Below, one piece after another: positions 1 to 64,000 of a DNA stretch of 64,000 nucleotides. This DNA comes from Opitutia bacterium (GTDB lineage Bacteria; Verrucomicrobiota; Verrucomicrobiia; Opitutales; Opitutaceae). The stretch covers positions 1 to 64,000 of the forward strand of contig JACPIT010000013.1 of the NCBI GenBank assembly GCA_016187945.1. The letters are read 5' to 3'. The notes beneath the pieces are model-generated. The model was not told the DNA's origin. It saw only the letters and a program-made list of their open reading frames with translations, and made no database searches. Position 1 is the stretch's first letter. Every line of letters begins with the position of its first letter. The position numbers were made by a program, and so were the translations under genes.

Positions 1-77
1 TCCGGCTGGGGCTCGGCCCACGCCGTCTCGATCTGTTTGACCAACTCTTCTCCCAACAACGGAAAGGTGCGAGCCAT
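1..77 (-). CDS. Partial ORF at window edge, unknown function
   Basis: An ATG at 75-77 on the minus strand opens a frame that stays open to the window edge, giving about 25 residues beginning MARTFPLLGEELVKQIETAW. It starts 44 bases after the stop of the HEPN-like gene on the same strand, so the two could be co-transcribed. No strong ribosome binding site is visible. Too little is present to assign a family. The short distance to the neighbour and the lack of other coding potential are the only support. Confidence 0.35.
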   Translation of the reverse strand, partial: MARTFPLLGEELVKQIETAWAEPQP

Positions 78-121
78 CCGTCCATCTCAGCGGCTTCCGC
101 CCGCCTCGTAAAGTCTATTAG

Positions 122-1096
122 CTAGCGGACGTTGGTATCATCTGGCCGCCGCCACCGCGTGAACTCGGGTAAACTAGATGGATCGGAATTTTTCCAAAGT
201 TGGCTGACGTCGTCTGCCGCATCGATGTGCTGTAGAGTGAATACCAGCGCCGCGACAAAGAGGTATTCGATCTCCTCAATGTGCACCCCCAATGGAGCCC
301 CTTCGTCAAGGCAGCCTGCATCGAATGCCTGCGCCGTATGGACGGCTGCATTCCGGAAATTCCACAACTGCGAGATCATTGCGGCGGTCGCCGGACCGGG
401 CAGCAACGCCCCCAGCCGGCGAGAGAGTAGCTTAAATTTGTTGTCCTTTGTTGGGCCACAAACGAGCCCTTCGAGCGCGCAGAACTTGCAGATGAATTCC
501 ACTCCCCAGGATCCGCTATGCTGCCCGTGGCGAAACATCCTCAAAGAATGTCGGAGCTGTCGCGCCAATGGAGTCTGGGATCGGGAGTGTTGATCGATCG
601 CAAACGAATAGAAGCGCACTATCCGCATCCGGAGCTGATCCTGCCGACTATCCCATTTAGCCGCGCTCTCCGCGGAACCGGCACGGTCCGCCCAATTCTG
701 GCGTCGAAATACTACTAGGCGAAGATCTGCTTCTGCTTCGGGCGCGATCCAGGCTAAATCGGATACTACCGGCTTGATGTGTGCATTGCACACCGCGACT
801 CCATCGATCATGCCTTCCAACCGATGGTGCGCCTCGCTGAGAGCGTCGAGCCGTTCACGACCTGGCACCTGTAGACCGAACCAAGTGAAGCGAGCAGCAT
901 CATAGTGCGCGAGAAACTCCAGGATGTGCGTCCGCTCCGAATCAAGCTGCCGTAGAGGGGCCAAAAACGCCTCATCAATGCGTCCGTTGAAATGCCACGG
1001 CCCGACCGTCCGGAGATTCTCAGGATAATCGCGCACAAGAAAGGCGACGTTCCAGTGCGACGAGGCCCCGTCTTTCGCTCCCGAATTGGTATTCAT
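122..1096 (-). CDS. Hypothetical protein with HEPN/Apea-like C-terminal region
   Basis: A 324-residue cytoplasmic protein without signal peptide or membrane segment. The last third contains the motif FRNAAVH inside a predicted helical stretch, followed by another helix (IEEIEYLFVAALVFTL). An R-x4-H motif in this position is typical of HEPN domains, and the preceding KFKLLSRRLGALL segment resembles the Apea-like HEPN group. HEPN proteins are often RNases in toxin-antitoxin or phage-defence systems, but Apea-like members are mostly uncharacterised. The N-terminal two thirds are not recognised. The gene has visibly lower GC than the genes to its right, which fits an accessory origin. The next ORF starts 44 bases downstream. 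The HEPN call rests on motif reading only. Confidence 0.6.
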   Translation of the reverse strand: MNTNSGAKDGASSHWNVAFLVRDYPENLRTVGPWHFNGRIDEAFLAPLRQLDSERTHILEFLAHYDAARFTWFGLQVPGRERLDALSEAHHRLEGMIDGVAVCNAHIKPVVSDLAWIAPEAEADLRLVVFRRQNWADRAGSAESAAKWDSRQDQLRMRIVRFYSFAIDQHSRSQTPLARQLRHSLRMFRHGQHSGSWGVEFICKFCALEGLVCGPTKDNKFKLLSRRLGALLPGPATAAMISQLWNFRNAAVHTAQAFDAGCLDEGAPLGVHIEEIEYLFVAALVFTLQHIDAADDVSQLWKNSDPSSLPEFTRWRRPDDTNVR

Positions 1097-1161
1097 TGAT
1101 AGTTACGGTGGCGTGGGCGGCCGGCTCGCGTTCATATCGAAGCCGTAATCACGTCCAAAGT

Positions 1162-1776
1162 TCACCGCAATGTCAGCGCCAGCCGAAACTGCACGATCTC
1201 GCCCAAGACCGCGTGGTAGTGCGCCTGCCAGGATTGCGCGAAGTCGTTCGCGAGGATCGGCTCCAGCGTCACGCCTGCGCTCGACCAACTCGCGCCACCG
1301 TCGATCGACGCCTCGACGCGATACTCCACGTCGTCCGTGTCGCCCGGCCGGCGATACCAGAGAAACCAGTGGTCATCGAGTTGCCCGGTTTCCGGCAAAT
1401 CCGCCGCGCGCGCGACCACGTGCGGATCGAGGCCGAGCGCATACTTCGTCAGATTCGTGAGCCCGTCCGCCACACACACCGCGTCCGGCGCGCTCACGCG
1501 CGAGTCGGCCAGCTCGCTCGCCGAAAAAACCTCCGCCGCCCACGCCGCGTAGCCGCGCAGCGACTCGCGCACGCTCGACAGCGGCGCAGGCGAGACGACG
1601 CGATGCAGATTCTCACGGACGAATCCCGCCGGCTCCGCGCGAAAGCCTCGCAGCACGTCCGTGAGATTTTCCGCCGCGTGCATCGGCATTGCCGAAAGAA
1701 CCAACAGCGCTCCGACAAAGATTCCCGAGAAAGACTGTCCGGGGTGGAACGCGTTGACCTCAACGCGTTCTGGCAT
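1162..1776 (-). CDS. Small secreted protein with the shared verrucomicrobial C-terminal module
   Basis: From the ATG at 1774-1776 the product is 204 residues: a hydrophobic stretch (GIFVGALLVLSAMPMHA) that looks like a signal peptide with cleavage before AENLTD, a short helical region, then a module with DGLTNLTKYALGLDP and VEYRVEASIDGGASW, ending in FRLALTLR. The same module ends all three giant proteins in this window. No ATG or GTG lies between 1776 and the hydrophobic core, so translation probably starts inside the left arm of the REP palindrome and reads through it; an upstream start at 1857 would read through the whole palindrome. It is divergent from the PL11 lyase gene. It could be a stand-alone carrier of the module or the remnant of a longer protein. 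The role is unknown. Confidence 0.6.
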   Translation of the reverse strand: MPERVEVNAFHPGQSFSGIFVGALLVLSAMPMHAAENLTDVLRGFRAEPAGFVRENLHRVVSPAPLSSVRESLRGYAAWAAEVFSASELADSRVSAPDAVCVADGLTNLTKYALGLDPHVVARAADLPETGQLDDHWFLWYRRPGDTDDVEYRVEASIDGGASWSSAGVTLEPILANDFAQSWQAHYHAVLGEIVQFRLALTLR

Positions 1777-1826
1777 TCGCGTCGCGGGAGCGGCGTCCGA
1801 GCGCATTGAGGTCAATGCGTTCCACC
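1743..1826. repeat. REPIN-like inverted pair of REP hairpins
   Basis: Two 24-base arms, 1743-1766 and 1803-1826, are inverted copies matching at 22 of 24 positions. Each arm contains its own perfect 7-bp hairpin: GCGTTGACCTCAACGC on the left and GCATTGAGGTCAATGC on the right. The two differences are a compensated pair (G-C in one, A-T in the other), so the hairpin is preserved. The outer end carries a GTGG tetranucleotide, the GTRG type known for REP elements mobilised by RAYT transposases. The element overlaps the 5' end of the small secreted gene. Confidence 0.7.
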
Positions 1827-1978
1827 TTCGCATGTCCGGCGATTGCCCACGGATCATGGTCGCAGCTCAGCGCGTTTGCGCACCCGCGGCAAGCGCCGCG
1901 TCGTCGGTTGACGGTCCGGCCGGCTCGCGCTGGCGGACAACGCCGTTCGGCGCAACCTGTCTCGACCCCTTCCCCACT

Positions 1979-3961
1979 ATGCCGCTCCCGTTCCGCCTCT
2001 TCGTTGCCCTCAGCGCGCTCTTCTTGTCCGCCGCTGCCGCGCCGCTCGTGGAGCGCCTCGACCGCGGCGTGGTGGCTGTGCCACAGGTCGGCGGGAAAAA
2101 CTTCGTCAGCTGGCGCGTGCTCGCGTCCGACCCCGACGGCGTCGCGTTCAACGTCTATCGCACCGTCGACGCGGCCACGGTCCGGCTCAACGCCGCGCCG
2201 CTCGCCGGCCCGACTTGGCTCGTCGACGCCGATGCCCCGCTCGCGCACGCGACGACCTACACCGTCCGCGCCGTCGTCGACGGCCGCGAAATCTCCGCCG
2301 CCGCGACCGACCGCGGCTTCATTTTGCCCGCCGGCGCGCCGCGCGTGCCGTATCACGCGATCAAACTTCAGACGCCCGCCGGCTACACGCCCAACGACGC
2401 CTCCGTCGGCGATCTTGATGGCGACGGGCGCTACGAAATCGTCCTGCACCAAGCCGGGCGCGCCCGCGACAACTCGCAAGCCGGTCCGACCGATCCGCCG
2501 ATTTTCCAAGCCTACACGCTCGACGGAAAACTGCTCTGGACGATCAACCTCGGCCGCAACATCCGCGAAGGCGCGCACTACACGCAGTTCCTCGTCTACG
2601 ATTTCGACGGCGACGGGCGCGCAGAGTTCGTCTGCAAAACCGCCGATGGCACCGTCGACGGCACGGGCAAAATCATCGGCGACGCGAACGCCGATTGGCG
2701 CGAGCCCGCCGGCGGATCGGTTCCGACCTCCGATCACACCGGCGCAACCACGACGCCCGCCGGACTCGCCGCGCGCCTCGAAGGCCGCATCCTGCGCGGC
2801 CCCGAATACCTCACCGTGTTCGATGGCCGCACCGGCGCCGCGCTCGCGACGGCGCCTTACGTGCCACGCCGTCATCCCGAGACCGACAACCCAACCGCGG
2901 ATCAGTTGAAATCTATTTGGGGCGACGCCTACGGCAACCGCTCCGATCGTTTCCTCGCCTGCGTCGCCTATCTCGACGGCACGCACCCGAGCATCGTCAT
3001 GTGTCGCGGCTATTACACGCGCACTGTGCTCGCCGCCTGGGATTGGCGCGACGGCAAGCTCACGCAGCGCTGGGTCTTCGACTCCGACGACGGCACGCCC
3101 GGCAACGAGAAGTTCCGCGGTCAGGGCAACCACAACCTCTCCGTCGCCGACGTCGACGGCGACGGCCGCGACGAGATCGTCTACGGCGCGTGTGTGATCG
3201 ACGACGACGGCAAGGGCCTCACCTCGACCGGCTGGGGCCATGGCGACGCGATCCATGTCGGCGATCTCGATCCGGAAAATCCCGGCCTCGAAGTGATGAG
3301 CATTCAGGAGCGCTTCGACGCGCAGGGCATCAACGTCCGCGATGCGCGCACCGGCCGCGCGATCCTCACCGTGCCGTCCGTGAAGGCCGACACCGAAGGC
3401 GGCGACAAAGGCGAAGGCCCCGGCCGCGGCAACGCCTTCAACATCGACCCGCGTTTCCCCGGCGCCGAAGTCTGGGCCGCCGGCGCCGGCATGGACGGAC
3501 TCTACACGATGCGCGGCGAAAAATTTCTCGCGCACCGCCCGCGCGGCTTCCCGTGCAACTTCGGCATCCTCTGGGACGGCGACCTGCTCCACGAGCTGCT
3601 CGACCGCAATCGCATCGTGAAGTGGAACTGGAAAACCAGCGCGCTCGATCCGCTCCTCGTCGCGGACGAATGCGACTCGAACAACGGCACGAAGGCCACG
3701 CCCGCGCTCAGCGTCGACCTCTGGGGCGATTGGCGCGAAGAAGTCATCTGGCGCACGCGCGACGATCAGGAGTTGCACATCTACACGTCGACGATCCCGA
3801 CGAAGCACCGCCTCGTCACGCTGATGCACGACCCGCAATACCGTCTCAGCATCGCCTGGCAGAACGTCGCCTACAACCAGCCGCCGCACCCGAGTTTCTA
3901 CCTCGACGAATCCGTGCCGCTCCCACCGAAGCCGCGCGTGGAGTTTGCTCCGCGCCAGTAA
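1979..3961 (+). CDS. Rhamnogalacturonan lyase, polysaccharide lyase family 11
   Basis: A 660-residue secreted enzyme. The chosen ATG at 1979 gives a clean signal peptide (MPLPFRLFVALSALFLSAAA); the upstream open frame has no such feature and is GC-driven. After cleavage the protein opens with VERLDRGVVAVP and NFVSWRVLASDPDG, a hallmark of PL11 enzymes such as Bacillus YesW/YesX, followed by a fibronectin-like segment and a beta-propeller with calcium-binding loops (DLDGDGRYEIVL, DFDGDGRAEF, DVDGDGRDEIVY). It ends in SFYLDESVPLPPKPR, as in the family. Length agrees with PL11 (about 600-650). PL11 enzymes cleave the rhamnose-galacturonate backbone of pectin by beta-elimination. It stands alone, between divergent and convergent neighbours, with no transporter or sugar-utilisation genes nearby. 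Confidence 0.93.
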   Translation: MPLPFRLFVALSALFLSAAAAPLVERLDRGVVAVPQVGGKNFVSWRVLASDPDGVAFNVYRTVDAATVRLNAAPLAGPTWLVDADAPLAHATTYTVRAVVDGREISAAATDRGFILPAGAPRVPYHAIKLQTPAGYTPNDASVGDLDGDGRYEIVLHQAGRARDNSQAGPTDPPIFQAYTLDGKLLWTINLGRNIREGAHYTQFLVYDFDGDGRAEFVCKTADGTVDGTGKIIGDANADWREPAGGSVPTSDHTGATTTPAGLAARLEGRILRGPEYLTVFDGRTGAALATAPYVPRRHPETDNPTADQLKSIWGDAYGNRSDRFLACVAYLDGTHPSIVMCRGYYTRTVLAAWDWRDGKLTQRWVFDSDDGTPGNEKFRGQGNHNLSVADVDGDGRDEIVYGACVIDDDGKGLTSTGWGHGDAIHVGDLDPENPGLEVMSIQERFDAQGINVRDARTGRAILTVPSVKADTEGGDKGEGPGRGNAFNIDPRFPGAEVWAAGAGMDGLYTMRGEKFLAHRPRGFPCNFGILWDGDLLHELLDRNRIVKWNWKTSALDPLLVADECDSNNGTKATPALSVDLWGDWREEVIWRTRDDQELHIYTSTIPTKHRLVTLMHDPQYRLSIAWQNVAYNQPPHPSFYLDESVPLPPKPRVEFAPRQ

Positions 3962-4024
3962 CGTTTTTCCGCCGGCGCAGCGCGCGAATCTCCAGCAATC
4001 GCGAGGAAGGCCGTGGCTCGGGCG

Positions 4025-6454
4025 TTACTCCGGCCGCGCCTCCGCGGCGCGGGAGAGCTCTTTCTCAATCGCACGGAGGAGCGCGCCTTCCTGATACGGT
4101 TTGGTGAGAATCGTGTGGACGCCGAGTCCGGACAAAATGCCGGTCGTCGCATCGGGGCTGCCCTCGCCGACCATGCCGGACGTGGCGATGATCGGCACTT
4201 GCGGCGCGAGCCGGCGCAGCTGGCGGATCAATTCGATGCCGCCCATGTGGGACATCATGATGTCCGTAATCACCGCCGCGATCGGAGTTGTTGCGCGTTG
4301 GAATTTTTCCAGTCCTTCGCGGCCGTCGGCAGCGGCGTCCACGGTGAATCCACGAACGCGCAGGATTTCAGTCGTGATTTCCCGGATCGCATCTTCGTCG
4401 TCGACGACGAGTATCGGGCGGCCGGCGCCTTGCACGAACGCGGGCTGCGACGGGCTCAGGCCGGGGTCGGCCGGCTCATCGGGCGCCGCCGGCAACAACA
4501 CGCGGAATTCCGTGCCGGCGCCGAGCTTGGTATCCACTTGGACGACACCGCCGTGGTGCCGGACGATCCCGTAAACGGTGGAGAGGCCGAGGCCAGTGCC
4601 CTTGCCTATCGGTTTGGTGCTGAAGAAAGGCTCGAACATGCGTTCGACCACCTCGGGAGGGATGCCGGTGCCGGTGTCCCTCACCACCAGCGCGACGTAA
4701 CGGCCGGGCGAGAGCACGCCCGTGGCGCGTGCTTCCTCGGGGCCGAGCACCACGTTGCGGACGGCGAGTTGAAGCAGGCCACCATCGGGCATCGCGTCGC
4801 GGGCGTTCACGGCGAGGTTGAGCACCACCTGGTGCAATTGCGTGATGTCGCCGCGCAGCGGCCAGGCATCCACCGGCAGTTCGCAGGTGGTCTCGATGTT
4901 GCGCGGAAATGTTTCCCTCACGAGACGCAGGATTTCCTTCATCAGGTGGGAAGTCTGCACCCGGACGGGCTGGCCCTCGTTCAGCCCGCGCGCAAAGGTC
5001 AGCACCTGGCGCACGATGTCGGCCCCGCGCTTCGCCGATTCCTCGACCAACTCGATCAACTGTCGCGCGTCCGTCTCGAGATATTTGAGCTTCAGCAGGT
5101 GGACGGAGAGCGAGATGGGGGTGAGGATATTGTTCAGGTCGTGCGCGATGCCGCTCGCAAGCAGACCGATGCTCTCGAGCCGCTGTGTCTGCGCGATCTG
5201 GGCCTCGAGTTTGCGATGCTCGGTGACGTCCTGCTTGATCGCCACGAAGTGCGTGGTGCGACCTGCGAGGTCGCGCACCGGGGTGATCGTCATCTGCTCC
5301 TGGTAGAGCGTGCCGTCCTTGCGCCGGTTGGTGAGTTCGCCGCGCCAGATCTCGCCGCGCGTGATCGTCTGCCAGAGGTCCGCGTAGAACGCGTCGTTCT
5401 GTCGGCCTGATTTGAGGAGACTGAGTTTGCATCCGATCGCCTCGCCGGCGGCATAGCCCGTCATCGCGGTGAACCCGGGGTTCACGAACTCGATCACGCC
5501 GCCGGCATCCGTGACGACCCACGCGCTGGGCGTGGCCTGGATGGCGGCGTTCAACAACTCGATGTGCTCCTGCGCGACGTGGGTGTCGGTCTGGTCGATC
5601 AGCAGCAGCAGGACGTGTTTGGTCCCGTCGTGACGGAAAGGAACGTGGCGCGTCTCGATCCACGCGCTGCGGCCCGAGCCGTTGTCAAAAGCGCCGACGC
5701 GCACCCGGCTGCGTTCGGAAGTGAGCGCCTCCCGCGCCGCCGCGAGCAACTCCGGACTCCGCCATGTCTCAAGCGCGCAGAAGTCCATTGCGAGCAGGCC
5801 CTCGACCGTCGCCCCGAAAATCCGCGCCGCCTCCTCGTTCGCCGTCGAGCAGCGCCCCGTCTCGTCGTAAACCAGCACGCCGATCGGGAGGTGCCCGATC
5901 AGCGCGCGGCGGAAATTCAACGCGTCAGACAGCGTCGCTTCGCGCTTTTTCTCCTCGGTGAGATCGGTGACGACGACGCAGACCGCCGCGGGCGGAGCGA
6001 CCGACAGGCCGTTCAACGCCAGCCGCACCGGCAAGACGCCGTCGTCGCCCGTGGCGAGGGTCGACTCGCAACTGGTGCGGCCGCGGCGCGCCGCCGCCAA
6101 CATTCCGGCCAGCGCCGGGCGCTCGCTCGGCGCGAGGCATTGTTCGAAGGCCGAGCCGACCACCTGCTCCATCGGCATCCGCACTTGCTCGGCGAACCGG
6201 CGGTTGCAGAACAGAACGATGCCGCTCTCGGTGAGCGTCAGGGCTCCCTCGCTCATCTCCTCGACGAACACGCGATAGTCGTCCATCGCGCCCGTGAGCG
6301 AATACAGCCGCGGCCCCTGCGGCCCCGCCACCACGAGCGCGTCGACCTTGCCATTGCGAATCGCGTCGAGCGTCTCCTCGGCCTCGGTCAACCGCGTCCG
6401 CAATGCCTCGAACTCGGCCTGCCATTGCTCCGGAAGTGTCGCGAGGTGAGGCAT
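4025..6454 (-). CDS. Soluble PAS hybrid sensor histidine kinase with C-terminal receiver (Kai operon)
   Basis: An 809-residue cytoplasmic kinase without membrane helices. Domains in order: short coiled coil (10-45), three PAS domains (about 58-165, 175-290 and 298-412), a dimerisation/phosphoacceptor domain with GIAHDLNNIL (His438), a catalytic ATPase domain with NLAVNARDA (Asn550), DTGTGIPP (Asp593) and GKGTGLGLS (618-626), and a receiver domain with acidic pair Asp685/Asp686, phosphoacceptor Asp731 (ITDIMM) and Lys785. All catalytic residues are present. It starts six bases after the second kaiB gene, so it is the last gene of the kai operon and is the likely output or partner kinase, in the manner of SasA and the kinases encoded beside non-cyanobacterial kai genes. 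The signal sensed by the PAS domains is unknown. Confidence 0.92.
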   Translation of the reverse strand: MPHLATLPEQWQAEFEALRTRLTEAEETLDAIRNGKVDALVVAGPQGPRLYSLTGAMDDYRVFVEEMSEGALTLTESGIVLFCNRRFAEQVRMPMEQVVGSAFEQCLAPSERPALAGMLAAARRGRTSCESTLATGDDGVLPVRLALNGLSVAPPAAVCVVVTDLTEEKKREATLSDALNFRRALIGHLPIGVLVYDETGRCSTANEEAARIFGATVEGLLAMDFCALETWRSPELLAAAREALTSERSRVRVGAFDNGSGRSAWIETRHVPFRHDGTKHVLLLLIDQTDTHVAQEHIELLNAAIQATPSAWVVTDAGGVIEFVNPGFTAMTGYAAGEAIGCKLSLLKSGRQNDAFYADLWQTITRGEIWRGELTNRRKDGTLYQEQMTITPVRDLAGRTTHFVAIKQDVTEHRKLEAQIAQTQRLESIGLLASGIAHDLNNILTPISLSVHLLKLKYLETDARQLIELVEESAKRGADIVRQVLTFARGLNEGQPVRVQTSHLMKEILRLVRETFPRNIETTCELPVDAWPLRGDITQLHQVVLNLAVNARDAMPDGGLLQLAVRNVVLGPEEARATGVLSPGRYVALVVRDTGTGIPPEVVERMFEPFFSTKPIGKGTGLGLSTVYGIVRHHGGVVQVDTKLGAGTEFRVLLPAAPDEPADPGLSPSQPAFVQGAGRPILVVDDEDAIREITTEILRVRGFTVDAAADGREGLEKFQRATTPIAAVITDIMMSHMGGIELIRQLRRLAPQVPIIATSGMVGEGSPDATTGILSGLGVHTILTKPYQEGALLRAIEKELSRAAEARPE

Positions 6455-6460
6455 GGCGGA

Positions 6461-6790
6461 TCAGCCCTCGTTTCCGCCGAGGTCGAGCGCGAGCAACACC
6501 CGGCGGGTGTCGGAGAGATCGCCGATCAACCGGCGCAAGGGCAACGGCAACTGCTTCACCAGCGTGGGCGCCACGATGATCTGCTCGCCTCGGGCGAGTG
6601 CCGGTTGTTGGTAAAGGTCGACCACGTCGAGGCGGTAGCGGCCCCTCAGCCAGCGTTCGCAGATCGCCTTGGTGTTCGCCACCGCGCGGCTCGACAACGG
6701 AGTCGAGCCGGTGACGTAGAGACGCAGAACGTATCTGCCGTCGCCGGTCCGCGACAGGATCGCGTCGACCGATTCCCGCGTCTCAGCCAT
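6461..6790 (-). CDS. kaiB: KaiB-family protein (distal copy)
   Basis: A 109-residue single-domain protein. It contains [17 protein letters not shown], the KaiB N-terminal strand and loop, then [16 protein letters not shown] and [20 protein letters not shown], the conserved C-terminal half of KaiB. The family is normally about 100 residues, so it is full length. KaiB has a thioredoxin-like fold-switching domain that binds KaiC and recruits kinase/phosphatase partners. The start at 6790 lies inside the 3' end of the other kaiB gene (8-base overlap), and the stop is six bases before the histidine kinase, which indicates translational coupling. The N-terminal tail ([18 protein letters not shown]) is longer than in cyanobacterial KaiB. 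Confidence 0.92.
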
Positions 6791-7157
6791 GGGGCTCCTC
6801 CGCGTCGTGTTCGGTGGACAGCGGCGCGTCCGCGCGAAGATCGAGGCCGACCAGCACCCGCTCGGTGTTGGAGAGATCGCCGATGATCTTGCGCAACGGC
6901 GGCGGCAGCCGGCGCACGAGCGTCGGCACCGCGACGATCTGGTCACCCTGCGCGAGTTGAGGATTTTTCAGGAGGTCGATCACCTCGATCTGATAGCGAT
7001 TCGAGAGATGCTCGTCGCAGAGGCGTCGGAGGTTGCGGATCGCGAGCACGGAGTGAGCGGTCGCGCCGGCGATATACAGCCGGAGCACCCAAGGCGACGG
7101 CGCCCGGCTCGCCATCGGGCGCGATCGTGCCGCCGGACGCGTGAGGCGGATTCTCAT
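6783..7157 (-). CDS. kaiB: KaiB-family protein (proximal copy)
   Basis: A 124-residue protein with a basic N-terminal extension ([12 protein letters not shown]) followed by a complete KaiB domain: [34 protein letters not shown] and [20 protein letters not shown]. It ends in an acidic tail ([11 protein letters not shown]). Its ATG overlaps the kaiC stop in an ATGA arrangement at 7154-7157, and its 3' end overlaps the next kaiB gene by eight bases. The two KaiB copies are clearly related but differ in N-terminus, tail and many surface positions, so they are probably not interchangeable. Paired kaiB genes after kaiC are known in other non-photosynthetic bacteria. There is no kaiA in the window. 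Confidence 0.92.
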
Positions 7158-8886
7158 CGCGGATCTCCTTTCGCGACGATCGGGTGCCGATCGCGCGCCA
7201 GAGCGATCCGGTCGGCGGCGCGACGCGTGGCCGCCCGCTGCTCCTGCGCCAGCCAGCGTTGGAACTCGCCCTCATCGGCCGCGAGGTCCGCCTCGAGCGC
7301 GGCGATCTGCTGGTGCGCGGCCTCGCGCTTGCGCCGCAACGCGAGTTGCCGGCGCCGTTTCTCGGCCTCGCGGTCCAGCCGCTCGACGCGATCCAGCGCC
7401 TCCTGCCGCACGCGGGCGGAGCCGGCGAGCACACCGTCCGGCCCCACGTAGACGTCGACCAATTGCAGGCCGCGATCGGTGATCAGGAACTCGCGGATCC
7501 GGTTCGAGTGGGCGGTGCCGCGCGCCTTCAACACGTGCAGCCCGCGGTTGCGCTCGCCCTCGCTCTCGATGTCGCGAACGACGATCCACGTGTCCACCAG
7601 CGAGGACACCTCGGCGCGCGTCCACTCGAGCGATTCTCCGCCGTGCGTCAGACCGGTGAGCAGGGTCGTGACGCCGCGCAGCTTCAGGTAATCGATGATG
7701 CGCATGAGCGCCGTCTTCAGGTCGAAGGCATCGCTGGTGAACTCGAGGCTGGTGACCGGATCGAGCACCACGACATCGGGCGCAAACTCGGCGACGGCCT
7801 GCACCGTCTGCGCGAGGTGCATCTCGAGGCCGCAGTAGCTCGGGCGCACCGCGTGGATTTTCAGGCGGCCGCGCTTCAGCCAGTGCGCGAGATCGAGCCC
7901 GATGGAGCGCATGTTGCGGAGGATTTGCGGCGCCGATTCCTCGAACGCGAAATACAGGCAGCGCTCGCCTCGCGCGCACGCCGCGTGCGCGAAACTCGCG
8001 GCGAGGCTCGACTTGCCCGTGCCGGCCGTGCCGGTGACCAGGATCGTGCTGCCGCGGAAGAAGCCGCGTCCGCCGAGCATCGCATCGAGCCCGGCGACCC
8101 CGCTCGACACGCGCTCCGTCAGGCCGCCGTGCGTGAGCTGCAAGGAGGTGATCGGCCACAGGGTGATGCCGTCGTCCCCGAGGAGGAAGGGATACTCGTT
8201 GGTGCCGTGGGCCGAGCCGCGGTATTTGGCGACGCGGAGCTTGCGAATCGCGCCCTGGTCGGTGACGCGATGATCGAGGATGATCACGCAATCGGAGACG
8301 TATTCCTCCATCCCGTAGCGGGTGAGCAGGCCCGCGGAACCGCGTTCGCCGGTGATGAGCGCGGTAACGCCGCGGGCCTTCAGCCAGCGGAAAAGGCGGC
8401 GCAGCTCGGCGCGCAGGATCGCGGGGCTCGGCAGACCGGAGAACAACGCCTCGATCGTGTCGAGCACCACGCGCTTCGCGCCGACAGAGTCAATGGCGCT
8501 GCCCAGCCGAATGAACAGCCCCTCGAGGTCGTAGCTACCGGTCTCCTCGATCTCGCTGCGCTCGATGAACACATGGTCGATCGCGAGCTGCTTGGCCGCG
8601 ACCAGTCGATCGAGATCGAATCCGAGCGAGGCCACGTTCTGGCTGAGTTCGCGCGCGTTCTCCTCGAACGCCATGAACACGCCCGGCTCACCGTATTGCC
8701 GGGCTCCTCGCACGAGAAATTCCATCGCGAGCAACGTCTTGCCGCAACCCGCCGCCCCGCACACCAGCGTTGCGCGGCCGGTCGGCAACCCCCGCGCGTG
8801 ATTTCGTCGAGTCCGACGATGCCGGTCGGCGTCTTGGGCAACAACATGCGCCGCTCGCCGCGGGGGCGATCGATCGTTTTCGCCAT
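7154..8886 (-). CDS. kaiC: KaiC-like double RecA-fold ATPase/kinase, with apparent frameshift near the N-terminus
   Basis: A KaiC homologue of about 577 residues if the frame is restored. The N-terminal segment starting at 8886 ([10 protein letters not shown]...[15 protein letters not shown]) is in one frame; the rest ([11 protein letters not shown] onward) is in another. One extra G in the five-G run at 8789-8793 would join them exactly as in family members. CI domain: Walker A GAAGCGKT, catalytic glutamates in [13 protein letters not shown] domain: Walker A GTAGTGKS, glutamates in [10 protein letters not shown]. The phosphorylation dyad aligned with Ser431/Thr432 of cyanobacterial KaiC is Ser-Ser ([12 protein letters not shown]). 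The C-terminus is a charged, Arg/Glu-rich coiled coil rather than the cyanobacterial A-loop tail. It heads the kaiC-kaiB-kaiB-kinase operon. The frame break may be a sequencing error, a mutation or a -1 translational slip; a TTG at 8788 could alternatively start a shorter protein. Confidence 0.88.
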
Positions 8887-9100
8887 ACGACCGTCAACCG
8901 GCTCAAGCGAGCGGGCGGGCCGACCGGAGCGGGGCCGCAACACGGTTTTCACGGGGTGTCTGGATCGCGAAGCCTGATGATTTCCGCGACCCGAAGAGCT
9001 GCATTCTACCGGATAGCGCGTCCGGCGGCTGCGCATTTCTTGGCGATTCTCAAAATACCCCGCCGCGCTCCCGCCCGCCCGAGATCGAAGCAGCCCGCCT

Positions 9101-9132
9101 CACCCGCCGCCGCCTAAGCTGCGGCGGGGGTG
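9101..9132 (-). terminator. GC-rich hairpin after the 6797-residue protein gene
   Basis: An almost perfect 12-bp stem (CACCC, CC, GCCGC pairing with GCGGC, GG, bulged C, GGGTG) around a seven-base loop lies 38-69 bases past the stop codon at 9170. There is no T-run after it on the minus strand, so it may be a pause or RNA-stability hairpin rather than a classical intrinsic terminator. The rest of 8887-9169 shows nothing else recognisable. Confidence 0.4.
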
Positions 9133-9169
9133 GAGGCACGGCCGCAAATCGGCATCGCCGAAAACGCCG

Positions 9170-12100
9170 TCAGCGCGTCACGACCAGGCGGAAGAAGCAA
9201 CTCGGCGTCGAACTCGTCGGATATGTCGCCCGCCACGTTTCGACGCCGTTGGCGGACGAAACGAGCGTGTGCGTCACGCCAGCGGCGTTCCACGTCGTGA
9301 GGTTCGTAGAGTATTCGACGGTGTAGACGATGTCGGGGCGATCCGCGGGGCGCGTGTAGGTGAACGTCCAGTTGCCCGCGGCGGTGCTCATCGCGGGCGC
9401 GTTCGCGGTGGAGTTGGCGCGCGGATCGGAGCCGAGCGCGTATTCGACGAGATTGGCGAAACCGTCGTGGTCCGGATCGGCGTTCGGACCGGAGATCGTG
9501 GCATCGAGCAGCTCGTCGGCGGTGAAGTAAGCCAGTCGCCAGGCATCGAACGTCGTGCCGACGACGAACGTCCGATCGACGTTCGGCGCGGCGAGGTAGT
9601 TTTCGTCGCCGGCCTGGCTCGCGCGCACCTTGATCGCGCCGCTGCCGAGCAGCGTGAGCGAGTCGCCCGCAATGGCCGCCGGGCCGGAAATCACCGTAAA
9701 TACAACTCCGAGACCGGACGAGGCCGACGCGCCGAGCGCGAGCGGCGCCGTGGCAAACGGCCGATCGCCCGGCGCGGCGAACGCGATCGTCTGGCTGGCC
9801 TTCTCGATGGTAAGCGTGCCGGCGATCGCGCCGGCAAAACGGGCGTCAGTCACGGTTGCACTCACCGCATACGTGCCGGCGCCGATTGGCGCCGGCGACC
9901 AGCCGTTGTAGGTGATCACCACGCCAAGGCCTCCAGGATTCGTTGTCGCCGTGGCCGGTTTGGGCGTGCCGTCGAAGACGGCCGCGAGGTTCCCGAGCGA
10001 GACAACTGCGCCGACCTTGCCGACCGTGAAGGCGCGCTCAACCGCCGTGGCGGCGGCGTAGACGGCATTGCCCGATTGCAGAGCACGGATCGTGACCTGT
10101 CCCGCGCCCGACAGCGAGAGCGTGCCGCCGCTTAGCTGAGCCGGACCGGAGACAAGTTCGAAGGCCACCGGCAACCCGGAGCTCGCCGTCGCGGCCAACG
10201 CCACCGGCGAGGCCGAGTAGTCGCAATCCGGCAGCGCCGTGAACGTGATGTTTTGCGGCGTCTTTTCGTAGGCGACCACCGCGGTGAGACTCGCAGTGGA
10301 ACCGTTGGCATCGGTGACGACCACCGTGTAGTTGCCCGCGGCGCTCGCGTTGAAGCCGCTCAGCCGCAGCGCGTCGGTTGCGGAACCGCTGCGGTTCGCG
10401 TTATCGGTGAGCGCCACGCCGTCCCGGCGCCATTCGTAGGCCAGGGAGCCCGTGCCGGTGGCCGTCACCCGCAACGTGATCGTCGCACCTTCGCGAACGT
10501 TTTCGCTCTGCGGGTGCGCGGCGATCGAGGGTCCGGCGACGGGGGCACCGGCGATCAGCGCCAGTCCGTGACGGCTGCCGGCGGCGACATCCAATGTCGG
10601 CCCGAGATCCGCGGGCGCGCCGCCGATTCCACCGCTCGTATCGCCCCAGGTCACCACCGTGCCGTCGGCTTTGACGGCGATGCAGTAGTCGACGCAGGCC
10701 CGGAGCGCGACGACGCCGCCGAGGGCTGCGGGCACGGAGGTCTGGCCCAACTGGTTGCGCCCCCAGGCCACCACGGTGCCGTCGGACTTCAGCGCGGCGC
10801 TGTGCGAAGTGCCGGCGGCGATGGCGACGACATTTTCCAGGCCCGCCGGAACGGTCGTCTGCCCGTAGGTGTTGTCGCCCCAAGCGAGGACGGTGCCGTT
10901 GGATTTCAAGACCAGCGCGTGCGCCCCGCCCGCCGCGACAGCCACACCACTCGGTGCGGCCGGCGGGGAGTAGCTGTTGCTGCCCCAGGAAATCACCGAG
11001 CCGTCGTCGCGCAACGCGACCGACTGCGTATAGCCCGCCGCGATCGCGATGACGCTCTTCGCGGAGGACGGGACGTTGCTCTGCGACGAGCCGTTGGCGC
11101 CCCACGCCACGACAGAGCCGTCGGCATTGAGCGCGAGATTGTGGAAACCACCGGCCGCGATCGCGACCACTGAGCTGAGTCCGTCGGGCACAGCGGTCTG
11201 GCCGAACGTATTGGCACCCCACGCGATCACGCGACCGTCGCGCAACAACGCCAGCGAGTGTCCATCACCGGCGCCGATGCCGATGGGATTCGACAAGCTG
11301 GCGGGCGGAGTCGTCTGGCCCCACGCGCCCAGGCCCCAGCCGCGAAGGCGGGTCGCGCCGTAATTCGGCAACACGAAGATCGTCGCGCGCGAGGTGCGAT
11401 TCGCGGAGTCGGAGACTTCGAGCGTGTAGGCCCCGGCCTCGACGTTGGTGAAGCTGGGCAAGCTCAGCGTCGGCGCGGTGGCGCCTGCGATCGGCCGTCC
11501 GTCCTTCTTCCATTGGAAGCTCAATGTCCCCGCGCCGCTGGCGTCGAAAGCCAGTGTCACGGGCTGACCGAGCGCAGGCTGCAGGCGGGAAGCGCCGCTC
11601 GCGCTGAGCGTCGGGCCGCCGGTCGTCGCGATCGTCAGCGTCGCCGCCGCGCTTGTGACGCTGCCGACGTGGTTGCTCACGACGACGTCATAGCTGCCCG
11701 CGGTCGAAGCATCGACGTAGTAGAGCCACAGCGTGGCCGACGTCTGGCCGCTGATCGCGGCGCCGTTTTTACGCCACTGGTAGCTCAAGGGCGTGGGCCC
11801 GTCCGCCGCCACCGCGAACGAGTAGCTGTTGCCGAGTGTGGCCGCGACGCTGGCCGGTTGAGACGTGATCGCAGGCCCGGTGTCGTCCGCGGTGCTGCGC
11901 AGCACCATCACGCTGTTCCCACCCGCCATCAGCCGGTAAACGGTGCCGAGTCCGGCCGGCACCGTAGCTTGGCCGTAATAATTTTGGCCCCACACGACGA
12001 GAGTTCCGTCCGCTTTGCGTGCGAACGACGTCGACTCGCTCGCGGCGATCTCGACGACGTTGTCGAGGCCGGCGGGAATCGTGCATTGGCCGGAGGAATT

Positions 12101-15100
12101 GGAACCCCAAGCGGCGACGGTGCCGTCCGCGCGCAACGCCAGGACGTGCGAGCGGCCGAGCGCGAGTTTCGCCACGCGGCCAAGACCGACCGGCACGCTC
12201 GCCTGCCCGGCCGAGGTGTCGCCCCAGACGACAATGGCGCCATCGAGCGTCAAAGCGGCCGACGTTGCTCCACACGCCGCGATCGCGACGACGCCGGCGA
12301 GCCCGGCGGGCACCGCGGCTTGGTTGGCGGAATTGCTTCCCCACGCCATGACGGTGCCGTCGGCGCGCAGAGCGAGCGAGTGAGAGTCGCCCGCGGCGAC
12401 CGCAATGACGTCCCGCAGCGACGCCGGAATCGCGATTTGGCCCGAGGAGGTGCTGCCCGCGCCGACGACGAGGCCGTTGCTACGGACCGCAAGAAGGTGC
12501 GTGCTGCCCACCGCAACGCGCACCACGTCCGTCACTCCGACATTCGTGTTGCTGAGGTTGTTGCCCCAGGCAGCCACGCTGCCGTTCGCGCGCACGACGG
12601 CCTGATTGTAGACGCCCGCCGCGCCATCCACGATATCGAGCAGTGCAGCCGGGGCGGTGCCGGCTATATAGCCCCAGACTCGCACCTGCGTCGGTCCGTA
12701 GGCGGGTTGCACAAACGTCGTCGCATACGCGCGGTGGCCATGCGCGTCGGTCGCCACGAGCGTGTAGGCACCGGCATCGGCGTTGCTGAAGTTCGCGATC
12801 GAGTAAGTCGCCTCCGTCGCACCGGCAATCGGGCGATTTTCCTTCTGCCACTGATAGCTGAGCGGGAGGTAACTCGCGTCGACGGTTGCCGTCAGCGTGA
12901 CGGCGGCGCCCGGTGTGCCGGCCAATCGCTCCGGCGGTCGTTGGGTGAAGTTCAGACCGCTCTCCACCGCGAGTGTGGCGGCGGTGCTCGCAACGGAGCC
13001 GACGTGGTTGGAGACGACGACGTCGTAGGCGCCCGCCGCACCGGCGCTCACGGCATCGAAAATCAGAGACGCTGCGATCGCGCCCGGGATCGGCACGCCG
13101 TCTTTGCGCCATTGATAACTGAACGGCCCCACACCGGAAGCGGTGACAGAAAACACCACGCGATCGCTCACAGCCGCGATGGTGTCGGCCGGACCGGTCG
13201 CGATCGTTGGCGGCGCATCAGCGGACACGTCCCGCAACGCGAGCAGATGCCAGCCGTTGCTGTTATTCGCCACCGCGCGCAGGGTCGAAAATCCGACCGG
13301 CACGGCGGTCTCGCCGTAGGTGTTGGAGCCCCACGCGACCACACTGCCGTCGGACTTGAGCGCGAAGGAACTGTTCGCCGAGGCGCTGACCGCCACGACG
13401 TTCGTGAGGTTGTCGGGCACCGTGGCTTGGCCGGCGCTGTCGCCGCCCCAAGCGGTCACGGTGCCGTCGCTGTGCAACGCGAGCCAGTGACTCGAGCCCG
13501 CCGCGATCGCCGTGACATTGGTCAGATTACCCGGAATGGAAACTGTCGCGCCGAACGAGACGACGGTGCCGTCGGCCTTCAGCGCCAGCGAACCGCCGTT
13601 CGAGACCGCGATCGCCACCGCGCCAAGGTCCGCAACCGTCGTGCCGGAGGAACTGTAGATCGACCAGTAAGTCACTGCCCCGTCGGCGCGCAACACGGCG
13701 GCTATCGAGTCGCCCGCCGAGAGCGCCACCGCGTCGGTGATCCCGCTGGGCACGGTCGTGTAATTTCCCCAACTGCGCACCGAACCATCGTCGTGCAACG
13801 TGACTACCGAGCTGCCCGTCGCGGCCACGTCCACCACTCCGGCGATCGTGGCGCTCGCAGACGGAAGATAGCTGGGATAGCCCCACGTCGTCAGGGTGCC
13901 GTCGCGACGGACGACTGCGGAGGCCGCAGCGCCCGCACTGATTGCCACGGCATCGTTCAAGCCCGCCGGCACCTTGGTCTGGCCATAGTCGTAGCCGCCG
14001 GTTCGGCCGGCCCACGCGATCACCTGCGTGCGCGCGGGCGCGACGCTCAGCCACTGGGCGGGCGCGCGGCGCGGGCCGTTCGCATCGGTGATCGTGCAAA
14101 CATACCAGCCAGCATCGGCCGGCGTGACGCTGTCGACGGCCAGCGTCGCCGACGTCGCGCCGACGATCGGTCGGCCGTTGTGGCTCCATCGATAGGAGAG
14201 AGCGCCGGTGCCGCTGGCGGTGACGGAGAAGCTGGCCGCACCGCCAGGCGCGGCGACGTTGCGGCGCGTGCTTTGCGCCGTGATCGTCGGCAGCGCGTTG
14301 ACCGTGAGCGTCGCCGCCGCACTCGTCACGGCTCCCACGTGGTTCGTCACCACGACATCGTAGGCGCCGCCCTGCGCGACGGTGACGGCGCCCAGCGCGA
14401 GCGAGGCGGAAGTGGCACCGGAGATCGCGACGCCGTCCTTGCGCCATTGGTAGCTCAACGGGCCGGTGCCGCTGGCAGAGACGCTGAAGTTTACCGCGCC
14501 GCCTTCGGCGATTGCCGCCGACTGGGGAGACTGGGAGATCGTCGGCGCGAGGTCAGCGCTCGCGTTGCGCAGCGCCAGCGACCGATAAGTGGCCGTGGCG
14601 ATCGCGAAGCACCCGGTGGCGTTCGCCGGCACGGTGGTTTCGCCGTAGCTCGAGTAACCCCAGGCCGCGAGCGAACCGTCGGCGCGCAACGCGAGCACAT
14701 GGTAGCCGATCGCCGATACGTCGGTGACCGCGCCGAGATTGGCGGGAATCGTGAGCTGGCCGTTGTTGTTCGTGCCCCAGCCGGTCACGCTGCCGTCCGT
14801 CTTGACGCCGACAACGCAGTAATAATTCGGCGAGAGCCGGGCCATGCCGGATTGCGCCGACGCGGCACTGACCTGCGAATACGAAGTCGCACCCCACCCC
14901 GCGACCGTGCCGTCCGCTTTCACCGCGAGGGAGAAATTCTCGAACGCGGCGATGGAGACGACGTCGCTCAAACCAACCGGAACGGCCGTCGCGCCGTAGC
15001 CGGTGTAGCCCCACGCGACCACCGTGCCGTCCGATTTCAGCGCGAGTGCGTGCGACCCTCCCGCGGCGATCGCGATGACGTCGGTCACACCCGATGGCGG

Positions 15101-18100
15101 CACCAGCGTGGCATTGCCCGAATTGCCCCACATCACGACGGTGCCGTCGGACTTGAGCGCGAGCGCGTAGCTGCCATATGCGGCGATGGCCACAACGCCG
15201 CTGAGCCCGGCAGGCACATTGGTTTGGCCCGAGCCGTTGTAGCCCCACGCGGCAACCGTGCCGTCGAGCCGCAGCACGACGTTAAACGAACTGCCTGTGG
15301 CAACCGACACCAGCGGACCGGCGATTGTCGAAGGCAGTGTCTTGAGTGCGGAGCTGCCGCCGCCATCGCCGAAGCCGATCAACTGCGTCGCGCCGAATGC
15401 CGGCAGCACGAAACTGGTCCGCCGACTCGTGCGACCCAGCGCGTCGCTGATCTCGACGGTGTAGGCGCCCGCGTCGGCCGGCGCGAAATTGGCGAGCGAG
15501 TAAGTCGCCGCCGTCGCGCCCGCGATGACGCGATTGTTTTTCTTCCAACGATACGACAGCGGGCCATTCGCCGTCGTCGCGGCAACCGTCAGCGCGAGCG
15601 GCTGGCCCGGCGCGATCGTGAGGCGCTGATCCGAGCCGCCCGTGATCTGCGGCGGCACGTCGACCGTCAACGCCACCGCGGCGCTCGTGACACTGCCGCG
15701 ATGGTTCGTGACCACGACGTCGTAAGTGCCGGCGTCATTCGCGGTGGCTTGGGCGATCGTGAGCGAGGCGGCCGTCGCGCCGGAAATGGGAATGCCGTTG
15801 CGTCGCCATTGGTAGGCGATCGGTGCCGTGCCGGTGGCGTCGACGGAAAACGTCGCGCGCATTCCAACGCCGACATTTTGCGCGGCCGGCTGCGTGGCGA
15901 TCGCCGGAGCGGCGTCGTTCGCGCCGTTACGCAGCGCGAGCGCGTGGTTCGAGCTGGCCGCCATGCTCCAGACATTATCGAGGCCAGCCGGAACGCCCGT
16001 CGGCGCGCCGCTCGAACCCCACGCCGCGAGCGTGCCGTCGGGTTTGATCGCCAGCGACAGTCCAGGGGCCGCGGCAATGCGCACGGCGTTCGTCGCGCCG
16101 GCCGGAACGCTGGCCTCGGCCGCATAGCTGTAGCTGCTCCAGGCCACCACCGTGCCATCCGCCTTGCGGGCGAGCAAATGTTGCGAGCCCATCGCCAGAT
16201 CGACGAAGCTCATGCCCGCCGGCGGAGCGAGACCGCGCAGATTCCCCCACACCACCACCGAGCCGTCGAGCAACAGCGCGGAACTGGATTCGGCGCTCGC
16301 GGCGATCGCCATGACATGGCCGAGACCAGGCGGCACGGAGCATTGACCGTAGCTGTTCGAACCCCACGCCACGACGGTGCCATCCGCGCGCAAGGCCAGG
16401 GAGTGCGAGGCCCCGGCAGCAATCCCGACGACATCCGTCGCAGCCGCCGGGACGGCGTAGCCGTAGCGGCCCAGATTCACGACCCGTCGGTCGGAGCGGA
16501 GCACGATCGCGCCGGCGATGTCGACGATGTCGGTCAAACCGGAGACGGCCAAACTCACATTGCCGGTCGCTCCCCACGCCACCACTTCGCCGTTGGCGCG
16601 CAGCGCGAACGAAAGGGAGTCCACGGCGCTCACCTTGACCGCGTCGTTCAGCGTCGGAGGCACATCGCTCTGGCCGCTGCTGTTGTTGCCCCACGCGCGC
16701 ACCTGCGTCGCGACGTTCGCCGGCATCACGAAGGTCGTGATACGATTCACCAGACCCAAGCCGTCCGTGACTTCCAGCGTGTAGGCACCCGCATCGGCGA
16801 ACGTGAACGAATCGAAATCCAGCGTCGCACTCGTCGCGCCCGCGATCGGCCGGTTGCTTTTCTTCCACTGGTAACTCAGTGCGCCGTTCGCGGAGGTGGC
16901 GGCGACGGCGAGACTGAGCGGCTGGCCGAGCGTCGCCGTGGTGCGCAGCGCCGGACGGCTGCTGACGGCCGGCGGCGACAGCACGGTGAGCGTCGCGGCG
17001 ACGCTGCGGCGCGCACCGACGTGGTTGCTGACGATGACGGAATAATCGCCGGCATCCGCGTCAGTGAGCGCGCCGAGCGTGAAGCTCGCGCTGGTCGCGC
17101 CGGAAATCGCGACGCCGTCCTTGAACCACTGGTAAGACAGCGGGCCGGCGCCGGCTGCCGCGACCGAAAAGGTCTGGCTCGCACCGGGAGCACGCGTCGC
17201 CGGCTGCGGCTCGGAGGAGAGCGTCGGCACTGCGTCGGCGTTGGCGTCGCGCAGCGCGACCACGTGATCGCGACCGGCGCCGAAGCCAATCGCCGCGCCG
17301 AGATCGGCCGGGACGGTCGTTTCACCGTAGCTGCCCGTGCTGCCCCAGCTCCGGAGCGTGCCGTCGGGCGATTGCGCGATGGCGTAGGAGTCTGCGCACG
17401 ACACGGCGCGCGCGGCGGCCGGAGCTCCGGTTCGATAGTAACCCCACGCAATCAATGAACCGTCGGCCTTGATCGCAGCGAGGACATTTTCCCCCGCCGC
17501 GATTTGCGTGACGTTGGTCAGCCCGTCGGGCACCGTGGCCGAACCCGAGGAAGTCGACCAGGCGACAACGGTGCCATCGGCACGCAGTGCCATGGCTTGG
17601 GAACCGCCCGCGCAAACCGCGACCGCTCCTTTGGCCGACGCCGGCACGGCGATAACGGTCGAAGCGGCACGCGGATCCCACGACACGACCTTCCCGTCGG
17701 AACACAGCGCGACGGCCGTCTCGCCCGCCGCGATGGCGATGACATTCGTCAGCGGAGGAACGGTCACCGTCGGAGCCGAAGAAGCATAGCTGTTCCGCCA
17801 CCCCCGAACCGTCCCGTCCTGCCGCAGCGCCAGCGAAAAGCCGTCGCCGGCGGCGATCGCGACCACTTCGCGCAAGTCTGCGGGCACGGCATACGCATCG
17901 ACGGTGAAGCGGCCCCAAGCCAGCACCGTGCCGCCCGCGCGCAGCGCCAGCGAATGGTAGAAACCCGCCGACACGGCGACCGCGTCATCGATCTGGGTCG
18001 GCGTCTCGACCGTCTCCGCGCTCTCGCCCCACGCGCGCAACTGCGTGCGGCCCGGGTCGGCCAGCACAAACGAGGTCACCCGCGTCATCACGCCATGCGA

Positions 18101-21100
18101 GTCGAAGATCTCGACGGTATAGGCGCCGGCGTCAGATACCGTGAAGGCCGGCAACGACAACGTCGCCGCAGTTGCCCCCGCCAACACGCGATTGTTGCGG
18201 CGCCATTGATAGGCCAAAGGACCATCCGCACTCGTCGCGGAGACGGAAAGCGTCAAAGGCGCGCCTGGCGCGACCACACTGCGCGCGGGCGGCGCAACGA
18301 CCACCGCAGGCGGCGTCGCGACAGTGAGCGTGGCCACCGCACTCGGGACCGTGCCCGCCGGATTGCTGACAAGAACGTCATAGTCGCCGCCGGCATTGTC
18401 GGAAATGGCGGTCAACTCCAACTCCGCCGCGGTCGCGCCTGCGATCGCGGCCCCATTGCGACGCCATTGATAGGAGAGCGGGCGCGTGCTGGTGGCTGTG
18501 ACCGAAAGAGTGTGTGCGCCGCCGCGGGCGACAGGGGAAGACTGCGGCTGCGCGGCGATGACCGGCAACGCGTCCGCCACCGCCGAGCGGGCGGCGACGG
18601 CATGGTAGCCGGATCCTATGGCCAGAGCGAAAAACCCGCCGACACCGCTCGGAACGGAGTTCATTCCGTAGCTGTCGCTGCCCCACATGACGACCGCCCC
18701 ATCGGCTTTGATCGCGCCTGCGCTGTAACCACTCGCGGCAAACGCCCGCACGACGCCGAGGCCGACCGGAATCGCGAGTTCCGGGGTGACGGCTCCCCAA
18801 TTGAGCAGCGTGCCGTCGGCTCGCAAGGCGAGCGAGTGATAGCCGCCGGCGGCGACCGCGGTGACGCCATTCAAACCCGCCGGCACCGTGGCCTGACCGC
18901 TGCTGTTATTGCCCCACGCGACCACCGTGCCGTCGGCGCGCAGGGCGAGCGCGTGTCCGCTTACCGCGATGGCGCACAGGTCGGCGGCTTCCGCCGGAAC
19001 CCTGGCCACCGCATGGGTGGCATCGCCCCAGACCGTCACGGTGCCGTCCGATTTGAGCGCGACCGCGTTGTTGTCTCCGGTCGCGATGGCAATCACGTCG
19101 GACAATCCTGCCGGCACGGTGACTTGGCCGTAGTAGCCGTATCCCCAAGCGACGACTGTGCCGTCGGCTCGGAGGGCGAGAATGTGTTCCGCGCCGCCCG
19201 CGAGCGCGACCACGTCGCTGAGCCCGGCCGGCACATTGCGGATCGAGCCGCTTCCTGCGGTCCAAACCGTCACCGTGCCGTCGCGGCGCAGGGCCGCTTC
19301 GTAGTAATTGCCCGACAGCACGGCGATCACGTTTCCGAGACTCGCCGGCACCGGCCCGATGTTACCCGTGTTGCCCCAATGGACGACTTCGCTCGGACCG
19401 TAGTCGGGAAGCAGGAACGTTGTCGCGCGTCCCGTGAGACCGTTGGCGTCGACCGCCTCGAGCGTGTAGGCGCCGGCGTCGGCGTTGCTGAACTCTGGGA
19501 GCGTAAACGTGGCGCTCGTCGCACCTGCGATAGGCCGATTGTTTTTCTTCCAGCGGTAAGTGATCGGACCCGTCGCGGTCGTGGCCGCGCCGGTGAGTGT
19601 GACCGGCTGGCCGAGCATCGGCGCAAGACGCGTCGGCGGCCGGGTCGTGAATACCGGCGCAGGCGCGATCGTGAGGACCGCCGGAGCGCTCACGACGCTG
19701 CCAACGTGGTTGGTGACCACGAGTTCGTAGGTGCCGCCGGAGCTGGCAGCAATCGGAGCGACGAGCAGGGTCGGCGACGTCGCGCCTGCGATTGCCGTGC
19801 CGTCGCGCCGCCACTGGTAGGCGAGCGAACCGCTGCCGGTGGCGGCGGCCGTGAACGTCACGCGACCGCCCGGCGCAGCAATCGCGCTCTGCGGCTGCGC
19901 CGTGACGACCGGTGCGGTGTCGCTCGCCGCGCTGCAGAGCGCGAGCGCGAAGTTTCCACCCGCGGAGAATGCGTGCACGACGCCGAGATCGGCCGGAATG
20001 TTGCGCGCGCCCGAGGCCGTCTCGCCCCAGCTCAGGAATCCGCCGCCGCGCAGGCGGAGCAGCCCAAAATTCGTCCCGCACGCGAGCGCGACCGCTTCGG
20101 TGTTGCCGATCGCGAGCGCAGACGAACCGCTGCCCCAGACCGTCACTCTGCCGTCCGCGCCGAGCGCGCCGGAGGTGGCGCCGCCGGCGGAGATTGCGAT
20201 CACGTCGCGGAGGGCGTCCGCCGCGGCGGTCTCCGCATAGGAAACCGAGCCGGCGTTCCAAGCCGTCACTTTGCCGTCGGTGCGCAGCGCCAGAAATTGC
20301 GAGCTGCCGGCGGCGACTGCGGTGACGTCGCTCAGATTGGCCGGCGGCGTGAGACTGCCGAAGCCGGAAGCCCAGATCGCGACCGTGCCGTCGGACGTGA
20401 GCGCGATGCTGCGACTGTCGCCGGCGGCAATCGCGATGACATCGCGCAGGCCGATCGGGACCGTGCCGCCGTTGCCCCAACTGAGGACGGTGCCGTCCGA
20501 CCGCAAGGCGACAGAGTGCGTCGCGCCCGCCGCCACGGCCACGACTTCGGAGAGATTCGCCGGCACCACGGCGGCACCGTTGTTCGTGCCGCCCCAAGCG
20601 GCGACGGTGCCGTCGCGCCGCAGCGCGAGTCCGTGCGATCCGCCGGCCGAAAGAGCGAGAGCATCGCCGAGCGAGGCGGGCACGGCGAGCTGACCGGAGC
20701 CCGAACTTCCCCAAGCGCGCACGCGCGTCGGCCCACAATCGAGCAGCACAAAAACCGTGCGCCGCACGGTGAAGCCCAATGCGTCGGCGACCGTCAGCGT
20801 GTAGGCGCCCGCGGTCTGCTCGTTCACGGCCGGGATCGTATAGCTCGCGCCGTTCGCACCGGCGATCGGGCGGTTGTTCAACGACCAGCGGAAAGTCACG
20901 TCGTTCGCCGACCCGTTCAACGCGAACGTCAGCGTCAACGGCTGGCCGGCCACCACGACCTGGCGTGGCGTGGGCGCGGAAGCGAAGCTCGGCGGCGTTG
21001 CGACCGTGAGCATGGCGGCAGCGCTTGTCGTGGAGCCGACGTGATTGGAAACGACGACGTCGTAACGGGCAATGTCCACCGCGGTCGCGGCCGGGACGAT

Positions 21101-24100
21101 CAAGCTCGCGGCCGTGGCGCCCGCGATCGGCGTGCCGTCGCGCCGCCATTGGTAGCGGAACGGCCCGGAGCCGCTCGCGACCACGCTGAACACCGCGTCG
21201 CGGCCGGTCGCCACGAGCGCGTCGACCGGCGGCGTGGCGATGGTCGGCGCCGTGTCGTCCGGGCCTTCGCGCAGCACAAACGTGCGAAAATCGAAGACGG
21301 CGATCGCAAACGCATTCGTCACGTCCGCCATCCCGGGCGCCTGCGCATAGGTGCTGTGGCCCCAGCCGACGATGCTCCCGTTCCCTTTCAACGCGATGCC
21401 GTGGTAGTAACCGAGTCCGACGTCGCGCGCGGCTCCGACGGAGCTTGGCACGGGCAGAGTGTAGCTACCATACCCCCACCCCACGATGGAGTCGTCCATG
21501 CGCAGTCCGAGCGCCGCGCTGGAATTGAGCACGACCTTTTTCAAGGACGACTGGCTGGCGGCACCTGTCACCCGCGAGTCGCTGCCCGGTCCCGACACGA
21601 CGACGGTTCCGTCCAATTTCACCGCGGCGGCGACTCCCGAATTCGCACCGATCGCCACGACATCGCTCCAACCGGCAACCACGGCCGGCGGGGTTGGTGG
21701 CGGGGTCACGGTGGGGTCATTGATTTCGCTACGCGTCCAAGTGACGACGGTGCCATCGGCGCGCAACGCAAGGTGATAGTAATCGGCGGCGGCGATCGCG
21801 ATCACTCCGTCGAGGCCGGGCACCGTTTCGACGGCCGCGTAGCCGCGGCCCCAGGTCGCAACGGTGCCATCGGCCTTGAGCGCCATGCTGCTGGCGCCCC
21901 CGGCGGCCACGGCGACGACGTTGGCCAGACCGTCCGGCACGCTCGTCTGCGAGGAGTCGTTCGAGCCCCACGCCACGACCGAACCATCGGCCCGGAGCGC
22001 GACGAGGTGCGACGAGCCGCTTGCGAACGCCAGGAGATTGTTGCCCGCGTTGTCGGGCGGGGTCGCGAGGTTCGCCGGGACGTCACCGAAGGCGAGAACT
22101 TGCGTGTGGGATCGCGCCGCCAACACGAACGAGGTCGCGCGAGAAACCACGCCGCGATTGTCGGTCACCTCCACCGTGTAAGCGCCTGCCTGATCGGCGG
22201 CGAAACCCGGCAACGACAACGTCGCACTCGTGGCACCGGCGATCGGACGATTGTTTTTCTTCCAACGATAGGACAACGGACCGAATGCCGAATCGGCCGC
22301 GACGGTGAGCGTCACGGGCGCGCCGACGGCGCTGACCACGCGCGGCGTGGGCGCGGCGGCGATCCGCGGACCCGTCGCGAGCGTCACCGTTGCGCCCTGG
22401 CTCGTGACAGATCCGGCGGGGTTGGAAACGACGACGTCGTAGGTGGCCGCGTCGGCGTCTTGCACCGCCGGGAGGACGAGCGCGGCAGCGGTCGCACCGG
22501 AGATCGCGGCGCCGTTCTTCCGCCACTGGTAACGCACCGGATTGAGGCCCGTCGCAACGACGCGGAAGATCGCCGTGTCGCCCGGCGCCACGGTGAGAGA
22601 TGCCGGCTGTTGCGTGATGGTGGGCAGCGGCAACGACGACCGGTCGACGATCGCGACGCCGTGCGACGAGCCGAGCGCGAAGCCCACCACCGTTCCGAGG
22701 TCTGCAGGCACCGCGGCGATGCTCGAACCCGAACTGGCCCAAACGAGCAACTGGCCGTTGGGGCGCACCGCGGCGGACGCGCTCGCACCGCTGCCGATCG
22801 CCGTCGCGACGCCAGGCCCAAAGGAGCCGGCGGAGGAATTTTCACCCCAGGCGACGATCGAGCCGTCGCTCTTGAGCGCGACGGACTGATTGCCGCCCGC
22901 GCCGATCGCCACCACCCCGCTGAGATCGACCGGCACGGTGGCAGCGTTCACCGGATAGGAATTCCCGTTCGCCGCCCAGCCCCGAACGGTGCCGTCTGCG
23001 CGCAATGTCAGCAAATGCTCGCTCCCGCGAGCGATCGCGACCACCCCCGAACTCGCGACCGCGCCGGTGTCGACCACTGCGCCCGACGAAACGGACCAGG
23101 TCACGACGCGGCCGTCGGCCAGGAGCGCGCACGCCTGTCCATAGCCCAGGCCGATGCTGATGGCGTTACGGACGCTCGCCGGGACCGGCAGAGACGCGTA
23201 GCCGCCGCTCCACAGGCGCACCGAGCCGTCGCTCCGCAGCACCGCGGCCAAGTCGCCGCTCAGCGCCACCGCCGCTACCTCGCCCACATCCGCCGGCACG
23301 CTGATCACCTGGCCGCCGTAAGCATAGTATTTGCCCCACGCCACGACCGAGCCGTCGGCGCGCAAGGCGAGATTGCCGGCGTTGCCGGCAGCGACAGAGA
23401 CGACGTCGTCGAGTCCGGCGGGCACGTCGGTTTGGCCGGAGTCGTTGGCGCCCCACGCCCGCACGGCGGTGGCGCCAGCCACGAGCACAAACGCCGTCGC
23501 GCGTGTCACGACCCCGCGCGTGTCGGAAATCTCCAGTGTGTAAGCGCCGCCATCGGCGCGCGCGACGCTCGGCAACTCGTAACTGGCCGCCGTCGCACCG
23601 GCGATGGGCCGATTGTTCCTCTTCCACTGGTAAGTCAGCGGGCCGTGCGCACTGGTCGCGGAAAACCCAAGCGTGATCGACGATCCGCTCGTCGCGAAGT
23701 AGCGGCGCACCGGCGTGCCGGTGAGGGCCGGCGGCGCGAGCACGTCGAACCGCACCGCATCGCTCGTCGTGCTTCCCATGTGGTTCGCCACGACGACGTC
23801 GTAGCTCCCGGCATCGCCGAGTTCGACCGGCGAAAGCGAAAAACTCGCGGCCGTCGCGCCGGGAATCGGCGTGCCGTCTTTGCGCCATTGGTATCCGAGC
23901 CGACCGGGACCGCTCGCCGCGACGCGCAGGGTGACCGTGTCCCCCGCCGTCAACGCCGCCGGTCCGGTCGGCTGCTCCGTGATCGTCGGAAGCGCATCGC
24001 CGACCGCGCGGCGCAGCACGACGACACCGCTGGAATATCCTGGCGCCGCCACGCTCAATGCCGGCGAAAGATTGCTCAGCGTGCCGGCGCCACCGCTACC

Positions 24101-27100
24101 CCAGCCTACGACGGAACCGTCGGCGCGGAGCGCATAAGAACGGCGTTCGCGCGCGTCAAGCGCCACGACCTCGGTCAGCCACGCCGGCGGCGTGTTTTCG
24201 TTCGACCAATTGTAGCCCCAATGCACCACGGTGCCGTCGGCTTTCAACGCGAGCGAAAAACCGTTGCCCGCAGCGATAGCCACAACGCCTGTGAGGCCCG
24301 CCGGCACATCGCAGGCACCATCGTAATTGTCGCCCGTCGCGACCACGGTCCCGTCGATCTGCAGCATCAGCAAATGCGTGCTGCTCGCAGCGATCGCGGT
24401 GACGGGCAGCGTCGGCACCGGCACGACCGCAAAGGCGCCGTGATAGTCCCACGAGTAAACGCGCCCATCGGAGCGCAGCGCGTAGGCGGTGGAAGTCGAT
24501 CGTGCGGAGATGGCGATAACCCCGTCAAGCGCCGCAGGCACGGTGCCGATGTTGCTGTAAATCGGCGAACCCCACGCCACGACCTTGCCATCTGCCTTCA
24601 GCGCAAAACCGAAGGAATCGATCGGCTGCAAATCGACGAAAGGCAAAGTGGACGTCGGCAGCACGCCGGAAAAACTCGTGCCCCAGCCCACGGCCGCGCC
24701 ATCGCGCCGCAGCGCGTATGCCGCGCTGTTGCCGCCGGTGCGCACCGCGATCGCGTCGCCGAGCGTCGGAGGCACGTCGGAGATGTAGCCGTAGTCGGTC
24801 CGCACCTGCGTCCGTCCCGGATCGAGCACCAGGAACGTCGTCGCCCGGCTGATGGCGCCACGCACGTCGGTGATTTCGACGGTGTAGGCGCCGGCGTCCG
24901 ACGGAGCGGCCTGGCGGAGCGTCAGGTTCGGCGTCGTCGCGCCCGCGATCGGGCGGTTGTTTTTCTTCCACTGGTAGGCCAAGGGACCGTTTGCACTCGT
25001 GGCGCTCACACCGAAACGAACGTATTCGCCGGGCTGGGCGAGCACCCGCTGAGGCGGCGCGAGGGTGATTGCTGGCGGGGTCACAATTTCCAGCGCGACC
25101 GGCATGCTCGTCACTGCGCCGCGGTGGCTCGACACGACCACGTCGTAGGTGCCCGCGTCGCCCGCCTGCACGTTCAACAGGTCGAGCGCCGGCGAATTGC
25201 CACCGATGGCGACGCCGTTCTTGCGCCACGCGTAGGTTAGCGGCGCGGCACCGGTGGCGCGCACGTCAAACCGCACCGACTCGCCGACGGCGGTCACGAC
25301 GGCGGCAGGCTGCTGCACGATCGCGGGCGCGCTGTCAGCGGCGGCACGCCGGATGAGCATCGGCGTGCTGCGTCCGCCATGAATCGCGAAGATATCCGCG
25401 AGATTGGAGGGCAGCTTGAAATACTCCGCCGAACTCGTGCCCCATATCGCGAGCGTGCCATCGGCGCGGAGCGCGAACGAGTAGTCCCATCCCGCGGCGA
25501 GGGCAGTCGCCGTCGACAGATCCGAGGGCGGCGTGCCGCCGGAACCGCTGCCCCAACCGACGACGGTGCCGTCGCTTTTCAACGCCACCGAGTGTCCGTT
25601 GCCGCCGGCGATCGCCACGACGCCGCCGAGTCCGGCAGGCACGCTGGATTGGCCGTAGGAGTTGCTGCCCATGGCCACGACAGCGCCGTCGAGTTTCAAG
25701 GCCAGCAGATGCTGCGAGCCCGCGACGATCGCGGTGACACCGGAAAGCTCCGCCGGCACGGCGGGCGCGGCGTTGCCGCTCCAGGTGCGCACCGTTCCGT
25801 CGGCGAGCAACGCGGCAATGAAGTTCTCGTTCGCCGCGATCGCAATCGCGTCGCGGAGCGGCTCGGTCGTTGCACCGGTGGTGCTGCGCCATGTCACGAT
25901 CCGGCCGTTGGACCGCAGCACGACGAATCCGTCGTTCGTCGAGGCGGCGGCGACGGCATCGGCGATGCCGGCGGCGTAAGCGCGGGCGCCGACGGAGGCG
26001 TTGCCGCCCCACAGCGCGAGAGCGCCGTTCGCGCGGACCGCGATGGCGAGCGCGAAGGTGGACTTGACCTCCACGGCGTCGCCCAGATTCGAAGGGACGT
26101 TTTTCAGCCCACCGGAATCGTAACCCCAAACTTCGACTTGAGTGCTGCCTCGGGCGGGACGGACAAACGTCAGCGTGCGCGCCGTGACACCGTGCGCATC
26201 GGTGCTTTCGAGCACATAGGCACCAGCGTCGGCCGCGGTGAACGCGGCGCGCGAGTAGGTCGGCGAAGTCGCACCCGGGATAGGCCGGTTGTTGCGGAAC
26301 CACTGATAGGCGAGCGGACCGTTCGCGGTGGTCACATCGGCCGCGAGCACCAGCGGCGCACCCACTGCGATCTCGGTGATGCTGGACGGAGCGGACGTCA
26401 CAAGCGGCGGCGCCTCGATCGTCAGCGTAGCGGCGGTGCTCGTGACGGTGCCGACGTGATTGCCCACGACAACGTCGTAGGTGCCCGCGTCAGCGGGTTG
26501 GAGAGAGTCGAAGACCAGCGCGGAGCTGGTGGCGCCGGCGATGGGAGCGCCCCCCTTGCGCCATTGGTAGCTGAACACGCCGGGCCCGGTGGCGGACACG
26601 CGCAACGTGAGCGGTGCACCGATGCCGCCGGCGGCACTTTGCGGATTCGCGACGATCGTCGGAACCGCATCCGCAGTGGCCTCGCACAGTGCCACCGCGT
26701 GATAAGAACTGACCGCGATGCCCCGCACTGGACCGAGATCCGAGGGCGGAGTCGCGCCCGTGCCGGAGGTGTTCCAAGCGGTGAGCCGTCCGTCTTCTCC
26801 GGCCGCGAACGCGCCCAGTCCGCCGAGCGCGAGCAGGGAACGCTCGTCGAGCAGCGGCGGCGCCGCAAAACCATTCGCACCCCAGGCCACAATCGCACCG
26901 CCCGTCTTGAGCGCGAGCGAGGCGCCGTTGCCTGTCGCGATGAATCGCACGCCCGCGAGCGCCGGCGGCGGCGAGGCGGTCGTGCTACCCCAGCCCACGA
27001 CGGTGCCGTCGGCCTTGAGCGCAAGCGAATAGGATCCGCCGGCCGCGATCGCGACGACATCGCGCAGCCCTGCGGGCGGCGAAAGCACATTGGAATTGGG

Positions 27101-29563
27101 CGATCCCCAAGTGGCCACGGTGCCGTCCGATTTGAGCGCGAGCACATGGTAGGAACCGGCTCCGATCGCGACGACATCGCGCAGGTTGGCCGGAACGGAA
27201 AGGATGTTGGCGCTCACATTGCCCGAGCCTGCCACCGTCACCGTGCCATCGCGTCGCAAAGCCGCCGTGAAATCATAGCCCGCAGCTATGGCGACGGCGT
27301 CGTTCACGGCGGGCACCACCTTCGTCGAGCCCCAACTCACGATCGAACCATCGGCCGCCACCGCCGCCGAGTGGCTGCTGCCGGCCGCCACCGCAACCAT
27401 GCGGCCGAGGCCGGCCGGGACCGTCGATTGTCCGTAGGAGTTGTCGACGCCCCAGGTCCGGATACGCGTGATGGCCGGCGCCATGTTCACGAAAAACGGC
27501 GCGCTGCGGGTCGTGCCGATGGTGTTCGTGAGCACCACCCAATACGCCGCGAGGCCGCGTTCGGTGGCGTTGGCGACGTTGTAGGTCGCGCTCGTCGCAC
27601 CGGCGATGGCGCGACCGTTGCGGAACCATTGGTAGCCGATCGCACCGTTCACACTGAAGCCGGTGACGCTGAGCGTGGCAGACCCGCCCGGCGTGAGCAC
27701 GACGGACGGCGTCGATGCGGCCGTGACCACGGGTGCCGCGTCCGTGACTGTGAGCGCGAGCGTCGCCTGGCCGGTGCCGACGGAATTCGTGGCCGAGAGC
27801 GTGATCGAGAAGACGCCGAGTGCGGTCGGGCGACCGGTGATCGCGCCGGTGGTGCCGTCGATCGCGAGCCCCGGCGGCAGTCCCGTCGCGCCATAGCTGT
27901 CCGCGAAACCGGCGACTTGCGTCTGATAGCTGAAGAGATTGCCGACCCCGACGCTCGCCGCCGTGGCGCTGAGGACGACCGGCGGCGCCGCGACGACGCT
28001 CCCGGCGAGGGTGTATTGGCCGACGCTGCCGTAGGCCGCGTAACCGCTCGGCGGATTCGCGAGCGGCGTGCCGGTGCCGGCGGCCGTGACTTTCAAATAG
28101 TAGACGCCGGCCGCAACCGGATTGGCCGTCAGCACCATCGCGGATCGCTCGGCGGCGGAATCGTCGAGCGCGACCGCGTTGCCGGCGGAATCGAGCAGTT
28201 CGAGCCGCAAGTCCGAGTTGCCGTAGGCCACCGGCGATACGCTGAACGTGATCCGTCCCGCGGACGTGACGACGCGGTGAAAATGACTTTCCCCCGCGCC
28301 GAGCAACACATCGGTCGCACTGACGTCGTTGCCGGTCGTAGGCGCGTTGACGGCGGCGGCGAGAGAGGCGCCGACGACGTCGGTGCGGAACGCGAGGCGC
28401 CCGGCGATGATCGCGAGGTCGTCCTGCGGGTTGTTCGCGTCGTAGTAGTCGCCCTTCGACCACTGCGTCACGCTGCGGCTGTAGGGCGCGCCCATGATCG
28501 GCCCCCACGAGAGACTGCCGGTGCCGTGGCCACGGTAATAGGAGCTCGCGCTCGTGCCGTCGTGGGAGAGCGCGAGGTTGTGGCCGAGTTCGTGAGAGAC
28601 GACATCGGCGATCGAAGCGGTGCCGGAAAGCACGTCGAAATACACGAAGACGGGCAAATGCCTCGCCAGGTCGACGCGGCCGAAGACGTCGAGGTAGGCG
28701 ACGCCAGCCGACGTGGTCGCGGAGGGATTCGCCACGCCGTTGGCGTCGGTGGTTCGCGTGACGAGCGCGCGGAGCGTTTGCGCCGTGAAGCTCGCAGGCT
28801 CTTCCGTGGTCACATCGACATCGAACGGGCTGTAGTCTTCCGCGACGCGCTGCCAAACGTCGGCGATGGCGGCTTGCTCGGTGTCGTTGAACTTGGTCTC
28901 GTCTCCGTCGGTGTCGTAGGGCCGGCAGACGTAGCTGGCCACCGCGGGACGCGATCCTGTGGCGTCGTTCCAAGCGGTGCCCGTGACGGTGTGGCCGTTG
29001 AAATCGAGGTAGAGCACGCGCGACGCACCGGGGCGGCTATGGCGGACCGGCGGCGCGGAGACCGGAACCGACGCGGCGCTCACGGTCGGGCTGGCGGGCG
29101 TGCTCGCGGCGGACGCCGGTTCAGCGGCGGAGGTCGGACGCTCGCACTCGTAGTAGAGCGCGCCCTCGCGATCGGTGCCGAGTGCGACGACGTCGTTGCG
29201 CGGGATGTGCAGCCGCCCGAGAGCAGCGAGAGCGCGCTCGCGCGCAGTGGGCGAAAGCGCGAGCAGTTGATCGCGGAACCGTCCCGCCGGCACGTCGTCG
29301 ATCGTCACGGGCCCGCGAGCGCCGAAAACGTGCGCCGCGAAGGCCGCGGGGACGGGAGCAGGTGGCATTGCGGGAGCGGCGGCCGGAGGCGGCGATGTCG
29401 GAGCCGGACGCTGCGCCGCTTGCTGCGGTGCAGCGGGGGTGGCGGCAGACGCCGTCGCAATCCGGAGAGGCGCGGACCCGCTGGAGCGGCGCGAGGCGAG
29501 TCGCCCAGCGAGAGCGAGCAGCGCAGCAAGGATGAGCAAGGGAACCAGACGCGACAATTTCAT
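9170..29563 (-). CDS. Giant secreted metzincin-headed protein with 13 RCC1-propeller/Ig modules
   Basis: A 6797-residue protein read in one uninterrupted frame. Order: N-terminal signal or anchor helix (MKLSRLVPLLILAALLALAG), Pro/Ala-rich linker (about 40-75), a reprolysin/matrixin-like protease domain (about 180-395) with zinc motif HELGHNLALSHD (324-335) and Met-turn SWGPIMG (Met357), a pre-peptidase-like beta domain (about 410-522), a He_PIG/cadherin-like Ig domain (about 528-608) and one further Ig domain. Then come 13 modules of about 448 residues, each a seven-blade RCC1/ATS1-type propeller (blades such as VAIAAGGSHSLALKADGTVV) and normally two Ig domains; the thirteenth is followed by one Ig. 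After that are MBG-like repeats and the shared 126-residue C-terminal module ending FFRLVVTR. The metzincin glycine of HExxHxxGxxH is Ala331, so activity is plausible but not certain. It starts 118 bases after the second giant gene on the same strand and may share its transcript. Substrate and target are unknown; the architecture suggests a surface or secreted adhesive/proteolytic filament. Confidence 0.9.
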   Translation of the reverse strand: MKLSRLVPLLILAALLALAGRLASRRSSGSAPLRIATASAATPAAPQQAAQRPAPTSPPPAAAPAMPPAPVPAAFAAHVFGARGPVTIDDVPAGRFRDQLLALSPTARERALAALGRLHIPRNDVVALGTDREGALYYECERPTSAAEPASAASTPASPTVSAASVPVSAPPVRHSRPGASRVLYLDFNGHTVTGTAWNDATGSRPAVASYVCRPYDTDGDETKFNDTEQAAIADVWQRVAEDYSPFDVDVTTEEPASFTAQTLRALVTRTTDANGVANPSATTSAGVAYLDVFGRVDLARHLPVFVYFDVLSGTASIADVVSHELGHNLALSHDGTSASSYYRGHGTGSLSWGPIMGAPYSRSVTQWSKGDYYDANNPQDDLAIIAGRLAFRTDVVGASLAAAVNAPTTGNDVSATDVLLGAGESHFHRVVTSAGRITFSVSPVAYGNSDLRLELLDSAGNAVALDDSAAERSAMVLTANPVAAGVYYLKVTAAGTGTPLANPPSGYAAYGSVGQYTLAGSVVAAPPVVLSATAASVGVGNLFSYQTQVAGFADSYGATGLPPGLAIDGTTGAITGRPTALGVFSITLSATNSVGTGQATLALTVTDAAPVVTAASTPSVVLTPGGSATLSVTGFSVNGAIGYQWFRNGRAIAGATSATYNVANATERGLAAYWVVLTNTIGTTRSAPFFVNMAPAITRIRTWGVDNSYGQSTVPAGLGRMVAVAAGSSHSAAVAADGSIVSWGSTKVVPAVNDAVAIAAGYDFTAALRRDGTVTVAGSGNVSANILSVPANLRDVVAIGAGSYHVLALKSDGTVATWGSPNSNVLSPPAGLRDVVAIAAGGSYSLALKADGTVVGWGSTTASPPPALAGVRFIATGNGASLALKTGGAIVAWGANGFAAPPLLDERSLLALGGLGAFAAGEDGRLTAWNTSGTGATPPSDLGPVRGIAVSSYHAVALCEATADAVPTIVANPQSAAGGIGAPLTLRVSATGPGVFSYQWRKGGAPIAGATSSALVFDSLQPADAGTYDVVVGNHVGTVTSTAATLTIEAPPLVTSAPSSITEIAVGAPLVLAADVTTANGPLAYQWFRNNRPIPGATSPTYSRAAFTAADAGAYVLESTDAHGVTARTLTFVRPARGSTQVEVWGYDSGGLKNVPSNLGDAVEVKSTFALAIAVRANGALALWGGNASVGARAYAAGIADAVAAASTNDGFVVLRSNGRIVTWRSTTGATTEPLRDAIAIAANENFIAALLADGTVRTWSGNAAPAVPAELSGVTAIVAGSQHLLALKLDGAVVAMGSNSYGQSSVPAGLGGVVAIAGGNGHSVALKSDGTVVGWGSGSGGTPPSDLSTATALAAGWDYSFALRADGTLAIWGTSSAEYFKLPSNLADIFAIHGGRSTPMLIRRAAADSAPAIVQQPAAVVTAVGESVRFDVRATGAAPLTYAWRKNGVAIGGNSPALDLLNVQAGDAGTYDVVVSSHRGAVTSMPVALEIVTPPAITLAPPQRVLAQPGEYVRFGVSATSANGPLAYQWKKNNRPIAGATTPNLTLRQAAPSDAGAYTVEITDVRGAISRATTFLVLDPGRTQVRTDYGYISDVPPTLGDAIAVRTGGNSAAYALRRDGAAVGWGTSFSGVLPTSTLPFVDLQPIDSFGFALKADGKVVAWGSPIYSNIGTVPAALDGVIAISARSTSTAYALRSDGRVYSWDYHGAFAVVPVPTLPVTAIAASSTHLLMLQIDGTVVATGDNYDGACDVPAGLTGVVAIAAGNGFSLALKADGTVVHWGYNWSNENTPPAWLTEVVALDARERRSYALRADGSVVGWGSGGAGTLSNLSPALSVAAPGYSSGVVVLRRAVGDALPTITEQPTGPAALTAGDTVTLRVAASGPGRLGYQWRKDGTPIPGATAASFSLSPVELGDAGSYDVVVANHMGSTTSDAVRFDVLAPPALTGTPVRRYFATSGSSITLGFSATSAHGPLTYQWKRNNRPIAGATAASYELPSVARADGGAYTLEISDTRGVVTRATAFVLVAGATAVRAWGANDSGQTDVPAGLDDVVSVAAGNAGNLALRADGSVVAWGKYYAYGGQVISVPADVGEVAAVALSGDLAAVLRSDGSVRLWSGGYASLPVPASVRNAISIGLGYGQACALLADGRVVTWSVSSGAVVDTGAVASSGVVAIARGSEHLLTLRADGTVRGWAANGNSYPVNAATVPVDLSGVVAIGAGGNQSVALKSDGSIVAWGENSSAGSFGPGVATAIGSGASASAAVRPNGQLLVWASSGSSIAAVPADLGTVVGFALGSSHGVAIVDRSSLPLPTITQQPASLTVAPGDTAIFRVVATGLNPVRYQWRKNGAAISGATAAALVLPAVQDADAATYDVVVSNPAGSVTSQGATVTLATGPRIAAAPTPRVVSAVGAPVTLTVAADSAFGPLSYRWKKNNRPIAGATSATLSLPGFAADQAGAYTVEVTDNRGVVSRATSFVLAARSHTQVLAFGDVPANLATPPDNAGNNLLAFASGSSHLVALRADGSVVAWGSNDSSQTSVPDGLANVVAVAAGGASSMALKADGTVATWGRGYAAVETVPGLDGVIAIAAADYYHLALRADGTVVTWTRSEINDPTVTPPPTPPAVVAGWSDVVAIGANSGVAAAVKLDGTVVVSGPGSDSRVTGAASQSSLKKVVLNSSAALGLRMDDSIVGWGYGSYTLPVPSSVGAARDVGLGYYHGIALKGNGSIVGWGHSTYAQAPGMADVTNAFAIAVFDFRTFVLREGPDDTAPTIATPPVDALVATGRDAVFSVVASGSGPFRYQWRRDGTPIAGATAASLIVPAATAVDIARYDVVVSNHVGSTTSAAAMLTVATPPSFASAPTPRQVVVAGQPLTLTFALNGSANDVTFRWSLNNRPIAGANGASYTIPAVNEQTAGAYTLTVADALGFTVRRTVFVLLDCGPTRVRAWGSSGSGQLAVPASLGDALALSAGGSHGLALRRDGTVAAWGGTNNGAAVVPANLSEVVAVAAGATHSVALRSDGTVLSWGNGGTVPIGLRDVIAIAAGDSRSIALTSDGTVAIWASGFGSLTPPANLSDVTAVAAGSSQFLALRTDGKVTAWNAGSVSYAETAAADALRDVIAISAGGATSGALGADGRVTVWGSGSSALAIGNTEAVALACGTNFGLLRLRGGGFLSWGETASGARNIPADLGVVHAFSAGGNFALALCSAASDTAPVVTAQPQSAIAAPGGRVTFTAAATGSGSLAYQWRRDGTAIAGATSPTLLVAPIAASSGGTYELVVTNHVGSVVSAPAVLTIAPAPVFTTRPPTRLAPMLGQPVTLTGAATTATGPITYRWKKNNRPIAGATSATFTLPEFSNADAGAYTLEAVDANGLTGRATTFLLPDYGPSEVVHWGNTGNIGPVPASLGNVIAVLSGNYYEAALRRDGTVTVWTAGSGSIRNVPAGLSDVVALAGGAEHILALRADGTVVAWGYGYYGQVTVPAGLSDVIAIATGDNNAVALKSDGTVTVWGDATHAVARVPAEAADLCAIAVSGHALALRADGTVVAWGNNSSGQATVPAGLNGVTAVAAGGYHSLALRADGTLLNWGAVTPELAIPVGLGVVRAFAASGYSAGAIKADGAVVMWGSDSYGMNSVPSGVGGFFALAIGSGYHAVAARSAVADALPVIAAQPQSSPVARGGAHTLSVTATSTRPLSYQWRRNGAAIAGATAAELELTAISDNAGGDYDVLVSNPAGTVPSAVATLTVATPPAVVVAPPARSVVAPGAPLTLSVSATSADGPLAYQWRRNNRVLAGATAATLSLPAFTVSDAGAYTVEIFDSHGVMTRVTSFVLADPGRTQLRAWGESAETVETPTQIDDAVAVSAGFYHSLALRAGGTVLAWGRFTVDAYAVPADLREVVAIAAGDGFSLALRQDGTVRGWRNSYASSAPTVTVPPLTNVIAIAAGETAVALCSDGKVVSWDPRAASTVIAVPASAKGAVAVCAGGSQAMALRADGTVVAWSTSSGSATVPDGLTNVTQIAAGENVLAAIKADGSLIAWGYYRTGAPAAARAVSCADSYAIAQSPDGTLRSWGSTGSYGETTVPADLGAAIGFGAGRDHVVALRDANADAVPTLSSEPQPATRAPGASQTFSVAAAGAGPLSYQWFKDGVAISGATSASFTLGALTDADAGDYSVIVSNHVGARRSVAATLTVLSPPAVSSRPALRTTATLGQPLSLAVAATSANGALSYQWKKSNRPIAGATSATLDFDSFTFADAGAYTLEVTDGLGLVNRITTFVMPANVATQVRAWGNNSSGQSDVPPTLNDAVKVSAVDSLSFALRANGEVVAWGATGNVSLAVSGLTDIVDIAGAIVLRSDRRVVNLGRYGYAVPAAATDVVGIAAGASHSLALRADGTVVAWGSNSYGQCSVPPGLGHVMAIAASAESSSALLLDGSVVVWGNLRGLAPPAGMSFVDLAMGSQHLLARKADGTVVAWSSYSYAAEASVPAGATNAVRIAAAPGLSLAIKPDGTLAAWGSSGAPTGVPAGLDNVWSMAASSNHALALRNGANDAAPAIATQPAAQNVGVGMRATFSVDATGTAPIAYQWRRNGIPISGATAASLTIAQATANDAGTYDVVVTNHRGSVTSAAVALTVDVPPQITGGSDQRLTIAPGQPLALTVAATTANGPLSYRWKKNNRVIAGATAATYSLANFAPADAGAYTVEISDALGRTSRRTSFVLPAFGATQLIGFGDGGGSSALKTLPSTIAGPLVSVATGSSFNVVLRLDGTVAAWGYNGSGQTNVPAGLSGVVAIAAYGSYALALKSDGTVVMWGNSGNATLVPPSGVTDVIAIAAGGSHALALKSDGTVVAWGYTGYGATAVPVGLSDVVSIAAFENFSLAVKADGTVAGWGATSYSQVSAASAQSGMARLSPNYYCVVGVKTDGSVTGWGTNNNGQLTIPANLGAVTDVSAIGYHVLALRADGSLAAWGYSSYGETTVPANATGCFAIATATYRSLALRNASADLAPTISQSPQSAAIAEGGAVNFSVSASGTGPLSYQWRKDGVAISGATSASLALGAVTVAQGGAYDVVVTNHVGAVTSAAATLTVNALPTITAQSTRRNVAAPGGAASFSVTASGTGALSYRWSHNGRPIVGATSATLAVDSVTPADAGWYVCTITDANGPRRAPAQWLSVAPARTQVIAWAGRTGGYDYGQTKVPAGLNDAVAISAGAAASAVVRRDGTLTTWGYPSYLPSASATIAGVVDVAATGSSVVTLHDDGSVRSWGNYTTVPSGITDAVALSAGDSIAAVLRADGAVTYWSIYSSSGTTVADLGAVAIAVSNGGSLALKADGTVVSFGATVSIPGNLTNVTAIAAGSSHWLALHSDGTVTAWGGDSAGQATVPDNLTNVVAVSASANSSFALKSDGSVVAWGSNTYGETAVPVGFSTLRAVANNSNGWHLLALRDVSADAPPTIATGPADTIAAVSDRVVFSVTASGVGPFSYQWRKDGVPIPGAIAASLIFDAVSAGAAGAYDVVVSNHVGSVASTAATLAVESGLNFTQRPPERLAGTPGAAVTLTATVDASYLPLSYQWQKENRPIAGATEATYSIANFSNADAGAYTLVATDAHGHRAYATTFVQPAYGPTQVRVWGYIAGTAPAALLDIVDGAAGVYNQAVVRANGSVAAWGNNLSNTNVGVTDVVRVAVGSTHLLAVRSNGLVVGAGSTSSGQIAIPASLRDVIAVAAGDSHSLALRADGTVMAWGSNSANQAAVPAGLAGVVAIAACGATSAALTLDGAIVVWGDTSAGQASVPVGLGRVAKLALGRSHVLALRADGTVAAWGSNSSGQCTIPAGLDNVVEIAASESTSFARKADGTLVVWGQNYYGQATVPAGLGTVYRLMAGGNSVMVLRSTADDTGPAITSQPASVAATLGNSYSFAVAADGPTPLSYQWRKNGAAISGQTSATLWLYYVDASTAGSYDVVVSNHVGSVTSAAATLTIATTGGPTLSASGASRLQPALGQPVTLAFDASGAGTLSFQWKKDGRPIAGATAPTLSLPSFTNVEAGAYTLEVSDSANRTSRATIFVLPNYGATRLRGWGLGAWGQTTPPASLSNPIGIGAGDGHSLALLRDGRVIAWGANTFGQTAVPDGLSSVVAIAAGGFHNLALNADGSVVAWGANGSSQSNVPSSAKSVIAIAAGYTQSVALRDDGSVISWGSNSYSPPAAPSGVAVAAGGAHALVLKSNGTVLAWGDNTYGQTTVPAGLENVVAIAAGTSHSAALKSDGTVVAWGRNQLGQTSVPAALGGVVALRACVDYCIAVKADGTVVTWGDTSGGIGGAPADLGPTLDVAAGSRHGLALIAGAPVAGPSIAAHPQSENVREGATITLRVTATGTGSLAYEWRRDGVALTDNANRSGSATDALRLSGFNASAAGNYTVVVTDANGSTASLTAVVAYEKTPQNITFTALPDCDYSASPVALAATASSGLPVAFELVSGPAQLSGGTLSLSGAGQVTIRALQSGNAVYAAATAVERAFTVGKVGAVVSLGNLAAVFDGTPKPATATTNPGGLGVVITYNGWSPAPIGAGTYAVSATVTDARFAGAIAGTLTIEKASQTIAFAAPGDRPFATAPLALGASASSGLGVVFTVISGPAAIAGDSLTLLGSGAIKVRASQAGDENYLAAPNVDRTFVVGTTFDAWRLAYFTADELLDATISGPNADPDHDGFANLVEYALGSDPRANSTANAPAMSTAAGNWTFTYTRPADRPDIVYTVEYSTNLTTWNAAGVTHTLVSSANGVETWRATYPTSSTPSCFFRLVVTR
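10520..27480 (-). repeat. Thirteen tandem RCC1-propeller + Ig modules, period about 1.34 kb
   Basis: Module starts, marked by a 'TQVRAWG'-type strand, fall near 27480, 26150, 24810, 23480, 22115, 20735, 19400, 18050, 16715, 15390, 14035, 12695 and 11355. Spacing is about 1325-1380 bases. The second Ig domain of most modules carries near-identical KKNNRPIAGAT, and its DNA (around GATTGTTTTTCTTCCA) is also conserved between modules, for example near 15530, 19545, 22250 and 24955. This points to duplication or gene conversion. The first Ig domain typically carries YQWRKDG and YDVVVSNHVGS. Confidence 0.85.
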
Positions 29564-29604
29564 GGGGCGGGTTCGCGCAGGCGCGCGGACGGCTGGAGAG
29601 ATTC

Positions 29605-29635
29605 AAAAAAGAACGCGTGGTGGCCCGACCGCGGC
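29605..29635 (-). terminator. Possible weak 3' element after the 4940-residue protein gene
   Basis: On the minus strand a GC-rich stretch (CGCGGTCGGGCC) with a bulged, imperfect stem is followed by TTCTTTTTTG. It lies between the two protease-headed giant genes. The same CGCGGTCGGGCC core followed by a T-run recurs at 58795-58838 after the tribrid kinase gene. The pairing is imperfect and read-through into the next gene is likely, so this is a weak call. Confidence 0.3.
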
Positions 29636-29681
29636 GACGGGGAGCGGTCGAACGGAACTGGCGCGCGCCGGAACATCGCAA

Positions 29682-32600
29682 TCAGCGCGCGACGACGAGC
29701 CGGAGGAAACACGCCGGCGCGGAGCTGACCGGATAGGTCGCGCGCCACGTTTCGGCGCCGTTGCTCGACGAGACGAGCGTGTGCGTCACCCCGACGCTGC
29801 TCCACGTCGTGAGGTTCGTGGAGTATTCGACGGTGTAGACGATGTCGGAGCGATCGGCGGGGCGCGTATAGGTGAACGTCCAGTCGGTCGCCGTGGCGGA
29901 CATCTGCGGCGCGTTCGCCGCGGAGTCGGCGCGCGGATCGGCGCCGAGCGCGTATTCGGTGAGGTTGACGAATCCGTCGCCGTCCGAATCGGCGTTCGGA
30001 CCGGAGATCGTCGCATCGAGCAGTTCGTCGCTGGTGAAATGCTCGCGCAGCCACGCATCGAAGCCCATCGCGACGACGAAGGATCGATCGACGTTCGGCG
30101 CGGCGAGGTAGTTCGCGTTGCCGGATTGCGCGGCACGAATCGTGACGGTGCCAGCTCCCGTGAGCGTGAGCGCGGAGCCGTTCAGCGTCGCCGGACCGGA
30201 GACGACGGCGAAGCTGACGGACAAGTTCGACGAACTCGTCGCGCTGAGCGCGAGCGGCGTCGCGCTGAACGCTTGATCGGCGAGGGCGGCGAAGGAGATC
30301 GTCTGCGCGGCCTTCGCGATCGTGAGCGAATCGCTCGCCGTGCCTTGGTAACGCGTGTCGTCGATCGTGGCGGCGACGGCGTAGTTGCCGGCGTCGGTCG
30401 GAGCGGTGGGACCGCCGTCGTAGGTGAGCGTGACCGAAAGGCTGTCGGGGTTGGTCGTGGCCGTGGCAGATTTCGCGGTGCCGTCGTAGGTGACGGAGAG
30501 CGCGCCGAGCGTGACGGTCGCGGGAGCTTTCGTGACAGTGAACGTGCGATCGACGTTCGCGGCCGCGGCATAGGTGGCGTCGCCCGATTGAGCGGCGCGC
30601 ACGGTGAGCGAGCCGGCGGCGGTGAGCGTGAGGCTGTTGCCCGAAAGCGTCGCCGAGCCGGAGACGATCGTGAAGCTGACCGGCAGACTCGAACTCGCGC
30701 TGGCGGTCAGTGTGATCGGTGTCGGGCTGAACGCGACGTCCGGCAGGGCCGCGAACGTGATCGTCTGGCTGAGGGGGGTGACCGTGAGCGCGGCGGCGGA
30801 CGAGGTGGCCGAGCCGAAAGCGTTGCTCACGACGACATCGTAGCTGCCGGCGTCGGCGATCTGGGCGCTGGCGATCGTGTAGCCTGCCGCGGTGGCGCCG
30901 TCGATGGCGTTGCCGCCTTTGCGCCATTGGTAAGTGAGCGGCGCGGTGCCGTCGGCGACGACGGTGAAGGTGACGCTGGCACCGACGTCGACGGTCTGGT
31001 TCGACGGCGACTGAGAGATCGCCGGCGGTGCACCGGCGCTGGTGGCCATCGCGCTCGGCGCGCTCACACCGGCGGGATTCGCGGCTTTGACCCAGTAGTA
31101 ATAAGGCGTCCCTGCCTGCGCAGTCGTATCGAGATAGGTCGGCAGCGACACGCGTTGAACGATCATTGTCGCGTCCGCCAGCGATGTGGTTGTGCCCCGC
31201 CAGATCTCGAACCGGCGCCAGCCCAAGGAAGCATTCCAAGTCACGCGGATGCCTGTGCCGCCGGCTTCGGCGACGGCCGCGAGGCCTGCGGGCGCCGTCG
31301 GAGCAACGATGGCTCCCGTCGCGACGGAGAGGAAACTGGTGGACGCGGTCTGCGTTCCGTTGCCGAGCTGACCGCGGTAGTTGAGGCCGGTGACGCGCAG
31401 GCTGCCGTCACTCACGGCGATCAGCGTGTGCAGGCCGCTCGTGGACAGGCCGTAGGCGTTACCCGAGAATATCTGCATCGGGTTGAGCTCGTCCGTCGTC
31501 GTGCCGTTGCCGTAGGCGCCCGCGTTGGCGCCCATAGCCCAGACCGTGCCATCGGTTTTCGTGACGAGGCTGGTGTTGCCACCGGCCGCAATCATGCTGA
31601 CGCCCGTCGTAACTTGGAACGGAGTTAACACGCCGGCGGCACCGCCGGTGCCGCTCGTCGTGCCGTTACCGAGTTGGCCGACGCGATTATCGCCGGCAGC
31701 CCAGAGGGAGCCGTCCGATTTCAGGAACAGCGTGTGATTATCGCCGGCGGCGACCGCCGTGGCGCCGGTCGCGATCTGAGCCCAGCGGTCGGAATTCGAA
31801 TTTCCGGTGCCGAGAGCGCCGTAGGAAAAGTAGCCCGCAGTCCACACCGTGCCGTCGTCTTTGAGCACCACCGCGTGACGCTCGCCGACTGCGACCGCCA
31901 CCGCGCGGTCGAGCAGCTTTATCGGCGAGAGCTGGCGGATGAGCGAGCCGTTGCCCAGTTGGTTCCAACTGCCGCCGCCCATGCCCCATAAGGAACCGTC
32001 TTTGCGGATGAAATAGCTATTCTCCGCGCCAGCTCCCACCGCGGCGACGTCACTGGCGATGAGCACCGGCGTTGACCGATTTGTCGTAGTGCCGTCACCG
32101 AGCTGGCCGCTGTCGTTGCGTCCCGTCGCGTAGAGTCGGCCGTCCGCAGTGACGAACAACGTGTGCCACCAACCGGCGGCCATCGCGACAACGTCGTTGG
32201 CGATCAGAGTCGGCGAGGTCACTTCAACTACGTTTTGCCCCGCCGGGATCTGGCCGAACGCGGAACTGCCCGCGCCCCAGAGGCTGCCGTCCGTGCGGAG
32301 GAACAAGCTGTGTTCGCGCCCCGCCGAAACGTGCAAGACACCGTGAGGGACGGTGACGCTGAGCGTCGCCGCTTGCGAAGTGACCGAGCCGCTCGCGTTG
32401 GACACGACGACGCGATACACGCCGGAGTTGGCGACTTGCAGGTTCGTCAGCGTGAGCTGCGCTTGCGTGGCGCCGTCGAGCGTCGCGCCGTCTTTCATCC
32501 ACTGATAGGACAGCGGCCCCGCACCGGTCGCCGTGACCGAAAGCGTCGCCGACAAGCCGACGTAGCTCTTTACGTCTTGCGGTTGCGCGGTGATCTGCGG

Positions 32601-35600
32601 CAACGCGGACAAATCGGGCGAGCCGCTATCGGAAGCGCCGAATGCGCCGACTCCGGCAGCACTCAGCGCGCGCACCCAATAATAACTCGTCGCTGCCGGC
32701 GCGGTGTAGTCGTAGTAGAAAGTCTCGCCCACCCACGCAGCGATGCGCGTGGCTTGCGCGGAGTTGTTGGTCGAGCCGCGCCAGACTTCGTAACCGGTCG
32801 CGCCGAGCACCGGCGACCAAATCACCCGCACGGCTCCGGTGAGCGCGGCGTCGGTGGCGCTGAGCGTCGACACCTCGCCGGGCACGGCGAACACACCCGG
32901 CATTACCGGGGACGCGGTTTCGTGTGCAGTGAACGTTCCGTCCGCGAGTTGGCCGACGGCATTTTCTCCCGCCGAGAGCACACGGCCGTCGGCCAACAAG
33001 TAAAGCGAGTGCGAGAGCAGACTCGCCATCGCCACCGGGTTTCCGGTGACCTGCACTGGCGTCGCGTCGCCGGCCACGCTGAAGATCGCGTCGGTGGAGC
33101 CCGCGCGCCAGAGTGTGCCGTCGTTCTTCACGAACCACGTGCGGCGATATCCTGCGAACACCGCGCGCACGCCCGTCGCGATTTGCACGGCCTGCGTGCG
33201 ATCGGTTTTGTCGCCGGTGCCGAGTTGGCCGTAATCGTTGAGGCCGACGGTCCACAGCGTGCCGTCGAGCTTCAGGAAAGCACTGTGCTCTTGTCCCGCG
33301 ACCACTGCCGCGACGCCCGCGGCGACTGGGACGAAGCTTGCGCGATTGGTGGTCGTGCCATCGCCGAGTTGGCCGAAAAGATTGCGACCGGCGGCAAACA
33401 GATCGCCGTTGATCTTCACGACTAACATGTGCTGCTCGCCCAACGCCATGTCGCGCACGTCCGTCATGAGTTGCTTCGGTTGCGGATTTGAAGCGAAGAC
33501 ATTGGCGCCGCCCATCGCGCCGTTGCCGGCGACCCAAAGCGTGCCGTCAGATTTGAGGAACAAGGTGCGTCGTTCCCAAGTGGCGACCTTGACGACGTCG
33601 GTCATGACCTGCACCGGCTGCGTCGTGGAGTTCGTCGTGCCATCGCCGAGCTGACCGTAGCTGTTGGAGCCCATGGCCCAGAGCGAACCGTCCGATTTGA
33701 GGAAGAAGCTGTGCCACCAGCCCGCGTAGATCGCGCGGACATCCGTAGCGACCTGCACGGGATTCTCCCGATTCGTCGTGGTGCCGTCGCCGAGCTGGCC
33801 GGCAGTGTTGTTGCCTGCGGCCCACAGTGTGCCGTCGCCGCGAAGGAAGAGGCTGTGGTAAGCGCCAGTCGCAACTTGCACGACTGCGGCCGGACCGGAA
33901 ATCGCGAGCGTCGCCGGGGCCGAGGCAGTGCTGCCTGCGGCGGTGGTCACGGTGACCGAATACTCGCCGGTGTCGGCACCGAGAACATAGGGAAGCGTAA
34001 ACGTGTCGGCGGTGGCGCCGGCGATCGGCGTCGTGCCCTTGAACCATTGATAGGAGAACGGTGGGGTGCCGGTGGCGGACACGGTGAACGTCACGTCGCT
34101 GCCGGCGGTGACGGTCTGCGAAGCGGGCGGCGTAACGATCACGGGCGGCGTGCCGTTGGAGCTGTAGCCGGTATCGGACGCGCTGAAACCAGTGGCGCCG
34201 GCGGGGTTCGCGGCCTTGACCCAGTAGTAGTAGGTCTGGCCCTGAACCGCCGTGGCGTCGAAATAGTAGGGCAACAAGACGCGCTGGGCGAGTTGCGTGG
34301 CGGTGGCCGAATTATCGACGGTATTGCGCCAAACCTCGAACCGGCGCCACGCCAACGGTGCGGTCCACGTGAGGCGAACGCCGTCAGAATACGTGCCATC
34401 GGAGGCGACGGGATCCGTCGGCGCGGAAGTGCTGGAGAGCGTGCCGGACGTGACGAGCGCAAGGTTGGCAACGGAATCACGGTGGCCGACCCCGAGCTGT
34501 CCCCAGTTGTTGCGCCCCGCGGACCAGAGCGAGCCGTCGGCCCGTGCCTGAAGAGCTTGGCCGGAACCAACCGCGATCGCGTAGACCGAGGAAGGCACGC
34601 TGATCTGCACGGGCACGCTGGAACTCGCTGTCGTCCCGTTGCCAAAGGTGCCGGCGTTGGAGCCCATCGCCCACAAAGTGCCGTCGGTTTTGGTGAACAG
34701 GCTATTGCCGTATCCCGCACAGATCAGGCTCACGGACGTCGCGACTTGGATCGGCGTGAGGCGATCGACGGATGTGCCGTCGCCCAAGGCAAAGAATGCG
34801 TTGTATCCGGTCGCCCAGAGCGTGCCGTCCGTCTTGATGAACAAGGAATGACCGCCGCCAGCGGAAATCGCGGTGACATCCGTCGTGACTTGCTGCCACG
34901 TGGTCGCATTCTGCGTGTTGCCCGAGCCGAGGGCTCCGTTGCCGCCGAAGCCGGCGGCCCAGAGGGTGCCGCCCGACTTGATCAGGAGGCTGTGCTGCGC
35001 GCCCGCGGAAACGGCGATCGCGTTGTCGGCGACTTGAACGGGCGACGAGCGATTCGTCGTCGTGCCATCGCCGAGCTGGCCGCTGTCATTGCGACCGGTC
35101 GCCCAGACGGTGCCGTCTTTTTTGATGAAGAGCGTGTGCTCCCCGCCGGCGTCGACCGCCGCGACGTTGGACGCTATCAAGATCGGTTCCGTGCGATCGA
35201 TCGTCGTGCCGTCGCCGAGTTGGCCGGAGTTGTTGCTGCCGCGGCCCCACAATTTGCCGTCGCGGGTGATATAGACGGTGAAGTAGTCGCCAGCGGACAT
35301 CTGCACGACGTCCTCGGCGAGCAACACGGGCACGGTCCAGACCCGGTCCACTCCCGCGCCCGGCGGGAGCGCGCCGTCGACCGCGCGGCCCATGCCGAAC
35401 AATCGACCGTCCGTCCGCAGGAACAAGCTATGCGAGTAGCCCGCGGCGACGAAGAGCACGCCGTTCTGCGGCACCACGGCCACCGTCGCGGGATCGGAGG
35501 TGACGCTGCCCGCGATGTTGGTCAGCGCGACGCGGTAAACGCCGGCGTGGGCAGGCTGGATATTCGAGAGCGTGTAGATTGCGGAATCACTCGAGGTCAA

Positions 35601-38600
35601 ACCGACATTGTTGCGAGACCACGCGAACGTCGGCGGCGTATTCGTGGTGTAGTCGACCGACAAAGACGGTGAAGTGCCGGCGATGAACGCGCCGCCGGCC
35701 GGTTGGGTGTCGATCACCGGCGCCGTGGCGATTTCCACGGCGGTGACGGAACTCGTCGCACTGCCCGCCGAGTTGGTGACGCGAACCCAGTAATTGCCGT
35801 TGTTCGCCGCTCGGAACGCCGGAATGGTCAACGTTGCCGCAGTCGCCCCGGAAATCGCGGAGCCGTTGAAGAACCATTGGTAGGTGACCGCGACAGGACT
35901 TTCCACCTGCACGGACAACTCGATTGCACCACCGCTGAGAACGGTGCGTGAAACTGGCATCGGTTCAATTACGGGCGGAGCGACGTAAACGTTGAGTGTC
36001 GCTTCTGCCGAAATCGCCTCCGTGGAACCGTTGCTCAAAACGCAGCGGAAACGGGTTCCGTCTTGTGGGAGAGAGGCCTTGGCCAACGTGAGCGTCGCCG
36101 CATTGACGCCCGAGAAATTGGTTCCCGGAACAACCGCAGTCCACTCCGAGAATCCAGCCGCGGAATATTGCCACTGGAAGGAGACCCCGGGACTCGAGGT
36201 AGCCACCGAAAACGAGGTGCCGGTGCCAGCAGCGACGTTGCGATTCACCGGTTGGGTCGTGATGGAGATATTCCCGCCTAGATCCGTGCTGCGCCAGATT
36301 CCATCGTCGGCGGCGACAAGTATCGTGTGGTCGCTGATGGCGAAGAAGCGCGATGAGCCGAACGGCAAGGGACGGCGGTGCCAGGAAATTCCGTCGGTGG
36401 AGTCGTAAAGCGCGTTTCCACCCAGAATCCAGAAACGTTCTCCATCGAACTCGAAGGTGGCTTCCACCGCGTCGAAGCCCGCCGGCTGGCGCTCGGTCCA
36501 GTTGAGACCATCGACCGAGGTCAGAATGCGCTCATAACCAACACCCACGAAGACGCCCCGCCCAAAGTGCATCCGGTTCACAAGGGCATCGGATTGTGTC
36601 GAAGCGGACCAATTCACCAAATTGGTGGACGTCCAAAGTTTCCAATCGGAGGCCACCACATATCGACCATTCCCGAAGGCGAAGGCGGTAAGATAACCAT
36701 CGAAGCCGATCGAACGATTGGTCCAGGAAAGGCCGTCGGTGGAAGTAGCGAAGTTCCCTTTCGTGCCCAACGCCACGAGCATGCCATTCGCGAACTCGAA
36801 TCGCGTGATCGTCCCCGAGAATCCCGCGATATCCGCGACCTGCCAATTCGAGCCATCGCTCGAATGCCAATATCGCCCGCCGAAATCCGCATCCGTGCAG
36901 AAAAACTTCCCCAAGGCGTAAAGCAGCCGACCGCCGACTTGGTCGCCGATTCCGGTTTGCGACTGTGTCCAAACAATGCCGTCGTCCGAGAAATAGTCGT
37001 TCCGCCATGATCCGGATGTGACGAATCGTCCGCCGCCCTGAGTCATACTCACCACCGAGTAACCGATCGCGGGCGCTCCGAACCGAGGTTCCCAGGTGAG
37101 AGCGTCTGTGGATGAGAACACAATGCCCCCTACCACCGCCCAAAAACGCCCATTGAATGCGTGGACCAAACTCATCTGCGTTTGCGCCGGCCCTGGACGC
37201 CACGTCCAACTCAGTCCGTCCGAGGACGTATAGTAGGAGAATGAACCATCCGTGATGCAGTAGATGCCGTTCACCCAAGCGATCGAAGGCGAACTGAAGA
37301 AAGTGGGTGGCTGCCTCTGCGTCCACGTCACTCCGTCGGACGACGTCGCCATCAGGCCTCCATCATGGCCAACTGCAAAGAACAACGAGCCGGCGCGCGT
37401 CACTCCCCCCAGCCAGCGATACGCATCGGACCCGCTGATCGTCAGCGATCGCCGCGTCCAATTAACGCCGTCCGGAGACGTCATGATGGCGGCCTCACCG
37501 CTGGCATCGCCACCCACACCCACAAAAAGCCCCTGATCGAAGCAGACTGCCTCTAGAGACACGTTGCTCCCGCCTGATCCCAAAGACGAGACCGACCACG
37601 ACTGACCATCGCTCGATGACAACACACTTCCTGTGCGCCCGGGCCCGACGAGAACGAATCGGCCCGCACCAAACACTCCACCGCTAGTTTGGGCCCCGCC
37701 CGAATCGAAACGTTGGGCCCAATCCACGCCATTCGCCGAACTGTAGATGGTGCTGCTCGAGGAACTGTTTGTGGCACCCACATACATTCCGTTCCCAAAG
37801 GCCAGAGCCGTAGCTGCGGGCTGCCCCGGGAACCGCTGCCAGCTGAGACCGTCGGAGGAGGTCAGAGTGCCAGTGGACGTGAGAGCGCGAAGAAACCCAC
37901 TGCCAAAATTCTCCAAACGCACCACCTGCTCGGCTTTCAGCCAAGGCGTCACCGTCACCGTTTCGCTGTCAACCGAACCGGAGCCATTGCTGACTCGCAC
38001 CCAATACTTTTGGGCGACGGTCGCATTGGACGGGGTCAGGTAGCCGCCACCCGTAGCGCTCGAGATCGGTCGTGAAGTGTCGCCGCGGTTGCCGCGATAC
38101 CACTGGTAAGTCAGCGGCGGCGTGCCGGACGCGATCACCCCGAGATTTGCCGTGGCACCCTCAACCACGTCGGCGCTCTGCGGCTGGGTAGTTATCTGGG
38201 GTGCCGCGCCGATCGTCACCGTGACGGTGGAGCTATTGACGAAACCGTCCGCATTGGAGATTCGCACCCAAAAGCGTGTCGTCTGCGTCAAAGCGCCCGT
38301 CGTAAACGTCGCTGAGATTGCACCGATGATTGGGTGAGAGGTGTCGCCGGCTTCGCCGAGATACCACTGAAAGGACAGGTTTGCTCCGGTCGCCGAAACC
38401 ATGAGCGTCGCCGTCTGGCCGCTCGCCACCGAACGGTTGCTTGGACTTGCGTCGATCATCGGCGCGCTAAGCGGCATCGGGGCGCGCAGCCAACGTTCGA
38501 CATTGGTAGATGCCCACCACGTCCCGCCGGCATGGAGAAAATTACTCACGACGCGGTAGCTGCCGCCGGCGTTCACCAGGGCACCGGGTGCTACCTGCCA

Positions 38601-41600
38601 AGTCCGACCGTCTAACGAGGTCAACAAGTCCCCCCCATGCGCCGCGAGGAATTGTCCGCCGGCAAACGCCAGAGCCGTGATCCCCGACGGATAGGTTCCG
38701 AACTGCCCCCACTCCGCTCCGTCCGCGGATCGCCACAACGTGCCGTCTCCGGCGTAAGCGACAAACACCCCGGCACCGAACACCACCTTGCGGAAATGTT
38801 GCGAGGTGGGGCGCGTGGTCAATTCGGACCACACCGCTCCATCGCTCGAAGTCGCGACGGTGCCCCACGGACCGACCCCAACGTAAAGGCCGTTTCCATA
38901 GGCGATCGACGCTACGACACTCCCATTGGAAATAGTGCCGCTCCAATTGATGCCGTCGGAGGATCGATAGATCGCGCCACCGTTCCACATCAGCCATTGG
39001 CCGCCCAGATAGGCTACTCCTGAGAATCCGGCAGTCTGCCCTTGACCTATAAAATTCCGCGCCGTCCACGTCACGCCGTCCGTCGAGGTGTAGTGCGTGT
39101 ATCCACTGTAGGTGTAACTGTTGACGGCCACAAAGAGACCATTGCCGTAGGCCACGGCGCCGAGGGAGTAAGCGGACGGATTCACGGCATATTTCCAGTT
39201 CACGCCATCGTCGGAGTAGCGGGCGGCATTGCCGCTAACCGCCACAAAGCGACCCGCACCATAAGCCACCTCGGATGGAATGCTAAAGCCGAGACGCTGA
39301 CTCCAGTTGGACAGGTCCGCCGACGTCCACAAACGGAACGACGCGCCGCTACCCGATGAGCCGGCCAGCGCGAAATAGGTGCCGTCGGCATAGCCAATCG
39401 CGTTCACCATGTTAGGCATCACCCCGGTTGGCACGGCCGACCACGTCAGTCCGTCGGTCGAAGTGCGGAACGACGAGTCGATCAGATGGTCACCCACTTG
39501 AAATGCCGCGCCGCCTCCCTCGCTGAAGATCGGTGCCGTCCACGTGATTCCATCCGCCGATGCCACCGCATATTTCGGCCCGCCGTAGTATTCCGAAACA
39601 CCCATGGCCACGAACCGACCGCTCACAAACACTACTTGGTTGAGCGAACCGAACGCGTAGGTCGAACTCGAGAACGAGACAGAACAACGCGCCCAGTTGA
39701 CGCCATCAGTCGATTGGTAAACGCGCTTGGTTCCGTCCGCCGCCGTGTATCCCGCCGCAACGAAGCGACCCGTGCCGAACGTCACTGACCGGAGCACGAT
39801 ATTTGCGTTTTGCTCCATCACGTAGCGCCACGCCCAATCGTTGCCGGATGTCAGCGTTAAGACTTTTCCGGAAACGCCGACAAACACCGTGACGCCGTTT
39901 CCGCGCGCGACGCTCGACAGCACCTCGCTCGACCCCGCATCGGCCAATCGGATTTTTGTCCAGGTCCGTCCGTCCGCAGAGGAAAACAGCTGTCCGCCCA
40001 CGCCGCCCGCAACGAACCGCGTGCCGTCGTGCAACACACAGCGAAGGGAAGCGCTGGATTCGATTGTTCCCTTACGCCAATCGACTCCGTTCGATGAATA
40101 GGCTGCCGCACCATCGCCGACCATGACGTGCACGCCACCGCCGCTGGCCGTCGCGTAAAGATACGCGGTGTCGAAATACGGCTCAATCAAACCCCACCGT
40201 CCCACCGCCATCGTGTCGCTCAGCGCGATGTCTGCTCCGCTCACCACGCGCACCCAATAGCGTGCCAGAGAATCATCCTGCGCGACCGTCAATGTGTTTG
40301 AGGTTCCGCCCGACACCGGCAGAGACGTGTCACCACTCGCGCCGGCGAACCACTGATACGTAAACGGTCCGGTCCCGCTTGCCGTCACGCTCAACGTCAC
40401 CAGCGAACCGTCGGTGTTCGCCGTGGCGGGACTGATCGTGACCAAGAAGGCCTGAACGGAGCACGTCGCACTGCGCGAAAATACCTGACCAAACTCATTT
40501 GTGACGCGCACCCGATAACTCCCTTGGTCACTAGACTGCGCCCCCGAAATCGTGAGCGTGGCGGTGCTGCTTCCGCTCACCCGTCCGCCATCGGCCAAAG
40601 GCTGATCATCTTTGAACCACTGATATCCCGTTGCGGCGCTCGCCTGCACGGAAAGCGAAATAGATGCACCCTTCGCCACCGCCAGATCTTGCGGCTGCTG
40701 CAGGATTATCGGCGGATCGATCGCGACTGCCGCAGCGAAAAACGCTTCGCCGGCCGCAACCAATCGCACATTGCCCAAGGTGGCCGGCACACCGGATTGC
40801 TCGCTGCTCGACCGCGCCCGAGCCAACACTTCGCCCGTAGATTTAAGCAGGATATAATGCGATGCGCGGGCAGACATAGCCACGACGTTATCAACACCCA
40901 ATGGCGTGATGACCCCGCCATTGCCCAAAAGTTGGCCGGTGCCCGATAACGCCCAGATGCTGAAGCCATCTCCCGCCGCGAACACCGACGAACTCCAGCT
41001 CGTCACGTTCAGCTCCCCCGACGAACTCGATCCCCAAGCCAAGAAGCCGAGATCGGTCAGCACAAAGGTGTGACGCTCGCCGGCGGTAATCGCATACGTC
41101 GTGCGCAGGTTATTTGGCACCAGACACTGCCCGGATTCGTTCGCGCCCCACGCGACCACAGTGCCGTCATTCTTCAACGCCACGGAGTGATTACCACCAG
41201 CGGCCACTTGCACGACATTGGTCAATCCCGCCGGAACCGTTGCTTGCCCCGCCGAATTGCGGCCCCAAGCCACGACGGAACCGTCGGACTTGAGGGCAAG
41301 CATATGATCGCCGCCGGCCGCCAGCTGCACCACGCCCGAAAGCCCCGCCGGAACATTGCGTTGGCCAAAATCGTTCCGACCCCAAGCGACCACCGTGCCA
41401 TCCGCTCGCAGCGCCGCGGCATGACCATTACCCGCGACCAAATCGCTCACGTTCTCGAGCCCAGCGGGCAAATCGGTCTGGCCCGACTCGTTTGCGCCCC
41501 AGGTCACGACGCGGTTCGGACGGGTCACCCGCACATGGAAAATGCGGGTGGTGCTGCCCGCCGAATTCGAAACGGTCACCGCATAATACCCTGAATCGGC

Positions 41601-44504
41601 CGGTGAAGCCGATGCGATTTGCAGCACCGAGCCCGTGAAACTGAGGAACGAATCATTATGGCGCCAAGAATAGGTGCCGCTCACCGTGGCCGTCGCGTCC
41701 ACCACCAGTGCATCTCCACTACTGACCTGTATCGTCCGGAGCGGCTGCAAAATTTGAGGCCGCGCGATGACGGCGCCGATCGCCGCCGCACTCGTCGCCG
41801 TCCCGGCCGAACTCGTGGCAACTGCATCGTAGTTCCCCGCATCGTCAGGCGTCACACCCGTGATGCGCAGGGTCAACGAGGTAACCCCGCTGATTCTGCC
41901 GCCATCTACCAGCGGCACGCCGTTTTTCCGCCATTGTATGGCAGGCGTCGGCCGACCCTTCACCGAGACGGAAAACGTCATCGTGGCACCTTCGTTCACC
42001 GTCGCGTTAGCGGGCTGGGTTGAAAATGAGGGCGCGACAGGCGGAACCAGTGCCACGCTGCTGTAATTGCCCGCTCCCAATCCGTAAGCCATGGTGACGT
42101 CGGACGGAACGTCTCGTTGGCCATAGAAATTGTGCCCGAACGCCACAATCGTTCCGTCAGACTTGAGCGCCAAACTGTGGGACTGCCCCGCCGCAATCGC
42201 GACAACTCCGTTCAATCCTGCCGGGACCGTCGCTTGCCCATTGAAATCGAAACCCCACGCGACGACCGTCCCGTCCGTCTTCAGGGCCAAATTATGATCC
42301 CCGCCTGCTGCGATCGCCTTCACGTTGGCCAGACCGAAGGGCGGGGTTTGTGACGCGGCCGAGCTACCTCCCCACACCACGACCGTTCGATCCGCCAGCA
42401 ATGCGATGCTGTGTTCTTCGCCGGCAGCGATTGCCACGACATTTTGAAGCCCCACCGGAACGTCGGTCTGTCCGCGACTGTTGGAGCCCCACGCCACGAC
42501 CGTGCCGCCGGCCTTCAGGGCCAAGCAATGCTGCCCACCAACGGCCACGTCCACCACGTTGATCAGCCCAGCGGGCACTTCGGTCTGATGATAATAAGTT
42601 ATTCCCCACACCACGACGGTCCCGTCACTTCGCAGTGCGGCGCTGGCGTTGCTGCGGGCCGCAATTCTGACCACGTTTGTCAGCCCGGGCGGCACGACGG
42701 CCTCCGCATGAGTAAGATCGCCCCAGCTCACGACCGTCCCGTCCGCTTTCAAACCGAGCGAGTGCACGACGCCCGCGGCAACTTGCAAGAAACCAGCCGC
42801 ACCCGCCGGCGGCATCAGGTCTTGATACATGCTGTAACCCCAAGTCGCAGCGGTCGCGTTAGCGGGTGCCACCGTCACATAGAAAACCGACCGAGTTGAG
42901 CCACCGTCATTGGTAACCACCGCTTCATAGTAGCCACCGTCAGTCGCCGTCGCATTGAGCGTGAAACTTGGTGCCGTGGCGCCGGCGATATTTTGGCCAT
43001 TGCGACGCCACTGGTAGTTGAGTGTGCCCGATCCGGTTGCGGCGACGTTAAACGTGGCGCTCTGTCCGACCGCGAGCGCACGCGAAAGCGGCTTGGTCGT
43101 GATTTGCGGGGGCGCCGGCAAAACGGTCAAGGTCGCCTCCACGCTGGTGACCGAACCCGCTACGTTGGAAACAACGCACCGGAAGCGATCTCCGCTCATC
43201 GAGAGAGCCTGCGCCACCACCGACAGCGTCGCAGTGTCGGCTCCCGAAAAATTTCCACCATTGGAAATGTCGCTCCATTCTCCGCTGCCACTCGCTGCCC
43301 GCTGCCAGCGGAATGTCGGAGCCGGTGAGCCGTTTGCTGACACGCTGAACTGCGTCGTCTGGCCAACCGTGATCGATTGGTTTGACGGCTGCGCCGTTAA
43401 GGTCGGCGCGCTGTCCGTCTGTCCGGGCGTAAACGAAAGATTCAGCACCACAATGCCCCACTGTGAATCCCAACCGCCGACCACGAAACGGTAGGTTGTT
43501 CCCGCCGTCACATTGAACGTAATCGCGCTGCGGCGCTCCGAGTCACTGGCGTCATCATTCGCCGCGAGTTGAGTAAGCGAGGCGACGTAATCTCCCGTGT
43601 AGGCGGCGAGGACCGTGTCGAAGTTCGTTCCGAGAGTGTTGATCGTGAGCGTGCCGTTCGACGGCGCCGTCCACTTCCACCAAATCGAAGCTCCGTCGTT
43701 ACTGTGGCCGTGGTGCGGTTCGCCGGATTCTTTCGTCGCGCCGACGCTCGAGCCGGTGACGGTCGTGCTGCCACTGCTGAGGCTGATCGTCCAAGCACTG
43801 GCGAAATTATCGTTGCTCGGCGCGCTGTAGCCGCCGGGGCGACTGTAGAGGAGTTGTGCGCCGGTGAGGTCGTCGGTTTGCAGCGAGTCGATGTTGCTGA
43901 CGTAGGCGTTCATGATTGCCGTTACCGACTGGCCGTCCTGATCGGGGTGATCGAGGCCCAGCACGTGGCCGAGTTCGTGGATCGCGACGCGGCGGATGTC
44001 TTCGGGCTGCTGAAGATTCCCGCGATAGGAATCCCAGGTCCACTTGCTGTTGAAAAGAATGTCCGACTGCGTGCGCTGGTAGGTGCCGTCGCCGCGCGCG
44101 TTCGTGGCGACCCACGAGAGCGTCACGGCGAGAGTGTTATCGCCGAAGTCCTGCGGCGGGTTGTCGGGATCGGTGCTGTTGCTGTAGATCTTCGTGTCGA
44201 ACGCGATTTCGTTCACGCCGTCGCCGTCGCTGGCAAGGCCGGACGCGGCGATCGAGGGGGCGAACTGCACCTGCGTGACCTGCGCGTTCCAGGTGGTCAT
44301 CGCCGCTTGCACGCTGCCGGCATAGCTGGTGCCGTCCTGCAGGTTTGCGGTCTGCGACATGCGGATCACGAACGGGATCGAACCGGCGTCCCAGGTGACT
44401 CGCGCGCCGCCTTGGCCGTAAATGAGATCGTAGCCGAACGCGCTGAGTGCGCCGCACGCGGCGAGCGCGAGTGCGGCGAGGAGGCGGAGAAAATTATTTC
44501 GCAC
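29682..44504 (-). CDS. Giant secreted matrixin-headed protein with mixed RCC1, BNR, FN3 and Ig domains
   Basis: A 4940-residue protein in one open frame. N-terminal signal sequence MRNNFLRLLAALALAACGAL includes LAAC (Cys17), which fits a lipobox, although cleavage after AFG (24) is also possible. Matrixin protease domain (about 25-222) with complete zinc motif HELGHVLGLDH (176-186) and Met-turn AIMNAY (Met198), then a pre-peptidase-like beta domain (about 228-360) and two Ig domains. After this come two RCC1 propellers with Ig pairs, two long BNR-like arrays ('SxDGxxWT' blades), then three canonical RCC1 propellers (GQLGDGTTTNR type), each followed by an FN3 domain (YYYWVKAANPAG) and an Ig domain. 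MBG-like repeats and the shared C-terminal module ending FLRLVVAR close the protein. Its start overlaps the 3' end of the 196-residue gene by 11 bases, so the two are translationally coupled. GC content drops in the middle third. The head is closely related to the GlyGly-CTERM protease at 62837-64000. Confidence 0.9.
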   Translation of the reverse strand: MRNNFLRLLAALALAACGALSAFGYDLIYGQGGARVTWDAGSIPFVIRMSQTANLQDGTSYAGSVQAAMTTWNAQVTQVQFAPSIAASGLASDGDGVNEIAFDTKIYSNSTDPDNPPQDFGDNTLAVTLSWVATNARGDGTYQRTQSDILFNSKWTWDSYRGNLQQPEDIRRVAIHELGHVLGLDHPDQDGQSVTAIMNAYVSNIDSLQTDDLTGAQLLYSRPGGYSAPSNDNFASAWTISLSSGSTTVTGSSVGATKESGEPHHGHSNDGASIWWKWTAPSNGTLTINTLGTNFDTVLAAYTGDYVASLTQLAANDDASDSERRSAITFNVTAGTTYRFVVGGWDSQWGIVVLNLSFTPGQTDSAPTLTAQPSNQSITVGQTTQFSVSANGSPAPTFRWQRAASGSGEWSDISNGGNFSGADTATLSVVAQALSMSGDRFRCVVSNVAGSVTSVEATLTVLPAPPQITTKPLSRALAVGQSATFNVAATGSGTLNYQWRRNGQNIAGATAPSFTLNATATDGGYYEAVVTNDGGSTRSVFYVTVAPANATAATWGYSMYQDLMPPAGAAGFLQVAAGVVHSLGLKADGTVVSWGDLTHAEAVVPPGLTNVVRIAARSNASAALRSDGTVVVWGITYYHQTEVPAGLINVVDVAVGGQHCLALKAGGTVVAWGSNSRGQTDVPVGLQNVVAIAAGEEHSIALLADRTVVVWGGSSAASQTPPFGLANVKAIAAGGDHNLALKTDGTVVAWGFDFNGQATVPAGLNGVVAIAAGQSHSLALKSDGTIVAFGHNFYGQRDVPSDVTMAYGLGAGNYSSVALVPPVAPSFSTQPANATVNEGATMTFSVSVKGRPTPAIQWRKNGVPLVDGGRISGVTSLTLRITGVTPDDAGNYDAVATSSAGTATSAAAIGAVIARPQILQPLRTIQVSSGDALVVDATATVSGTYSWRHNDSFLSFTGSVLQIASASPADSGYYAVTVSNSAGSTTRIFHVRVTRPNRVVTWGANESGQTDLPAGLENVSDLVAGNGHAAALRADGTVVAWGRNDFGQRNVPAGLSGVVQLAAGGDHMLALKSDGSVVAWGRNSAGQATVPAGLTNVVQVAAGGNHSVALKNDGTVVAWGANESGQCLVPNNLRTTYAITAGERHTFVLTDLGFLAWGSSSSGELNVTSWSSSVFAAGDGFSIWALSGTGQLLGNGGVITPLGVDNVVAMSARASHYILLKSTGEVLARARSSSEQSGVPATLGNVRLVAAGEAFFAAAVAIDPPIILQQPQDLAVAKGASISLSVQASAATGYQWFKDDQPLADGGRVSGSSTATLTISGAQSSDQGSYRVRVTNEFGQVFSRSATCSVQAFLVTISPATANTDGSLVTLSVTASGTGPFTYQWFAGASGDTSLPVSGGTSNTLTVAQDDSLARYWVRVVSGADIALSDTMAVGRWGLIEPYFDTAYLYATASGGGVHVMVGDGAAAYSSNGVDWRKGTIESSASLRCVLHDGTRFVAGGVGGQLFSSADGRTWTKIRLADAGSSEVLSSVARGNGVTVFVGVSGKVLTLTSGNDWAWRYVMEQNANIVLRSVTFGTGRFVAAGYTAADGTKRVYQSTDGVNWARCSVSFSSSTYAFGSLNQVVFVSGRFVAMGVSEYYGGPKYAVASADGITWTAPIFSEGGGAAFQVGDHLIDSSFRTSTDGLTWSAVPTGVMPNMVNAIGYADGTYFALAGSSGSGASFRLWTSADLSNWSQRLGFSIPSEVAYGAGRFVAVSGNAARYSDDGVNWKYAVNPSAYSLGAVAYGNGLFVAVNSYTYSGYTHYTSTDGVTWTARNFIGQGQTAGFSGVAYLGGQWLMWNGGAIYRSSDGINWSGTISNGSVVASIAYGNGLYVGVGPWGTVATSSDGAVWSELTTRPTSQHFRKVVFGAGVFVAYAGDGTLWRSADGAEWGQFGTYPSGITALAFAGGQFLAAHGGDLLTSLDGRTWQVAPGALVNAGGSYRVVSNFLHAGGTWWASTNVERWLRAPMPLSAPMIDASPSNRSVASGQTATLMVSATGANLSFQWYLGEAGDTSHPIIGAISATFTTGALTQTTRFWVRISNADGFVNSSTVTVTIGAAPQITTQPQSADVVEGATANLGVIASGTPPLTYQWYRGNRGDTSRPISSATGGGYLTPSNATVAQKYWVRVSNGSGSVDSETVTVTPWLKAEQVVRLENFGSGFLRALTSTGTLTSSDGLSWQRFPGQPAATALAFGNGMYVGATNSSSSSTIYSSANGVDWAQRFDSGGAQTSGGVFGAGRFVLVGPGRTGSVLSSSDGQSWSVSSLGSGGSNVSLEAVCFDQGLFVGVGGDASGEAAIMTSPDGVNWTRRSLTISGSDAYRWLGGVTRAGSLFFAVGHDGGLMATSSDGVTWTQRQPPTFFSSPSIAWVNGIYCITDGSFSYYTSSDGLSWTWRPGPAQTQMSLVHAFNGRFWAVVGGIVFSSTDALTWEPRFGAPAIGYSVVSMTQGGGRFVTSGSWRNDYFSDDGIVWTQSQTGIGDQVGGRLLYALGKFFCTDADFGGRYWHSSDGSNWQVADIAGFSGTITRFEFANGMLVALGTKGNFATSTDGLSWTNRSIGFDGYLTAFAFGNGRYVVASDWKLWTSTNLVNWSASTQSDALVNRMHFGRGVFVGVGYERILTSVDGLNWTERQPAGFDAVEATFEFDGERFWILGGNALYDSTDGISWHRRPLPFGSSRFFAISDHTILVAADDGIWRSTDLGGNISITTQPVNRNVAAGTGTSFSVATSSPGVSFQWQYSAAGFSEWTAVVPGTNFSGVNAATLTLAKASLPQDGTRFRCVLSNGSTEAISAEATLNVYVAPPVIEPMPVSRTVLSGGAIELSVQVESPVAVTYQWFFNGSAISGATAATLTIPAFRAANNGNYWVRVTNSAGSATSSVTAVEIATAPVIDTQPAGGAFIAGTSPSLSVDYTTNTPPTFAWSRNNVGLTSSDSAIYTLSNIQPAHAGVYRVALTNIAGSVTSDPATVAVVPQNGVLFVAAGYSHSLFLRTDGRLFGMGRAVDGALPPGAGVDRVWTVPVLLAEDVVQMSAGDYFTVYITRDGKLWGRGSNNSGQLGDGTTIDRTEPILIASNVAAVDAGGEHTLFIKKDGTVWATGRNDSGQLGDGTTTNRSSPVQVADNAIAVSAGAQHSLLIKSGGTLWAAGFGGNGALGSGNTQNATTWQQVTTDVTAISAGGGHSLFIKTDGTLWATGYNAFFALGDGTSVDRLTPIQVATSVSLICAGYGNSLFTKTDGTLWAMGSNAGTFGNGTTASSSVPVQISVPSSVYAIAVGSGQALQARADGSLWSAGRNNWGQLGVGHRDSVANLALVTSGTLSSTSAPTDPVASDGTYSDGVRLTWTAPLAWRRFEVWRNTVDNSATATQLAQRVLLPYYFDATAVQGQTYYYWVKAANPAGATGFSASDTGYSSNGTPPVIVTPPASQTVTAGSDVTFTVSATGTPPFSYQWFKGTTPIAGATADTFTLPYVLGADTGEYSVTVTTAAGSTASAPATLAISGPAAVVQVATGAYHSLFLRGDGTLWAAGNNTAGQLGDGTTTNRENPVQVATDVRAIYAGWWHSFFLKSDGSLWAMGSNSYGQLGDGTTNSTTQPVQVMTDVVKVATWERRTLFLKSDGTLWVAGNGAMGGANVFASNPQPKQLMTDVRDMALGEQHMLVVKINGDLFAAGRNLFGQLGDGTTTNRASFVPVAAGVAAVVAGQEHSAFLKLDGTLWTVGLNDYGQLGTGDKTDRTQAVQIATGVRAVFAGYRRTWFVKNDGTLWRAGSTDAIFSVAGDATPVQVTGNPVAMASLLSHSLYLLADGRVLSAGENAVGQLADGTFTAHETASPVMPGVFAVPGEVSTLSATDAALTGAVRVIWSPVLGATGYEVWRGSTNNSAQATRIAAWVGETFYYDYTAPAATSYYWVRALSAAGVGAFGASDSGSPDLSALPQITAQPQDVKSYVGLSATLSVTATGAGPLSYQWMKDGATLDGATQAQLTLTNLQVANSGVYRVVVSNASGSVTSQAATLSVTVPHGVLHVSAGREHSLFLRTDGSLWGAGSSAFGQIPAGQNVVEVTSPTLIANDVVAMAAGWWHTLFVTADGRLYATGRNDSGQLGDGTTTNRSTPVLIASDVAAVGAGAENSYFIRKDGSLWGMGGGSWNQLGNGSLIRQLSPIKLLDRAVAVAVGERHAVVLKDDGTVWTAGYFSYGALGTGNSNSDRWAQIATGATAVAAGDNHTLFLKSDGSLWAAGDNRVGQLGNGTTSGTGGAAGVLTPFQVTTGVSMIAAGGNTSLVTKTDGTVWAMGANAGAYGNGTTTDELNPMQIFSGNAYGLSTSGLHTLIAVSDGSLRVTGLNYRGQLGNGTQTASTSFLSVATGAIVAPTAPAGLAAVAEAGGTGIRVTWNASLGWRRFEIWRGTTTSLADATMIVQRVSLPTYLDTTAQAGTPYYYWVKAANPAGVSAPSAMATSAGAPPAISQSPSNQTVDVGASVTFTVVADGTAPLTYQWRKGGNAIDGATAAGYTIASAQIADAGSYDVVVSNAFGSATSSAAALTVTPLSQTITFAALPDVAFSPTPITLTASASSSLPVSFTIVSGSATLSGNSLTLTAAGSLTVRAAQSGDATYAAAANVDRTFTVTKAPATVTLGALSVTYDGTAKSATATTNPDSLSVTLTYDGGPTAPTDAGNYAVAATIDDTRYQGTASDSLTIAKAAQTISFAALADQAFSATPLALSATSSSNLSVSFAVVSGPATLNGSALTLTGAGTVTIRAAQSGNANYLAAPNVDRSFVVAMGFDAWLREHFTSDELLDATISGPNADSDGDGFVNLTEYALGADPRADSAANAPQMSATATDWTFTYTRPADRSDIVYTVEYSTNLTTWSSVGVTHTLVSSSNGAETWRATYPVSSAPACFLRLVVAR
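31310..35480 (-). repeat. Three RCC1 propeller + FN3 + Ig modules
   Basis: Propellers at about 35480-34420, 33890-32880 and 32340-31310 carry canonical RCC1 blades (GRNDSGQLGDGTTTNRSSPV). Each is followed by an FN3 domain (WRRFEVWRNT, YYYWVKAANPAG) and an Ig domain. This blade type differs from the 'ADGTVVAWG' type found at the other end of the same protein, so the protein was assembled from at least two RCC1 lineages. Confidence 0.75.
36270..40200 (-). repeat. Two BNR/Ycf48-like propeller arrays
   Basis: About 40200-38460 and 37940-36270 encode repeated blades with the pattern 'SSDGxxWxxxxxG....VAYGNGLYVGVG', for example YTSTDGVTWTARNF and TSVDGLNWTERQ. These resemble BNR/sialidase-type or Ycf48-like propeller blades (Asp-box-like SxDGxxW). 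No catalytic sialidase residues are apparent, so they are read as structural propellers. Two Ig domains separate the arrays. The DNA here is the least GC-rich of the giant genes. Confidence 0.65.
40730..42845 (-). repeat. Two RCC1-type propellers with Ig pairs
   Basis: Within the 4940-residue protein, two seven-blade arrays of the same style as the 6797-residue protein (VVQVAAGGNHSVALKNDGTV) lie at about 42845-42040 and 41530-40730, separated by two Ig domains. Boundaries are approximate. Confidence 0.7.
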
Positions 44505-45084
44505 GGCGCGCCTCCCGGATCTTCGTGACGAAGGACTGCGGGGTGAGCGCGTCGGTCTTGGATTTGAATTTCTTCTGGAGCGTCGCGGCGTTGCCCTCGG
44601 TCATCGGGGCGGCAACTTCGGCCACGTCGGACATCGGCACGTCGTTGCTGCGCGCGATGTATTCGTGCCCGGCGTCGTCGTGTCGGACGCGGTAGCGGCC
44701 GTGCATCACCGCGTAGAGCGGGAAGAAATTCCGGCCGTTGCCCTGGACGAAGAGGATGTCCTCGTCGCCTTCCTTGAATCGCGGCGCGCCTTCGACGCGC
44801 AGCTCGGTCGCGCCGACGCGTCCGCCCAGGCAGGTGAGGACGGGCTCGGCGGGCGGCTCGCCGGCGATGGTCTCGAGCACTTCGAGCGTGACTTTGGTGT
44901 AGATCAGCGGCGGTTTGCCGGGGCGCTCTTTCGCCTCGTAGACGAGGCGTTTGACGCGCGCGCGCACGATGTAGTCGGCGCCATTCACCAATTCGGCGAA
45001 CGTCGGCGGTTTGACGGACGTGGCCTGCAGGGGCGCGGCAAGCGCCGACACTGCGGCCAGGACGAGAATGAAGCGGGCAAACAT
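44494..45084 (-). CDS. Small secreted protein coupled to the matrixin giant, unknown function
   Basis: A 196-residue protein with a signal peptide (MFARFILVLAAVSALAAPLQA, cleavage before TSVKPP). The mature part is one beta-rich domain: FAELVNGADYIVRARV, VTLEVLETIAGEPPAEPVLT, LGGRVGATELRVEGAPRF, EGDEDILFVQGNG and MHGRYRV. The start at 45084 was chosen because it gives the signal peptide; the upstream open frame does not look coding. Its 3' end overlaps the start of the 4940-residue gene by 11 bases. From memory, similar proteins often sit directly before matrixin-type protease genes in Verrucomicrobiota, which would fit an inhibitor, chaperone or cofactor of the protease. No family name is recognised and the role is inference. 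Confidence 0.8.
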   Translation of the reverse strand: MFARFILVLAAVSALAAPLQATSVKPPTFAELVNGADYIVRARVKRLVYEAKERPGKPPLIYTKVTLEVLETIAGEPPAEPVLTCLGGRVGATELRVEGAPRFKEGDEDILFVQGNGRNFFPLYAVMHGRYRVRHDDAGHEYIARSNDVPMSDVAEVAAPMTEGNAATLQKKFKSKTDALTPQSFVTKIREARRAK

Positions 45085-45186
45085 GAGGAGTTGGGCCGGC
45101 CGTAAACGGCTGGTTGATTTTCGGCTGCCGCAACACCGCCGGTTCGTCTCCCTCGCCGTCGGGGCCCATGTTGCGACTTCCGCCGC

Positions 45187-45209
45187 AAAAAAGGCATTTC
45201 CCCCATGCC
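45187..45209 (-). terminator. Likely intrinsic terminator between the delta-60 giant and the 196-residue gene
   Basis: On the minus strand GGCAT, a seven-base loop and ATGCC form a 5-bp stem directly followed by six T. It lies 67-89 bases past the delta-60 stop at 45276. The stem is short, but the T-run is unusual in this GC-rich background. It would separate the delta-60 gene from the downstream transcript. The remaining bases of 45085-45275 include an eight-base C-run (45239-45246) and nothing else recognisable. Confidence 0.5.
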
Positions 45210-45275
45210 ATGGCAAGCCCGAGCTGGCCGGACCGAGACCCCCCCCGGCCCGGCGCGCTTCGGACTGCGATCCGC

Positions 45276-48200
45276 CTACCGCGTCACCATGAGTCGCAGG
45301 AAACAGTTCGGCGCGGAGGCGGCGGGATAAGTCGCGCGCCACGTTTCGACGCCGTTGCTCGTCGAGACGAGCGTGTGCGTGACGCCGCTCGCCGACCAAC
45401 TGGCGAGGTTGGTCGACATCTGCACGGCGTAGGTCACATCGGCGCGGTCAGCGGGGCGCTGGTAAGTGAGCGTCCAGTTGCCGCTCGCCAGCGCGATGGT
45501 CGGCGCGCCGCTCGGGCTCGCCACCTTCGGGTCGAGACCGAGCGCGTATTCGACCAAGTTCGGCAAACCGTCGCGGTCGTAGTCGGCGTTCGGGCCGGTG
45601 AGCGCGGCGTTGGCGATTTCCTCCGGCGTGAAACGCTCCAGCAACCACGACGCGAACGTCGGCGCGACCACGAACGTCCGCTCCACCGGCGTCGCGGGGG
45701 CGTAGGCCGCGTCGCCCGGCTGCGTGGCGCGCACGGTGACGCTGCCGGCGCCGAGCAGCGTCAACGTGCTGCCGCTGACGCTCGCCGGTCCGGAAACGAT
45801 TTCAAAGGCGACCGCGAGGCCGGAGCTGGCGCTGGCGTCGAGCGTGAGCGGCGCCGTGCCGAACGGCACGTCGGGCGGCGCCGCGAACGTGATCGTCTGA
45901 GCCTGCTGCGTCACGCTCACCACCGCGCTGCGCGAGGTCGCGTTGCCGTAGGTGTTGCTCACGACGACGTCGTAGGTGCCGGCGACGCTCGCGGTGTAGC
46001 TCGCGGCCGTGGCACCGGAGATCGCGTTGCCGTTGCGGCGCCATTGGTAGTTCAGCGTGGCCGCGCCGCTCGCCGTGACCGTGAACGTCGTCGTGCCGCC
46101 GCCGCCGAGCGTGGCGTTCGCGAGCGTGTCGGCGAGGATTTCGGGCGCGAGCGGCGTGCCTTGCAGCGAGACGAGGCCCGGGCGGTTCACGCCATCGTCG
46201 AGGTAAGTGAAACTGCCGACGACGACCAGGTGTCCGGTGGGCAACAGCACGAGATCGCGGAACGCGGTGCTCGACGTGCCGCCGACGGTGCCGGTGAACG
46301 AACGCGTGCCATCGAACGTCGCGTCGAGCGCGCCGTCCGGCTCGAATTGCAGCACGCGCGAGCGCGTGCCGGCCGCCTCGACGAAGTTCGCCGCGATCGC
46401 GATGCGCCCGTCGGGCCGCAGCACGATCGGCAGCGTGGAGCTGTTGAAGTTCGGCGTCGCGCCGAGGGCGAACGTCGGATCGACGACGCCGTTGGCCGTC
46501 AGGCGAGCCGCGCCGGCGCGAGCCACGCCGTCGACCGACGAGAATTGGCCCGCGATCAACAGTCGGCCGTCCGGATAAACGACGAGTTGATAAACGTTCG
46601 CCACGCTCAGGTTGTTGAAGCTCGTGTCGAGCGCGCCCGTCGCGAGGAAACGCACGACGCCGCGTCGCGCCGCGCCGCCCGCAGTCATGAACGGCCCGGC
46701 GACGAGCACGCGTCCGTCCGCCAGCGCACGCAGGACGAGCGGCGCCTGGTCGACGCCGCCGTTCGGAGCGAACGTCGGGTCGAGCGCGCCGCCAGCGGTG
46801 AGGCGCACGAGGTTTTTCGTCGCCGTGCCGCCAACATCGACGGTGAAGCTGCCGCCCACGTAGAGGCGACCGTCGGCGAGCGACGCCAGCGCGGTGACCG
46901 TCCCGTCGGCGGGGAGCGCCGCGGCGAACGTCGGGTCGAGCTGTCCGTCGGCGGTGAGACGCACGAGGCGCGCGACCGGCTGGCCGCCGAGCGTCGCGAA
47001 CGTGCCCCACAGATAGAAACGTCCGTCGGCGAGCGGAGCGATGCCCGTGATCGAACCGCCCGTGGCGTTTAGCGCCGCGAACGCCGGATCGGGCGTGCCG
47101 TCGGCGAGCAAGCGCGTGAGGCCCGCGCCTGCGATCGTCCACCAGCGCCCGTCGCTCGCCGGCGCGAGGCCGAGGACGTTGGCGGCGACTCCGCTCGCGT
47201 GGAAGCCGAGACGGATCGCGCCGGAGCGCAGCGGCGTCGCGGCGGGACGCACCACGAGATTCACGAACGCCTCGGCGTAGCCCTCGCCGTTGGCGACGAC
47301 GACGCGGTATTGGCCGGCGTCGGCGGGCTTCACATTCTTGAGCGCGAGCGAAGCGGTGGTGCCGAGCACCGTCGCGGGATCGGAGACTTTCGTCCAGGCG
47401 TAGGTGAGCGTGCCGCCGGGCGTGCTGGCGCCGACGCTCCAGGTGACGCTGCCGCCCTCGGGCAATTCGGCGTCGGCGGGCGCGGTGCCGATGACGGGCG
47501 TGAGCGCGTCGGTGAACTGCACCCACGCCGTCGCGTGCCGGACATTCGCCGTCGCACTGTTGGCGGCGCCGCCGATGCGACCGAAGTCGCCGACGAGGAG
47601 CACCTGGTTGCCGTTCGCGAGCAGCGGCACGACGCGCGTCGCTGCGCTGCTCGACGCGTAGCCGCGGAAGAACGCGCCGCGATAATTGTTGGCGTTGTTG
47701 AAGAGCGTGTCGGGCGTGCCGTCGGCGCGCAGGCGATAGATCGAGTTCGAGACGGAGGCGACGATGCTGCCGTCGGGCAACAGCAGCGCGCTCGTGTAGC
47801 CGGAGGTGAAGTTCGCCGTCACAGGCAGCAGCGCGCCGTCGGCGCCGAGCCAGGCGAGGCCGGTGCGCGTCGCGCCGCCGATCTGCGAGAAATTGCCGCC
47901 AACCAAGAGGCGCCCGTCGGACGCGGCGCGCACGAAATTCACGGTCGAGTTCGGCGCCGGCGCGAAAGTCGCGTCGAGACCGCCGCTCGCGTCGAGACGG
48001 ATCAAGCGCGTGGCCGTGACACCGTTGTAGGTCGTGAACGCGCCGCCGACGATCACGCGGTCGTCGGCTTGCATCAGCAGCGTCGTGGGCGCGTTGCTGA
48101 GTCCCGTGCCGACGACGAAACCGGTGTCGAGCGCGCCGGTCGCGGTGAGGCGCGCGATGAATTGCCGCGCCGTCCCGGCGACCTGGCTGAACGAACCGCC

Positions 48201-51200
48201 GATCACGAGCTTGCCGTCGGAGGTGAGCGCGAGCGACGTGACGGTGGAGTTCGGACCGATGCCCGCGTCCCACGTGGCGTCGACGCTGCCGTCGGCGAGG
48301 AGGCGCGCGACGCGATTGCGCGCGAGGCCGTTGATCTTCGTGAACTGGCCGCCGAGGTAGATGCGCCCCTGCGCGTCGACGAGCGCGCTCGAGACGAGCG
48401 TCGTGGAGTTCGAGCCGGTGATGACCGTCGGCAATCCGCCGGCGAACGTGCCGTCCGCGTTCAAGCGGAACAGTTCGTAGTTCGCGCTGCCGTCGATCGA
48501 CGAGCCGCTCGACACGACGAGCACACGGCCATCGGGCTGGGCGACGCCGAACGCGGCGGGCGTCTCGACGCGCGCGGCAGCGTTCAGCGCACCGAGCGCA
48601 CCGCTGTAGTCCGTCGGCGCAATGCTCACCGTCGCGGGCGTCGTCTGCACGGTGCCTCCCGGCGTCGTCACCCGCACGGCGTATTCGCCGGCGGCGCCGG
48701 GGGCGGCGGCGCGCAGACGATAGCGCGACGCGGTGGCGCCGGCGATGGCCTGGCCGTCCTTGAACCACTGGAACTCCGCCCCCGCGGGCGCGAGCACCGG
48801 TGCGGCGAGCGAGAGGATGTCGTAGGGCTGCACCGTGCGATCCGCGAGCGAGCCGGTGATCTCGGGCGCGGTGGCCGCCGGCAGTTCCGCGCCGACGAGC
48901 GCGAACAAGCCGAGGCGGTCCGTCACGCCGCCGAGCGCCGCGCCGCTCGTGTTCGTCACGAGGATGCGGCCGGACGGCTGCACGATCACGCGCTGTGGCA
49001 CGGTGCTGGCAGTCACCGTCGTGGCCGGCAGGTTGGCGAAGGAAGGATCGGGCGCGCCGCTCGGGAGAAGACGCACGATGCCGTTGTGGGCGACGCCGTC
49101 GCAACTACTGAAGACGCCGATGACGAGCAGGCGCCCGGCGCCGTCGACGGCCATCTCGGCCGCCGAAGGAATGCCGGACGCGATCGCGAACGCGCCCGGC
49201 GCGAACGCGGTGTCGAACGAGCCGTCGGGCAACACGTGCACGAAGCGCCGGTAGTCGGACGCGTAACCGCTCTGGTTTACGTCGCTCCAATTCACACTGA
49301 CAAACAGGCCGCCGTCGGGAGACGCGGCGACGGTGTTGACGTATTCCGACTGACGCAGGATCGGCCCGACGAACGACGTGTCGACGGTGCCGTCGGCGTT
49401 CAGGCGCGTGAGCCAGTGGTTGTTGTTCGCCGCGTCGGAGAGCGTGCCGACCAGCCAGCGTTTGCCGCCGGGCGCGACGAAGAAACTGCCGCTCGGGTAG
49501 ACGCCGGGGTTGAACGCCGCGTCGAGCACGCCGTCGGCGCTGTAGCGCACGAGACCGCTGCCGGTCGCGAGCAGTCGTCCGTCATCGAGCGGGATCGCGT
49601 CCGAGATCGAATCGGTCACGGTGCCGAACGTCGTGTCGAGCGAACCGTCCGCATTCAACCGCACGAGCGTGCGCGTGGAGCCGTCGACCTGCAACGCGCC
49701 GCCGAAGAGCAGCAGCTTGCCGCTGGCGAGCAGACGCAGGCCGGTCGTCGTGCCGCCGACGCGCGACGAGAGCGCGAAATCGCTGCGCACGACACCCGCC
49801 GCCGTGAGCGCGACGAGCGGACGCGCCGCCGACGCGCCGACCTGCACGTTGCCGACGACGTAGATGTTGTTCGCAGCGTCGCTGTAGAGCCGGCTCAAAC
49901 TGCCGGACACCACGAGCCCGGCGCCCCACGCGAGATCGACTTCGCCGGGGCGGCCGCCGTTGGCGACGATGGCAACCTGCGTCGGTCCGGCGGTGAGCGT
50001 GGTCGCGCCTTTCGTGACGGTGACCGTGTAGGAGCCAGCGTCGGTCGCGGCCGCGCTCGGCACGACGAGCGACGGACCCGTCGCGCCGCCGATCGCCTCG
50101 CCGTTGCGGAACCACTGGTAACTCACCGCGCCATTCGCGCCGCGAAACGCCGGACGCAGCGCAAGCACGCCGCCTTGCGCGACGGTGAGAGTCTCGGGCA
50201 ACGGCGCGAGCAGCGCGAGCGCGTCGGTGTCGCCGACGTTGACGTAGCTAACGCCGAGCACACTGACGCCGGCGATCGACGTCAGCGCCGAGCCGCCGCC
50301 GACCAACAAGCGGTCGCCGACGCCGAGCAACGCCAGCGGATTATTCCCGGCGGCGACGCTGCGATCGATGCCGCCGTTCGGCGTGAGCCGGAGAAGCTGG
50401 CTCGTCGTGAGCGCGTAGAGGCGGCCGGCTCCATCTTCCGCGAGGCGCCGCACGAGCGAGGTGGTCGCGACGCTGAAGCTGCGGTCGATCTGGCCGGTGC
50501 TCGTGAGCAACACGACCGGCGACGGTTCGCCGAGCACGACGTTTGCCTGACCGAAAACGAACAGCCGTCCATCGGCGGCGAGGTAGATGCCTTGCGGCGT
50601 CTGCTGGAAAGTCGGCGGCTGAAACGTCGCGTCGAGCACGCCCGCGGCGCTGAGGCGCGCGAGTCGCGTCGTGAGCGTCGTCGCGCCGATGCGCGTGAAG
50701 TTGCCCGAGAGGAGAATGCGGCCGCTCGAATCGATCTCGAGATCGCTGAATTCGGTGCCGTCGATGCCCGTCGGCGCGAACGTCGTGTCGAGCACGCCGG
50801 CGGCGCTGAGGCGGGCGAGTTTGTTGCGCGCGACGCCGGTGATCGACGTGAAGCTGCCCATGACGACGATCTGGCCATCGCTCTGGCGCGCCATTGCGAC
50901 GGGCAGGCCGCCGGTGGTGTTGGTGGAATTGAGCAGCACGCTCGCGAGCGTGCCGGTGGCGTTGAGGCGCACGAGGTAAGCGGTCGTGCCGTCGCTCAGG
51001 CCGAGATTGCCGAGCACGAGGATGCGTCCGTCAGGTTCGACGATCGTGGCGTTGACGGACACGGCGTTCGTCGTCGAAAACGGCAGCGCGTTGTTGAACG
51101 TCGTGTCGAGCACGCCGGCCGCGGTGAAGCGCGCGAGGCCGCGGCGATTCACGCCGGCCACGGTGGTGAAGCTGCCGCTGGCAAGCACGGTGCCGTCGGC

Positions 51201-54200
51201 GGCGCGCGTGAGCGCGGTGACGTTGCCGTTGAAATTCGACGCGAGCGAAATGCCGGCGACGGGCGCGAGGGGATCGGCGGCGAAGAGCGAGACGTTCATC
51301 GTCGCAGTGGCCGAGCCGCTGCCGTTCGTGGCGGTGACAGTGTAGACGCCGGCGTCGGCGGCGGAGGCGCCGGTGAGGACGAGTTGCGGACCGATGGCGC
51401 CCGTGAGCACGCTGCCGTCCTTGCGCCACACGTAGGTGAACGGGCCCGCGCCGGTGAAGCGCGCGAAGAGCGCGAGCGTCGTGGCCTCGGCGACGGTGCG
51501 ATCGCCGCTGCTGTCGACGAGCGACGGCGCGCCGGTGGGGGCGCCGTCGACGTTGAGGCGGACGTAGTTCGGTCGCGGTGAGCCGCTGAGGTAACCGGTG
51601 AGCGCGAGCTTGCTGCCGGTCCAGGCGAGGCGCGCTTCGCTCATGCTGTCGTAGCGGATCGCGCCGGCGCCGGGGAAATTCACGTCGAGCTGGCCGGCGG
51701 TGGCATCGACGCGCACGACCGGACCGACGGGGAAGCCGTCGAACATCGTCGAGGCGCTGCCGTCGAGCGCGAGATAGATAAAACCGTCGCTGCCGATCGC
51801 GACGGAGCGCGGCGTGCCGGACGCGCCAGCGGAGCGCGAGATGCCGAACGCCGTGTCGAGCACGCCGGTCGGCGAGACGCGTGCGATCGTCTTGCGCGGC
51901 TGACCGGAGATGCTGGTGAAATTACCGACGAGCACGAGCCGGCCCGCGCTGTCGATCGCGATGTCGGTGACCGTGCCGCTCGAGAAGCTGACGCGCGCAA
52001 AGGTCGTGTCGATCGCGCCAGCGGTCGTGAGGCGCACGATTTCCTCGACGCTCGTCGTGGTGTTGTAGCCGACGACGTAAACCTTGCCGAGATTGGCCGT
52101 GTCAGGCGCGAGGCGCACGAGGCGGAGGTTCGTGAGGCCGTGGGCGCCGGGCGCGAACGTCGTGTCGAGCGTGCCCGTCGTCGTGAGCCGCGCCACGCCG
52201 GCGCGCGCGGTGGAGTTCACGTTGGCAAAATAACCGACGATCACGAGCTTGCCGTCCGACTGGAGCACGGCGTCGAGGATCTGGTTGTCGGGCGTCGGCG
52301 CGTAGGCGGAGTCGTAGGCGCCGCTGGCGCTGACGCGGGCGATATAGTTGCGCGTCGTGATGCCGAACGCGTCCTCGAAGAGACCGATCGCGATCGCCTT
52401 GCCGTCGGACTGCACGAGGAGCTCGCGCACGTTGCCGCCGAAGCCGGTGCCGGAGGCGAACGTCGACGCGGGCAACAGCACGCCGTTGGCGTCGAATTTC
52501 CGCAGGTAACTGCGCGCGGGGTCGTGATAGTTGTCGTAGAACGACGCGATCGCGCTGCCGTCGCTCGCGAAGCCGAAAGTGGTCGAATCGCGCGGGAGCG
52601 GATCGGCCGCCCACGTGAGATCGAGGCTGCCGGGGCCGGTGCGCTCGGCGGCGACGGCGACGTTGACCGGGGTGGTTTCGACGGCGCCGTTGGTCGACGA
52701 GGTGACGCGGAGTTTGTAGGCGCCGGCCTCGCTCGCGCGGATGCTGCGCAGCGTGAGCACGGGCGACGTCGCGCCGGTGACCGTCGTGCTGTTCGTGAGC
52801 GCGGTGGTGCCGCGATACCACTGGAACGTGAGCGTGCCGCGGCCGCTCGCGAGCGCGCTGAGTTCCACGCGTGTGCCGGCGGCGACTTCGCTGAACGGCG
52901 CGACGGGCGCGGTGGCGATCGCGGGGGCTTGCGGCGGATACGAGCCGCTGAGCAGACGCATGAAGCCGTAGTAGCCGCCGGACACGAAGAGCGAGCCGTC
53001 GCTCAACGCGAAGAGCTTGTTGAAATTCGCTCCGCTCGCGCTCGGCGTCGCCCATTGCGTGTCGATCGCGCCGGTCGACGTGAGGCGCACGGAGCACGGC
53101 GCCGGCCAGCCGGAGAACGTGTCGAACGCGCCGAGCACGATCACGGTGCCGTTGTCGCTCGGCGCGACGGCGGCGATCGACGGCGTGTCGTAGAACGCGC
53201 GCACCGCCGGGCCAGTGCCGGGATCGAACGTCGTGTCGAGCGAACCGTCGGCGTTGAGGCGCGCGAGGCGGTTGCGCGCGGCGCCGTTGTAGGCGGTGAA
53301 ATTACCGTAGGCGATCAGCTTCCCGTCAGATTGCGCGACGAGTCCGGCGATCGCACCGTCGGCGCGCGTGCCGCCCGCGAACGTCGTGTCGGTCGCGCCG
53401 GTGCTCGCGACGAAACGCGCGAGACGATTCACGGTCGCGCCGCGATACGCCGTGAAGTCGCCGGCGACGATCACGTTCGCGCCCTGGAGGACGATGCTGT
53501 TCACCGTGCCGTTCGGCCCGGTGGCGTCGCTCGTGGGCGCGAGCGTGGAATCGACGGTGCCGTTGGTGTTCAACCGCGCGAGGAAGCGCCGCGTCGTGCC
53601 GGCGACGGTGTCGAACCAGCCGCCGAGGAGAATCTTGCCGTCGGTCTGAAGCACGAGCGCATGCACGTCGCCCGTCCCGTAATAACCGGTGAGCGCGGTC
53701 GTCACCGGCGCGAACGTCGGATCGAGCGCGCCGCTCGCGAGCACGCGCACGACGCTGTAGGTCGTGCTGTTGGTCACGACGCTGCCGGCGACGACGAGCT
53801 TGCCGTCGGACTGGAGCGCGAGCGCGGACACGTTGATCTGCGTCAGTGCCGGCGCGAACGTGGCGTCGATCGTGCCGTCGGCGTTCAGGCGCGTGAGGAA
53901 GCCGCTGCCGCCGACGTAGAACTGCCCGCCGGCGGTGCGCACGACGGCTTGCGGCGGGCCGTTCCAGGCGCTCCAGGCGTTCGCCGCCGTGAACGGCGGC
54001 TTCAGCGCGCCCGGCACGGCGCTCGTGTCGAAGGTGAGCGCCACGGGTGTCGAGTCGGTCGAGCCGTAGGCGTTGGCGATGCGGACGTAGAAGGTCGCGC
54101 CGAAGTCGGTGTCGCCGACGTTCGCGACCGTGTAGCTGCTGCCCGTCGCGCCGTTAATCGCGGCGCCGTTGCGATACCATTGGTAAGTGAACGGCCCCGG

Positions 54201-57200
54201 ACCGACCGCGCCGACGGTGAACGTCGCGCTCGCGCCGTAGCCGACCGCCTGCGCGAGCGGCGCGCCGGAGATCACGGGCGCGAGTTTCACGGTGACGCGC
54301 CAGCCTTGCGTCGTGAATTCGCCTGCGCCGTTGCTGAACGTGAGCGTGTAGAGCCCGAGATCGGCGAGGCCGGCCGAGGCGACGGAGTAGCTCGCGCCCG
54401 TCGCGCCCGGGAGGCGCATGCCGTCGCGATACCACTGGTAACGCAGGCCGGAGATCGCGGCGCCGTAGCTGAGCGAGAACGGCTCGCCGGGATTCACGTC
54501 GGCGGTGAAAATCTGGTCGCCGGGCAGCGAGAAAGTCGACTCGTCGCTCGCAAAGAGCACCGCGACGCGACTGCGCGCGACGCCGTTGTAGGAGGAGAAC
54601 GTGCCGCCCGCGGCCACACGCCCGTCGGCGAGCGTGGCGAGCGCGTGCACCTCGCCGTTGAAACCCGCGGCGACGTCGAACACGGGATCGATCGTGCCCG
54701 CGGCGGCGAGCCGCACGAGCCCGTGGCGCTCGCCGCCGCCGAGGGTGCTGAACGCGCCGCCGACGTAGACGCGACCGTCCGCGAGCGCGGCGAGCGCGTA
54801 GACCGCGCCGTCGGCGCCGAGTCCGTTGAGGAACGCGGCATCGCGCGCGCCGCCGGTGTCGAGCCGCACGAGGCCGCCGACGGGCGCGCCCGCCCACGCA
54901 GTGAACGACCCGCCGACGAGCAGCTTGCCGTCCGCGGCGACGGCGAGCGCGCGCACGGGCTTCGAGTTATCCGCGCTGCCCGTGCCCACGTCGAAACCGC
55001 TGGCGCGCGCGCCGGCGGCGGTGAGTTTCACGACGCCGGGAGCGGCCGAGCCGGCGAAACTCGTGAAGGCACCGCCGGCAAACACGCTGCCGTCGCTGGC
55101 GCGCGCGAGCGCGAGAACCGCGCCGTTTGCGCCGGAACCGGCGTTGAAGGTCGGGTCGAGCGCGCCGTTCGCCTGGAGACGAACGAGTCCGCCGGCGGGC
55201 GTCGCGCCCGCGAACGTGAAGCTGCCGCCGACGAGCAGGCGACCGTCGGGCAAGCGCAGCACGACGTTGACGCCGGCGTTGAAGATCGGCGCGGCGAACG
55301 TCGCGTCGGGCGTGCCGTCGGGGTTGAGGCGCAGGAGGCCCGGTGCGGAGACGCCGTTGTAGCTGGTGAAGCTGCCCCAGAGGAGAATTTTGCCGTTGGC
55401 GTCGAGCGCGCCGCCGAGCACGGCGCCGTTGCAGCCGCTGGTGTAGGCGAACGTCGTGTCGACCTGGCCGTAGGCATCGATCGCGGCGATGCGCGCGCGC
55501 GCCGCGCCGGACAGCGTCGTGAAATCGCCTGCGACGACGAAGCGTCCGTCGGCGAGCGGCACGATCGCGTTGACAGTGCCGTTGGCGAGGGCGGCGCCGT
55601 TCATCGCGGATTCGAGTGCGCCGCGGCGGACGGGCGCCGCGTGGAAGCGCGCGAGGCCGTGGCGCGTCGCGCCGTCGATCGTCGTGAACGTTCCGCGCAC
55701 GAGAATCTTTCCGTCGGGCAGCTCGAGCAGATCGAAAGGATAACCGCCCGCGACCGTCTCGTTCGCGAAGAGCGGGTCGACCGCGCCGTTCGCGCCGAGA
55801 CGGGCGAGCGTGGAGCGCGGCTGGTTTTGCATCGCGGTGAACGCGCCCGCGACGAGCACGCTGCCGTCGGCGGCGCGGCGCGCGCGGTAGACGTAGCTGT
55901 TGGCGCCGGGATAAGGGTTGAAGGTCAGCGAAGTCGTGCCATCGGCGTTGAGCAGCGTCGTGCCGTTGAACGCGTAGCCGCCAGAGCTGGTGAAAATACC
56001 GCCGAGGAGAATCGTTCCGTCGGCGAGTGTCTGCACGCTGTTCACGCCCGCGCTGACGCTCGTGTTGGCGGCAAACGCGGTGTCGACGGCGCCCGCGGTC
56101 GTGAGGCGCACGACGTTCGCCTCGGCGGTGCCGCTGAAACTCGTGAACGCGCCACCGACGATCAGGCGCCCGGAGGCGTCGAGCGCGGCATCGGCGATCG
56201 TGCCGCCGGCCGGGCCGCTGCCGGGCGCGAACGTCGCGTCGAGCCCGCCAGCCGCGGTGACGCGCGCCACGCCGGCGCGCGCGGTGCCGTTGACCTGCGT
56301 GAAGGTGCCCGCGAGCGCCACATCGCCCGCGCTCGTCGCGAGCGCGCGCACGACGTAGCCGCCGGTGACGCTGAGAAAAGGCGAGGCGTAGCTCAGGCTG
56401 CCATTCGCGTCGAAGAGCGCGGCGCCGCTGCGGGTTTGCGAGCCAATCTTCGTGAACGGGCCGAACGCCCACACGCTGCCGGTCGGCAGTTCGACGACTT
56501 CGGTGATCTGGCTGTCGGTGTGATTGCCGGCGTAGGCGGCGAAGGCGGGGTCGATCGTCGCGTTGGGCAGGAAACGCGCGAGGTCTTCGCGCCGCGCGCC
56601 GCCGATCCAGTCGAACGCGCCCGCGACGTAGTATTTGCCGCCCGCGCCGGAGCGCACGGCGTTGATGTTCGGCGGAAACCAGAGACCGGCGTGGCTGTTG
56701 AACGACGCGTCGCGCGCCCCGGTGTTCGAGACGTGCAGCACGCCCGCCTGGCCGGAAACCGGGTCGAACATGCCGCCCGCGGCGAACACGCTGTCGTCCG
56801 CGCCGAGCGCGATCGCGAGGATGCGCCGGAACGACTGGCCGGGCCGGCTGAATTGCCACGCCGCCTCGGGCACGAGAAAACTTTCGTCGACGGCGTCGCC
56901 GGTGACGTTCACGCGGACCAGGCCGCGCGCGGCCGCGTTGTAGTTGTATTGGTAGGCCGGATAAAAATCGCCCGCGACGAGCACGCGCTCCGCGCTGTCG
57001 AGCTTCAGGTCGCCGATCGTGTCGTAGCCCGACGAGAACACCGCCGTCGCACCGAAGGTCGTGTCGAGCGCGCCCGCGGTCGTGAGGCGCGCGAGGCAGG
57101 CGCGCGCGGTGCCGTTGTAGGTTGAAAAGAAACCGCCGATCACCGGGCGGCCGGCGCTGTCGATCGCGATCGCGGTGACGTCGGAGTTGGCGCCGGTGCC

Positions 57201-57950
57201 GGGATTGAACGTCGAGTCGAGGCCGCCGGTCGCCGTGAGGCGGACGATGCGATTGCGCGCCGTGCCGTTGTAGGTGGTGAATTTGCCGACGAGAATCGCC
57301 TGGCCGTTCGACTGGAGCGCGACGTCCCACACGATGTCGTTCGCGCCGGAGCCGGTGACGAACGTCGTGTCGTAGGCGCCGGCGGTGGTGAGGCGCGCGA
57401 CGCGATTGCGCGTGGTGCCGGCGAAGGTCGTGAACGCGCCGACGGCGACGATCTTGCCGTCGCTCTGGAGCGCGAGGCCGATGACTTCGCCGTTGAAGCC
57501 CGTGCCGGGGTTGAACGTCGTGTCGAGCGAGCCGTCGGCGTTGAGGCGGGCGATGTTGTTGCGCGCCGTCGCGCCGTAGGCGGTGAACGAGCCGCCGATG
57601 ACGATCTTGCCGTCGCTCTGCACGGCGATAGAGCGCACGATGCCGTTGAGCGACGCGCCGACGTTGAACGTCGGATCGAGCGTGCCGTCGGCGTTGAAGC
57701 GCGCGAGGTAGGAAACCTCGCCGCGATCCGCGCGACTGAACGAACCGCCGACGATCACCTTGCCATCCGGCTGCGTCGCGATCCCGAGGCCGAGGCCGAA
57801 CGCGCGCGCGTCCGCGTCGAACGCGACATCGAGATCCGCCGCGCGAGCGGGCAACACGAGCAAAGCGGTCAGTCCAGCGAGCAGCAAAAACGCCAACGCA
57901 AAGCGAACGGCACCGCAGGCCGCGTGGAGAAAGCGGGTAACCATGGCCAA
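45276..57950 (-). CDS. Giant secreted delta-60 repeat protein with interspersed Ig domains
   Basis: A 4224-residue protein. The signal peptide spans about residues 1-37, with a long hydrophobic core and probable cleavage after PARA. The body is made of seven arrays of delta-60 repeats (about 55 residues per blade, for example LQSDGKIVAVGAFTTF, NRVARLTTAGAYDTTF), each ended by Ig domains (two after the first array, one after the others). A half MBG-like segment and the shared C-terminal module ending FLRLMVTR follow. No enzymatic domain is visible, unlike the two protease-headed giants. Delta-60 arrays are thought to form beta-propellers; biochemical function is unknown for the family. The gene lies 187 bases downstream of the NarL-type regulator gene and has a probable terminator after it. 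A likely role is cell-surface adhesion or matrix building, by inference from architecture only. Confidence 0.9.
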   Translation of the reverse strand: MAMVTRFLHAACGAVRFALAFLLLAGLTALLVLPARAADLDVAFDADARAFGLGLGIATQPDGKVIVGGSFSRADRGEVSYLARFNADGTLDPTFNVGASLNGIVRSIAVQSDGKIVIGGSFTAYGATARNNIARLNADGSLDTTFNPGTGFNGEVIGLALQSDGKIVAVGAFTTFAGTTRNRVARLTTAGAYDTTFVTGSGANDIVWDVALQSNGQAILVGKFTTYNGTARNRIVRLTATGGLDSTFNPGTGANSDVTAIAIDSAGRPVIGGFFSTYNGTARACLARLTTAGALDTTFGATAVFSSGYDTIGDLKLDSAERVLVAGDFYPAYQYNYNAAARGLVRVNVTGDAVDESFLVPEAAWQFSRPGQSFRRILAIALGADDSVFAAGGMFDPVSGQAGVLHVSNTGARDASFNSHAGLWFPPNINAVRSGAGGKYYVAGAFDWIGGARREDLARFLPNATIDPAFAAYAGNHTDSQITEVVELPTGSVWAFGPFTKIGSQTRSGAALFDANGSLSYASPFLSVTGGYVVRALATSAGDVALAGTFTQVNGTARAGVARVTAAGGLDATFAPGSGPAGGTIADAALDASGRLIVGGAFTSFSGTAEANVVRLTTAGAVDTAFAANTSVSAGVNSVQTLADGTILLGGIFTSSGGYAFNGTTLLNADGTTSLTFNPYPGANSYVYRARRAADGSVLVAGAFTAMQNQPRSTLARLGANGAVDPLFANETVAGGYPFDLLELPDGKILVRGTFTTIDGATRHGLARFHAAPVRRGALESAMNGAALANGTVNAIVPLADGRFVVAGDFTTLSGAARARIAAIDAYGQVDTTFAYTSGCNGAVLGGALDANGKILLWGSFTSYNGVSAPGLLRLNPDGTPDATFAAPIFNAGVNVVLRLPDGRLLVGGSFTFAGATPAGGLVRLQANGALDPTFNAGSGANGAVLALARASDGSVFAGGAFTSFAGSAAPGVVKLTAAGARASGFDVGTGSADNSKPVRALAVAADGKLLVGGSFTAWAGAPVGGLVRLDTGGARDAAFLNGLGADGAVYALAALADGRVYVGGAFSTLGGGERHGLVRLAAAGTIDPVFDVAAGFNGEVHALATLADGRVAAGGTFSSYNGVARSRVAVLFASDESTFSLPGDQIFTADVNPGEPFSLSYGAAISGLRYQWYRDGMRLPGATGASYSVASAGLADLGLYTLTFSNGAGEFTTQGWRVTVKLAPVISGAPLAQAVGYGASATFTVGAVGPGPFTYQWYRNGAAINGATGSSYTVANVGDTDFGATFYVRIANAYGSTDSTPVALTFDTSAVPGALKPPFTAANAWSAWNGPPQAVVRTAGGQFYVGGSGFLTRLNADGTIDATFAPALTQINVSALALQSDGKLVVAGSVVTNSTTYSVVRVLASGALDPTFAPVTTALTGYYGTGDVHALVLQTDGKILLGGWFDTVAGTTRRFLARLNTNGTVDSTLAPTSDATGPNGTVNSIVLQGANVIVAGDFTAYRGATVNRLARFVASTGATDTTFAGGTRADGAIAGLVAQSDGKLIAYGNFTAYNGAARNRLARLNADGSLDTTFDPGTGPAVRAFYDTPSIAAVAPSDNGTVIVLGAFDTFSGWPAPCSVRLTSTGAIDTQWATPSASGANFNKLFALSDGSLFVSGGYYGFMRLLSGSYPPQAPAIATAPVAPFSEVAAGTRVELSALASGRGTLTFQWYRGTTALTNSTTVTGATSPVLTLRSIRASEAGAYKLRVTSSTNGAVETTPVNVAVAAERTGPGSLDLTWAADPLPRDSTTFGFASDGSAIASFYDNYHDPARSYLRKFDANGVLLPASTFASGTGFGGNVRELLVQSDGKAIAIGLFEDAFGITTRNYIARVSASGAYDSAYAPTPDNQILDAVLQSDGKLVIVGYFANVNSTARAGVARLTTTGTLDTTFAPGAHGLTNLRLVRLAPDTANLGKVYVVGYNTTTSVEEIVRLTTAGAIDTTFARVSFSSGTVTDIAIDSAGRLVLVGNFTSISGQPRKTIARVSPTGVLDTAFGISRSAGASGTPRSVAIGSDGFIYLALDGSASTMFDGFPVGPVVRVDATAGQLDVNFPGAGAIRYDSMSEARLAWTGSKLALTGYLSGSPRPNYVRLNVDGAPTGAPSLVDSSGDRTVAEATTLALFARFTGAGPFTYVWRKDGSVLTGAIGPQLVLTGASAADAGVYTVTATNGSGSATATMNVSLFAADPLAPVAGISLASNFNGNVTALTRAADGTVLASGSFTTVAGVNRRGLARFTAAGVLDTTFNNALPFSTTNAVSVNATIVEPDGRILVLGNLGLSDGTTAYLVRLNATGTLASVLLNSTNTTGGLPVAMARQSDGQIVVMGSFTSITGVARNKLARLSAAGVLDTTFAPTGIDGTEFSDLEIDSSGRILLSGNFTRIGATTLTTRLARLSAAGVLDATFQPPTFQQTPQGIYLAADGRLFVFGQANVVLGEPSPVVLLTSTGQIDRSFSVATTSLVRRLAEDGAGRLYALTTSQLLRLTPNGGIDRSVAAGNNPLALLGVGDRLLVGGGSALTSIAGVSVLGVSYVNVGDTDALALLAPLPETLTVAQGGVLALRPAFRGANGAVSYQWFRNGEAIGGATGPSLVVPSAAATDAGSYTVTVTKGATTLTAGPTQVAIVANGGRPGEVDLAWGAGLVVSGSLSRLYSDAANNIYVVGNVQVGASAARPLVALTAAGVVRSDFALSSRVGGTTTGLRLLASGKLLLFGGALQVDGSTRTLVRLNADGSLDTTFGTVTDSISDAIPLDDGRLLATGSGLVRYSADGVLDAAFNPGVYPSGSFFVAPGGKRWLVGTLSDAANNNHWLTRLNADGTVDTSFVGPILRQSEYVNTVAASPDGGLFVSVNWSDVNQSGYASDYRRFVHVLPDGSFDTAFAPGAFAIASGIPSAAEMAVDGAGRLLVIGVFSSCDGVAHNGIVRLLPSGAPDPSFANLPATTVTASTVPQRVIVQPSGRILVTNTSGAALGGVTDRLGLFALVGAELPAATAPEITGSLADRTVQPYDILSLAAPVLAPAGAEFQWFKDGQAIAGATASRYRLRAAAPGAAGEYAVRVTTPGGTVQTTPATVSIAPTDYSGALGALNAAARVETPAAFGVAQPDGRVLVVSSGSSIDGSANYELFRLNADGTFAGGLPTVITGSNSTTLVSSALVDAQGRIYLGGQFTKINGLARNRVARLLADGSVDATWDAGIGPNSTVTSLALTSDGKLVIGGSFSQVAGTARQFIARLTATGALDTGFVVGTGLSNAPTTLLMQADDRVIVGGAFTTYNGVTATRLIRLDASGGLDATFAPAPNSTVNFVRAASDGRLLVGGNFSQIGGATRTGLAWLGADGALLPVTANFTSGYTSALLLPDGSIVASVSNSIYRLRADGTPDTLFNNANNYRGAFFRGYASSSAATRVVPLLANGNQVLLVGDFGRIGGAANSATANVRHATAWVQFTDALTPVIGTAPADAELPEGGSVTWSVGASTPGGTLTYAWTKVSDPATVLGTTASLALKNVKPADAGQYRVVVANGEGYAEAFVNLVVRPAATPLRSGAIRLGFHASGVAANVLGLAPASDGRWWTIAGAGLTRLLADGTPDPAFAALNATGGSITGIAPLADGRFYLWGTFATLGGQPVARLVRLTADGQLDPTFAAALPADGTVTALASLADGRLYVGGSFTVDVGGTATKNLVRLTAGGALDPTFAPNGGVDQAPLVLRALADGRVLVAGPFMTAGGAARRGVVRFLATGALDTSFNNLSVANVYQLVVYPDGRLLIAGQFSSVDGVARAGAARLTANGVVDPTFALGATPNFNSSTLPIVLRPDGRIAIAANFVEAAGTRSRVLQFEPDGALDATFDGTRSFTGTVGGTSSTAFRDLVLLPTGHLVVVGSFTYLDDGVNRPGLVSLQGTPLAPEILADTLANATLGGGGTTTFTVTASGAATLNYQWRRNGNAISGATAASYTASVAGTYDVVVSNTYGNATSRSAVVSVTQQAQTITFAAPPDVPFGTAPLTLDASASSGLAVAFEIVSGPASVSGSTLTLLGAGSVTVRATQPGDAAYAPATPVERTFVVAPTFASWLLERFTPEEIANAALTGPNADYDRDGLPNLVEYALGLDPKVASPSGAPTIALASGNWTLTYQRPADRADVTYAVQMSTNLASWSASGVTHTLVSTSNGVETWRATYPAASAPNCFLRLMVTR
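46160..57840 (-). repeat. Seven delta-60 repeat arrays
   Basis: Approximate arrays on the minus strand: 57840-54530, 54020-52950, 52650-51530, 51280-50230, 49980-48890, 48620-47500 and 47250-46160. The first is about three times longer than the others, which are each close to 1.1 kb. The blade signature is 'V.SDGKIVxGGxFTxxxGxxRxxxARLxxxGxxDxTF'. Boundaries are read from the change to Ig sequence (YQWYRNG, YVWRKDG, FQWFKDG) and are good to about 30 bases. Confidence 0.8.
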
Positions 57951-58028
57951 ATGGTTGCAACGCCTGAGGTCCGCTCAAGCGAGGCAGGGTCGGGGCATCC
58001 CTGATTTTTTGCGCGAACCCGGGAGTTA

Positions 58029-58046
58029 TTCCGGTGCGCTCCGGAA
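58029..58046. promoter_or_regulatory. Perfect inverted repeat upstream of the delta-60 giant
   Basis: TTCCGG, six bases, CCGGAA, located 79-96 bases upstream of the delta-60 start codon and past the end of the regulator gene. It could be an operator or a small hairpin in the leader. There is no T-run beside it. No promoter boxes could be assigned with confidence in 57951-58137. Confidence 0.25.
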
Positions 58047-58137
58047 CCGAACGGCACTACGCACGCACGCTGCCGCCACGTGTCCGCCGTCAGCCGCACT
58101 CAGGCCGGAGCCCTCCCGCGAATGCATCAATCCGCCT

Positions 58138-58761
58138 TCAGCGCGACAACCCCTGCTCGCGCGCCCACAGCGCGGCGCGCACGATCAGCGCGTTCGCGTG
58201 CGGCAGGCCGAGCTTCTGTTTGATCGATTCGCGGTGTGTCTCGATCGTCTTGATGCTGACGCCTAGCTTCGTGGCGACTTCCTGCGTCGTGCAGCCGAGG
58301 CCCAGCTCGCGGAAAACTTGCAGCTCGCGCTCGCTCAGTCCGGCCACCTCGTGCTCGACAGCAGCGGCGGCGACCGGCGAACGCGCCGGCATCGGGCGGT
58401 CGAGCAACTGCCGCACGGCCGCGACGATCGGGCCCGGCCCTTCGCGTTTCGAGAGAAACGCGTCCGCGCCCGCTTGCAGCGCTTTCGGGCGATAGACCGC
58501 CTCGTCGAGAATCGAGAGCACGACCAGGCGCATCGTCGGGCAGTCCCGCCGCAGGTCGCGCAGGAGCTTCAAACCGTCGTCGCCGCCCAGCACGAGATCG
58601 ACGATCGCCGCATCGGGCCGCAGCGTGCTGGCGCAACGGCGCGCTTCCATGCCGTCGGCCGCCTCGGCGCAAATCTCGAAATCGCGCTCGGCGCGCAGCA
58701 CTGCTGCGACACCCGCGCGAAACAAAGGATGATCGTCCACCAAAAGGATGCGTGCTGCCAT
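58138..58761 (-). CDS. NarL/FixJ-family response regulator
   Basis: A 207-residue two-domain regulator. The receiver domain begins MAARILLVDDHPLFRAGV with acidic pair Asp9/Asp10, phosphoacceptor Asp55 (AIVDLVLGG), Ser in VVLSI and Lys in FLSKREG. A LuxR-type helix-turn-helix follows: LSERELQVFRELGLGCTTQE, SIKTIETHRESIKQKLGL. The start at 58761 puts the receiver at the very N-terminus as usual. It is downstream of, and in the same direction as, the tribrid kinase gene, its likely phosphodonor through the Hpt domain. The 195-base gap holds a hairpin and a REPIN. The delta-60 giant gene is the next gene downstream. Confidence 0.93.
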   Translation of the reverse strand: MAARILLVDDHPLFRAGVAAVLRAERDFEICAEAADGMEARRCASTLRPDAAIVDLVLGGDDGLKLLRDLRRDCPTMRLVVLSILDEAVYRPKALQAGADAFLSKREGPGPIVAAVRQLLDRPMPARSPVAAAAVEHEVAGLSERELQVFRELGLGCTTQEVATKLGVSIKTIETHRESIKQKLGLPHANALIVRAALWAREQGLSR

Positions 58762-58794
58762 ATCCGCCAATCGACACGAAACGTGCGCAGCCCG

Positions 58795-58838
58795 AAAAAA
58801 CAAGAGCGCAGTGGGGCCCGACCGCGGAACGCGCGGTC
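58795..58838 (-). terminator. Hairpin with distal T-run between kinase and regulator genes
   Basis: On the minus strand a perfect 7-bp stem GACCGCG/CGCGGTC with a five-base loop (58820-58838) is followed after about 19 bases by six T (58795-58800). The stem is too far from the T-run for a textbook intrinsic terminator. Its CGCGGTCGGGCC core is shared with the element at 29605-29635. It lies between the kinase and regulator genes, so it may reduce expression of the regulator relative to the kinase. Confidence 0.35.
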
Positions 58839-58849
58839 GCCCGCGCGAG

Positions 58850-58927
58850 TTGTAGGAGCGGCTTTACGCCGCGATGCGGACGCGGCATGCGCTCCGCCGC
58901 AATCGCGGCGTAAAGCCGCTCCTACAA
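58850..58927. repeat. REPIN: perfect 26-bp inverted REP pair
   Basis: Arms 58850-58875 and 58902-58927 are perfect 26-base inverted copies separated by 26 bases. Each contains the internal stem GCGGC-TTTAC-GCCGC and the outer GTAG tetranucleotide (GTAGGAGCGGC), the arrangement typical of REP elements spread by RAYT transposases. It is a different REP family from the one at 1743-1826. No RAYT gene is in the window. Confidence 0.8.
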
Positions 58928-58956
58928 TCTCTGCGGCCACAGTCTGGAGCCCCGCC

Positions 58957-61761
58957 CTACTCCGCCCGCACCCAGCGGCCGAGCGCGGCTTCGATCGCCA
59001 CCCAGCCGGCGCGCAACGCCGCTTCGTCGCGCTGTTCCGCCGCCCGCACCACCGCTTCGCACGCATCGCGCAGCGCCGCATCGCCGACGGCGGCCGCGCT
59101 GTTCGCTAAATAGTGGGCGGCACCGCGCGCCGCGATCCACTCGCGCGTCACGACCGCCTGCGCGAGCGTCCGGCGGTTTTGCGGCGCCTCGCGACGGAAT
59201 TGCCGCGCGAGCTCCTCCTGCCAGGCAGGCAACAACGCGGTCGTGGTCGCGAGCGGAGCGTCGCCGCCGCCCGCGACCGCGGCCAGCAGCTCGGCTTGCG
59301 CGACCGGCTTGGTGAGAAACCTCTCGAAGCCCGCCCGCAGCGCCGCCTCGCGCTCCGCCGCGCCCGCGTGCGCGCTCGCGCCGATCAACCGCAACTCCGG
59401 CCGCAGTTGCCGGAGTTGCGCCGCGAGATCGAGACCCGACTCGCTGCCGAGCGCGAAATCGAGCACCGCGACCGCGACCGAGCGATCCTCCGCCGCCGCA
59501 CTCGCCGCCGCACTCGTGGCCGCGAGCGCGACGCGTGCGCCGGCACTCGTGAGCATTGCGGCAAAGAGTTCGCGCACGAGCGCGTTGTCGTCGACCACCA
59601 GCACGTGTTTTCCGGCGAGCGAGCGCGGCGCGATCCCGCGCGTTTCGCCCGCGAGTTCCGCCGGCTCACCGAGCACGCTCGCGCGGAACGTCGATCCGTG
59701 CACGCCGTCGCTCTCGACCGTCAGCGTGCCGTCGAGCGCGCGGCACAGCGCCGCGCTCAGCGCGAGGCCGATGCCGGCGCCTTCCTGGTGCGCCGTGCGC
59801 GCGAGGCGCGCGAAAGCTTGAAACAGCGTCCGCTGCGCGTCCGGCGCGATGCCCGGGCCGGTGTCGACGACCTCCAGCAAAAGCGCGACCACGCCGCCGC
59901 GCGGCTCCGCCCGCAACCTCACGTCGACCGCGCCGCGATCCGTGAACTTCACGGCGTTGCCGACGAGATTGAAAACGACCTGGCGCCAGCGTGCATCGTC
60001 GAGGCGCACGGCTGTCGGCACGGAGGCGTCGACGACGCATTGCAGCCGCAGGCCCTTCGCCTCGGCGCGCGGGCGGAGGCCCTCGACGACGCCGAGCACG
60101 AGTTGCCCCGGCGCAACCACGCGCGGCGCGAGGCGCAGCGTGCCGGCGTCGATAGCGCCGAGATCGATGAGGTCGTTCACCAGCCGCGTCATCAGTTCGC
60201 CGTGCTGCCGCATCGCGTCGAGCCACGCGGCGGATTGTGCGTCGCTCTCGACGCGCGCGCGGAGCAACTCGCCGTAACCGAGCAGGCTTTGCAGCGGCGT
60301 GCGCAGCTCGTGGCTCACCGTCGCGAGGAACGCCGATTTCACGCGGCTCGCCTCCGTCTGCACCGCGGCGTCGCGCTCCGCCGCCTCGCGCTCGCGATCC
60401 ACGCGGCGTTGCAGCACGAGCGTCGCGCCGAGCAGCAGGCCGAGCGCGGTGACGAGTAGCGGGCCGGAGCGCCATTTGCGTTCGATGCTTTGGAAAAATT
60501 CGCGCTGCTCGAACTCGAGCCAGCCAAGCATCCGCCCGTCGGCGGCGACCATCGCCGCACGGCAAAAATACGGCCGGCCGATCTCCGGCACGGGCGAAAC
60601 TTCGATCAGGTTGCGCGCGGCGGCCCAGTCCGCCTCGTCCGGCGGCGTCGCGCGGCGGAGCACTTCGACCACGCCGTCCGGCAGGTGGCGGCGGCTATCC
60701 GCGAGCACGAACACCCAGCCGCTGTTCACGACGACGATGCGCACGCGCTCGACGAACGGCGTGAACCGAAACTCGCGCGCCACGAGCTGCGAGAGCGCGT
60801 CGGTGAGATCGGCGAAACACCCCGGCAGCATGCGCGTCGCATCGCCATCCGCGCCGGGCCGCCAGAGCGGCGGCAGCGGCTGGGCCCAACGCTCGAGCAG
60901 GTCGGACCGGATGACTTGCGCGCGCGCCGCGGCACCGCGCAGGCGGTTTTGGTGGAGCTCGTGACGGTTGTCCCAGCCGACTTCCTGCGCGAACCAGAGA
61001 CCGCCCGCCAGCCACGCCGCCGCGAGCGCCCACCACCCGCGCGGGATGCGATCGTGCGCCGTCGCTGCCGCCCGGCGCGGCGATTCGCGACGCACCACGA
61101 AAAACACGAGCGCCGCCGCGAGGCACTGGTAGAGCGCCGCGACCAGACCGAAGGCCGTCGGCGGCCCCACGCGCTGCAACTCGCCCGTCGCCGCGGCGAC
61201 CGGACCGATCGTCGAGAAGAGCGGCCCCGCCGCGGCGAGCAGCAACGCAAGCTGCCCCGCCCGCGAGCGCCCGCGCGCGAGGGCGAGCGCCGGCAGCAGG
61301 ACCGCCGCCGCCAGCGCCACGCTGCCGATCCGCGGCGCGAAAACATGCACGCCCGCCGCCGCGACGACACTGGCGGAAAATCCCACGCGCCACGCGGACG
61401 CACGCTCCCGCAGCGCCAGCCAGCTCCACGCGATCGCCCAACCGGCCGCGAGCGCGGCCAGCAGCCAGTCGCCGAGCAGCTCGACATCGATCGCAGCCGG
61501 CACGAAGTCGCGAATCGTGCCGGGTTTCAGGCGGCTTTGAAAGATGTCGAGATGCGGATTGAAAATGCCGAACTGCACCACCGCGCCGAGTGCGCCCGCC
61601 GCCGCGGCCCACGGCACCCAATCCCATGCGCGCTCGCGCGCCGCCCGACGCCACCACAGCAACGCCGTGAATCCCCAACCGAGCAACACGACGAACCAGA
61701 CGTAATCCTGGTGAATCGCGAAGCGCTCGAACCACAGCGGCCAGTGACTGAGGTTTGCCAT
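58957..61761 (-). CDS. Membrane tribrid sensor histidine kinase (kinase-REC-Hpt)
   Basis: A 934-residue protein. The N-terminal 225 residues hold several hydrophobic segments (for example VWFVVLLGWGFTALLWW and LAAALVFFVV), followed by one at about 242-260, a periplasmic region (about 260-430) and a further helix at 433-452. The kinase core has FLATVSHELRTPLQSLLGYG (His484), NLVGNAVKF (Asn602), DTGPGI (633-638) and GAGIGLALS (661-669). The receiver has Asp724/Asp725, Asp768 (VLDFAL) and Lys818. The Hpt domain has AAHYLANSAAAVG with His883. This is a full BarA-type phosphorelay chain in one protein. The ATG at 61761 was preferred over a GTG seven codons upstream. The downstream NarL-type regulator is the probable final acceptor. 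The input signal is not known. Confidence 0.92.
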   Translation of the reverse strand: MANLSHWPLWFERFAIHQDYVWFVVLLGWGFTALLWWRRAARERAWDWVPWAAAAGALGAVVQFGIFNPHLDIFQSRLKPGTIRDFVPAAIDVELLGDWLLAALAAGWAIAWSWLALRERASAWRVGFSASVVAAAGVHVFAPRIGSVALAAAVLLPALALARGRSRAGQLALLLAAAGPLFSTIGPVAAATGELQRVGPPTAFGLVAALYQCLAAALVFFVVRRESPRRAAATAHDRIPRGWWALAAAWLAGGLWFAQEVGWDNRHELHQNRLRGAAARAQVIRSDLLERWAQPLPPLWRPGADGDATRMLPGCFADLTDALSQLVAREFRFTPFVERVRIVVVNSGWVFVLADSRRHLPDGVVEVLRRATPPDEADWAAARNLIEVSPVPEIGRPYFCRAAMVAADGRMLGWLEFEQREFFQSIERKWRSGPLLVTALGLLLGATLVLQRRVDREREAAERDAAVQTEASRVKSAFLATVSHELRTPLQSLLGYGELLRARVESDAQSAAWLDAMRQHGELMTRLVNDLIDLGAIDAGTLRLAPRVVAPGQLVLGVVEGLRPRAEAKGLRLQCVVDASVPTAVRLDDARWRQVVFNLVGNAVKFTDRGAVDVRLRAEPRGGVVALLLEVVDTGPGIAPDAQRTLFQAFARLARTAHQEGAGIGLALSAALCRALDGTLTVESDGVHGSTFRASVLGEPAELAGETRGIAPRSLAGKHVLVVDDNALVRELFAAMLTSAGARVALAATSAAASAAAEDRSVAVAVLDFALGSESGLDLAAQLRQLRPELRLIGASAHAGAAEREAALRAGFERFLTKPVAQAELLAAVAGGGDAPLATTTALLPAWQEELARQFRREAPQNRRTLAQAVVTREWIAARGAAHYLANSAAAVGDAALRDACEAVVRAAEQRDEAALRAGWVAIEAALGRWVRAE

Positions 61762-61975
61762 CGGGAGCCGGAGTGAACGCACGCCGCGCCAGGCGACGAG
61801 AGCAAAATCGCCGCACGGCAGAACTGATTACCTGGAGGTCGTAGAAGAGCTGGCCGCCAAGAAAAGCCGAAGACGCAGAGGGAGCTCGAGCAGGCTAAAC
61901 CCAGAGCGCGCCGAGGCCGCGGCGCCGAACGGATGCAATTCGTGCAGAGTCGGCGCGGAGATGGCGCGACAGGCC

Positions 61976-62590
61976 CTACTTTTGCAGCGCGTGTTTGCGC
62001 CACCAGGCCCCCACGCCCCATGCGACGAGCGCGTAGCCGACGGCGGCGAGGTGCGCGCTTGTCGCGACTTTCACTCCGGGATCGTCGAACTCGATGAAGC
62101 CGCCGCCGTGACCGCCTTTCCAGATTTCGTAGCCAAGCTCGACGGCGTAGATGACGACGATCGCCGGCCAAAACCAGTCGCGCCAATCGCCGCGCCAGCT
62201 CCGCGCCGCGAGCAGGAGCAGCAGCCCGAGATTGACGGCGCTGAGTCCGGCGTAGCGCGCCATCGTCGGATCGAGCCAGTAGAGCACGCCGCAGATCGCC
62301 GGTGGCATGAGCAGGAGACCGACCCAGCTATCGCGCGGAAATTCGCGGCCGAGCGTGAAGCCGACGATCAGCAGCAACCCGCCGTCGGCGACGAAGTGCG
62401 GCCAGCCGAAGTGCACGATCTGGCCGGTCCAGATGCGCCACCACTCGCCGTGCGCCAGCGCCGTGCGATCGTAGACGAGCGCCTCGCGCCATTCCGGGCG
62501 GAGCTGCACGACCAGCGCCGCCGCGGCGACCGCGCAGAAGAACCACGGAGCGCGGAAACGGAAGCGAGCTTGCGGCGGGGGAGAGTCCAC
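61976..62590 (-). CDS. rrtA: Rhombosortase (rhomboid-family GlyGly-CTERM serine protease)
   Basis: A membrane protein of about 204 residues with several hydrophobic segments. Rhombosortase-like features are YDRTALAHGEWWRIWTGQIV, HFGWPHFVAD, the catalytic serine motif YAGLSAVN (Ser117) and the histidine helix KVATSAHLAAVGYA (His180). Rhombosortases cleave substrates near a C-terminal Gly-rich/hydrophobic/Arg-rich tail, and the adjacent upstream gene encodes exactly such a protein. The frame is open further upstream, but the first possible GTG (62791) lies inside the terminator of the preceding gene, so I chose the GTG at 62588-62590, which gives the usual family length. The start is uncertain. 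The 214 bases between this gene and the kinase start show no recognisable feature. Confidence 0.85.
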   Translation of the reverse strand: MDSPPPQARFRFRAPWFFCAVAAAALVVQLRPEWREALVYDRTALAHGEWWRIWTGQIVHFGWPHFVADGGLLLIVGFTLGREFPRDSWVGLLLMPPAICGVLYWLDPTMARYAGLSAVNLGLLLLLAARSWRGDWRDWFWPAIVVIYAVELGYEIWKGGHGGGFIEFDDPGVKVATSAHLAAVGYALVAWGVGAWWRKHALQK

Positions 62591-62773
62591 GGCGCCGTTG
62601 ATGGCGGTGAGAGACGGCGCGCGCAAGCGTCGGAGCGCGGGAAGGCGCGGGGGCGCGCGAAACGTGCGCGGCAGCCGGCGGCAGTCGGCCGGGATCAGCG
62701 GGCGGAGGTTTTTCAGCCGACTCGCGTCGGCTGCTACGGGGAAGCGCGGCGAGCGCGGGCGATTTTTGCGTGG

Positions 62774-62804
62774 AAAACAAAAAGGCCTCACGCGCGGTGA
62801 GGCC
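62774..62804 (-). terminator. Intrinsic terminator after the GlyGly-CTERM protease
   Basis: On the minus strand a perfect 8-bp stem GGCCTCAC/GTGAGGCC with a five-base loop (62784-62804) is followed directly by TTTTTGTTTT. It lies 33 bases past the stop codon at 62837. This is the clearest intrinsic terminator in the window. Confidence 0.85.
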
Positions 62805-62836
62805 TGGAATTCGTCCGCGAAGTTTCGCGTCGCGCG

Positions 62837-64000
62837 TCAGGCGCGGCGGCGTTTTTGCCAGGCGCGAAGGACGCCGGCGAGCGCGAGCGCCGCGAGGAAC
62901 CAATCGCTCGGGGCGCCGCCGCCGCCACCGCCCGAACTCGGCGGCGTGACGGGCGCGTTCACGGTGAGCGTGGCGCCGTTGCTCGTGACTGAGCCGAGGC
63001 TGTTGACCACCGTGACGGTGTAAGTGGCGGCGTCGCCCGTCTGCACGTTGCTCAGGCTGAGCGTCGCGCTTTGCTGACCAAGAATTGGGCTGCCGTTCTT
63101 GTTCCACTGGTAAGTGGGATTCGGCAACCCGGTGGCGACGACGCTGAAGACGACGTTCCCACCGACGGTGACGGACTGGCTTTGCGGGTGCGTCGTAATG
63201 ACGGGCGCAGCGTTCACCTGGCTGGCGGAAAACGTGGCGTTGAGCTGCACGCTGCCCCACTCGCCCTGCCAGCCGTCGACGGCGAGGTAGTAGGTCGTGC
63301 CGGAGGCCACGTTGAAGACGACGCGGCTGGTGCGCGGGCGGGTCTGCGAGGAATCTTCGGACGGGCTCACGACATCGTCGTTCGAGGCGAGTTGCGTGAG
63401 GGAGCCGACGGCGGAGCCGGTGTAGGCGCCGAGCAGCGTGTCGAAGTTCGTGCCGGCGGTCGTGACTTCGAGGCTGCCGTTGGCGGTGGCGGTCCATTTC
63501 CACCAGACCGAGGCGCCGCCGGCTTCGCTGGAGACGTGGTTGGGTTCGCCGGACTCCTTGTGAGCGCCCACGCTGGAACCGGTGACCGTGACGGTGTTGC
63601 TCGCGGGAATGGTGATCGCGGTGGCGTTGCCGAAGAGGTCGTTGGGCACGCCGATGGAAACGCTGGGATCGCCGTAGATGTAAGTCGCGCCGTCGATGTC
63701 GTCGCGCTGGAGCGCGTCGATGCTGCTGATGTGGCTGTTCATGATCGCGCTGACGGACTGGCCCCACTCGTCGGGGTGATCGAGGCCGAGGACGTGGCCG
63801 AGCTCGTGCAGGGCGACACGACGGATATCGAGCGCGCTGCGTGTGGAGCCGCGGTAGGAATCCCAGGTTTTTGCGGAGTTGAAGAGGATGTCCGACTCGG
63901 TGCGGCGATAGGTGCCGTCCGTCTGCAACGCGCCGCGATTGGAGAGCGTGACGGCGATGACGTTGGTGCCGTAGGCCTCACCGTAAACGGTCGACGAAAA
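62837..64000 (-). CDS. Secreted matrixin-family metalloprotease with GlyGly-CTERM tail, 5' end outside window
   Basis: The frame is open to the window edge, giving 387 residues of the C-terminal part; residues upstream of DGTYRRTESDILF also match the matrixin head of the 4940-residue protein, so the gene continues to the right. It has the zinc motif HELGHVLGLDHPDEW, Met-turn AIMNSH, a pre-peptidase-like beta domain (SGEPNHVSSEAGGASVWWKW, FDTLLGAYTGSAVGSLTQLA), one Ig domain (ITTHPQSQSVTVGG, YQWNKNG) and a Gly6 stretch, hydrophobic helix (DWFLAALALAGVL) and basic end (QKRRRA). That tail is a GlyGly-CTERM sorting signal. The adjacent rhombosortase is its likely processing enzyme, leading to surface attachment or release. 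It ends with a strong terminator. Confidence 0.93.
   Translation of the reverse strand, partial: FSSTVYGEAYGTNVIAVTLSNRGALQTDGTYRRTESDILFNSAKTWDSYRGSTRSALDIRRVALHELGHVLGLDHPDEWGQSVSAIMNSHISSIDALQRDDIDGATYIYGDPSVSIGVPNDLFGNATAITIPASNTVTVTGSSVGAHKESGEPNHVSSEAGGASVWWKWTATANGSLEVTTAGTNFDTLLGAYTGSAVGSLTQLASNDDVVSPSEDSSQTRPRTSRVVFNVASGTTYYLAVDGWQGEWGSVQLNATFSASQVNAAPVITTHPQSQSVTVGGNVVFSVVATGLPNPTYQWNKNGSPILGQQSATLSLSNVQTGDAATYTVTVVNSLGSVTSNGATLTVNAPVTPPSSGGGGGGAPSDWFLAALALAGVLRAWQKRRRA

Follow-up and report, generated by a model that had tools for sequence, protein, structure and literature searches.

A small protein of predicted TIMP-like fold, a tailed matrixin and a rhombosortase in a recurrent Opitutaceae gene cassette

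Three genes, in the order small secreted protein, matrixin and rhombosortase, form a cassette at the end of a 64,000-nucleotide stretch of an Opitutaceae genome (C1:1-64000, referred to as the window). From sequence comparison, the cassette, its conservation in relatives, the family of C-terminal tails to which the matrixin end belongs and the co-distribution of these tails with one rhombosortase clade (clade B) are clear. The explanation favored, with moderate confidence, combines TIMP-like inhibition of the matrixin by the small protein, processing of the matrixin tail and surface sorting, with about twelve further substrates for the same enzyme. Feature coordinates are collected in Table 1.

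Table 1. Features of the cassette and of a second small-protein/matrixin pair (window positions unless stated otherwise).
Feature	Position	Strand	Remarks
Small secreted protein (gene 1)	contig C1 64293-64913, just outside the window	-	predicted TIMP-like NTR fold
Matrixin (M10) with Ig domain; last 387 of its 487 aa	62837..64000	-	Pfam M10 and Ig over cut-offs
Gly6-APSDWF / hydrophobic / QKRRRA tail, presumed processing signal	62840..62932	-	profile A1
Hairpin plus T run resembling a terminator, matrixin/rhombosortase interval	62783..62805	-	9-pair stem
Rhombosortase, Opitutaceae clade B	61976..62791	-	TIGR03902; serine in GLSAVN, histidine in VATSAHLA
Second copy of the small secreted protein, predicted TIMP fold, intact (196 aa)	44494..45084	-	profile A3, 222.6 bits
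4940-aa protein starting as a matrixin	29682..44504	-	HELGHVLGLDH, codons from 43979 down

The window enzyme is a rhombosortase by family model, with its catalytic residues present and activity predicted. The open reading frame scored 102 bits against TIGR03902 (cut-off 84; 103.4 bits in the genome-wide search) and 34.1 bits against Pfam Rhomboid (cut-off 22.6). The initial annotation had described a rhombosortase-like membrane protease from the motifs GLSAV and SAHLAAVG; both were located (62248-62234 and 62059-62036), and G84, L85, S86 and H149 were invariant across 22 aligned clade-B rhombosortases. A PDB sequence search against solved structures returned one chance match and nothing else. 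The enzyme was confirmed as the next gene downstream of the matrixin, as annotated, with a terminator-like site between the two. GTG at 62791 falls inside the terminator-like hairpin; GTG at 62590 is a more plausible start. The site speaks weakly against a shared matrixin/rhombosortase transcript, and the call itself is weak since shuffled sequences already gave 1.7 such sites vs. 4 in the scanned region.

The full matrixin ORF (L005:4838-6301, 487 aa) runs approximately 300 nt past the window end and starts at about 64300 on the contig. It scored 44.6 bits against Peptidase_M10 (PF00413, cut-off 24), and the HExxHxxGxxH motif was found as HELGHVLGLDH at 63808-63776. The protein has zero cysteines and hardly any space for a propeptide (the propeptide check reached 8 of the 21 cassettes, 4 of those 8 with cysteines in the part examined). 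Its end reads GGGGGGAPSDWF...QKRRRA, with Gly6-APSDWF at 62932-62897, and has the tripartite layout of motif, hydrophobic stretch and basic C-terminal end, in agreement with the Gly6, hydrophobic helix and QKRRRA originally annotated. Profile A1 was made from 24 of 30 tails (six were omitted, two as near-copies and four as differing in kind; the L053 row is not beside a clade-B enzyme), and the window tail, itself a row of A1, scored 49.6 bits. Among 17 A1 places in the genome at E 10, only one lay inside the window, so that the tail is unique there, as had been claimed. Against NCBIfam the tail fell below the cut-offs (MprA_tail, 16.2 vs. 19.7 bits; MYXO-CTERM, 11.9 vs. 20 bits). The corresponding DNA pattern had 4 exact sites in the genome and 12 with one mismatch, and the backward control had 0, which places the tail beyond chance. 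It is a candidate rhombosortase cleavage site on sequence grounds.

Across the genome, 13 proteins carried a tail of the window kind by profile A1; of the best 13 matches, 12 were at E ≤0.0114 and the 13th at E 0.32, and each was the end of an open frame with a Gly run, a hydrophobic stretch and a basic end. The passengers of 8 of the 12 other tailed proteins were scanned and included GH5, GH16, reprolysin-like, YHYH, NHL, FG-GAP, Ig and dioxygenase domains. TIGR03501 (GlyGly-CTERM) had no match in the whole genome at E 0.001, where the controls of that search were also empty, and at E 10 it matched two places, both below cut-off and neither of them the window tail; one of the two (C9:654873, E 5.2) is a member of the 13. 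When the 24 tails were searched at E 10, TIGR03501 matched 10 (best E 0.0059) and MYXO-CTERM 21 (best E 0.0019). Reading the silence of TIGR03501 as a lack of further tails was ruled out by the A1 matches.

The initial annotation had proposed a dedicated pair of one enzyme and one substrate, in keeping with the adjacency, with the sole tail of its kind in the window and with adjacent dedicated pairs known elsewhere (PMC3237569). Such dedication is very improbable against 13 same-profile tails in a genome with two rhombosortases over cut-off, and against a strict tail pattern that 25 of the 42 clade-B genomes had at least twice; the one-to-one pair was rejected on the 13 tails. Many tails in the genome were thus found, as the annotation had named for its own refutation, and service of these tails by other rhombosortases, which it had also named, was not indicated.

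The rhombosortase tree used 109 of 113 places, of which 108 exceeded the cut-off and G059 scored 83.6 bits; left out were one group, G135:C170 (74 bits), and G007:C3, G082:C111 and G105:C26 (≤64.1 bits). Clade B comprised 42 tree rows (SH-aLRT 100). Among 150 family genomes, the strict pattern was found in 38/42 with clade B, being absent from four, vs. 12/108 others, and the backward control in 6/42 and 16/108, respectively (counts ignore kinship). As the pattern tracks clade B, the clade-B rhombosortase is likely the processing enzyme of these tails, judged from sequence; most likely the window enzyme serves all 13 of them in its genome, many to one. Non-B clades of the tree adjoin tails of other kinds; neighbor labels were given by pattern on the upstream tail, with family scans for two C-type neighbors and one A-type neighbor only. 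By the neighbor rule 17 of the 42 clade-B rows were without a tailed neighbor, and one of these, L068, has a convergent tailed gene. Comparison of pairing in relatives, as initially suggested, found enzyme/tailed-protein pairs recurring at related loci: the pairing of a rhombosortase with a tailed matrixin stands, and its dedication does not.

The second rhombosortase over the TIGR03902 cut-off lies on C9; further rhomboid-family matches on C6 and C12 were under cut-off (53.9 and 34.2 bits). The C9 enzyme adjoins a rhombotarget lipoprotein (TIGR04179, 296.5 bits vs. cut-off 150), which is therefore its own probable target. This adjacent pair of the same genome differs from the window pair in its enzyme clade and in its tail, GYTGxG. 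That the C9 enzyme, or both enzymes, process the window-type tails and that the window adjacency is historical would fit the presence of two enzymes over cut-off in one genome and the cutting of the rhombosortase substrate VesB by GlpG, another rhomboid protease (PMC6219818). This was considered improbable: in the 41 genomes whose rhombosortases all lie outside clade B the pattern occurred in 6 and its backward control in 8, and the C9 enzyme, beside its TIGR04179 lipoprotein, clusters in the tree with enzymes having rhombotarget-type neighbors. The C9 enzyme was rejected as the one acting on these tails because the pattern was no commoner than the control in those genomes.

In the cassette, the genes for the small protein and the matrixin overlap by 11 nt. 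Of the 42 clade-B loci, 21 had the small protein, compared with 0 of 64 other loci (counts ignore kinship). Thirty of 55 named loci carried it, the identical 30 carried the matrixin catalytic part, and the small protein gene was always first and on the same strand. The paired matrixin was tailed at 20/21 cassette loci (18 by motif search, L092 and L108 read from a separate tail listing), the exception being L069, which has a different end. A Gly tail was present in 0/11 complete matrixin ORFs from genomes that were searched and lacked clade B. Outside this count are L309 and L316 (no matrixin seen), L315 (truncated), two ORFs from clade-B genomes (L304 of G004 with a Gly tail, L314 of G021 lacking one) and three complete ORFs without a Gly tail in G299 and G386, genomes beyond the rhombosortase search. 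Homologues of gspD, gspE and gspF were found in the flanks of 6/42 clade-B loci, including that of the window, vs. 1/64 others (Fisher p 0.015, which ignores kinship), and at 4/55 named loci with shorter flanks, in which absence means little. The neighboring genes scored under the curated cut-offs for GspD, GspE and GspF (295.1/351.35, 535.3/630.25 and 277.6/424 bits); each of these was nonetheless the best-scoring family for its gene.

A second pair of this type lies inside the window. The single stop inside the A3 match of its small protein is the terminal TAA of that protein, and this stop is overlapped by 11 nt by the start of the 4940-aa protein, which ends without a Gly tail; matrixin similarity was seen in L275.

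The small protein is TIMP-like, of NTR fold, in its predicted structure, and an NTR fold as such reveals no function. Two AlphaFold models (AF2) both matched TIMPs first in the PDB using Foldseek (ranks 1-8 and 1-7; best E 4.2e-4 and 9.1e-4, prob 1.00), with TIMP-2 as the first match of the second-copy model (pLDDT 90.2). N-TIMP-3 gave Z 8.5 (rmsd 3.0, 115 residues) and Z 8.4 (rmsd 3.1, 116 residues) for the two models, and TM-scores to TIMPs were only ~0.3-0.5 for both. By Z, complement NTR domains and agrin NtA tied with TIMPs, a complement C5 chain being first for the second model (Z 8.5). Mature residue 2 fell on TIMP residue 2 in the second model, and model residue 31 (mature 3) on TIMP residue 3 in the first. 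At the predicted cleavage site Ala and Thr were invariant in 24 homologues, with a small residue (A, S, G, C) at -3 in 20/24; Thr1 and Pro6 were invariant among homologues, and 8/24 had any cysteine. Pfam matches of the 24 members at E 10 included no TIMP/NTR family (one chance match), a PDB profile search was empty at E 1 and at E 10 gave a single unrelated chain, with no TIMP, and an NCBIfam search found no family. Membership of a TIMP sequence family was not supported, there being no Pfam or PDB sequence link. TIMPs, which restrain tissue-remodeling matrixins in animals, begin with a mature Cys1 and have disulfides. The small protein with its matrixin is like animal TIMPs and MMPs in predicted NTR fold, matrixin partner and N-terminus register, but has Thr instead of Cys1, few cysteines and no sequence similarity found.

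That the small protein has a generic NTR/OB barrel and, instead of inhibiting the matrixin, helps it to fold or to be exported is the less expected but credible reading: complement NTR and agrin NtA equal TIMPs by Z, the protein occurs with matrixins of several C-terminal types, and it has no sequence link to TIMPs. Set against this are the TIMPs at the top of both Foldseek lists, the N-terminal register, the matrixin as partner, and the bacterial potempins, whose inhibitor genes precede protease genes in the same order (PMC7296668).

Under the favored explanation, the small protein and the matrixin would be made together, since their genes overlap, and would leave the cytoplasm by the Sec route. 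With its free N-terminus the small protein would dock on the matrixin in the manner of TIMPs on MMPs, leaving the matrixin inactive in the periplasm. The tail would hold the matrixin in the inner membrane until the rhombosortase cuts among the glycines; if the protein follows the example of VesB in Vibrio, the C-terminus so formed would be joined to lipid and the protein carried by type II secretion to the cell surface. Cutting, lipid attachment, secretion route and inhibition are steps that we infer. The same rhombosortase would process about twelve further tailed proteins. A less expected but credible alternative is that the enzyme only cuts the tail to free the matrixin, with neither lipid nor surface retention: retention was demonstrated in Vibrio, a group other than Opitutaceae (PMC6219818), whereas the analogy with VesB (PMC6219818) and the Ig, NHL and glycan-active passengers fit a surface role. 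We put forward only tentatively that the cassette brings together a bacterial version of MMP-TIMP control and a sorting enzyme: the small protein would inhibit the propeptide-less matrixin in the periplasm, and surface anchoring would part the two, so that sorting would be activation.

Karilysin, like the cassette protease, is a matrixin; unlike in the cassette, potempins are lipoproteins and KLIKK proteases exit by type IX secretion. The potempins and KLIKK proteases of Tannerella (PMC7296668) are like the small-protein/matrixin pair in that the inhibitor gene stands directly before the protease gene. Pairs of a bacterial metzincin and a TIMP-like protein are known from Mtz/Tim of Listeria (PMC8235301), where a metzincin gene also lies beside a gene for a TIMP-like predicted structure with no sequence similarity. 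Tim differs in being a lipoprotein from a phage-derived locus with the protease gene first, and the metzincin cuts Tim; the available text mentions no rhombosortase (PMC8235301). The GlyGly-CTERM/rhombosortase system (Haft and Varghese 2011, PMC3237569) shares the TIGR03902 enzyme, the tripartite tail and the adjacency, whereas the window tail is under the TIGR03501 cut-off and the window genome has many targets with one beside the enzyme. Adjacent enzyme/target pairs, including that of Opitutus terrae, have been described, as has the case of Cupriavidus metallidurans, where two rhombosortases each adjoin a target of their own, and many-target genomes with a target beside the enzyme are, in the available text, none but Cupriavidus and a near case, Comamonas (PMC3237569). 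VesB/RssP of Vibrio cholerae (PMC6219818) is likewise a surface protease with a Gly-rich tail, a rhomboid-type enzyme and type II secretion; VesB, however, is a serine protease with proven processing, where that of the window pair is inferred, and no inhibitor gene is mentioned in the text available (PMC6219818). Neither the APSxWF tail nor a cassette of small protein, matrixin and rhombosortase was found named in the portion of the open PMC literature covered.

The APSxWF tail is missed or under-scored by curated models, and Opitutaceae surface proteins are therefore probably under-annotated. Rhombosortase clades are separable by neighbor, which makes enzyme-tag specificity testable in one genome with two enzymes and two tails. 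If the small protein inhibits the matrixin, MMP-TIMP control would have a bacterial form, encoded next to both the protease it governs and an enzyme for sorting, and the quieting of a propeptide-less surface protease during export would become directly testable.

A rhombosortase and a tailed matrixin had been placed at the end of the window by the initial annotation, and both genes were confirmed there. The enzyme scored 102 bits against the rhombosortase model (cut-off 84) and also exceeded the Pfam rhomboid cut-off. The matrixin is truncated at the window end; the complete contig gene codes for 487 aa, with M10 and Ig domains as well as a signal-peptide-like start, the Gly6-APSDWF tail and a PPC-like stretch (likeness weak, below the PPC cut-off). 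A terminator-like hairpin separates the two genes. The source genome totals 5.47 Mb in 16 contigs, with the window at 1-64000 on its contig C1.

Coordinates of features (window positions, unless contig C1 or C9 or a fetched locus, L005 or L006, is named)
Feature	Position	Strand	Remarks
Rhombosortase	61976-62791	-	
Matrixin, Gly6-APSDWF tail	62837-64000	-	
Terminator-like hairpin	62783-62805		
Second small gene	44494-45084		Predicted TIMP fold; 11-nt overlap with next gene, as in the cassette
Giant 4940-aa protein	29682-44504		Begins as matrixin, further domains, no Gly tail
4224-aa neighbour	45276 (C-terminus)		
gspD/gspE/gspF-like genes	C1 65226-70499 (L005:7227-12500)	+	Outside window, divergent from cassette
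ORF ending Gly8-SPTIIG...	C1 about 72544-75000 (L005:14545-17001)	-	Hydrophobic stretch, basic end
Second rhombosortase	C9 303818 (L006, from 7767)		

A tail profile was built from 24 tails adjoining related enzymes, the window tail being one row; at E 10 it picked out 17 places in the genome. All of the 13 strongest (E at most 0.0114 for 12 of them, 0.32 for the 13th) were ORF C-termini combining a Gly run with a hydrophobic stretch and a basic end; the last 4 lacked this ORF-terminal combination. With 13 such tails in the genome by profile search, the proposal of a dedicated pair, one enzyme to one substrate, had to be abandoned. The other twelve tails sit on C5, C8, C9, C10, C12, C14 and C15, and the passengers of the 8 proteins scanned were GH5, GH16 with Ig, a reprolysin-like protease, YHYH, NHL with Ig (two), FG-GAP with Ig and a dioxygenase fold. 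Four exact sites in the genome fitted a DNA pattern of the tail, and none fitted its backward control. At E 0.001 the curated GlyGly-CTERM model listed no place in the genome, and at E 10 it listed two, both sub-cut-off and one of them among the 13; the window tail was absent from its matches even at E 10. A count by that model alone would have wrongly favoured the dedicated pair. Against the closest NCBIfam tail models the window tail scored below cut-off in both cases (MprA_tail 16.2 bits, cut-off 19.7; MYXO-CTERM 11.9 bits, cut-off 20). The Gly8-SPTIIG ORF on C1 was not listed by the tail profile.

The same genome has a second rhombosortase (112.9 bits); the gene directly upstream of it encodes a rhombotarget lipoprotein (296.5 bits against TIGR04179, whose cut-off is 150), and the two form a second enzyme/tag system. 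Of 150 family genomes, 86 had a rhombosortase match at E 1e-15 and 82 had one above cut-off. In a tree of 109 rhombosortases the neighbours were labelled according to which tail pattern stood upstream. Clade B (42 rows, SH-aLRT 100), which includes the window's enzyme, had by this rule an APSxWF tail adjoining in 22 rows, another Gly tail in 3 and none in 17. Set A (32 rows, support 81) had a lipoprotein-type tail in 27, and set C (24 rows, support 100) a GGGA[ILM] tail in 15, carried by VIT-VWA proteins in both examples scanned. The three APSxWF-labelled rows outside B were all second copies of tandem enzymes; at L042, L062 and L063 tandem rhombosortases lie downstream of a single tailed matrixin, the second copies not in clade B. 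In the aligned rows the serine motif was GLSA in 18/22 of B and GLSG in 10/10 of A and 9/9 of C; before the histidine stood [VI][AG]Tx in 22/22 of B and VPLAH in 9/9 of C, A being mixed (VPLAH 4/10). Proteins of ~810-850 aa ending near FVWG adjoin C-set rhombosortases at five loci (L115, L122, L133, L135, L140), and no recognisable tail was found on them.

The strict tail pattern occurred in 38/42 clade-B genomes (104 sites) versus 12/108 others (13 sites), and its backward control in 6/42 (9 sites) and 16/108 (17 sites); Fisher's p for pattern against clade B was 1.6e-20, a value that ignores relatedness. Genomes with rhombosortases but without clade B were at control level (pattern 6/41, control 8/41). 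Besides the window's own, 29 pattern loci were inspected: an ORF ended in the tail at 20 of the 24 from clade-B genomes (loose rule; 17 also by a stricter rule) and at 0 of the 5 from others. Because of this distribution, the controls and the inspected loci, the tail was assigned to clade B, a sequence-based assignment which ties it to that clade and not to rhombosortases generally. One scan of named genomes with the clade-B alignment, seeded by two peptide patterns and so able to miss more distant relatives, gave 55 enzyme relatives, all titled Opitutaceae, genera of Opitutaceae, or Verrucomicrobia/Opitutae; Opitutus and Candidatus Didemnitutus were nearest.

The secretion-like genes beside the cassette (small secreted protein, matrixin and rhombosortase genes) had GspD, GspE and GspF as best families, all under curated cut-offs, with similar genes flanking it in two congeners and at three other clade-B loci. 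The Vibrio VesB report describes rhombosortase cleavage, joining of Gly to a glycerophosphoethanolamine-containing moiety and type II secretion (PMC6219818). By analogy, the gsp-like genes would fit that route, which is only an indication.

The small gene lies just outside the window, its stop and the start of the matrixin sharing an 11-nt overlap. A tblastn comparison of loci, using the window's neighbours, placed it immediately 5' of a matrixin at 21/42 clade-B loci versus 0/64 other loci. Among the named loci it was found in 30/55, the matrixin catalytic part in the same 30, invariably in the order small gene, matrixin, on one strand. At least 19 of 288 phylum genomes carry it. Since a matrixin-like stretch flanked 28/30 small-gene loci examined, genomes without clade B included (at one, L293, the small protein itself was too weak for tblastn), the sequence comparisons argue that the small protein is a partner of matrixins. 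The Gly tail and rhombosortase are an addition, because the tail was on the matrixin at 20/21 cassette loci adjoining clade B versus 0/11 complete matrixin ORFs in five genomes searched and without clade B. Three more matrixin ORFs, from two genomes not searched for rhombosortases, also lacked the tail.

The small protein could be placed neither in an NCBIfam family at E 0.001 nor, above cut-off, in a Pfam family. Structures were predicted for one homologue (pLDDT 85.3, pTM 0.77) and for the window's second copy without signal peptide (pLDDT 90.2, pTM 0.85). TIMP-2 was the top Foldseek match in the PDB for both (E 4.2e-4 and 9.1e-4, probability 1.00), TIMPs holding ranks 1-8 and 1-7, respectively. 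VIA-align placed N-TIMP-3 first for the first model (Z 8.5, rmsd 3.0 over 115 residues) and second for the other (Z 8.4, 3.1 over 116), behind a complement C5 chain (8.5); complement and agrin NtA chains followed closely, and TM-scores to TIMPs were low, at about 0.3-0.5. Alignment of the second model, whose chain begins at the predicted N-terminus of the mature protein, starts with residue 2, which several rows match to residue 2 of TIMP-1, -2 and -3; in the first model residue 31, the third of the mature chain, is aligned with TIMP residue 3. The Ala preceding and Thr following the predicted cut were invariant among 24 homologues, the mature consensus being T-[TSM]-[VI]-x-[AP]-P with Thr1 and Pro6 invariant. 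Animal TIMPs have Cys1. The small protein is probably a TIMP-like inhibitor. Membership of the TIMP family is not claimed, because the sequence and Cys1 tests both fail.

Cysteine is absent from the window's matrixin, and the W at residue 37, its first domain motif, lies about a dozen residues past the signal peptide, cleavage being judged by eye; its sequence is therefore predicted to lack a classic cysteine-switch propeptide. Karilysin has a short propeptide, and the matrixin may carry a similar one.

The second small gene of the window precedes the gene of the 4940-aa protein, whose C-terminus (...FLRLVVAR) resembles that of its 4224-aa neighbour (...FLRLMVTR). The common C-terminal stretch of these giants reads GPNADxDxDG..NLxEYALGxDP ... 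FLRLxVxR and is possibly another sorting tail. At L069, a matrixin adjoining a clade-B rhombosortase ends ...IFVRLKVTL.

Haft and Varghese 2011 (PMC3237569) already describe dedicated pairs encoded side by side, a genome with two rhombosortases and an example from Opitutus. A bacterial metzincin/TIMP-like pair from Listeria (PMC8235301) and Tannerella operons with an inhibitor gene before the protease gene (PMC7296668) are likewise in print. The part of the open PMC literature covered was found to mention neither the APSxWF tail nor its assignment to clade B, nor a cassette of candidate inhibitor, matrixin and rhombosortase. Inhibitor function of the small protein, if shown, would raise the interest of the cassette.
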